Below, piece by piece: positions 1-38,486 of a stretch of 38,486 nt of DNA (position 1 is its first letter; the number at the start of each line of letters is the position of its first letter). Under the pieces are notes generated by a model. The model searched no databases. It was not told the origin of the DNA and saw only the letters and a list, made by a program, of their open reading frames with translations. The stretch is taken from NCBI GenBank assembly GCA_018623135.1, contig JAAZVW010000012.1, positions 1 through 38,486 on the forward strand, given 5' to 3'. Both the position numbers and the translations under genes were made by a program. The DNA is from Pseudomonadota bacterium (GTDB lineage Bacteria > Pseudomonadota > Alphaproteobacteria > UBA1280 > JAAZVW01).

Positions 1-2352
1 AATGAGCTTACAGCTGAAAAAGAAGAAAAAATGGCCGAAGCCAAAGCAGAGTGTGAAGCTCAAAGTGGCTCTTCGTCAACATCTTCTTCATCAACGGAAG
101 ATTGGGATGCTGTAACAGATGAGCTTGATAAAGCTTCTGAAAAGAGAAAATCTTGTGAAGTTGTTGCTGCTGAAGCAGGTGATGAATATGACCAAAAGAT
201 AGCAGAAGTCGAGCAAGAAAACTCAGAAGCTAATGCCGCTGAACAAGCCATGGCTAAGGGTCAAGAGCTGCAAGATAGCATGATGCAAAAAGCAGAAGAA
301 ACAAAAGAGTTTATGAGCCGACAAGTTCAATCTGTAGAGGGTATGTGGGCACAATGCCAAGATAATTATGGCATGGGTTCAGATCAAGAAAGCTTAAACA
401 ATACAGGCTGTCCGAGCGGTGGGTTTGTTTTAAAATGTCCAAATGCAGAAACAGGTAAATATACAGAGCCACAATCTGCATGTAATTCAAGTCAGGCTAA
501 GCGTATGTGCTACAACAGCCGAACAGGTCAAAATGACATGAACTTAGATGACATTAGCACTTGCCGATCTATCGGTAAAAACTTACAAGCTGTTAAAAAT
601 ACCTACAATCGCTACTCAGAAAAACTAGGTGAATGTGGAGACTCATTTGATGCAGCAAATGGCAATCGCACAAGTGCGGCAGATTGGCGTATGCATGGCC
701 CAAGCGATTCTGAGTGTGGCGGCAGTAATTCTGCTAAACGTATAGATGGAGATTGGTACTGTGTATCATCGTCAGGCGCGCAAACAAAACTTTCTAATCC
801 TTATGAGTCTTCTACAGAAACAAGTTCTTTCTGTAGTTCAATCGGTGAGGGTACTGGCGCAGTTAAAAGTATCTTTATGGGTGAAGATTGCTCGAAAATT
901 TCAGATGAGGAAGAGCGTAAACAGTGTGAAGAAGAACAGCCTCTTTTGGCTGACATGAAACAAAGCTTTGCGGAGTGTCAGAACGATTACAGCTCAGGTT
1001 CATCTAATACCGAAGGCGAAGAAGGTGGTATTTGCGCAGGCGCAGGCGAGCTTATGAACGAAGCGGGTGAATACCTAAAAGAAGCGGAAGATTTCGTAAA
1101 CGAACAAGTTCAGGCTGTAGAAGATTGGGGTAATGAACTTGTCTCAGATATGGAAGATTATTTTGATTTCTGTTCGGAAGATGGTGAGAGCTCAGAAGAA
1201 GGCGGATCATCTGAATCATCAGGTAGCGAAGAATCCTCTTCTGCTTGTGGTTTAGATATGGGTGGTTTGCTTGATGATGTGAAAGAAGCGATGCAAACGG
1301 TAACGGAATTTATGGAAGGTGCGGGTTCTATGGCGGCACGTGCCGATGGTTTCCAGCGTATGTTAGATGGCTGTAATCTACAATCTAAAATGCAGTCAAT
1401 GGTCGCACGTACATTCGGTGTTGGCTTCACAATGGGGTATATCTCTACTTGTGATGATCGTTGGCACGAAGGTAAACCAACGCTTGTACAAAAACTTAAA
1501 AACAAGCTCGGCAACCCTTCAGCCTTTTGCCCAATTTCATTTTTAATGAAAGAAGGTTTAGGTGAGAACCCTATTTCAGCATTCTTTGAATCTATGGGTA
1601 TGTGTGTTGGTATGTGGGGTGCGTTAGAACCTCGTACAGGCATCACTAAAGACGCTAACGGCTTTAGAGGGGCAGCGCTTGCAGCCTTTAGGGGCTTCAG
1701 CATCGCTAAATCTATGAACACCATTACTTGGAATAAGTATGAATGGAAATCAAAAGGTTGGGATATTAAACGAGACCACGTACCAGGCAAAAAGACAGAT
1801 GGCTTAAAAGGCGCATCGCCAATGCCGATGTTTAATATGGATTATCCACACAGAACAGGTTGTTATCCAACAGGTACAGCCGATATTATGTGGGATTCGC
1901 GTCTGCTTGGTGAAAAAGTTGGCGGTGGCGGTGAAAACTTAGAGCCTGTAATGAACATGGGTCAAGCGGCTCTAGAGGATGCTGCGAAGCAAGCTATTGA
2001 TGAAATGTTCCCTGCCATTGGTTTTGATTTTGGTAACATTGGTAATATTAAAGATGCTGCCGAAGCTGTGAAAGCGCTAGAAACAACGCTAGATAGTGTA
2101 CAAAGCCTACAAGAACAAGGTGCTCTTGGTAAGTTCTTAGATAAAGTATTGGATACAATGTTTAACAACTTATTAAACAACGGCCTTCTTTCTAAGGTAG
2201 GTGTAGATCAAACAGATGCACATACCTTTACATTCTGGGGTAGTGAAGGCTGTACAGCTTCTTATTGTACACCGCTTACTATCCCGTGGTTATGTTCAAA
2301 TAATCAAGGCCCACACTTCCAGTGGCATGGTGAATTTGCGGAGACATTCTAA
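1..2352 (+). CDS. Cys-rich, coiled-coil protein with a possible TraU-like C-terminal region (5' partial)
   Basis: The frame is open to base 1 (NELTAEKEEKMAEAK...), so the listed ATG at 31 is probably internal. N-terminal half is acidic, Ser/Glu-rich and Cys-rich. C-terminal 'MFNMDYPHRTGCYPTG' and 'FFESMGMCVGMW' resemble the F TraU 'MVNMYPDSGQCHPFG' and 'GLAIGYW' regions as remembered. It is followed by TrbC-like and TraF-like genes, as in F. Confidence 0.45.
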   Translation, partial: NELTAEKEEKMAEAKAECEAQSGSSSTSSSSTEDWDAVTDELDKASEKRKSCEVVAAEAGDEYDQKIAEVEQENSEANAAEQAMAKGQELQDSMMQKAEETKEFMSRQVQSVEGMWAQCQDNYGMGSDQESLNNTGCPSGGFVLKCPNAETGKYTEPQSACNSSQAKRMCYNSRTGQNDMNLDDISTCRSIGKNLQAVKNTYNRYSEKLGECGDSFDAANGNRTSAADWRMHGPSDSECGGSNSAKRIDGDWYCVSSSGAQTKLSNPYESSTETSSFCSSIGEGTGAVKSIFMGEDCSKISDEEERKQCEEEQPLLADMKQSFAECQNDYSSGSSNTEGEEGGICAGAGELMNEAGEYLKEAEDFVNEQVQAVEDWGNELVSDMEDYFDFCSEDGESSEEGGSSESSGSEESSSACGLDMGGLLDDVKEAMQTVTEFMEGAGSMAARADGFQRMLDGCNLQSKMQSMVARTFGVGFTMGYISTCDDRWHEGKPTLVQKLKNKLGNPSAFCPISFLMKEGLGENPISAFFESMGMCVGMWGALEPRTGITKDANGFRGAALAAFRGFSIAKSMNTITWNKYEWKSKGWDIKRDHVPGKKTDGLKGASPMPMFNMDYPHRTGCYPTGTADIMWDSRLLGEKVGGGGENLEPVMNMGQAALEDAAKQAIDEMFPAIGFDFGNIGNIKDAAEAVKALETTLDSVQSLQEQGALGKFLDKVLDTMFNNLLNNGLLSKVGVDQTDAHTFTFWGSEGCTASYCTPLTIPWLCSNNQGPHFQWHGEFAETF

Positions 2353-3101
2353 TGAAAGTAAAACAAATATGCTTGCTTGTTAGTTTAGTAAGCCTCTCTC
2401 AGCTGAGTGAGGCTGCTATCCGTAGTTTTGACGGTCAGGTTTCAGAAGGTATTCGCCGTACAGGTAAGATAAGTACAGAGCAAGAAAAAGTGCCGAGCTA
2501 TTCTACGTCGTTAGCAGAAACTTGGTCTGGTGAAAATCAAAACGAAAGCCTTGCAAACCGTATGGCGCGCCTTTATAAGGCAGGACGACAGTATGATAAA
2601 GAAGAACTTTTGCCACCAGCACCAGCAAAGCAGGATGATACCTATGGCACTTCTTTTGTGTTTTTAGCGCAAAGATTCAATCGTGATGACTTTGATAAAA
2701 TACGCGAACTCCACGAAAAAGAAGGTTTGGCTCTAGAAGTTTATATTAAAGAATCAGACGCCAAGCTTATTACCTATGATCTTAAAAAGGTTGTGGATGC
2801 GCACGTTGAAAAAGTTAAGGCTTTAGGGCGTCGTGCAACAATGGATGATGTGCAACGTGGTATGTTTACCTTAAGTATGCGACCTGATTTTTATGATGGT
2901 GTAGCAAAACGTCTTAAAATTGAACAGTATCCGAGTATATTATATGTTGCTCCAAGTGGTGAGCGACGTCAGTATCCGCTCGATGATGATGGCTTTAGAC
3001 GTTTAAAATCTAAAATGGCACGTGTGGAAAAAGCGGTAGCATCGGGTGCGATGAAAACTTGGACACAACAATTTTTGGAAAGAATAGGGCAGTATCAGTA
3101 A
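2352..3101 (+). CDS. TrbC-like (F-type) periplasmic protein with thioredoxin-like fold
   Basis: Signal peptide MKVKQICLLVSLVSLSQLSEA; 'TSFVFLAQRFNRDDFDKIREL' and 'LKIEQYPSILYVAPSG' (cis-Pro-type segment); position between TraU-like and TraF-like genes. Start overlaps the upstream stop (TAATG). Confidence 0.55.
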   Translation: MKVKQICLLVSLVSLSQLSEAAIRSFDGQVSEGIRRTGKISTEQEKVPSYSTSLAETWSGENQNESLANRMARLYKAGRQYDKEELLPPAPAKQDDTYGTSFVFLAQRFNRDDFDKIRELHEKEGLALEVYIKESDAKLITYDLKKVVDAHVEKVKALGRRATMDDVQRGMFTLSMRPDFYDGVAKRLKIEQYPSILYVAPSGERRQYPLDDDGFRRLKSKMARVEKAVASGAMKTWTQQFLERIGQYQ

Positions 3102-3103
3102 AT

Positions 3104-4285
3104 ATGTTTATACGGTATGTTTTATTTATTTTTGCACTGTTAATATTACAGGTTTCTGCGCAAGCAGAAACCTGCTTGGATTATTGGCGTGTAGGTCCTA
3201 ATGGGGATTGCCGCAAGCCAACTTATGAACGACAACCTACTGAAAAACCTAAAACAGAAGAGCCTAAAAAGGTTGAAGAGCCAAAGCCTCAGCCACAGGT
3301 ACAAGAACAGCCGCAAGAAAACCTCGATACACGTATTGATGATTATCTGGAAAATTATGAAAAGCCACCGCGTGAATATGCAGCCTTTCATTTAGAGCCA
3401 ACGCTTGAAAATGCGATTAAGTGGGTTAAAAAATATCGTGAAACGATTGACCGCTCTCGTAAACTTGCAGAAGCTTGGTCTCAGGCAGAATATCTTTATG
3501 ATCACATGCAAGCGCAAGGTGTTGATGTGAGTAACCTTGTTGAGCTAGAAAATGAGCTTCCTGATGTACAGGGTTTTATTAAGGACATTCAAGAAGAAGA
3601 GGGTCCAGGTCTGACCTACCGACAAGATCTTGAAAGTGGCAAGATTAAAACACCAGAGAAAAAAGACCCGAATGATAGCTTTCGTATAGGTGCTTCTAAA
3701 TCTTCTTCAAATCAAGAAATGACAGATGCACGCTATCAGGGTGAAAAACTTAATGCAGAAATTATTCAGTATTTAACAGAAGCTGGGGTGGATCCGAATC
3801 AGCTGGATTTCATACGTAGTAAAATTCAAGGTGCCGAGCAAGATACAGGCAGGTTAGGCGGGTTTTCTGGTTCAGCAACAGCAGATGGTTCTATGCGTGT
3901 TGGCGGCGGTGCGCAACCAACTTCACGTAAAGACCGTATAGGTGGGGCGAAGCCAGAAGTTCAAATTGAATATTTTTATTCGGCACGTTGCCCGTTTTGC
4001 CGTAAGTTTGAACCTATCTTTCAGCGTATTTTGTCAGAGCAAAGAGATCACTTTACTGTAAATATGACCTGCTCAGACATCACGCCCTCACTTCAAGGAG
4101 GTAAAGAAACGGCAGATTCTTTAGGTTGTACATGGCGCGGTGTAACTGATGATGCTGAAATTGATCAAAAACGTATTGAGCAAACACCAACACTTCTTAT
4201 TACTTGGCCAAATGGCCAAAATCAGAGAGTTGAAGGTCTTATTGACTATCCATCACTTTCTCAGTATTTTAATAGCCAGAAGTAG
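3104..4285 (+). CDS. TraF/TrbB-like exported thioredoxin-domain protein
   Basis: ATG at 3104 starts a signal peptide MFIRYVLFIFALLILQVSAQA. C-terminal thioredoxin features: 'IEYFYSARCPFCRKFEPIF' (CxxC) and 'EQTPTLLITWPNG' (TPT cis-Pro). Confidence 0.65.
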   Translation: MFIRYVLFIFALLILQVSAQAETCLDYWRVGPNGDCRKPTYERQPTEKPKTEEPKKVEEPKPQPQVQEQPQENLDTRIDDYLENYEKPPREYAAFHLEPTLENAIKWVKKYRETIDRSRKLAEAWSQAEYLYDHMQAQGVDVSNLVELENELPDVQGFIKDIQEEEGPGLTYRQDLESGKIKTPEKKDPNDSFRIGASKSSSNQEMTDARYQGEKLNAEIIQYLTEAGVDPNQLDFIRSKIQGAEQDTGRLGGFSGSATADGSMRVGGGAQPTSRKDRIGGAKPEVQIEYFYSARCPFCRKFEPIFQRILSEQRDHFTVNMTCSDITPSLQGGKETADSLGCTWRGVTDDAEIDQKRIEQTPTLLITWPNGQNQRVEGLIDYPSLSQYFNSQK

Positions 4286-4294
4286 GGGAAGCTG

Positions 4295-4606
4295 ATGTCA
4301 GATAAAAAAATAGATACCGCATATGAGTATAGTAAAATCGCTAAAGAGCGTACACTCTGGATTATTCGTCCTGTGGCTATTGTTATGATTATTGCTTGGG
4401 TTGTGCATCCAGAAACATCCTTACAGCAACATGTGGAAACAAATGTTCTTTGGGGCTTTTTATTTGGCTCTTCTTTAGGCGCGTTTATTTACAGAGATAA
4501 AATCCAAGAATTTTGGACAATTAGAAGACGCGGTAAAGATGCGCATAATCGTATACCAGATGAATACTATCTCGGACAAGTTAAAGAGGTTTTATATAAA
4601 AAGTAA
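4295..4606 (+). CDS. Small membrane protein, two predicted TM segments, candidate membrane subunit of the coupling protein
   Basis: Hydrophobic stretches 'LWIIRPVAIVMIIAWVV' and 'VLWGFLFGSSLGAFIY'. Stop and next ATG overlap (TAATG at 4604-4608), directly upstream of the T4CP ATPase. Confidence 0.6.
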   Translation: MSDKKIDTAYEYSKIAKERTLWIIRPVAIVMIIAWVVHPETSLQQHVETNVLWGFLFGSSLGAFIYRDKIQEFWTIRRRGKDAHNRIPDEYYLGQVKEVLYKK

Positions 4607-6003
4607 TGGCAGATTTACGACTCGATTCTAGCAGTATGACCCGCCATTGCCTTGGTATTGCCGCCACTGGTGGTGGTAAGTCTAACTTCTTGAACCTTAT
4701 TTTAAAACAGCAGATGATGCGCGGCGGTGGCGCCATTCATATTGATGGTAAAAACTCTCGTGAAGCCTTGCTAGAGTTTCTTAACCTTGCGCGCCAGCAT
4801 AACCGTTGGCAAGATGTGCGCATTATTAATATTGGTGATGCTGATTTTTCACATACGTATAATCCACTTTTGCGTGGTGATAACGATGAAATTACCTCCC
4901 GTGTTATGCAGTTGCTTGAAGCAGGCGGCGGTAATTCAGCCTTTTTCCGCTCCCAAGCAGGCCGAGGCATGCGCGCTATTTCAGGTATTTTAAAGCTTAT
5001 TGATAAACCTTTTAATTTTGGTGACCTGAACGTTATTATGTCTAACGAGCAAGCGATGCGTCGTTTGTTGCATATGGCACCCCAAGGCAAAGAAGCTCAG
5101 GATTTCCAAATTTTTATGGATCAAATGATGACAGTAGACCCACGTAGCGGTCAAAAAATGCTCAACACTCAAAAATTACAGCATACCTTTGGTGATCTTG
5201 CTGGTCGTTTGCATTCTTATTATGTGGGTAATGCAGGTAAGGTACTTAATTCCTATAATCCAGAGGTGGATTTGTATCAGGCCATTCGCCAGAATCAGCT
5301 TGTATACGTTATGTTGCCAATGCTTTCAAAGTCCGAAATAGCTGTAGACTTTGCAAAATTCTTTATTTCAGATTTGCGTACAGCCATTGGTCAAATTCAA
5401 AACGATAAATATAAGCCATCACCAACCTATTTGGTGCTTATGGATGAGTTTTCTTCTTATGCACAGCCGTCGCTTGCGCCTGTATTTGAGCAAGCTCGTT
5501 CAAGTAATATTTGCTTATTCCCATTTATTCAAACCATTTCTTCTTTAAAAGATAAAGGTAATGGTCTTTCAGAGGATTTTGCGTCTAAAATTTTAGGTAA
5601 TACTTGGAATAAGTTCTCATTTTTGCTACAAGAACCAGAGTCTTGCGAGGTGATGTCACGTGTTGCTGGTGATTCGTTGCAAGAATCAGTAAGCGAGAGC
5701 TTTAATGAAAGTCTTGCCTTTAATTCTTCAGGTGAAGATGCCTCTGTTTTAAAAACAGGCAGCAGGGGGCGTGGTCATGGTAAATCCATTAGTTATGACT
5801 ATGGTGCCATTGTCCGACCTGAAGATTTTAAGAACTTAGGACCAGGTGAAGGTATCTATATTGGTCAAAAACAGATCTTGAAAATTCAAGTACCCTTGCT
5901 AACATTGAATTTAGAGGATAAAAATATAGATATGCCGCGCTTTAGTATGCCAGAAAAAGAAGGCCTAGGTATTGCGCAGATGTATGAATCTTTAGGAGGT
6001 TAA
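4606..6003 (+). CDS. Type IV secretion coupling protein (VirD4/TraD-type ATPase), no N-terminal TM domain
   Basis: P-loop 'AATGGGKSNFLN'; 'GGGAIHIDGKN'; Walker B 'YLVLMDEFSSY'; 'FEQARSSNICLFPFIQTISSL' and 'LGNTWNKFSFLLQEPES' match the TraG/TraD C-terminal pattern. Starts directly in the ATPase domain. Confidence 0.85.
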   Translation: MADLRLDSSSMTRHCLGIAATGGGKSNFLNLILKQQMMRGGGAIHIDGKNSREALLEFLNLARQHNRWQDVRIINIGDADFSHTYNPLLRGDNDEITSRVMQLLEAGGGNSAFFRSQAGRGMRAISGILKLIDKPFNFGDLNVIMSNEQAMRRLLHMAPQGKEAQDFQIFMDQMMTVDPRSGQKMLNTQKLQHTFGDLAGRLHSYYVGNAGKVLNSYNPEVDLYQAIRQNQLVYVMLPMLSKSEIAVDFAKFFISDLRTAIGQIQNDKYKPSPTYLVLMDEFSSYAQPSLAPVFEQARSSNICLFPFIQTISSLKDKGNGLSEDFASKILGNTWNKFSFLLQEPESCEVMSRVAGDSLQESVSESFNESLAFNSSGEDASVLKTGSRGRGHGKSISYDYGAIVRPEDFKNLGPGEGIYIGQKQILKIQVPLLTLNLEDKNIDMPRFSMPEKEGLGIAQMYESLGG

Positions 6004-6004
6004 A

Positions 6005-6304
6005 ATGCCTGCAGAGCCACAAGTATCAGAATTCGCCGATCTTTGGGTAGAAGTTATTGAGCCAAGTTTTAAAATTGGCTTAATGCTTTTGGTGATTTTG
6101 GGTGTTATTAAGCTTATCTATTTTCTAAAGAAACCAGATGTGTGGCTAGATGTTGCAAATATTGTATTTGCCTACCTTGTCACCTTTATTTCCACAACAG
6201 GTAATATTGTCTGGAAAGTGATCCACTATGTCTTTTCTACCATTATGACAATTTTGCGTGTTTGTTTTGCAACAGTACGTGACTTCTTTATTTCCCGTAT
6301 CTAA
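6005..6304 (+). CDS. Small membrane protein of unknown function
   Basis: 99 aa, several hydrophobic segments (FKIGLMLLVILGVIKLIYF; VANIVFAYLVTFISTTGNIVW); 1-bp gap from the T4CP gene stop. Confidence 0.55.
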   Translation: MPAEPQVSEFADLWVEVIEPSFKIGLMLLVILGVIKLIYFLKKPDVWLDVANIVFAYLVTFISTTGNIVWKVIHYVFSTIMTILRVCFATVRDFFISRI

Positions 6305-6385
6305 AGTCGGCTCTTGCCCTACACTCCCTTTCTGGGCTATTCTAGGGCATAATCTTATTGAACTATTGTTAAAGGGCAAATAACA

Positions 6386-7345
6386 ATGATAAAGAAACTT
6401 GCCATTTCTTGCGCAGCACTAAGCTTGGCGGCTTGTGCACAAACTGCAAGTAATGAAATTCCAGTTGCAAAAGATGTTGATGTATTCGGCATTTCTTATG
6501 GTGTAGCTAAAGAACGTTTAGCGCAAACAAACCAAGAAGTTGTTTCTCTACGTGACCGTGTGCGCCGTGTTGAACGTGCGATGATTCGTTTAGATCGTCG
6601 TATGCAACTTGTTGAGCGTAACGAGCTTGCGCGTATTACAGCGCTTCAAGAGCTTAAACAAAAAGTCTCTTCTGTAGATGAAGAAACAATGCAAAAATCA
6701 ACAAATCAGTTGAAAGAAGATATTGCAGCATCCTTTAAAAAGGCTTCTTTGCAACAAGCACCGCAACAACAAGCAAAATCTCTTGTGTCTCGCTCTAATG
6801 AAGCCACACAAGAAAACATGCCTCGTATTGCTATGCAAACATCACCATTTGCCCGTGGTGCAGCTGTGCAAGCACGTCGTATGACGCCTATGAACTTCCA
6901 ACCTGTTGCCTACCAGCCAACAGTTGCAAAACCTGCAACTCAAATTGGTGCACCTGCGCAGCAGATGAAAAAACCAAGCGTTATTGGTGTTAAAATGCCT
7001 GTAAATGCATTGCCAAGCCTTGCAGATTCACCAAGGAATGAAGCAGAAAATACAGAAGCTCAGGCTGGCGTATCTTTCTGGACAGTGAACTATGCCCGTG
7101 AAAAAGTTTGGCCAGAACGCGACCAACTTGCAGGCTCTCGTTCTGTTGTAGAAGCCTTACGTTCAGATGAAAAAGCCGTTATCTTCGCCCGTGGTGCAGA
7201 TACAACATCTCGTAAATTCCGTGAACGTGTGCGCGCACTTAGCCGTTACTTGGGTCGTGTCGCAAACGTAGATCAGGTGCCGATTTCATCAATGCCTGCG
7301 GATCATCTAGATTCGAACACAATTGAAGTGATCGTATCTCGTTAA
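6386..7345 (+). CDS. Lipoprotein with coiled-coil region, unknown function
   Basis: Lipobox 'AALSLAACAQ'; heptad-like 'LRDRVRRVERAMIRLDRRMQLVERNEL'; followed by a strong terminator. Confidence 0.7.
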   Translation: MIKKLAISCAALSLAACAQTASNEIPVAKDVDVFGISYGVAKERLAQTNQEVVSLRDRVRRVERAMIRLDRRMQLVERNELARITALQELKQKVSSVDEETMQKSTNQLKEDIAASFKKASLQQAPQQQAKSLVSRSNEATQENMPRIAMQTSPFARGAAVQARRMTPMNFQPVAYQPTVAKPATQIGAPAQQMKKPSVIGVKMPVNALPSLADSPRNEAENTEAQAGVSFWTVNYAREKVWPERDQLAGSRSVVEALRSDEKAVIFARGADTTSRKFRERVRALSRYLGRVANVDQVPISSMPADHLDSNTIEVIVSR

Positions 7346-7351
7346 AAAATT

Positions 7352-7381
7352 AAACTACCCCTAATAAAGGGGTAGTTTTTT
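7352..7381 (+). terminator. Rho-independent terminator
   Basis: aaactacccc-taataaa-ggggtagttt, 10-bp perfect stem followed by a T run. Confidence 0.85.
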
Positions 7382-7390
7382 ACCTAAAGC

Positions 7391-7420
7391 TTGTAATTAG
7401 GTAAAAAAGTTATATATACT
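7391..7420 (+). promoter_or_regulatory. Putative sigma70-type promoter
   Basis: TTGTAA (7391-7396)-N18-TATACT (7415-7420), downstream of the terminator and upstream of the 7515 ORF. Confidence 0.4.
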
Positions 7421-7514
7421 TAATTCCATAAACTTAAAACTTTAATACTTATAGGGGCTTAGCCTCTCTCCTCATTGTAGAGGATGTAATGATTATACTA
7501 AGGAGATCAATATT

Positions 7515-7979
7515 ATGACTGATAAGAAAAAAAATGCATTCCAAGCCCGCTTAGAAAACCAAAAAGCGCAATTAGAACGCCATGGTTATTCTGCGGAAGT
7601 GGTTGTGCGTACAACACCAGAAGCAACAGATATTATTAACTTTGCACGTATGTGGGAATACATTATTGTGCAAGCCGATCGTAAATCTCGTGGTTTTATG
7701 GCGCAGTCAGAGCGTGAGAAGTTTGATCAAACACGTCAAGACTTTAATCAAAGCCTTGAATTTATGGCCAACAAAATTAAAGAAGCAGTAGAGCGTCATG
7801 ATTTTGACTTAACAGGTTCAAACTTTGTCTCTCGTATTGCACAACGTTACGATATTGCTGAGCGTAAGAAAAAAGCGCCAGAACAAAAAGAAACAGTAAA
7901 AGCTGCGGAACCAAAACCACAGGTTCAAGAAGCACCTGCTTCAGCACCAGCAGCAGTAGAGGAAGTAGAAGGACTTTAA
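7515..7979 (+). CDS. Hypothetical soluble protein with low-complexity Ala/Pro/Glu tail
   Basis: ATG with upstream AAGGAG (about 7500-7505); 154 aa; tail 'EAPASAPAAVEEVEGL'. Confidence 0.65.
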   Translation: MTDKKKNAFQARLENQKAQLERHGYSAEVVVRTTPEATDIINFARMWEYIIVQADRKSRGFMAQSEREKFDQTRQDFNQSLEFMANKIKEAVERHDFDLTGSNFVSRIAQRYDIAERKKKAPEQKETVKAAEPKPQVQEAPASAPAAVEEVEGL

Positions 7980-7982
7980 CCA

Positions 7983-8312
7983 ATGGATTTAGCACGTACA
8001 ATACTTTTATTAGGTTCAATTTTAGGTATTGCATGGTGGGCAGGTACTGTCATGAAAGCAGAAGGTGAAGACAAGCTTATAGAGGCTTGCCACCCTGTAG
8101 AACTTGCAACAAGTGGTTTAATTAATGTAACCAATGCATTAGTTGGTTATCCGCCACGTTGGACCTTTGCAACAAAACGCGTTGTAGATGGTTCGTGCTA
8201 CTTTTTCTTTGGTAGTCTTTTGTTCTCAGATCCATCATCAGAAGCGGCGTCAAGTCGTCCAGGTGGTATCCGCGAAGGGGAGTCTCCTTCAGGCGGTATC
8301 CGAGAAAGATAA
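7983..8312 (+). CDS. Small protein with N-terminal membrane segment, unknown
   Basis: 'MDLARTILLLGSILGIAWWAG'; close to the upstream ORF; ends just before a terminator hairpin. Confidence 0.55.
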   Translation: MDLARTILLLGSILGIAWWAGTVMKAEGEDKLIEACHPVELATSGLINVTNALVGYPPRWTFATKRVVDGSCYFFFGSLLFSDPSSEAASSRPGGIREGESPSGGIRER

Positions 8313-8323
8313 GTTACTGATAT

Positions 8324-8360
8324 ACATAAATAAAGCGCCCAGAGGGCGCTTTATTTATGT
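8324..8360. terminator. Bidirectional terminator between convergent genes
   Basis: acataaataaagcgccc-aga-gggcgctttatttatgt: perfect 17-bp stem with 3-nt loop, A-rich on one side and T-rich on the other, between the + gene ending at 8312 and the - gene ending at 8377. Confidence 0.85.
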
Positions 8361-8376
8361 CTTCTATTTTGAGACT

Positions 8377-9732
8377 TTATGAGACTTCCCCTTTTCGGAA
8401 TTTTTTCAATAAACTGTCCATCTTCGCGGCGCGGTCGCGCACCATAATAATCGCATCATTTAAGTTACGTAAAACTTGTACAGGCGCTTCTAATTGTGGG
8501 CGCCTTTCAAGCTCTCGTGTTAACTGTAAAAAGCCTGCACGTTTTGTATCAATAATCACCATGCGCTCAAATGGGAAACCAGCTATTTTTAAGTTAAAAA
8601 TACCCGTACGTGCTTCAATGTCGTTATATTTATCAACAAGAGCACCCATGTTGTAAAAAGCTTGTACAAAGTGTGGATTCGCAGGATGGCTGCCGCCGTT
8701 GTATTGCCATAGTTTAAAAGCAGATCTTAAAACAGGACTCATGCTCGGTAATAAAGCCTGTATAAAGCTTTCTAAACGAAAAGCAAGCTTGCCATCACCA
8801 AGGTAAATGGCATGGCTGTGGCTTGTAACAACTGTTGTTTCTATGCCAAGTGCTTTAATGGTGCTTTGTAAATAATCCGCTACTTCTTTATGGAGAGAAC
8901 CTTTTTCTGCATCGGTAGGTGCATGGCTACGCTCATTGTCATTTTGTATAATGGCTTCGGCTTGGTGTAGGGCTTCATAAATTTCTTTTGTTAAATCCGA
9001 TGCGTTTGTTGGCATAAAAGTAGGCGTGTCTTTGTACCTTACAGCTGTAAGGATGGCCTGTTTGACGCTGCGCTCTAATTTATTAAAGCTCGGCATTGTT
9101 GTTAAAATAAAGGTGCTATAACCAGCATGTTCATCGCAACGTTTTTTAAAACTTACTGAGGCGGGGCGCCAGAACATCCAAATAGGGTATAGTTTACGAG
9201 ATTCTTTAAAGAGATAAATTTTACTTAAATCAGAAGCAAGGGCTGCAATGCGATGTGGAAAATCAACATGAGGAACGCGCTGAACCGCTTCCCACATTTG
9301 CATACTTGCTGTTGCAAGATCGGGTTTGTTGCTATCTTCTAAGTCCGTTGGCCAATGTTTAAAGCCGTTTAGAAAACCAATAAGCTCTTCTTCAAGCGGG
9401 TGTGCATTCGCAAGTGTTGGAGCAGCAATAATATCGGGGATAAATTTATTGAGATGTACTGGCATATTGAAGCCTGTACCTGTTTCATCAAATAGTGTGC
9501 CATCGGTCATTTTTTCGGCTTTAGAACGCTCGAACGTGATATATTTCACACAACCCCAAATAAATATAAACCCGCCGAAAGACGCGCCTCCGATAAGGAA
9601 AGAACCCCATAAATAGGGCTTAACAGAAAAAGTACTTTCTGGGTTAATAATGGCTAAAACCAACTGTATAACTGTATAAAAGAATACTATTAGACATATA
9701 AGGATTGCCATTCGGAATTTAGGATCGTACAT
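8377..9732 (-). CDS. Membrane protein with two N-terminal TM segments and a large cytosolic domain, unknown
   Basis: Only long minus-strand ORF not antisense to a better + strand ORF. TM segments 'AILICLIVFFYTVIQLVLAII' and 'LWGSFLIGGASFGGFIFIWG'. Confidence 0.75.
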   Translation of the reverse strand: MYDPKFRMAILICLIVFFYTVIQLVLAIINPESTFSVKPYLWGSFLIGGASFGGFIFIWGCVKYITFERSKAEKMTDGTLFDETGTGFNMPVHLNKFIPDIIAAPTLANAHPLEEELIGFLNGFKHWPTDLEDSNKPDLATASMQMWEAVQRVPHVDFPHRIAALASDLSKIYLFKESRKLYPIWMFWRPASVSFKKRCDEHAGYSTFILTTMPSFNKLERSVKQAILTAVRYKDTPTFMPTNASDLTKEIYEALHQAEAIIQNDNERSHAPTDAEKGSLHKEVADYLQSTIKALGIETTVVTSHSHAIYLGDGKLAFRLESFIQALLPSMSPVLRSAFKLWQYNGGSHPANPHFVQAFYNMGALVDKYNDIEARTGIFNLKIAGFPFERMVIIDTKRAGFLQLTRELERRPQLEAPVQVLRNLNDAIIMVRDRAAKMDSLLKKFRKGEVS

Positions 9733-9855
9733 AAAATAACCTTTTCTTATCTTGTTCGCCGTATAAGGGCCTATACTTTTTTATACAACATAAAGCGCCT
9801 TTCGTGTAGGGTTAAATGCGTATAAAAGTCTATTTGCAGACAGTGGAGAAAAAAT

Positions 9856-10929
9856 ATGTTTGTCGTAAAGCTAAGTTCTTTTGCGCTGAGTTTATTAGTA
9901 GCTGGCACAGCAGTTGCGCAATCTGCGTACCCTGGTTATGTGCCACCAGTTCAAAATCAACACGTGCCATATTATGCCGATGACACAAGAGGTGTCTATG
10001 TTCCGGCTCATGATCAGTATATTCAACGTAATAATACACAAATGGCGCAGGCTCAGATGCAAATGCAAAACCCAATGACAGGTTTAGATGCAGAATTAAA
10101 TCGTATCGCTGGTGATCAGGGTATGCTTGCAAACGGTGGTCAGCCGATAATGCAAGGTCAGATCCCGATGATGCAGCAACAAATGCCAATGATGCAAGGT
10201 CAGATCCCGATGATGCGTGGTCAAGGGCAATCAGTTGAGATGTTTTCTGGTCAGTACCAAGCGCAACCACTAAATATGCACAATCGTATTGTGCGTTTGC
10301 AAGAAGATCGTATTTCTGTGCGCCGTACATTGCGTCAAATGTTAGATCAAATTGGTGGTTCTGACTGGCAAGTGCAGTGGGACCTTTCTCCACAAAACGC
10401 TGCGCTTCCTGAAATGGAAATCTCTATTCATACAGAAGAACCATTTGTAAAAGTATTAGATGCATTGCTTGCACGTGTGCAAACACGTTCTGGCCAGCCT
10501 TTACGTGTTATTCGTTACGATAATTCTCGTCGCTTAATTATTACAGACCGTTCTGGCGGTTATGCGGGTAGTGGCGCGGTTGCTTCTACATTAAATGGTG
10601 GTTATGGTGCTGCGAAACCTGGTATTAGTAATGCAGCTGTAACAGAGCAAATGCTTAAAGAAGCAAAAGTATCTTTACACTATGATGAAATACCTTTGGT
10701 TGATGCCTTGGAAAATATTGTAAACCAAGCAGGTAAAGGCCAGTGGCGCTTGCGTGTTTATGCAGGTTTAGACCAAGTGCTTAAACCAGCGCATGTTGAA
10801 GAGCCTTTTGCGATTGCAATGGAGCGTCTGCTTCGACTATTTAATTTGAAATTTGAAATCTTCCCTGGCGGTAAGCTAGTGGTTGTCACTCAAAATGATC
10901 GTTTTGGTTATAATGGGATAACAGAATAA
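9856..10929 (+). CDS. PilL/TcpQ-like pilus protein with two TcpQ-like domains
   Basis: Signal peptide; Q/M-rich segment; two similar regions '...RTLRQMLDQIGGSDWQVQWDL...RLIITD' and '...LENIVNQAGKGQWRLRVYAGL...KLVVVTQ'; directly upstream of the secretin gene. Confidence 0.65.
   Translation: MFVVKLSSFALSLLVAGTAVAQSAYPGYVPPVQNQHVPYYADDTRGVYVPAHDQYIQRNNTQMAQAQMQMQNPMTGLDAELNRIAGDQGMLANGGQPIMQGQIPMMQQQMPMMQGQIPMMRGQGQSVEMFSGQYQAQPLNMHNRIVRLQEDRISVRRTLRQMLDQIGGSDWQVQWDLSPQNAALPEMEISIHTEEPFVKVLDALLARVQTRSGQPLRVIRYDNSRRLIITDRSGGYAGSGAVASTLNGGYGAAKPGISNAAVTEQMLKEAKVSLHYDEIPLVDALENIVNQAGKGQWRLRVYAGLDQVLKPAHVEEPFAIAMERLLRLFNLKFEIFPGGKLVVVTQNDRFGYNGITE
10150..10216 (+). repeat. Short in-frame direct repeat, 42-bp period
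   Basis: atgcaaggtcagatcccgatgatgc at 10150-10174 and 10192-10216, encoding MQGQIPMM repeats. Confidence 0.8.
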
Positions 10930-12827
10930 TGAAAAAACTGACGTCTGTATTAGCTCTTTCTATTGCTGTTGCAGCTTGTGCTCAAGATACTACTTATGTA
11001 GAAAAAGCAAGCCCTGCAAATGCATATAAAGATTACCGAGAGAACATGCGTTCTGTTGTTGGTGTAGGTGAACCTGTTTCTAAACGCCAGATGCGTGTGA
11101 ATGCTACAATTACACTTCAAGGAAGCATGACTTTAGATGAAGTGATGGAACGTATTGCAAAACGTTATAATGTTGCTGTGCGTTGGCACAAGTCTGTTCG
11201 CCGTTCTAAAATTGGTGAGTTGTTGGCTTCTGAGCAAACATTTAATGATGTACGTTCTTATATTGAAGATGTATATAAAGTGCGTGTAGTGCGTGAGGCA
11301 GAGCGTCGTTTAGTGGTTCTTCCTGGTGAGCAAGAAAAGCGTATTAAAGAGTTTGCACCTGGTGTTGATGTAACGCTCTCTCAAGCTTTGCGTGGTTTGG
11401 CAGCACAGTGTGATTTAAACCTTGTGATTACTGAAAATAAAGATCGTTTACAAACGGCTAAAGTAACAACAACACTAAAAGATGTTACTTGTCCGGATGC
11501 TTTTGATGCGTTGCTTTCTCCATATGGTATGAGCTTAGTTTCTCAAGGTGACTATTCTGTTATTGGTGGTCTACCGTCTCGTACGTGGAGCGTAAACCTT
11601 TACGAACCAACACGTACAGAACAGCAAGATCTAACATTCTCATCTAATGTACAAGGTGAAGGTGATTCTGGCGGTTCTGTTGGTGGTCAGACAGCTACAG
11701 TTGTACGTGAAGAGCGTGATTTGTGGAAAGAGCTTTCTAGTGACCTTGCAAACATGCTAGGTAATGCTTGCGATGACTACGAAATGGAATCTTCTCAAGC
11801 AAGTACAGATGGCGCATCTGACTTCTTGTTGCCGCCTGGCGTTGGCGGTGCTGTCTCTTCAAACACAACAACATCAACGACTGATGAAGATGTTATTGAG
11901 GCAGAAGGAGAGCTTTCTCAGCAATATAGCTGTGGTTACATTCGTGTAAACCGTGCAGTAGGCGTAGTAACAATGAAAGCACCTGCCTCTGTTATTCAGC
12001 GTGCGAATGAAGTGATTAAGCGAGTTGAAGATATTGCATCTCGTCGTTTGCTTGTAGAAGCGCGTTTGATTGCGGTTTCTCGTGAACGTTCATTTGATGA
12101 AGGTGGTGATATTTCAGGTTCTGTTGGCTCTAATAACGATACTGGGTTCTTTGGTAGTCAACCTAAAAATAATGCACTACGTAGTAATACGACAATTGCA
12201 GGTATGCTTGCTTCTTTAGGTGTTTCTGGCGGCGGTGGATTCTTGGGTTATCGTGGTGATAACTTAGATGCTGTTGTACGTTACGTTGAATCTTTTGGTA
12301 CAACATACAATCTTATGCACCCTACTTTAGAAGTAATGGACCGTCAACGTGCTGTTATTATTGATGGCCGAAACGAAATTTACTATGTGCGTGAAGCAGA
12401 AGTGATTCCGACTGATGGTAGTAACCCAATTGTGAATGCAACAGCAGAAGAGCGTACGCAGTTTATAGGGCTGCAGTTTGCGATTACGGCTCAGGTTGCT
12501 GATGGTGATCAGCCTCACACATTGGCTGTACAAATTCCAATTACAGAAATTTCACGTATTGTGCAAAGGGAGCAAACGATTAATGGTGATCAATTTATCG
12601 ATGAAATTCCAATTGCAACAACACGTGTAATCGATCAGAAAGTGCGTATTAAAGATGGCGAAATTAAAGTAATCGGCGGTTTAACACGTACTCTAGCTAT
12701 TGATCGCGAATCTGGCGTGCCACTTATTCGTGGGATTCCTTTAGCAGGTAAGCTATTCAACGAAGAGAATATTCAGTTTGAAGATGTTGAGTTTATTGTA
12801 CTGCTGCAGGTAAAACGTCTGTATTAA
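10929..12827 (+). CDS. Type IVb pilus secretin lipoprotein (PilN/BfpB-like)
   Basis: Lipobox 'ALSIAVAACAQ'; secretin C-terminal signature 'IKDGEIKVIGGLTRTLAIDRESGVPLIRGIPLAGKLFNEENIQFEDVEFIVLLQVKRL'. Confidence 0.85.
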   Translation: MKKLTSVLALSIAVAACAQDTTYVEKASPANAYKDYRENMRSVVGVGEPVSKRQMRVNATITLQGSMTLDEVMERIAKRYNVAVRWHKSVRRSKIGELLASEQTFNDVRSYIEDVYKVRVVREAERRLVVLPGEQEKRIKEFAPGVDVTLSQALRGLAAQCDLNLVITENKDRLQTAKVTTTLKDVTCPDAFDALLSPYGMSLVSQGDYSVIGGLPSRTWSVNLYEPTRTEQQDLTFSSNVQGEGDSGGSVGGQTATVVREERDLWKELSSDLANMLGNACDDYEMESSQASTDGASDFLLPPGVGGAVSSNTTTSTTDEDVIEAEGELSQQYSCGYIRVNRAVGVVTMKAPASVIQRANEVIKRVEDIASRRLLVEARLIAVSRERSFDEGGDISGSVGSNNDTGFFGSQPKNNALRSNTTIAGMLASLGVSGGGGFLGYRGDNLDAVVRYVESFGTTYNLMHPTLEVMDRQRAVIIDGRNEIYYVREAEVIPTDGSNPIVNATAEERTQFIGLQFAITAQVADGDQPHTLAVQIPITEISRIVQREQTINGDQFIDEIPIATTRVIDQKVRIKDGEIKVIGGLTRTLAIDRESGVPLIRGIPLAGKLFNEENIQFEDVEFIVLLQVKRLY

Positions 12828-12884
12828 ATTAATGGTGCTTTCCATAAGTAACAAGGTTTAGGATAAATTAAGGGGAATTTTCTC

Positions 12885-13511
12885 ATGAAGACTTATAATA
12901 ACGTAAAACGTTTGGCTGGTTATACAATTGACCAAACTATTCTTATCGTATCTGTAATTGCAGTACTTGTAACAATGATTATTGGTTCTGTCGGTTGGGA
13001 TCTATTAACACGTGCTGGTGCAACAAAGCTGGTTTCTCACTTGCGTCAAATTGAACAGGCGAATGGTCAATTTTATGCAGCCCATGGTGTTTGGCCGCAT
13101 GATGCACTACAAAGCTCTGCACAGAATAATGCCCTTTGTGCGTTAGTTGACCCTGATGCTGTAGATACATCTGTAACAAACGGTGCTCAAGTGCGTAACT
13201 TATTGCCTGCTTACACACATGATTGCGATACTGGTTCTGTAACACACTCAACAGGTAATGCTGCTGCTGAAATGCGCTCTCAAGACGTTCCAACTATGAA
13301 TGATAACTACTTGGTAGTTGAGTTACAAGAAGTTGCAATGCCTGAAATTATTGAAGCGGATAAAGTGATTGATGGTGACCCTGCGGGCTCTCCGGATACA
13401 GGTCGTATTCGTTACGATGCAGCGCAAACAGGTAAGGGTACTATTTTCTTTATCGCAAATATTACTGATACAGTAAGCGCTGGTACAGACTTCACAGTTC
13501 CAGGTGAATAA
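12885..13511 (+). CDS. Type IVb pilin candidate (possibly major pilin)
   Basis: Short basic leader then 'G/YTIDQTILIVSVIAVLVTMIIGSVGWDLL', a hydrophobic alpha-1-like helix; located between secretin and ATPase genes; strong AAGGGGAA RBS. Confidence 0.65.
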   Translation: MKTYNNVKRLAGYTIDQTILIVSVIAVLVTMIIGSVGWDLLTRAGATKLVSHLRQIEQANGQFYAAHGVWPHDALQSSAQNNALCALVDPDAVDTSVTNGAQVRNLLPAYTHDCDTGSVTHSTGNAAAEMRSQDVPTMNDNYLVVELQEVAMPEIIEADKVIDGDPAGSPDTGRIRYDAAQTGKGTIFFIANITDTVSAGTDFTVPGE

Positions 13512-13544
13512 TAGTTAGTCTATATAACTAAGGTGTTTTTAGGA

Positions 13545-15731
13545 ATGACAGATAAGAATAAGAATAATCAGTCTGAAACTCTGCAAGAAGAGTTGAAACC
13601 AGAAGATTTCTTAGATGCATTAGATGATTGGGATACAGGTTTGGAGGATGATCTTCAAACCTCGTCTCCTATTGATGCAGATGAGATTCTTCCAGAAGTG
13701 GAAGAGATTGATGACTTAACGCCATCTGTTATTCCTGACGCGCCAAAAATAAGCCCAGAAGATGTAACAGAAGAAGATGTTGTTGCAGATTTTGAAATGG
13801 ATATACCTGCAGAGGTGGATCCAATTATAGAAGAAGATGAGCTTCTTGTAGAAGAAGAGAAGTTTATTAAATCTAATCCTGATTTGGATGCGAAACCACT
13901 TATTGAGTCAGAAGAAGAATTAGAAGTTGTTGCTGAAATTGAACCATCGCAAGATAACTCGACTCAAAGCGGTAAGATGGAACGAGAAATTATTCTTGAT
14001 GAAATTAGAAATTTAGATTTAACAGATGTGCCCGTTCATGCGCATGTTTTTTACAAGGTTGTTAAAGCATTAAGCTTATCAAAAGATTTAGGTATTGATG
14101 AGCTCACACGTGCTCATGCTGCTAATATGCTAGAAGACAACCAGTTACCTCAAGGTATCATTAAAAAGCTTTTAGACGATGAGTCTATTGATCAAGAACA
14201 GCTTGGTATTTTGTTTGCACGTGCTCAGGATCGTTTAGAAATTATGACGATGGAGCAACTTCCGCCTACTGCACGTGAAGTCCGCCAAGAACTTGACCCT
14301 AAGGTGCAAATGATTTTGCGTGATAAGCGTGTTGTGCCAATTAAATTACATACTCTTGATCGAGGCAAAGCAGAATTGCACATAGCCCAAGCTGGCTATG
14401 TGAGGGATTTGGTTCTAGAATCTGCTGTTAAAGAATTTTCAGGCGGCTATGACTTTGTATGGCATTATGCGGCGCCAGATGTTTGTGGTGCTTATTGGCT
14501 TACAGGTGATGAGCGTGGTGATGTTGATGAAGGTATGGAAGCAGAGCAGCTTTTAAACCGTATTATTACCACAGCGATTGACGCTAAGTCATCAGATATT
14601 CATGTTGATCCATCCATGAAAGGTGCTGCAAAGGCCACAATTAAATACAGAATTGATGGTATTACACGCCCTAAAGAGGTTATTAGCTTAGAACAGTTAG
14701 AGCGTTTGCGTGTGCGTATTGAAAACGTTGCGCGTATGCCTAAAGTGAATTTAAATCACCCTAACAAAGGCGCTTTTACTCGTGCTGGTTATGATTGGCG
14801 TGTGCAAATACAGCCGCATGCAGGGCGCCAGGGTTCTGTGCCTCGTATTGTAATTCGTCGTTTGAATCCAGACGTTATTGCCATGGAAGATTTGGGCTAC
14901 CCAAAATACTTTATTGATAAGCTATTAACAGCTGCTAAAGCTACAAATGGTGTGATTTTCTGGACAGGTCCAACAGGTTCGGGTAAGACGGAGTCTATTC
15001 ACTCGGCGGTTGTTTCTGCTGACCCTATGGGTCGAGGTCTTTCTGTGCATACAATTGAAGATCCACCAGAGAAACGTGTAGAAGGCTATGCGGTTCAGAT
15101 GGAAATAGCAGAAGGTGATCCATCACGTTCGGGGCTTTCATTGCTTAAGTCTTCTTTGCGAGCAGACCCTGATGTTGTGATTTTTGGTGAGGTTCGAGAC
15201 CATGAAATGGCGCAACTTGTGTTTGATGCAGCCAATACAGGTCACTTAGTTTTTACGACTTTGCATACAAACTCTGCCATTGACTCGATTACACGTCTGG
15301 TTGAGCTTAATATTAGTGGCTACCTTATTACTTATGTACGCGGTATTGCCGCACAGCGTTTGGTGCGTCGTGTGTGTACAAACTGTCGTCAGAAGTTGGA
15401 TAAGCCAACCGCACAAGAACTTAAAGTGCTTGAGTATTATAATGTACCTGCTGATAACGGCCATTACTACACGCATAACCCTAAAGGATGCGCAAACTGT
15501 AACTACACAGGTTACAGAGGCCGAATTGCCATTGCGGAATGGCTTGTCCCTTCTGCGGATATGGCAGAAGCTGCTGAAAAAGCAGAATTTAATCGCTTAG
15601 AAAAACTAGCGATAGAATCTGGATATCAGCCAATGGGTTATATGGGTGCGCTACACCTTAAAGCAGGTATTACAGACGTGGAAGAGCTGAAGCGTGTTGT
15701 ACTTGAGCTTGCTGTAATGGAAGATTTGTAA
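13545..15731 (+). CDS. Type IVb pilus/type II secretion ATPase (PilQ/PilB/GspE family)
   Basis: Walker A 'WTGPTGSGKTES'; 'FGEVRDHEMAQLVFDAANTGHLVFTTLHTNSA'; zinc motif 'VCTNCRQ...GCANCNYTGYRGR'. ATG at 13545, 8 nt after AAGGTG, preferred over GTG at 13533. Confidence 0.9.
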   Translation: MTDKNKNNQSETLQEELKPEDFLDALDDWDTGLEDDLQTSSPIDADEILPEVEEIDDLTPSVIPDAPKISPEDVTEEDVVADFEMDIPAEVDPIIEEDELLVEEEKFIKSNPDLDAKPLIESEEELEVVAEIEPSQDNSTQSGKMEREIILDEIRNLDLTDVPVHAHVFYKVVKALSLSKDLGIDELTRAHAANMLEDNQLPQGIIKKLLDDESIDQEQLGILFARAQDRLEIMTMEQLPPTAREVRQELDPKVQMILRDKRVVPIKLHTLDRGKAELHIAQAGYVRDLVLESAVKEFSGGYDFVWHYAAPDVCGAYWLTGDERGDVDEGMEAEQLLNRIITTAIDAKSSDIHVDPSMKGAAKATIKYRIDGITRPKEVISLEQLERLRVRIENVARMPKVNLNHPNKGAFTRAGYDWRVQIQPHAGRQGSVPRIVIRRLNPDVIAMEDLGYPKYFIDKLLTAAKATNGVIFWTGPTGSGKTESIHSAVVSADPMGRGLSVHTIEDPPEKRVEGYAVQMEIAEGDPSRSGLSLLKSSLRADPDVVIFGEVRDHEMAQLVFDAANTGHLVFTTLHTNSAIDSITRLVELNISGYLITYVRGIAAQRLVRRVCTNCRQKLDKPTAQELKVLEYYNVPADNGHYYTHNPKGCANCNYTGYRGRIAIAEWLVPSADMAEAAEKAEFNRLEKLAIESGYQPMGYMGALHLKAGITDVEELKRVVLELAVMEDL

Positions 15732-15743
15732 GGGTAATCTAAA

Positions 15744-16829
15744 ATGGCGCTGATTGAAGTTGGTATTACGTCGTTACCGTTGGAAGATCGTATTGATTTC
15801 TTCCAAACCATGTCTACTTGGCTAAATTCAGGCGGTGGTACGATTTCGGTTAACGAAGCTGTTAGAAATACTTGCGATGCTTTTTCTCAAGATGAATATA
15901 AATCTTTAATGGGACGCATGAAGCGTATTGTTGAAGAATATGATTCTGGTCAAGTATTGTTTCATGAGGCGTTACGTTCCGCAAATTTAGGGTTTGCAAT
16001 GCAAGAATTAGCTGTGGTGGCAGCGGCAGAGCAATCTAACCAATTAAGATTGGCGCTCCCTTCGTTGGTAGAAGCCATGAAAATGCGCCAAGACTCTATT
16101 AAAGACCTTAAAAAGCAAATGACAATGCCTGTTGTGGGTGGTTTTGCGCTTATTTTAATGACACTAGGTGTATTAAGGTTTATGTTGCCTATGGTTTTAG
16201 GACCGGTATTGCAAAGGTCTCCAGAGGCTTTGGAAAAATTCCCATCATTAATTCAGTATTTTTGGGCAGCTTCTCAGTGGTTGGTGGCTAATCAGTGGTT
16301 CCCGATTATGCTTTTTGTCGTTCCTGTGTCTATTTTGCTACTACGCAATCTTTCATTTATGAGACCACTTGTTGAAAAAATTACGATGATTGGACCTTTC
16401 AAAAGAATTGTTATTTCTTTTAATGCAGTTATTACAGTTTACTTTTTGCCTGCGCTTTCGCGTTCGGGTATGACAATGCCAGATGTATTAAGGTCTATTG
16501 CTACAACCATTGGAAATTCAGGCATTTCAGGGCAGATGCGTGTGGCGGCGACAGAGCATGAATCAGGCGTTTCTCTTTCAGATGCCGTTGCAAGGTTGCC
16601 ATTTAGAACGGCCTTTAGAAACGCTGTATTTGCAGGGGAGCGTACAGGTGCTATTGCAGACCGCGTGGAAGATTTAAAAGTGCCTTTTACAACAGAATAT
16701 AATAGAGTTGTTAAAAGGGTGACATCAACAATACGTATGGCGGTTATGGGCTTTTTAGTGCCTATGTTCCTTATTAGTATGTATACCAGCTTGGTGGCGC
16801 CGATTTTTGCACTAATGGAGTTCGGTTAA
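15744..16829 (+). CDS. Type IVb pilus inner-membrane platform protein (PilR/GspF family)
   Basis: GspF-like layout with duplicated halves around hydrophobic segments; 'LSRSGMTMPDVLRSIATTIGN', 'AVFAGERTGAIADRVEDL'; follows the ATPase gene. Confidence 0.8.
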   Translation: MALIEVGITSLPLEDRIDFFQTMSTWLNSGGGTISVNEAVRNTCDAFSQDEYKSLMGRMKRIVEEYDSGQVLFHEALRSANLGFAMQELAVVAAAEQSNQLRLALPSLVEAMKMRQDSIKDLKKQMTMPVVGGFALILMTLGVLRFMLPMVLGPVLQRSPEALEKFPSLIQYFWAASQWLVANQWFPIMLFVVPVSILLLRNLSFMRPLVEKITMIGPFKRIVISFNAVITVYFLPALSRSGMTMPDVLRSIATTIGNSGISGQMRVAATEHESGVSLSDAVARLPFRTAFRNAVFAGERTGAIADRVEDLKVPFTTEYNRVVKRVTSTIRMAVMGFLVPMFLISMYTSLVAPIFALMEFG

Positions 16830-16831
16830 GA

Positions 16832-17938
16832 ATGAATGTAGTTCTTGTTTCACGTAGTGGTGTTCAGTATGTAGATGGTAGCCGCGGCGCTATTGAGGCG
16901 TTGTTTGTTCCGAGTAAGGAAAAAACACAACGTTTTAATGACCTGACAACAATTAACAACAGTACAGTAAAAAATCGTTACGGAGACCAAACAGCAACGC
17001 CTTTATGGCGCCAGTTGGGTAATGCGGTATATGTATACGGTGTTATGCCTCATGATTTGGTTGAAAAGCGCGAAGCTGTTTCGGTTTTTTTACCTGAGGA
17101 TTATATTCCGCTAGGTTCTAATACGTACTATTTTGTTTTTGGTGAAAAATGGGTTGTGCATGGTACGCGTGAGATAGCAGAAGACGGCACGGCTTATTGG
17201 GTACACTCTCGTGTAGATGTTGAGGAAACTGGTGCAGCCAATATGGTGATTGAATCTGTTTCTGAGCGGTTGCTCCAACATACAGAAAATATTACGGTTG
17301 CTGTTCAAGGCAATGCAGATGCACTTTCTCAATTACAGCAAAGTTTAAAAACATTTAATATTGAGCCTGTACGCTTTGACTCTTTGCCTAAACATAAAGA
17401 AGCGAAGCCGTTATATGAGCACCGAGATCATAGTTTGATGATGATGATTCTTGTGATGTTATCAGGTATTGCTTTTTCTGTTTTTGCGTTCCAAACCTTT
17501 TTATCTTATATGGATTTACAAAGCGCCAGAAATGATATGCGTGCTTTAGAAGAGCGTATTGCAGCACAGCAACAAAAAGTTTTAGGCGGGATTCGTAAAC
17601 CTAAAACGATTATGAAATATTTAAGAACATCTATGGATATTCAGCCTTCTGCTTTATTACATACAGCTTCGGATGCGGCCTCTGCTTTTGGTCGTTTGGA
17701 ATCTATTGAGCTTTCGAATGAAGTGGAAGACACTAAGAAAAAAAGACGTACACGTAAATCAAAAGAAGTAACGAAAAAAATTACAGCCTTTGTTTCTGTT
17801 GTGAATAATGCCCTTTTGATTGATCAAGAACGCTTAGCGCAATCTGTTTTAGAAACACGACCTGCGGTAAGATCTATTGAGCGTGTTGATTCAGGTGGTG
17901 AGCGTATGCAATTGAGTATAGAGGTACAGGTAAAATGA
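16832..17938 (+). CDS. PilO-like (IncI/type IVb) pilus accessory membrane protein
   Basis: Single internal TM 'SLMMMILVMLSGIAFSVFAFQTFL' followed by coiled coil; position after GspF-like gene; N-terminal 'VVLVSRSGVQYVDGSRGA'. Confidence 0.5.
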   Translation: MNVVLVSRSGVQYVDGSRGAIEALFVPSKEKTQRFNDLTTINNSTVKNRYGDQTATPLWRQLGNAVYVYGVMPHDLVEKREAVSVFLPEDYIPLGSNTYYFVFGEKWVVHGTREIAEDGTAYWVHSRVDVEETGAANMVIESVSERLLQHTENITVAVQGNADALSQLQQSLKTFNIEPVRFDSLPKHKEAKPLYEHRDHSLMMMILVMLSGIAFSVFAFQTFLSYMDLQSARNDMRALEERIAAQQQKVLGGIRKPKTIMKYLRTSMDIQPSALLHTASDAASAFGRLESIELSNEVEDTKKKRRTRKSKEVTKKITAFVSVVNNALLIDQERLAQSVLETRPAVRSIERVDSGGERMQLSIEVQVK

Positions 17939-18435
17939 TGACAAGATCTACAACCCGTAACATACTTTTGCTTATGACATTTGTGCTTGTTGGTGGTGCT
18001 TTGTTTATGAAAAACCAAAACACGGTTATTCAAACCGATACACAGGCTGTTGAAAATAATATTACGCGTTTAAGAACACAACAAAAGCAAGCCTCTCAAG
18101 TATCTACTGATGTTGCGCTTTTGGATAAGCGTACAATGAACGAGAAAAACGCAACGCGTTTGGGTATTTTAAGGTATTTAGGTTTAGAAGAATCAGATTT
18201 AGATTATGAAACCCGTGCTGTTAACGTGCGTAAAGTAAGCGGCACAAACTTATATACACGTTCTTTTAGTATTAGAGGCCGTATGAGCTATGCAGATGCA
18301 TTAGAGCGCATTGATGCGTTTAATGCTTCTGAAAAAATTGTGATTGATCGTATTTTACTGACACCTGGTGAAGGTTATGGTGATATTGTGAATGTAGAAA
18401 TAGGAGGTGTGTTCTATGGCTTGGATAAGAAATAG
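17935..18435 (+). CDS. Bitopic pilus assembly protein (GspM/PilO-like topology)
   Basis: ATGA overlap with upstream stop; N-terminal TM 'NILLLMTFVLVGGALFM' plus coiled coil. Confidence 0.5.
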   Translation: MMTRSTTRNILLLMTFVLVGGALFMKNQNTVIQTDTQAVENNITRLRTQQKQASQVSTDVALLDKRTMNEKNATRLGILRYLGLEESDLDYETRAVNVRKVSGTNLYTRSFSIRGRMSYADALERIDAFNASEKIVIDRILLTPGEGYGDIVNVEIGGVFYGLDKK

Positions 18436-19051
18436 TCTGCCTGTATTGGTGGCTTTTGCTGCTTTTTCTACAGTAGGTCATGCCGAAGTTTTATGGCGTG
18501 TTCAAAACCAAAATCCAGCTGAAGCGATGGAGCTTTATGTAGACCAGATTACGCCATTTCCGGTACAAGAAGCGCCGCGTGTTGTAACACCACAAACAAC
18601 ACGTCAGCAGCCACGAGTATCGCCTGAAATTCTTATGCGCCGTAAACGCGCAATGGAAGCGGCGAATTTGCTTTCTCAGGTACGTGAAATTTTAAATGAT
18701 AAAAAAGCTTTTACGCCTGATGTTTCTGCTCTTTCTGTAGGTGCTATTATGCAAAGTGAGCAAGAAAATGGTGAACCAGCGCTTATGGTTTTATTAAATA
18801 ACCAATGGCGTAATCAAGGTGAGAAGATTGATGTACCTATTGTGTCTGTAGATATCATGGTAGATTTAATTGGTCGTATTGAAAGTGTTGATCAAAACCT
18901 TGCAGCAGCAGTTCAGGAAGAAGTTGAAGAGCGCATGAATGAATTTGGTCGTATGCAGTTACAAATTTCTTCTATTGAAGAAGATGGTGTTATCTTCAAA
19001 AATACTAATGGCGAAGATGTTGTCATTAATTTTGTGCGCTCTCGCTGGTGA
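18416..19051 (+). CDS. Periplasmic pilus assembly protein, PilP-like by position
   Basis: AGGAGGT at 18402-18408, ATG at 18416; signal peptide 'SLPVLVAFAAFSTVGHA'. Assignment mainly from synteny. Confidence 0.5.
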   Translation: MAWIRNSLPVLVAFAAFSTVGHAEVLWRVQNQNPAEAMELYVDQITPFPVQEAPRVVTPQTTRQQPRVSPEILMRRKRAMEAANLLSQVREILNDKKAFTPDVSALSVGAIMQSEQENGEPALMVLLNNQWRNQGEKIDVPIVSVDIMVDLIGRIESVDQNLAAAVQEEVEERMNEFGRMQLQISSIEEDGVIFKNTNGEDVVINFVRSRW

Positions 19052-19101
19052 CCCTTCCCATAATATATTAAATACACGGGGTATTTAAGGAGGCTTCTTT
19101 T

Positions 19102-20388
19102 ATGCAAGCATTATTTTATATGGTGTTTTTTGGGTTACTTTATGCACTTATTGGCTTTGTAACCTTTGGCGCCACAGAAACAACAGCAGAACTTACGCAA
19201 CGTCATATTCAATCTGTTAAAAAGATGTTTAAAGATGTGGAAGTTGCTGTGCTTGATAATTATTTGCGTGAGAACATAGATATTGCATCTTTATTAAATG
19301 ATGATGGTGTTCTAGATCCTACATTACTCACCCCTTATTTAAGTTGGTCAGAAACTGATTTAACACGAAGCCCGTGGAATACAGATATTATTGTTTGTCA
19401 GAACAAACTGGAAGCACCAGATACGACAGCCGCTTTTAGTGGTAGTATGACCTCTAACCAGCGTTCTACTCTTTTATATGCCGATGAAAATGGTTATCTA
19501 GCGGCGGATACTTATACCTTTATTTTAGCGGCAACAGGCCCTAACCGTCGGTTTGATGTGTTAGAAGATGGTACAAGTACGCTTGATTCATTGTGTGGCG
19601 CAACAGGGCAGCTGTTAGATATGCAATCGACTCTTGCTGCAATCGGTAATACAGATTCAGATGATATTATCCATATTTTTAATACAAGACCTGCGCAAGA
19701 GCGTATCGCAAACGATTATATGCAAGCTGAAAATAAAATTTTAGAAGTCATTTATGAAGGCTATGCTCAGAGATTTTTAGAAGCTAGCAATGCTTCATTG
19801 ATTGGTGGTTATGATTATTATGTAAATCAGGAAAATGCAAATATAGGTTCTAATGTAAATCAGGCAATTTCTTCTGGCGATTATGTTCCTTGTTATCAGG
19901 ATTTTACAGCAGCTTATTGCCATGCCGATACGGCAAATTACTATAATGATACCTATTTGAAGCGTTATTCTGTGAATAATTATACGAATAGCTGTGCTGT
20001 TTCGAACCCGAATACAGACCTATCTCTTTCAGAGGCTCTTATGTTTTGTTATTTGGCAAGTACGAACCAGAATACAAGAGATGATGGTACCCTAGCAGGT
20101 ACGCCAGTTCCAAAACCAAATGTTTTAGGTTTTGATGATTTGCGAACAGAAGTTAATTCTAAATATAATTTTGATGTTGAAGAAATTTGTAACAATCCAT
20201 TTGGTGATTGTAGCGCAAGTGTTTATACATTTAAACCGCTTGAAAAGCTGGTAGATAGCACAACAGCAGATCAAAGGCCTATGTATAGAACTGTTTTAAC
20301 GCTTGAGACAGGGCAAGGGGGCTTTGTTTCTCAAGACTGGCAAGTGTACCGAGAAGTGTACATAGATGCCTTGAATATTTTAGAATAA
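19102..20388 (+). CDS. Membrane-anchored extracytoplasmic protein in pilus operon, function unknown
   Basis: AAGGAGG RBS; N-terminal TM 'ALFYMVFFGLLYALIGFVTFG'; no prepilin cleavage motif seen; several cysteines. Confidence 0.55.
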   Translation: MQALFYMVFFGLLYALIGFVTFGATETTAELTQRHIQSVKKMFKDVEVAVLDNYLRENIDIASLLNDDGVLDPTLLTPYLSWSETDLTRSPWNTDIIVCQNKLEAPDTTAAFSGSMTSNQRSTLLYADENGYLAADTYTFILAATGPNRRFDVLEDGTSTLDSLCGATGQLLDMQSTLAAIGNTDSDDIIHIFNTRPAQERIANDYMQAENKILEVIYEGYAQRFLEASNASLIGGYDYYVNQENANIGSNVNQAISSGDYVPCYQDFTAAYCHADTANYYNDTYLKRYSVNNYTNSCAVSNPNTDLSLSEALMFCYLASTNQNTRDDGTLAGTPVPKPNVLGFDDLRTEVNSKYNFDVEEICNNPFGDCSASVYTFKPLEKLVDSTTADQRPMYRTVLTLETGQGGFVSQDWQVYREVYIDALNILE

Positions 20389-20401
20389 GGGGAGAAGGAT
20401 C

Positions 20402-21451
20402 ATGCGTATTAAAGGGTTTTCTTTATTTGAAATGATATTGGTATTGGGTGTGCTTATTGCGCTTATGACCATGATCTTTCCGGATGTAACAACTTTCTTG
20501 AATTATCAAAAGGAAAAGAATGAGCAACTTTCTATGCTGCAGATTAAGCAAGCGATGAATGCTTATGCTAAAAAATGCCGTAGTTTACCACCTGCAGATA
20601 TTACTGGGGGAACAGCGCCATATGATGTCTGTGGCCGCTCTTTTTCGGATGTATCTGCCGAGGGCACACTAGAATTTAAATGGGATAGTCAGACTGATGA
20701 GGAGATTCCGGTTTTTGCTAAAGAACTTTCCTCTGTAAGTACACTTTCTGCACGTGATTTCATGTTTGATGCTTATGGTAATCCGCGTACTTATAGGTTT
20801 GGTGTGTTACAAAAAACATTTAGAAATGGGCAAATGGATGTGTATTACGCAACGATTACATCAAATGGTCGTGATAAACAGGAAGATTCATCTACAGACC
20901 CAGAAACAGCAGCAACGCCAGATTGGCAGGAAGATTTTGGTTTAGATCCTATTGCGGATATTGAGCTCTATGCAGGTTATACCTCTGTAAATGATGATGA
21001 AGTTATTAAGTTTACAGATGAGGCTTTGAAACTTGAGCTTTATGATGAGCGTGTTGCTCAGCTGAAACGCATCGGACAAGCTTTAGATAGTTTTGCCTAC
21101 GGTATGCGTAGCCAAGATTTATTAGATGGTGTGGATAGCCCTGAACTTATTTATTATCCACGCTCATTACCTGATGATGCAACAAACCCAAGTTCGGTTT
21201 ATTACGCTAAGGTATTAGAAGCCATGACAGATGTTGGCTTGGGCAATGTTGTGAACACTGCAAATGTTGATGATGTTGAAGCCTTGATGCGCCTTATTGG
21301 CTTGCCAGAATCTTATGCTTATGATCCTGTTACAGGTGAGCGCATTGGTTATGTTTCTAACCCAGATGCAGCAAACCCATGTACAGGTAGTGGTGCAACT
21401 GAGGCACCATTCCCGCCAATCCGTGTTTCGGCTATTGATGCATGTAACTAG
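20402..21451 (+). CDS. Large prepilin-like protein (minor pilin)
   Basis: Class III prepilin motif 'MRIKG/FSLFEMILVLGVLIALMTMIFP' with Glu at +5; C-terminal Cys pair. Confidence 0.8.
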   Translation: MRIKGFSLFEMILVLGVLIALMTMIFPDVTTFLNYQKEKNEQLSMLQIKQAMNAYAKKCRSLPPADITGGTAPYDVCGRSFSDVSAEGTLEFKWDSQTDEEIPVFAKELSSVSTLSARDFMFDAYGNPRTYRFGVLQKTFRNGQMDVYYATITSNGRDKQEDSSTDPETAATPDWQEDFGLDPIADIELYAGYTSVNDDEVIKFTDEALKLELYDERVAQLKRIGQALDSFAYGMRSQDLLDGVDSPELIYYPRSLPDDATNPSSVYYAKVLEAMTDVGLGNVVNTANVDDVEALMRLIGLPESYAYDPVTGERIGYVSNPDAANPCTGSGATEAPFPPIRVSAIDACN

Positions 21452-21463
21452 GAGGCATGGGCT

Positions 21464-22486
21464 ATGAATAATATACGTGGTTTTACGCTGGTTGAAGTGA
21501 TTATGACTCTGGGGATTCTTGTTGCTGTTTTAACAATGGCAATTCCTGATATCTCTGGCTTGTTTACGCAACAAAAAGAAAAGATAGATGAGTTGAATAT
21601 TGCGGATATTAATCGTGCGCTTTCCGCTTATGCTAAAGACAATAAAAGATTGCCAGATCCAGACCCTGCGGTGGATGACCCTGATTGGGCAGATGAGCTT
21701 GCAAAATATTCTAAATTAAGCGCAGATGAAATGCGTACAGACCCGTTTGGTACAGAGCGTATTTATGAGATGTATGAGGACACGAGCCAAGGTTATAGAC
21801 AAGGTGACCTGAATATTTTTTATGCAACTGTACTTTCGTTAGGGGAAAATAAGGAAAATGAATCTTACGTAGAAGGTGAAGGTTTAGACGGAAACCCTGT
21901 ACAAACATGGTCAGATGCGACAGCTCTTGCAAACTTAGATGAGAAACAAGCTTTCCAGAATTATAGACCAGAGGGTGACGATCTTGTTGCTCGGTTTAGT
22001 GACTTTAACCTAAAAACTGAGCTTTATGAATTGCGCCTTGAGCGCATGGGGCAAATTGTGCAAGCAATAGAAGCCTATGCAGCGGATTTGTATAATAAGG
22101 CAGATCAGGCTGCTCAGGCGGCTTGTACTACGAGTGATTGTGGTTTGCCTGCACGTATTTACTATCCGCGCTCAGGAGACCCTGTTTTGCAAGATGAGAC
22201 GAATACAGATGTGCCAGCGAATCAGGTGTATAGTCAGTATAATCTAGATGAAATGACGAATATTATTGGCAAAGCATTATTAACTCCAGGCGATTTAAAT
22301 GATATGAATCTGCTGATGCGTTTACTTAATTTGCCAGAATATTATGCGCTAGACCCTGTTACTGATCAGCCATTTTATTATTATTCAAATCCGAATCCTG
22401 GTAATTTGTGCGATGAGGGGCGTATTCAGGCACCCTTTATGCCATTGGTTTTAAGTGTGGTGGCACCTTGTACAGCGAATTGGTAG
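21464..22486 (+). CDS. Large prepilin-like protein (minor pilin), paralogue of the preceding gene
   Basis: Prepilin motif 'MNNIRG/FTLVEVIMTLGILVAVLTMAIP' with Glu at +5; shares 'YYPRS', 'LMRLL.LPE.YA.DPVT' and a C-terminal Cys pair with the upstream ORF. Confidence 0.8.
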   Translation: MNNIRGFTLVEVIMTLGILVAVLTMAIPDISGLFTQQKEKIDELNIADINRALSAYAKDNKRLPDPDPAVDDPDWADELAKYSKLSADEMRTDPFGTERIYEMYEDTSQGYRQGDLNIFYATVLSLGENKENESYVEGEGLDGNPVQTWSDATALANLDEKQAFQNYRPEGDDLVARFSDFNLKTELYELRLERMGQIVQAIEAYAADLYNKADQAAQAACTTSDCGLPARIYYPRSGDPVLQDETNTDVPANQVYSQYNLDEMTNIIGKALLTPGDLNDMNLLMRLLNLPEYYALDPVTDQPFYYYSNPNPGNLCDEGRIQAPFMPLVLSVVAPCTANW

Positions 22487-23019
22487 GCTTTTTTGCCAGA
22501 GTATCAGACAGGTTAGAGTTTATAGATTTATTTCTTAACTTCTTTGAACAGGAATATACTTATATTGTGTTGTTGTTCTGGTTGGTTTTTGGTTTGGTTT
22601 TTGGCTCTTTTTTAACCTGTTTGATTTATAGGTTGCCACGGGGTCTTTCTATTGTATCACCCTCAAGTCAGTGCCCAAAATGTTCGCATAAGCTTATGGT
22701 TCCTGATTTAGTCCCTGTTTTTTCTTATCTTTTATCGCGTGCAAAATGCAGGTATTGTGGTGTAAAAATTGCTCCTAAATACCTGTATGTTGAGCTAACT
22801 GTTGCTTTTTCAGCACTTATGGTCTTCTTTGTTATGCCGTTGTCTTTGGCAAGTTTGTTTATGTTTTTTACATGCTTTATTTTCCTCTATGCCCTGTTTT
22901 GCTGGGTTTTTGAGAGGTTTTTATCTGTTAGAGCACTTATATTATTGCTGTTGTTCATCTTTCTTACTTTATTGTTAAAGTGGCATACTCTGTTCTTTGT
23001 TATTAAAATGTCTGCATGA
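22468..23019 (+). CDS. Prepilin-peptidase-like protein with only the N-terminal (DiS_P_DiS) domain
   Basis: 'VFGSFLTCLIYRLPRGLSIVSPSSQCPKCSHKLMVPDLVPVFSYLLSRAKCRYCGVKIAPKYLYVEL' matches the PilD N-terminal cysteine domain. No GxGD and no Asp in the following helices. Start codon uncertain (no ATG; TTG at 22468). Confidence 0.7.
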   Translation: MYSELVGFFARVSDRLEFIDLFLNFFEQEYTYIVLLFWLVFGLVFGSFLTCLIYRLPRGLSIVSPSSQCPKCSHKLMVPDLVPVFSYLLSRAKCRYCGVKIAPKYLYVELTVAFSALMVFFVMPLSLASLFMFFTCFIFLYALFCWVFERFLSVRALILLLLFIFLTLLLKWHTLFFVIKMSA

Positions 23020-23591
23020 TATACAAAGCTTTGAAACTATCACTTCCTGCTTTTGCGCTTTTTTTAGCAAGTTGCAGTTCTACTCCGGATCAAATGGTGA
23101 TTCCGGAAGCCTCTTTTGTGGATGAATCTTATAAGCCCACACCTCTTTCACGTGCGCAACAAAATTTAGCAGAACAATTGGCTCAGCAAACTCCTGTTTA
23201 TGCGCAGAAGGGCAAAATTTTTATGCGTAGAACAGATTCGGGCCTGCCTGAAGGCACAAAGCTAGGACGTGTACAAGCGGCTGCTTCAGCTGGAGATTGG
23301 ATACCTATTGAAGATGCGCGCATTGTTGTGCATACAGATAAATTGCCTCTACAAGATTTAGTAAAATTGGTGATGCGCCAAGTCGCAGCACAATCAGGTC
23401 CTTGGGATTTGAAATTTAAACTCAGTAGAGACAGTGAAGATGTTTTGTTTGAGCCGTTTAGCTTAAACACAGAAACAACATTCGGCGAATTTGTGAATGC
23501 AGTTTCAGAGTATTTAATGAATTACCGTGGAATTGATTTAAAATTCCACTTATTTAAACAAACGCGTGTTTTGGTGGTTACAGATGCATAA
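23016..23591 (+). CDS. Lipoprotein with TcpQ-like domain
   Basis: Lipobox 'LFLASCSS'; C-terminal 'WDLKFKLSRDSEDVLF...LKFHLFKQTRVLVVTDA' similar to the 9856 ORF domains. Confidence 0.6.
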   Translation: MIYKALKLSLPAFALFLASCSSTPDQMVIPEASFVDESYKPTPLSRAQQNLAEQLAQQTPVYAQKGKIFMRRTDSGLPEGTKLGRVQAAASAGDWIPIEDARIVVHTDKLPLQDLVKLVMRQVAAQSGPWDLKFKLSRDSEDVLFEPFSLNTETTFGEFVNAVSEYLMNYRGIDLKFHLFKQTRVLVVTDA

Positions 23592-25176
23592 ACAACATTT
23601 ACTTCTTTGTTCTGCCGCTATTTTAGCATTAACGGCTTGCCAACCTCTTAATAGTTCAGAGCCTTCTGTTGTGTATAGAACAGGCATTACAGAAGTTGCT
23701 TCTGAGCAGGATGCTGGCGTTGTTATTGCTGAATCTAAATTGCATGCAAATGTTAAGGCTAAAGATACGGATCTTGTGTGGTCCGACTGTAAAGAAGGTA
23801 AAGGCTTTGGTATTGAAGTTGATACCACATCTGGTAAAGAAATGCGTATTTATGACCGTAACGGTAGGCCTTGTCCAAAAGCAGATGTAATGTTTGATGG
23901 TAAGACAGAAAAAGATAGTAGGTCAGCTGAACTAGGGCTTAAAATAGAGTTTCATGATCCCTATCAAATAGAAATTTTAAAACAGGTTAATAATAAAGCT
24001 AAGCTTAATGATGGCATAACTTATTCTGGTGGTGGCGGTATTTTGCTTGGTGATCCGTTAACTGATTTAGATGAAGATGATCTTTCTATTGCTGAGCATA
24101 TGCCGCCTGAAATTGCTGCACAAGCACGCCAAATGCGAGAAGCAGGGGTACCAGAAGATCAGATTAAGCAAACATGGTCAGAGTATGAAGATTACTCTAA
24201 AAGCCTCAAAGAAAAAGAATTGGCCCTTGCTAAGGCGCGCCAGCTTTCAAGAAGGCGTACTGCTCAGTTACTAGAGCAGCAAGATGCTGTTATTGCTGAT
24301 TTAGGTAGGCAGCTTAGAGTGGCTCAGGAACGTGGTGACTCTGTAGATTTAAATAATAAAACACTTATTGAAGATTTGGCGCAGGTAGAGGCTGAAAAAT
24401 ACAATAAAGAGCTTCAGGTTCAGGCTTTTTATAAAGATATGGAAAAGCTTAAACTTCTATTAAAGCAAAATGAAATGAAATCTATTGAGCTTGAGCAAAG
24501 GCGTAAAGATTTAGAAGAGGAGTACTCGGGTCAGATTGCTCATTTAGAGGCGGATTTAGCAAAAGCACAAACAGAAGCGAAGATTGCACGAGATGCAGCC
24601 GCATTGCAAGCCGCACAACAAATAGCTGAAGCGCAGAGATTAGCAGCAGCATCTAAAATTGCACAGCGCCAAGCTTTAGAAAAAGAAGCGGCTCGTTTGC
24701 AACGACAGGCAGAAGAAATTGCACGACGCGCAAGTTCTTTACCACAGGATATTCCGACAGGAGATACAGCCGAGCAAACAACAAAAGCCTATGCAGAACT
24801 TATGTCTGGTATGCCGGGTGATAAAGAGCATGTATACCGTATACAAAGACTTCTTTCTGGTGGCTCTGGTGATCCTGAAGCTTTAAAGAAGACAACCGTA
24901 GCAGCGCATGTGGAAAACAAAGCACTAAGCGATATTATGTCTGGCTTACTTAAGGATATTGCACCAAAAGTAGGTACTTGGAAGGTTAGTTGGCAGCTTT
25001 CAGATAGTTTTGCCTTTATTCCAACAGAAAAATGGACAGTTGCCGTTGAATCTGACTTTGATGAATTTTTAGAATTTGTTGTTAACCGTGTGCGTCAAAC
25101 ACATGGCGTGCGCTTGACAATAGAAATTTTTGAGCAAAATAGGCTTATTGTGATTAGCGACGGCCAAGAACAATAA
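23584..25176 (+). CDS. Lipoprotein with long coiled coil and C-terminal TcpQ-like domain
   Basis: ATG at 23584 gives 'MHKQHLLLCSAAILALTACQ' lipobox; Ala/Glu/Gln-rich coiled coil; C-terminal 'GTWKVSWQLSDSFAFIPTEKWTVAVESDFDEFLEFV...RLIVISDG'. Confidence 0.65.
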   Translation: MHKQHLLLCSAAILALTACQPLNSSEPSVVYRTGITEVASEQDAGVVIAESKLHANVKAKDTDLVWSDCKEGKGFGIEVDTTSGKEMRIYDRNGRPCPKADVMFDGKTEKDSRSAELGLKIEFHDPYQIEILKQVNNKAKLNDGITYSGGGGILLGDPLTDLDEDDLSIAEHMPPEIAAQARQMREAGVPEDQIKQTWSEYEDYSKSLKEKELALAKARQLSRRRTAQLLEQQDAVIADLGRQLRVAQERGDSVDLNNKTLIEDLAQVEAEKYNKELQVQAFYKDMEKLKLLLKQNEMKSIELEQRRKDLEEEYSGQIAHLEADLAKAQTEAKIARDAAALQAAQQIAEAQRLAAASKIAQRQALEKEAARLQRQAEEIARRASSLPQDIPTGDTAEQTTKAYAELMSGMPGDKEHVYRIQRLLSGGSGDPEALKKTTVAAHVENKALSDIMSGLLKDIAPKVGTWKVSWQLSDSFAFIPTEKWTVAVESDFDEFLEFVVNRVRQTHGVRLTIEIFEQNRLIVISDGQEQ

Positions 25177-25188
25177 ACTTTAGAAGGC

Positions 25189-25217
25189 TTGAAAAAGAGA
25201 TTGTACACTCTTATATT
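25189..25217 (+). promoter_or_regulatory. Sigma70-type promoter upstream of T4SS pilin gene
   Basis: TTGAAA (25189-25194)-N17-TATATT (25212-25217). Confidence 0.6.
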
Positions 25218-25227
25218 AGATTGTACA
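25198..25227 (+). repeat. Two direct repeats of AGATTGTACA, 20-bp period, operator-like
   Basis: agattgtaca at 25198-25207 (promoter spacer) and 25218-25227 (just after the -10). Confidence 0.65.
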
Positions 25228-25285
25228 TAAAGCACTTCTTCTACTTAAGGGGGGTGTGAAAGGGTATAATAAAGGAGAAAGTTTT

Positions 25286-25630
25286 ATGAAACTTAAATTA
25301 TTTATGGCTGTTTTAGCTCTTGCTGTTGTGGCTCTTCCTGACTTGGCTTTAGCCCAGTCTACAGGTGGTACAGGCACAGGCGCTGGCTCAAGTCTGAAAG
25401 CTGATATTGTTGATGTATTTAAAGGTGATATTGGTTTCTTAGTAGGCTTAGGTGTTTCGGTATTTGGTTTATACATGTGGCTTATTAAACAAGCTTCATG
25501 GGGTCTAGTAATGCTGATTGCTGGTGGTCTTATTACAGTATTCCCGAACCTATTTAAAGGTATTCAAGAAGGTGCTCAAGACGCGTTTGGTGATACAGTA
25601 GGTACTACAAACGTGGTTAACCCTGAGTAA
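25286..25630 (+). CDS. T4SS pilin (TraA/VirB2-like)
   Basis: Signal peptide ending 'LALA/QS'; short mature protein with two hydrophobic helices 'IGFLVGLGVSVFGLYMWLI' and 'GLVMLIAGGLITVFPNLF'; followed by TraL/TraE/TraK-like genes. Confidence 0.75.
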   Translation: MKLKLFMAVLALAVVALPDLALAQSTGGTGTGAGSSLKADIVDVFKGDIGFLVGLGVSVFGLYMWLIKQASWGLVMLIAGGLITVFPNLFKGIQEGAQDAFGDTVGTTNVVNPE

Positions 25631-25654
25631 TTGGGTTTATCACATAAAAGTCAC

Positions 25655-25684
25655 AGGGCTTAAGGTAACTTAAGCCCTTTTCTT
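25655..25684 (+). terminator. Rho-independent terminator directly after the T4SS pilin gene
   Basis: agggcttaag-gtaa-cttaagccct, 10-bp perfect stem followed by ttttcttt. Confidence 0.8.
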
Positions 25685-25739
25685 TATTTTCAGCCTTGGT
25701 TATAATATGATAACAGCATCTATTTTGGAGTTTTTATAT

Positions 25740-26012
25740 ATGTTAGGTGAAATCAGACAAGTACCACGTAATATTGATAAACCAAACCGTAAGGCAGAAT
25801 ATGGCTTTGCGGGGCTTGTTGGTTGGTACATACCTTTATATGTAACAAATAACGCCATTATGGCATTGGCTTTTTTTGCTATTATTTTATATTCGGTAAC
25901 TAAGCTTACAGCAGGTAAACCAGAAGGTGCCGCGTATCGCTTGGCGTATCGTTTTTTGGCGTTAGGTAAAATGGTGCCTAGCCCTAAACAAACAACTAAG
26001 TTTGAAATTTAG
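25740..26012 (+). CDS. traL: TraL-like conjugal transfer membrane protein
   Basis: 'VPRNIDKPNR...PEGAAYRLAYRFLALGKMVPSP' fits the TraL pattern; located between pilin and TraE-like genes. ATG at 25740 preferred over 25707. Confidence 0.65.
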   Translation: MLGEIRQVPRNIDKPNRKAEYGFAGLVGWYIPLYVTNNAIMALAFFAIILYSVTKLTAGKPEGAAYRLAYRFLALGKMVPSPKQTTKFEI

Positions 26013-26025
26013 AGGAGACGTTTAA

Positions 26026-26655
26026 ATGAATTTTATCGCCCGTGCAGGTGGCATGTTAGATAGTGCTTGGCGTTTAGCAGGTATTCTTCTTATTTTATTA
26101 GTTGTTGTTTTTGTGCTCCTGTTAAATTCTATGGAAAAAAATAGCCAGCTTAATACCCAGCTGGAATCTATTCGTAATAAAATGAATGTGTATGTGGTAC
26201 CAGGTGGAGAAGGTGGTGTTTACGCCCCAAATAAGGCAGAACTGTTGCTGCAAACATTTTCTGATTATATAACACAAAGCCTTTTAACGTACACGCATTA
26301 TAATCTTGCGAACCAATATTCTGAAGTACGTCAATTTTTGGCACCGCAGCTTGAATCACGTATGGCTCCTAAGTTTAGAGAGCTTGTGCAAAGATCAAGC
26401 GCAGACCAACGTTCTGCTATTTTTATTCAGGATCGCACAAAGCTTACATTTAAATCTCTTTCAGAAACAAATGGTCGTGGTAGGTTATTTGAAGTGCGTG
26501 TCTTTGGTGAACAGCGTTACCTTATTGCAGGTCGTGAAGTTGCTAAAGAACCTTTGCAAGTAACAATGCGTTTGCGCCAACAAGCACCGTCTAAAACAAA
26601 TCCGTTTGGATTTATGGTAGAATCTTACGTTGCTGAAGTGACAAAGAATAGATAA
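26026..26655 (+). CDS. traE: TraE-like (VirB8-like) bitopic protein
   Basis: N-terminal TM 'LAGILLILLVVVFVLLL', about 209 aa periplasmic domain, gene order TraL-TraE-TraK. Confidence 0.7.
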   Translation: MNFIARAGGMLDSAWRLAGILLILLVVVFVLLLNSMEKNSQLNTQLESIRNKMNVYVVPGGEGGVYAPNKAELLLQTFSDYITQSLLTYTHYNLANQYSEVRQFLAPQLESRMAPKFRELVQRSSADQRSAIFIQDRTKLTFKSLSETNGRGRLFEVRVFGEQRYLIAGREVAKEPLQVTMRLRQQAPSKTNPFGFMVESYVAEVTKNR

Positions 26656-26706
26656 TAGAGTAGTATACTTATTGTTAACAAAATCATAGTGATAAGAATT
26701 AAAAAT

Positions 26707-27426
26707 ATGTACATAAAGAATTTCATTGCAGTTGTTATTGTCCTAGCTATTTCAGTACCTGCTTTTGCAGATACCCTTACATGGAAAGGCCCTAGGCATC
26801 AGCTTGGTATAGGTCTGTCTCAAACAGATGTTGCTCATATCGAGTTTCCTGAAGATATTATTAACATCACTGTTGAAGATGAACAGTATGTAGATATTTT
26901 ACGTGTACAAGGTTATGGTCAACGTGCTTTCCGTATGAAATCGATGGAACCACGTATGGCAACGCGTGCGTTCTTTACTGGAGTAAGCCAAAAAACTTAT
27001 ATTGTTATTCTAACAACAGACTTGCCTTACCGTTCTTTTACACAAATTGTGGATAGCTCTTCTGTTGAAAAAGTAAAAGAAAAAATTGCTAAGAAGTTTA
27101 CAGAAAAAGATTTTTTACGTTCTATGGCATTAGATGAAGAAATGCCAGGTGTATTGCGTGAAACGCATGTTATTCCTAACTGGTTTGAAGGTGCAGGTGT
27201 TTCTTTTGAGTTAGCTGAAGTTTGGCAAAGCACAAAGATGACAGGTTTGGTGGTGCACGCACATAACTTACGAGACCGTGAAACAGAGGTGAATATTCCA
27301 GCAATTACAATTCCACGTACAGATGAATGGGGTAAACTTACGCATGCAGCTATGGAAAACATGCGCTTAAGACCAAAAGGTATTGCAGGCGATACAGGTG
27401 TTCTATTTTTAGTCTTTAAAAGATAA
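26707..27426 (+). CDS. traK: TraK-like secretin-type conjugation protein
   Basis: Signal peptide 'NFIAVVIVLAISVPAFA'; beta-rich domain 'VAHIEFPEDIINITVEDEQYVDILRV'; follows TraE. Confidence 0.65.
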   Translation: MYIKNFIAVVIVLAISVPAFADTLTWKGPRHQLGIGLSQTDVAHIEFPEDIINITVEDEQYVDILRVQGYGQRAFRMKSMEPRMATRAFFTGVSQKTYIVILTTDLPYRSFTQIVDSSSVEKVKEKIAKKFTEKDFLRSMALDEEMPGVLRETHVIPNWFEGAGVSFELAEVWQSTKMTGLVVHAHNLRDRETEVNIPAITIPRTDEWGKLTHAAMENMRLRPKGIAGDTGVLFLVFKR

Positions 27427-27444
27427 CCTGTTAAAAATTAATGC

Positions 27445-27476
27445 AAAGCCGTCAGTTTTCTGGCGGCTTTTATTTT
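27445..27476 (+). terminator. Rho-independent terminator
   Basis: aaagccgtcag-tttt-ctggcggcttt stem (one G-U wobble) followed by tattttt. Confidence 0.75.
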
Positions 27477-27532
27477 TGCTGAAGCACATAAGCTTTACAG
27501 GTAATTTAAAAAGGCCACAAAGGGTTTATTTT

Positions 27533-28264
27533 ATGAAAAGACTACACTTAGCTTTATTTACATTTTTCATGTCGGTGCAGCAGGCTTTCGCTGGACAGGC
27601 TTTTGATGAAAATGTTGCGAGACAAACATGGGATGTGATGAATCGTATCGAATACCGTGATTCTATCCCAACAGGTTTACTGCAAGCTATGGGTTTGGTA
27701 GAATCAGGCCATAAGTTTGGTGGTAAATTTATGCCTTGGCCTTATGCGGTAAATGTGAACAAAACTGTTTTTGAAACTTATACCAATAAAATTGAAGCGC
27801 GTGATGAATTAAATTATTTGGCAGAATCTGGTTTTGATCGTTTTGACCTAAGGTTAGATGGCGAGCGTAAGTATGGTTTAACACGTAGGGCAGCACTGAA
27901 TATGATTCGTAATTTTGATGGGGAGATTATGATCCGTGCTGCAGGTATATCTAAAAAATTTGAAACAAAAGAAAAAGCTGTTTCTTTTGTGCAACAGATG
28001 AAAGACCTAGGTATTACAAACATAGATGTGGGTGTAATGCAGGTGAATTTAAAATATCATGGTGATGCTTTTGCGAGCTTAGATGATGCTTTTGACCCAT
28101 ATACAAACGTAAATTATGCTGTAACTTACCTCATGCAACATCGTAAAAGCCGCGATTGGTGGGGTAGTGTCGGGCGTTATCATAGCGGAACAGGCTTGCA
28201 TGCGAAGCGATATGTGCGTACTGTGTACGATATGTATCAACTTGTGCACGGTATGAGAGGCTAA
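27533..28264 (+). CDS. Lytic transglycosylase (SLT family, VirB1/PilT-like)
   Basis: Signal peptide; 'GLLQAMGLVESGHKFG' catalytic Glu region; 'NIDVGVMQVNLKYHGDAF...FDPYTNVNYAVTYL' SLT signature; ATG at 27533. Confidence 0.8.
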   Translation: MKRLHLALFTFFMSVQQAFAGQAFDENVARQTWDVMNRIEYRDSIPTGLLQAMGLVESGHKFGGKFMPWPYAVNVNKTVFETYTNKIEARDELNYLAESGFDRFDLRLDGERKYGLTRRAALNMIRNFDGEIMIRAAGISKKFETKEKAVSFVQQMKDLGITNIDVGVMQVNLKYHGDAFASLDDAFDPYTNVNYAVTYLMQHRKSRDWWGSVGRYHSGTGLHAKRYVRTVYDMYQLVHGMRG

Positions 28265-29983
28265 ATGTTAACAGAACAGCAATCGGAATTTTTATCTTCT
28301 GATCAATCTACTGTTGTTATAGGTAAACCTGGAACAGGTAAAACCTATGCGATGATTTCAAAAATAGAGGCATTACTGCATGCGGGGGTTAAACCTTCGG
28401 AAATTGCAGTGCTTGCCTTTTCTTTGCGTAGCTTATCTGTACTTAAAACACTCATTCGTAATCGTCTTGGTGATGTTGTTGAGGATTTGAAACTTGGCAC
28501 ATTGCGTGATTTTTCTATGAATGCATTAGAGCGTGTGCAAAACGAATCCCCTATGCTTGCTGAACATTCTTTAGTCAGGCGCTATCTTCGTCAGGCTATG
28601 AACGATGTTGGCTTTAAAGGTACAGTGCAAGAGGCGGAGCATATTATGCGCCAGTTTAAAGGGCGCGGTCAAAAGCCTCAGGGTAAAGAGGCATACTATA
28701 ACTTATTTTTAAGCTATAAGGCTATTTTGGATCAGAACCATATTATGGATCGCCATGATGTGGTGCGTAAGCATATTATTGGTATGCGTAATGATGTCTT
28801 ACAGCCTGTGGATGTGAAGTACTTATTTGTTGATAATGTACAAGATGCAACGCAAATTCAGCTTTTATGGTTTGTAGATCATCATCAAGCAGGGGTTAAG
28901 GTTTTTGCTTTGGGTGATGATGATCTGTGCGTTTATGGGCAAGATGGTGCCATAGGTGCTGAGGCGCTACAAAAACTAGCGGATAATTATGAGTTTAAAC
29001 AAATTATGTTTGCGCAGCAATTTCGTTATGGGCTTAAACTTGAGCGTCTTTCAGATCCGCTTTTAATGAGTGTGCAAAATCGTATAGAAAAGCCAGTACA
29101 TATTTCTGATAAATTAAAAACAGAAGTTGAGCTTCAGCATTTTGCTGATGAGAATATTGAAGAAGCTTTTGTGTTAGAGCGTGTGGAAGAATTTTTGCGT
29201 AAATTCCCGAAAGAGCGTATCGGTGTTATTGTAAGGCATGATTTGCAAGGCCGTAAACTTGAAAGATTGTTGCGTGAAAGTTGTCATGGACGTATTGGCT
29301 TTTTGGGAAGATCTTTATGGGAAATGCCTGCTGCACTTGCGATGTTTGATTTGTTAGAGGTTTTGTTGAATCAGGCGAATAATGCTCAGCTTAAAAATGT
29401 GCTTATGCAGTTTGGTGTGCCGAGTGGCGTTTTAGATAATTTATTTGTATCTGGCCTTAATGCGCATAACTGGCTTGTTTCGGGTGGGTTTAATGCACAA
29501 GAGGTGCTACCTGAAAACCAGGCTGAATCTTTTGATGTAATTCAGCATCAATTCTTAACTTATTATATGGCGATGGAAAAAGTGGGCGTGAAGTCTGTTT
29601 TTAAGGCTTGTGCCTATGACTTGCTAGAACAGATGGATGATGATGACAAATTAGACGCATTGCATGCCTTAGACCAGTTATTGCATATTAAAGGTAAAGT
29701 CTCACAGAGTCTCAAAATGCTGAAAAATTCGGTTGAGCCAAATCCGTTGGCGCAGGTGGTGTTAGCTTCGGCGCGTGAGATTAGAAATCTTGAATTTGAT
29801 CATGTGATCATGCCATACCTAAAAAGAGGTATTTATCCTTACCCTTATAAAGTTTTGGGTGAAAATATCGAATCCGAACGTAGGCTGTTTTATTCTGCGA
29901 TGACAAGGGCAAAGAAAAAGCTTGTTTTATGTCATGCAGGTGAGGCAAGCCCTTATCTTAAAGAGATCGAAGAGCTTATTTAA
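28265..29983 (+). CDS. UvrD/Rep-like superfamily 1 helicase-like protein with altered motif II
   Basis: Motif I 'VIGKPGTGKTYAMI'; motif Ib 'LGTLRDFSM'; motif II 'LFVDNVQDATQIQLL'; motif III 'VFALGDDDLCVYG'; motif VI 'ERRLFYSAMTRAKKKLVL'. Confidence 0.8.
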   Translation: MLTEQQSEFLSSDQSTVVIGKPGTGKTYAMISKIEALLHAGVKPSEIAVLAFSLRSLSVLKTLIRNRLGDVVEDLKLGTLRDFSMNALERVQNESPMLAEHSLVRRYLRQAMNDVGFKGTVQEAEHIMRQFKGRGQKPQGKEAYYNLFLSYKAILDQNHIMDRHDVVRKHIIGMRNDVLQPVDVKYLFVDNVQDATQIQLLWFVDHHQAGVKVFALGDDDLCVYGQDGAIGAEALQKLADNYEFKQIMFAQQFRYGLKLERLSDPLLMSVQNRIEKPVHISDKLKTEVELQHFADENIEEAFVLERVEEFLRKFPKERIGVIVRHDLQGRKLERLLRESCHGRIGFLGRSLWEMPAALAMFDLLEVLLNQANNAQLKNVLMQFGVPSGVLDNLFVSGLNAHNWLVSGGFNAQEVLPENQAESFDVIQHQFLTYYMAMEKVGVKSVFKACAYDLLEQMDDDDKLDALHALDQLLHIKGKVSQSLKMLKNSVEPNPLAQVVLASAREIRNLEFDHVIMPYLKRGIYPYPYKVLGENIESERRLFYSAMTRAKKKLVLCHAGEASPYLKEIEELI

Positions 29984-30123
29984 AAGCGGCTGTTTTTACA
30001 GGTTTCAAAAGCGTGTCTTACGCATCACAACCACCAGAAGTGGAATGCTGTCTGATCTTTTAATTTATTTTCTGACAGTGTATAGTGTTTTCTGTAATTA
30101 TATGTCAACAAAAGGGTGATGCT

Positions 30124-32229
30124 TTGACAACAGCAACAGATTCTAACAAAACAGTTACAGAAAAAGAGTTAGATAAGCTAAGAGCGAAAGATAAAGGCTA
30201 TCAAATGGCCAAGCAGGACGTTGTAAGCTATATGGATGAACGCCGTAAGGTGATTACAAATATTGCTTGGCAGTTCCGTTTAGACCCTGAAGAGCTGTTT
30301 CAGGAAGCTTTTGAAGTTGTGTTGACCTGTTTAAGGGATTACCAACCTGTTTATGAAAAAAATGATGGGTCTCAGGTTTCTGTAAAATTTAATACCTTCT
30401 TTGGTTCGCGTATTGAAGGTAGAGCGATGGAGCTTAGAAATACAGACCCAGAATATAAGGCAAGGCAAGCCATTACAGATGGCATGTCTGCTGAAGAAAA
30501 AACTTCTTTTAGAGAAAATCCACCCCTGCTTGTACAGCATATAGACCAAGATACCGTGATGAGAGAGCACCTTTTAGGTGAAGTATCAGAAGCTAAAGAA
30601 CAGCAGGATGTTGGTTTTAGAATTGGGCGAGATACCTTTTTTGACCGTAAGTTGACAGAACTGATTTCTAAAGAAAAAGATGAGAAAAAGCAAGCCATGC
30701 TTATGCATGTAAAAGTGGGCGGTATTTATAACTTCCAAGAAATTGCTTACCATTTTGGTGTGACAGATTCTCGTGCATCGCAAGTGATGAATGAGTTGAT
30801 GGATGCGTTTTATGTGCAACGTATTATTGATGGTGATAGAGAAGCTGTTGCCTATGACTTTAAAAAACTTAAGTTTAACGATAAGCGTATTAAGCGTTTA
30901 GTTGGTGAATCTTTAGTTGATGTTGATGAGGAAAACCAAAAAGATATTTTAGCCATTTTCAAAAAAGATTTTGCAACAATTGATTTTGAAAAACCTAAAG
31001 CCAAAACAGAAACGATTGAAAAAGCTAAAACACCTAAGAAAAAAGTACAAGAGCCTATTGTGCCGCCTGCCTATGAAGAGGTGTTTACGAAAGAAGAAAA
31101 TGAGGCCTTTCCGCTTGTTTCTGTTGGTATGCAATCTATTGACCGCTTAAAAGAGCTTGTGATTGATTTTAGGGATGGCGAAGATAAGGAATCTTTTGAG
31201 GAATTTGTGGAGTCTTTTGACCCTGATTCGGCCTTGTTCCCTGCGGTTGTTGATGCGCAAGGCTATGTAATTGATGGTGTAAGGCGTATTAAAGCGGCTA
31301 AAGCCAAGGGTAAAACTGAGTACCTATGTATTATTCGTGATTTTAAAGACGAATATGATAAGAAACTTATGCGTATTTTGTTGAATTATCGTTTACATAA
31401 TGTGGATAAAATTGCGCTGTACCATTACATTAAAGGCTTAAATGCGCTTGGTTTGAGCCAGCAGAAAATTTCTGATTTAATAGATGTAAGCCGAACAAAT
31501 GTGCTTGTGTATGCTAAAGTACGCGATAAGGCGGCACCAAAAATGCGTGCGCTCTTTGAAGATGGTTTGATTCAGATTACAAATGCAAGTTCTTGCACAG
31601 ATTTACCGAATGAAATACAAGATGCTTTGGCTGATTTTATACGTCGTCATGGGATTGCTTGGTCTAAGGGAAGTCGTTTTAATAAGGTATATTTAGCAGC
31701 AAGTGAAAACCGCTTGGAAGCTTTTGAGGCGCAAGAGTTCCCTGATCAGGCGTATCAGGAAGCACCGCAGACAGAAAACGAAAAAGATGCCAAGCCTTCT
31801 TCGGCGCAGGCGAATAAACGTTTAGCTCTTCTTGAAAAACAATTGCGTACACATGAAATTGCCTTAAAAGATGCAGAAGTTTGGGCAGCGCAGCGTGAAT
31901 CTGTGATTAATAGACAAAATACAGAATTGCAAGATGTACGTACAGAGCTTGATGATACAAAGCGTCAACTTGAGGCGGCGGAGCTTGCTTCTATTGGCAC
32001 GAACGAAAAAGTTATTGAAACAGAGCTTAAGCAATTGCGTGCATTTTATGCAATTACGGAGCGTTTATCTGGTGCGAATCAGGCTGTAAAACAAGCGAAC
32101 AAAGATGTATTGAAATTAGATATGCGTAGAAGCCAGATTAACGAACTTCAGGATTTAATTGAAAGCACGGAAGAGAATTTAAATAAATTACGTGTTGAAG
32201 TTGTTAGGCGTTCTGGTAAGCGTGTTTAA
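30124..32229 (+). CDS. Sigma-70-like (regions 2 and 4) + ParB-like domain + coiled-coil fusion protein
   Basis: 'ITNIAWQFRLDPEELFQEAFEVVLTCLRDYQP...VKFNTFFGSRIEGRAMEL' (sigma region 2-like); 'NFQEIAYHFGVTDSRASQVMNELMDAF' (sigma region 4 HTH-like); 'LFPAVVDAQGYVIDGVRRIKAAKAKGKTEYLCII' and 'LGLSQQKISDLIDVSRTNVLVYAKV' (ParB-like domain and HTH). TTG at 30124 is a likely start; 30085 is the ORF-track start. Confidence 0.75.
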   Translation: MTTATDSNKTVTEKELDKLRAKDKGYQMAKQDVVSYMDERRKVITNIAWQFRLDPEELFQEAFEVVLTCLRDYQPVYEKNDGSQVSVKFNTFFGSRIEGRAMELRNTDPEYKARQAITDGMSAEEKTSFRENPPLLVQHIDQDTVMREHLLGEVSEAKEQQDVGFRIGRDTFFDRKLTELISKEKDEKKQAMLMHVKVGGIYNFQEIAYHFGVTDSRASQVMNELMDAFYVQRIIDGDREAVAYDFKKLKFNDKRIKRLVGESLVDVDEENQKDILAIFKKDFATIDFEKPKAKTETIEKAKTPKKKVQEPIVPPAYEEVFTKEENEAFPLVSVGMQSIDRLKELVIDFRDGEDKESFEEFVESFDPDSALFPAVVDAQGYVIDGVRRIKAAKAKGKTEYLCIIRDFKDEYDKKLMRILLNYRLHNVDKIALYHYIKGLNALGLSQQKISDLIDVSRTNVLVYAKVRDKAAPKMRALFEDGLIQITNASSCTDLPNEIQDALADFIRRHGIAWSKGSRFNKVYLAASENRLEAFEAQEFPDQAYQEAPQTENEKDAKPSSAQANKRLALLEKQLRTHEIALKDAEVWAAQRESVINRQNTELQDVRTELDDTKRQLEAAELASIGTNEKVIETELKQLRAFYAITERLSGANQAVKQANKDVLKLDMRRSQINELQDLIESTEENLNKLRVEVVRRSGKRV

Positions 32230-32242
32230 CCCCTGTCAGGAG

Positions 32243-32271
32243 TTGAAAGTTGCTAGGCTTTTGCCTATATT
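32243..32271 (+). promoter_or_regulatory. Sigma70-type promoter upstream of TraH-like gene
   Basis: TTGAAA (32243-32248)-N17-TATATT (32266-32271), identical hexamers and spacing to the 25189 promoter. Confidence 0.55.
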
Positions 32272-32334
32272 CATAATACTATACTAGGGTATTGACTAAT
32301 TTTTAAGTTGAGCGGTAGCGCTAAGGGGCAAAAG

Positions 32335-34149
32335 ATGAGTGAAAAGATGTTTCATACTTTCTATAAATTATTTCTATTAGCTGCTTTTGTGGCTGTGCCT
32401 AATGTTGTGTTTGCTGAAGATGCGGCTGAGGTTTGCCAAATGTCGGATGTGGTGAAAATTTATGACACCAATAACGACTGTAAGTTAAGTTATGAAGAAC
32501 AAGATAATATCCCAGTTGCGGAAAAATCAGTTATTTTAACATACCATATGTTTGATGAGGATGTTGCAGGGGTTGAAGCAGGTCCTGTTAGGCGCCAAAA
32601 CCAAGCGATTAATAATATTCGTAGTCAATTAACAGCAGATGAAGAAATTGAAATTGGTAGCTTCCGAGCGAATGCTGGGTTTTCTGCCAATAATTTAGGT
32701 GATGGCTGTAGCCCTGATGATATTAAAAATCTGATCCAGGCTGAGCTTAATGGTATTGGTAACTTTGATGGTAAAACAATGCTAAAAGAGTTCCGTACTT
32801 ATGCTGAAACGGCGTTGGCAAAAGAAGCGTTAACAATGCTTTTCAGTTCTCCTGCGATTTCTGCAATGATGGATGGTATTAAAGCGACAGCTAATGCTCG
32901 TATGGCCATGGCTAAAAACAGCTGTAATGCCCGTGAAATTATGGAAGCAGCACGTAATGAAACAGATACGATGCTTAAAGAAGAAGCGATTGCTTATTGT
33001 GAAAAGCATATTGACGGTACATTAGCGGCTTCTAAAAAACCAAGCTCTGTTCAATTTGGTTCGTACAGCACTAAAGGTTCTGGTATTGATAAAACGCTCG
33101 TTTATCCGAAAGATTGTAAGGACCCTAAAATTTATTCTCAGTATGCAGATAATTATTATTACAAGTTTAACTATGCGACAGATTTGCATACTCAGCTTTG
33201 TTTTTCTGATGATCCGCAACAGGTGAAGTGTAACAACTGTCATCAAACGCCGTCATCTTGCCCGTATAATGGTGTTCAGGCGAACTCTTGTACGTATAAA
33301 GACCCTGTGGAGTCTTGTCCATGGTTGAAGTTTGTAGCTAATGTTAAGGCTAATGTAAGTACAGAAGGTGGTGTAAGTAAGCATGGTCGTGTGTTTGAGC
33401 CTAATGTAATTCGTTTTGGGGCGATGTCGGGTGTATCTGCTTATACGGCGAGCATTTTAACGCTTGTGAGTGATGAAATGAGTAAATACTACAATGCAGA
33501 TGAGGCAGGTTTGAAATCGGATGTGGATGAGGTTATTGCACGACAAGAACTTACGGATATGAATGGTAATTCATTAGGCAAAGTTTCTGACTTTTGCCCA
33601 CGTAATGTGGCGACACCTGTTGAAGATATGTTAGAAAAACTAGTTCCAGATCCTGATTCAACAACTTCGTCGAGCTCGGCTTCTGTAACAAATGCTGATT
33701 TTTCTAAGGTAACGAAGCAGGCGGCGATTTGCATGGTGTATTTAAACTTTAACCAAAAATTCTGGTTTGAGTTGATGGATAAACTACCAATGAATCAGGT
33801 GCTTAAAGTGAGTCGTGATATTAGTGTGGTGGCTTCTAGTTTGGTTGCTGAAAGTATTTTAGAACGCTTGAAATTGCGTTTAGATACAATTATTGCACGT
33901 TCAAATGCGTCATCTGAAGTAAGTGATGAAAAAGTGGCTCCTGCGGTTATTAGTAACATGAGGGAGCAAAAAGTTGCTTACCAAGCAGATTTGGAACGTG
34001 AGCGTATTGCACGTAAAAATTTAACATATGCGGAAAGTTTCTCTGATATTACGGAACATGTACGTAAAGTAATTAGAGAATATGAAGAAAAAGAATTAAT
34101 GAGAGAAGCGGCTAAAGCAAGGGCGCGTGCGCTGATTTCTAGCCAATAG
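32335..34149 (+). CDS. TraH-like exported Cys-rich protein
   Basis: ATG at 32335 after AAGGGG; signal peptide 'LFLLAAFVAVPNVVFA'; helical/coiled C-terminus; directly upstream of TraG-like gene as in F. Low direct sequence support. Confidence 0.4.
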   Translation: MSEKMFHTFYKLFLLAAFVAVPNVVFAEDAAEVCQMSDVVKIYDTNNDCKLSYEEQDNIPVAEKSVILTYHMFDEDVAGVEAGPVRRQNQAINNIRSQLTADEEIEIGSFRANAGFSANNLGDGCSPDDIKNLIQAELNGIGNFDGKTMLKEFRTYAETALAKEALTMLFSSPAISAMMDGIKATANARMAMAKNSCNAREIMEAARNETDTMLKEEAIAYCEKHIDGTLAASKKPSSVQFGSYSTKGSGIDKTLVYPKDCKDPKIYSQYADNYYYKFNYATDLHTQLCFSDDPQQVKCNNCHQTPSSCPYNGVQANSCTYKDPVESCPWLKFVANVKANVSTEGGVSKHGRVFEPNVIRFGAMSGVSAYTASILTLVSDEMSKYYNADEAGLKSDVDEVIARQELTDMNGNSLGKVSDFCPRNVATPVEDMLEKLVPDPDSTTSSSSASVTNADFSKVTKQAAICMVYLNFNQKFWFELMDKLPMNQVLKVSRDISVVASSLVAESILERLKLRLDTIIARSNASSEVSDEKVAPAVISNMREQKVAYQADLERERIARKNLTYAESFSDITEHVRKVIREYEEKELMREAAKARARALISSQ

Positions 34150-34188
34150 AAATGGTAAACAAACTTTTTGCTTTAAAGGGGTAAAGAT

Positions 34189-37100
34189 ATGGCAAATTTA
34201 AATGATTATGTATTAGGCTACGAGCAACAGCACCAGTTTGCGGTTCTTGCTGGCTTTACGAAACAGTCTATTTTGTTTGAGCACCTTTCAACCGGTGATT
34301 TGCAGAATTTTATATATATCTTTGGTCTTATCGGCTGCGCTTACTTATTTTTAAATCCGAATATGTGGAAGGCGACAATTCTTGCGCCGTGGCTTCTGTT
34401 TTTATTGATCTTCCAATCTGGTAAATTAGCTGACCCGCTGTTTTTTACGACATTTGATCTTAGCTCGGGTGGGTTAGGTAACAGTTATTTATCTTGTGCG
34501 GCTATTCCTGAAGGGACATCTCCGGGTGTGCATGTGGATGCTTCTGGTAAAGTTGTTAATAAATGCGTGCAAGGTGGTGGGGGTATGTCCTCTAATCTTT
34601 CTGGGGCGAAGAATCCAGAAGATAAGGTATATGTTGGAGGTTTAAGGGAATACATGGAAGATTCTTCTGGTGATGTTATTGCCTATGTGCCAACGGGTAT
34701 TACTTCTATTAATAGGCGATTGAAAGATGTGAGCACACCTTTATCTTCTATTAATGCTTATACACCACAGCTTGTGATTATTGATGCTTTGGTGCGAGCA
34801 AGGACTGTGGTGACAGACTCTTTATTAGATGGTCGAATGAACAAGATTATTGGTGCTCAAGGTGCGGCGATTCGTGCTATGAAGACATTCCAGCTGCATG
34901 ACCAGCGCCCTTATTTAGAGTCTTTAATTTTTTCTGCCGCTTGTAATAAGTTTGAAAATTCAGGAGAAATCGCTTTTTTATCTCCTAATTCTGCTAAAAA
35001 ACTTCATAAAGATGAATATCAAGCAATGACAAATTATAATTTGTCTGTAGAAGATGTGCTGATGGCTCAGCAAATGTATGATCGTTTGATTCGTTCTAAG
35101 GACGATGATTTGGTGCGTCGTATGCGTACTTATGGTATTCGCCCTCCTGTTATATCTGTTACAGATCCTGATGATTTACCATTAGAGATTAATATAGACC
35201 GTATTAATGCGGTTGCAGGTCCTTTTGTTGGCTCTTTGATGAGCGATGAACCTTCTATTAATAATCTTTTTGGCTTGTTGTCAGACCCAGGGGCTTATGC
35301 GCTTAATAGTAGAGATGATTTTGAGTCATTTTTGTATCATTCACCATTTTTGAGAACGGTTTTCTATGAAGCGGGTTCGAGCTGGTGGAGTTCTTCTCCG
35401 ACAACGGCGCCTGAAGATGAAGAGGGATTTGAATCTGCCTTTTCCATGAGATTGCAAGCTTTTAATAAGTATATGGGTGATAGTTTAGGTGCGGATGCTG
35501 CTGAAGGCTTATTGAAAATGCTAAGCACCGTAAAAGTGAATGTGGATAATAGGGTTAATTTTGGTTCTGCAGATTATGTACCTTATCGTATGGATGCGGA
35601 TCCTAATGACCCTGCTGGTGCAGGTGGCGGTAATGCTTATAGTACATTGCAAAGTATAACATCTAGTTATAGTACTGTTTCTGGCGTTGAAGGCCGTACC
35701 TGTGCGGATTATCATGAATATGTGTATGAATTGCAAAGTAATGCTATTAGATACCAAGTTGCCTTATATGGCGCCTTGGCAACGGCGTTGGACCCTGAGC
35801 AGATTTTAACAACAAATAAAGCGTTAAACTTTATTGCTGAAGAGATGCCTGGTTGTTTGGAGCTTTCTAACTTAGGTTCGGCAGCAACTTTTGTTGCAGG
35901 TGGTGGTGCTGTTGGTTCGGCCATTAAATGGGGTACTGTAAAGGCTTCTACTGCACTTGTTGGTGGTTCTGGCTTGATGTTCCATGATATTTTACAGCTA
36001 GGTAATACTGGCGGTGCTTTTGCTTTAGCACAAGAATCTGCGGATTGTAATATGGATGCGCTTTCTGATTTTGTCATTAACACAAGTATGAACCAGACGC
36101 AGATTCAGCGTATGGCGTTAGATCAACGCGCTGCTGAGGGTGAAAATGTATATATGGATGATGGCATTTCTAGTCGAGTGAGGCAAATAGGTGCCAAAAT
36201 TGGTAGTGAGCTGTTTGAAACAGGTTTACCACAGCAAATTTACAATGCGTTTAATGGTTTTGCGACAGGTTCTTTTGCGCAACTTATGCCGCAGCTCGTT
36301 GCTTGGTTAACTGTAGCTGTAATTATGATTACGCCATTTATTTATATGATGGGGCTTATTGCGCCGGCTTGGGGACTTTCGATCTTCTTAATGCCAATTA
36401 TCACCATTGTGTATTTGCAATCTGTACAAATTATGTATGTGATTGTGCAAGTGGTGTTTGATGGTATGGATACCTTATTTGGTGCGGCCGAAGGTAATGC
36501 GGGCTTTGCTGCTGTATATGACATTGTTGTCGGTTCTGTGATGACAATGGTATTTATTTTAACAGCATTTATGCTCTTTAGCTTAGGTGATGCAGGTGCT
36601 TTGGTTAAACAAATCTCTGGTAAGGCCGATAGTGGTGCAACGATTGACCATAAAGAAGCCCTTGCTGGTGGTATTGTTGCGGCAACCGCTATAACAGGTG
36701 TTACCAAAGCAGGCATGGCTGTGCCTGGTGCGTTAAAAGGTGGCGTGCAAGGTTTGGGTAAAATGCAGCAAAACATTAAAGATGGTAGTTTGAACCCAGT
36801 TAAAGGATTGCAAAATAACTTTAACAAAGGACGCATGTCTGCTATTGAATCGAGAAAAATGGTTGACGGAAGTGATGTAAGGCAAAAAGAACGTGAGTTG
36901 CGTCGTGATGCGCAGTTTGCTGAACATCGTAACCAAAAGCTTCAGATTTCAAGCGATGCGCAGGCTGTTGTTAAAAATGCTGGTGAATTTGGTAGTGGTT
37001 TTAAAGGGACAGACCCTGCAACAGGTCGTGCGTTTGATCTAGGTACGGCGGCTGATAAAGTTGTTGGTAATATCCACAGAAATGATAAACTGAATGATAA

Positions 37101-37386
37101 GCAAAAAGAAAAAGCAATTGTTGCTTTGGATAAAGCAGTTCAGGAGCATAAAGTTACTGAAAAAGCTATTCAGAACTCTAATGGCTCTGTGACACAAGAG
37201 ATGCCGAGTCAGGTCTTTAAAGATGTAGCGAAAGCTTTGAATATGCAAACAGAAGAGCTGTTTGATTCTAAAGATATTCAGATGAATGGCTCTAAGGCTT
37301 CTATCTTCTTGAAACAGCCAAGTGTTGCTGCTAAGAAGAAATCTCCTGGCAAAAACAGGCGTAAGAAAAATAAAGGTAAAGCTTAG
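34189..37386 (+). CDS. TraG-like mating-pair stabilisation protein
   Basis: 1065 aa; N-terminal TM 'IYIFGLIGCAYLFL', central TM cluster 'LVAWLTVAVIMITPFIYMMGLIAPAWGLSIFLMPIITIVYLQSVQIMYVIVQVV', soluble C-terminal region; follows TraH-like gene. Confidence 0.6.
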   Translation: MANLNDYVLGYEQQHQFAVLAGFTKQSILFEHLSTGDLQNFIYIFGLIGCAYLFLNPNMWKATILAPWLLFLLIFQSGKLADPLFFTTFDLSSGGLGNSYLSCAAIPEGTSPGVHVDASGKVVNKCVQGGGGMSSNLSGAKNPEDKVYVGGLREYMEDSSGDVIAYVPTGITSINRRLKDVSTPLSSINAYTPQLVIIDALVRARTVVTDSLLDGRMNKIIGAQGAAIRAMKTFQLHDQRPYLESLIFSAACNKFENSGEIAFLSPNSAKKLHKDEYQAMTNYNLSVEDVLMAQQMYDRLIRSKDDDLVRRMRTYGIRPPVISVTDPDDLPLEINIDRINAVAGPFVGSLMSDEPSINNLFGLLSDPGAYALNSRDDFESFLYHSPFLRTVFYEAGSSWWSSSPTTAPEDEEGFESAFSMRLQAFNKYMGDSLGADAAEGLLKMLSTVKVNVDNRVNFGSADYVPYRMDADPNDPAGAGGGNAYSTLQSITSSYSTVSGVEGRTCADYHEYVYELQSNAIRYQVALYGALATALDPEQILTTNKALNFIAEEMPGCLELSNLGSAATFVAGGGAVGSAIKWGTVKASTALVGGSGLMFHDILQLGNTGGAFALAQESADCNMDALSDFVINTSMNQTQIQRMALDQRAAEGENVYMDDGISSRVRQIGAKIGSELFETGLPQQIYNAFNGFATGSFAQLMPQLVAWLTVAVIMITPFIYMMGLIAPAWGLSIFLMPIITIVYLQSVQIMYVIVQVVFDGMDTLFGAAEGNAGFAAVYDIVVGSVMTMVFILTAFMLFSLGDAGALVKQISGKADSGATIDHKEALAGGIVAATAITGVTKAGMAVPGALKGGVQGLGKMQQNIKDGSLNPVKGLQNNFNKGRMSAIESRKMVDGSDVRQKERELRRDAQFAEHRNQKLQISSDAQAVVKNAGEFGSGFKGTDPATGRAFDLGTAADKVVGNIHRNDKLNDKQKEKAIVALDKAVQEHKVTEKAIQNSNGSVTQEMPSQVFKDVAKALNMQTEELFDSKDIQMNGSKASIFLKQPSVAAKKKSPGKNRRKKNKGKA

Positions 37387-37461
37387 GTGAACAGCGGAGC
37401 CTTAACTTAACTATTGAATATGAAAACCATTTAATAATATAGAAATAATAAAGGTTTGAAT

Positions 37462-38486
37462 ATGCGTATAAAAACATCGTGGAAAGATCAGGAAGGGGGC
37501 CTTCCTGATCTTCGTTTAAAGGCCTTTGGCATGCATTGGCGTATTAATGAAGGTGCGAACCCATTACATTCTTCTGTTAAAGACTTTGCAAGGCTGTGGC
37601 CAGCTTTTGATGATGTTGCTCAGGCCAACTTTTCTGATGATATGCAAATTGCGCCAAGTGGCGATGTGTTTGGGCACCATGTTGCAACAGATAATCATTA
37701 TGGTAATGGCTTAGATTTTGAATATCCTGCCGTAACCTTGCCGCTTTATGTAAGAGATTTGGCAGGTCGTATGGTTTATTTACCTATGGGGTATGAACGT
37801 TGCAATTTTAATAATGAGTGGGTGTTGCCTGAATCTGTAAGTTTTCCTGCAGGGGTTAAGCCTGTGGATATGGCGAAAGTAGGTTCTGTAGAATGCTTTG
37901 ATAATGTGTTCTTTACCAGTTTTAGAAATTGCGATATGTCTCATAAAACGCTTTTAAGGTCGGTAGATGGTGATGAGGATTATATGATTTCTTATTATGC
38001 GAAGCCGCAAGCATATCCTTATAAAATGCGTTTAGATACTTTTTATATTGATGGCTGGAAAATACCCCAAACGCAAATGCTGTATGCCAAGCCGATGCCG
38101 GAAAGATTGTCAGAACAAGAAGCTAAAACTTTTTATGAAAAGTGGCATCTGGCTAAGGATAAAGGCTATGAGGCTTTTATTGAGGCGTTAGGCGAGGATG
38201 CGCTTGAGGATATGTTTGAAAAGGGTGTGACTCTTATCCCGACTTTTGAGGCATGCAATGGCTATAATAAAGTTTCTGCTGATTTTGATTTAGAGGATTA
38301 TTACCCAGGCAGAGCGGTGCTTGATTTACATAAGGTTGTTGAGTCACGTGTTTCTGATTTGCCAGAGGGAACAATTATTGAGGTGCGCAGGCCTGGTGTG
38401 ATGATGTCGCACCGTATTGAGCCTGCTGAGGTGGTTGTAAGTGATGGCAGTAATTACAGAAGCCCACATGGTGATATGCGCCCAAG
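37462..38486 (+). CDS. Hypothetical protein, 3' partial (runs off the window)
   Basis: Read by hand: ATG at 37462 (MRIKTSWKDQEGGLPDLRLKAFGMHWRINEGANP...) open through the last base; missing from the ORF track, probably because no stop lies in the window. Confidence 0.75.
   Translation, partial: MRIKTSWKDQEGGLPDLRLKAFGMHWRINEGANPLHSSVKDFARLWPAFDDVAQANFSDDMQIAPSGDVFGHHVATDNHYGNGLDFEYPAVTLPLYVRDLAGRMVYLPMGYERCNFNNEWVLPESVSFPAGVKPVDMAKVGSVECFDNVFFTSFRNCDMSHKTLLRSVDGDEDYMISYYAKPQAYPYKMRLDTFYIDGWKIPQTQMLYAKPMPERLSEQEAKTFYEKWHLAKDKGYEAFIEALGEDALEDMFEKGVTLIPTFEACNGYNKVSADFDLEDYYPGRAVLDLHKVVESRVSDLPEGTIIEVRRPGVMMSHRIEPAEVVVSDGSNYRSPHGDMRP
37484..37512. repeat. Perfect inverted repeat inside the 5' end of the last CDS
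   Basis: aagatcaggaagg-ggg-ccttcctgatctt: 13-bp perfect arms, 3-nt loop. Confidence 0.85.

Follow-up and report, generated by a model that had tools for sequence, protein, structure and literature searches.

A conserved chromosomal fusion of a sigma-70-related module to a ParB-type fold, linked to a hybrid type IV secretion and pilus gene cluster

The window analysed here, a 38,486-nucleotide contig of a Pseudomonadota bacterium (JAAZVW010000012.1, assembly GCA_018623135.1), encodes a 701-residue protein that joins a sigma-70-related module with regions 2 and 4, a ParB fold with its helix-turn-helix (HTH), and a C-terminal coiled coil, in that order. The fusion is conserved and vertically inherited, co-occurs with a hybrid type IV secretion system (T4SS) and type IV pilus apparatus, and has conserved CTGACA sites in front of its gene. 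These sites and the gene linkage suggest that the protein regulates both its own gene and the apparatus. We give about an even chance to the specific reading that we favour: a transcription factor for the apparatus, autoregulated, whose sigma module would be carried by a nucleotide-gated ParB clamp and would engage RNA polymerase.

The open reading frame (30124..32229, forward strand, as are all the domains below) runs without interruption from TTG 30124 to a TAA stop ending at 32229, and the fusion protein is confirmed as real. An alternative in-frame start exists at GTG 30085; an AAAGGG about 8 nt 5' of TTG 30124 favours the latter. The original prediction had placed a sigma-70-like part, a ParB-like domain and a coiled coil in this one frame, and profiles and homologues bear out both the architecture and the domain names. 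The sigma region 2-like block (residues 24-116; 30193..30471) and the region 4-like HTH (residues 168-262; 30625..30909) were delimited with TIGR02937, hhalign and alignment column counts, region 4 also having sub-threshold Sigma70_r4 matches. These are followed by a ParB_N-like nucleotide fold (residues 325-424; 31096..31395; TIGR00180, PDB profiles, Foldseek and column counts), a ParB-type DNA-binding HTH (residues 425-535; 31396..31728; Foldseek and column counts), and three long helices in the AlphaFold secondary structure that form the coiled coil (residues 560-698; 31801..32217). On the window protein, every Pfam match stays under the gathering cut-off of its model, so the sigma call leans on whole-superfamily and profile–profile evidence.

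Full-length relatives at 39-56% identity were present in all six genomes examined of the order to which the window belongs. We found such relatives at 19 loci on named contigs, all from MAGs and mostly labelled Alphaproteobacteria or Proteobacteria, with a MarineProteo1 bin included; five of the 19 (L008, L009, L014, L020, L024) duplicate genomes already counted. A sample of the class contained the sigma module in 8 of 387 genomes, every time within a frame of at least 650 residues, and a sample of 399 genomes across the phylum contained it in the genome of the window only. Homologues with the two halves as separate genes, which the original prediction had named as grounds for abandoning the fusion, did not occur among the relatives found.

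The gene belongs to the chromosome and has been inherited vertically. Pairwise identities between sigma-ParB proteins track those of RpoD (r = 0.98) and the two tree topologies agree; the distribution is neither patchy nor horizontal. Genes resembling rph, rdgB and hemW, read by eye, lie near the cluster in G202 and G087. The earlier description of the protein as element-encoded is therefore unsupported, given a chromosomal gene, its universal presence in the examined genomes of the order, and a tree like that of RpoD. A mobile element was considered and rejected on the same six-of-six presence and RpoD-like tree, together with the lack of any match in a plasmid collection or in viral contigs. 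A search of the window for repeats returned chance-like pairs only.

Homology to sigma factors was detected along the whole N-terminal module. TIGR02937 (sigma70-ECF) matches residues 43-226 of the window protein with regions 2 and 4 in order (E 4.6e-4), at 24.3 bits against a curated cut-off of 42.9. With the N-terminal domain excised, the same model matches 16 of 18 aligned members (best E 1.1e-8), and FliA/WhiG models match 10 of 18. Sigma70_r4 gives sub-threshold matches in 14 of 18 members, and Pfam Sigma70_r2 is absent among the matches listed. An hhalign comparison of the N-terminal profile with real sigma factors, drawn from relatives, scored 45.3, against at most 21.1 for 60 column-shuffled profiles, 11.9 for the reversed profile, 24.2 for the ParB part and 12.7 for the coiled coil; regions 2 and 4 each score separately. 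When the N-terminal alignment was searched by itself against PDB profiles, it gave no match. AlphaFold modelled this part with weak to moderate confidence (pLDDT 69, pTM 0.42), and the model's Foldseek matches are mostly sigma factors, the top ones included, yet at E 0.03 or worse. The module has the homologous regions 2 and 4 of the sigma-70 superfamily in the superfamily's order and stays below the curated family cut-offs; the unrelated helical fold that the original prediction had allowed for gave way to sigma homology.

The sigma module is the best conserved portion of the protein, with mean pairwise identities of 0.68 in region 2 and 0.74 in region 4, compared with 0.41 in ParB_N and 0.40 in the coiled coil. 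Column counts over the 18-member alignment show invariant region 2 residues at Q60 E61, F89-x-T91-F92, R96 and A101-x-E103-x-R105, and in region 4 the stretches HFGVTDSRASQ and NELMDAFY are invariant in 18/18. In sigma factors, the QE of region 2.2 serves core binding and the FxT[FY] of region 2.3 serves melting. Both hallmarks, as QE and FxTF, are invariant in all members aligned, and the retention of these signatures suggests that the module may contact RNA polymerase.

The second half is related to ParB/Spo0J, with both the nucleotide fold and the HTH. TIGR00180 (ParB) matches residues 347-460 (E 3.6e-10) at 39.9 bits, below its curated cut-off of 58.45, a PDB profile search returned Spo0J/ParB (E 1.3e-5), and Foldseek with the full model returned Noc, ParB and KorB (E about 4e-6). 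Pfam ParB_N gives a best E of 0.0044 across the 18 aligned members. The P-motif GxxR (G385, R388) is invariant in 18/18, as are S456, R457, N459, V462, Y463 and K465 of the HTH. Boxes I and III diverge, with FRxx and (L/V/I)NxR in place of the canonical motifs (ENxQR for Box III), so the identity of the nucleotide is not predictable.

F-type-like T4SS genes and type IV pilus/T2SS-like genes share one chromosomal cluster in the window (31-37386) that is conserved across several families and looks like a secretion or DNA-exchange machine; no relaxase stood out in it. On the forward strand it includes a TraD/VirD4-type coupling ATPase (4606..6003, Pfam), a pilus/T2SS-like block with PilP-like, secretin, T2SSE, T2SSF, pseudopilin and prepilin peptidase genes (9856..23019), and a T4SS block with TrbC pilin, TraL, TraE/VirB8, TraK and a lytic transglycosylase (25256..28264, supported by synteny). 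Next come a UvrD/Rep-like helicase directly upstream of sigma-ParB (28265..29983, Pfam and synteny) and, downstream, TraH-like (32308..34149) and TraG-like (34189..37386) proteins, assigned by position, size and synteny without a Pfam match. The order prepilin peptidase, two unknowns, TrbC, TraL, TraE, TraK, SLT, UvrD, sigma-ParB, TraH, TraG is kept with small variations. A conserved 451-residue protein without a Pfam match, encoded on the reverse strand (8380-9732), occupies the same place in G202, G005 and G087 at 28-37% identity, and a reading frame after TraG (37462-38486) runs off the contig end.

TraK and TraD were both present in 9/9 sigma-ParB genomes tested. TraK occurred in 9 of the 387 class genomes, including all 8 with the sigma module; the contig of the ninth stops within UvrD, the gene that sigma-ParB would follow. 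The apparatus genes can be split: the TraD-type ATPase of G005, G002 and G003 is encoded either on a separate contig or at a distance from the main cluster, and in two genomes of one family sigma-ParB and the tra genes are on different contigs. The UvrD-like helicase is divergent and always directly upstream of sigma-ParB where the cluster is intact, and it is possibly a functional partner.

The intergenic sequence in front of sigma-ParB carries a sharply conserved hexamer. In the window, a CTGACA half-site on the forward strand (30072..30077; TTTTCTGACAG) is the proposed autoregulatory or loading site, with counterparts in 18/18 loci. Across 16 loci with a UvrD/sigma-ParB gap, CTGACA occurs on either strand in 15, with 27 occurrences against 1.5 expected, compared with 0 to 2 in other classes of upstream gap and 5 against 1.0 expected in the gap between sigma-ParB and traH. 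The hexamer was picked by inspecting the sequences, and the shuffle control allows for this choice by taking the maximum over all hexamers, which reaches 8 of 16 loci at most. The full tally of 18/18 loci and 31 upstream half-sites adds L014 and L021, where the upstream gene differs, and the UvrD 3' end in L008. Persistence of the sites beside a different upstream gene indicates that they travel with the sigma-ParB gene. In the MarineProteo1 bin (L014, 614-3692), two methyl-accepting chemotaxis-like genes rather than UvrD precede sigma-ParB, and TGTCAG sites are kept. Many loci have a TGTCAG/CTGACA inverted pair whose two half-sites start 22-24 or 34-35 bp from each other, and L013 has a perfect palindrome, TTCCTGACATGTCAGGAA.

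A second half-site in the window, on the reverse strand (32234..32239, TGTCAG on the forward strand), lies 3 bp upstream of the TTGAAA -35-like box of a candidate traH operon promoter read from the sequence (TTGAAA-N17-TATATT; 32243..32271, forward strand). A half-site just upstream of this box recurs in L008, L009, L023 and L024, at 2-3 bp in the window, L009 and L024 and at a similar distance in L008 and L023. The original prediction had tied the protein to transfer-type genes, and this link is supported by co-occurrence and by sites at both its own and the traH promoters. The position of CTGACA relative to candidate -35/-10 boxes differs among loci, a pattern more in keeping with a loading site or an operator than with an element of the core promoter. 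A role as a fixed -35 element was considered and set aside, being plausible in GC-rich loci and contradicted by varying placement in others.

Under the favoured reading of an autoregulated transcription factor, the protein would dimerise through its coiled coil, and the dimer would recognise CTGACA half-sites 5' of its own gene and, in the clade of the window, also beside the traH promoter. The ParB fold would bind nucleotide and act as a gated DNA clamp or switch, and the sigma-derived module would bind core RNA polymerase. Loading at CTGACA would then determine transcription of both the T4SS operon and sigma-ParB itself, with the sigma module tethered to the ParB-type clamp; the sign of this regulation we likewise infer.

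The main rival, second in our ranking and possible if doubtful, is a sigma-derived repressor: the ParB clamp at CTGACA would silence its own gene and the traH operon in the manner of KorB on RK2, RpoD would transcribe, and the N-terminal module would serve only for DNA binding or for blocking RNA polymerase. Site placement suits this reading, being variable, with sites that overlie the -35/spacer in L013 and fall near the start codon in L009 and L024, as do the KorB fold matches from Foldseek, KorB being a known CTPase clamp repressor (PMC11790492). The candidate traH promoters are also housekeeping-like (TTGAAA-N17-TATAAT), so RpoD may transcribe them. A pure repressor, however, would have no need of region 2, in which the core-binding QE and melting FxTF are invariant in every member. 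Returning to a transcription factor, a bolder form would make the sigma factor a covalent part of a nucleotide-gated ParB sliding clamp that loads at CTGACA, slides or stays near the T4SS and pilus promoters, and delivers RNA polymerase. We hold this form to be rather unlikely; if true, it would give bacteria a self-contained equivalent of the late transcription that depends on a clamp in phage T4.

It is quite improbable that the protein acts in DNA processing or partition, marking a site for the UvrD helicase and T4SS DNA handling rather than for transcription. The ParB fold, the ever-present TraD-type coupling ATPase and the adjoining UvrD gene wherever the cluster is intact would all agree with such a factor, which nonetheless leaves the sigma module unexplained. 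The sites lie 5' of the protein's own gene and form no origin-like array of parS-like sites; they are scarce genome-wide, the inverted pair occurring once in G202, twice in G087 and five times in G005, with the single G202 pair and one of the two in G087 located at the sigma-ParB gene. MarineProteo1-type genomes moreover have the gene away from UvrD and the tra genes and keep the site. The partition role raised in the original prediction is also unsupported, as no parA was recognised by BLAST and Pfam among the immediate neighbours (UvrD, traH) and a separate, canonical ParB is encoded elsewhere in the genome. A joining of two genes through assembly or frameshift error has practically no chance of being correct, because the single-frame fusion recurs across independent assemblies of many families.

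Roles for ParB-type clamps outside the segregation of chromosomes are coming to light. Lists of fused Sigma70 domains also exist, so far with no mechanism attached. The sigma-ParB family suits tests of mechanism: it numbers about twenty orthologues, its cis-site is sharply conserved, and it comes with a defined candidate target operon and an apparatus that is itself conserved. Should the sigma module prove active, a nucleotide-switch clamp would be gating a sigma factor, and the literature cited here describes no control of that form.

The original statement that no sigma-ParB fusion had been described is out of date, since a December 2025 paper describes fusions of ParB-CTPase folds to Sigma70 domains (Kaljevic et al., PNAS 2025, PMC12704722). 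Those fusions, like the window family, combine the two in one bacterial protein, and ATP binding was shown for the tested Sigma70 fusion, the negative controls being mutants of the GxxR arginine; the main text of that paper gives neither architecture nor neighbourhood for it. Its list of domain fusions is Pfam based, whereas ParB_N in the window protein falls below the Pfam cut-off (17.5 versus 26.3 bits). The window family has both sigma regions, a ParB HTH, a long coiled coil, a T4SS link and a site of its own; the family itself, its two-region sigma module, the T4SS link and the cis-site are new here.

ParB clamps are known as transcription regulators from KorB (PMC11790492) and BisD (PMC7423338). 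KorB of plasmid RK2 is likewise a ParB-family DNA-binding clamp regulating transcription and a structural match, but is plasmid-borne and lacks a sigma module, and its targets are OB sites, bound together with KorA. BisD, the ParB-domain activator of ICEclc, resembles the family in activating transfer-system genes, but depends on BisC, is not described as having a sigma module and resides on an integrative element. FliA/WhiG-type and ECF sigma-70 factors share regions 2 and 4 in order, and region 4 of the window family resembles that of FliA; unlike them, the family has an insertion between 2.2 and 2.3, a divergent middle, a fused ParB and coiled coil, and scores below family cut-offs. In phage T4, sigma-like gp55/gp33 are coupled to the sliding clamp gp45. 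That system would work alike if our model holds, with an unrelated clamp and separate proteins, so that the likeness is one of analogy only.
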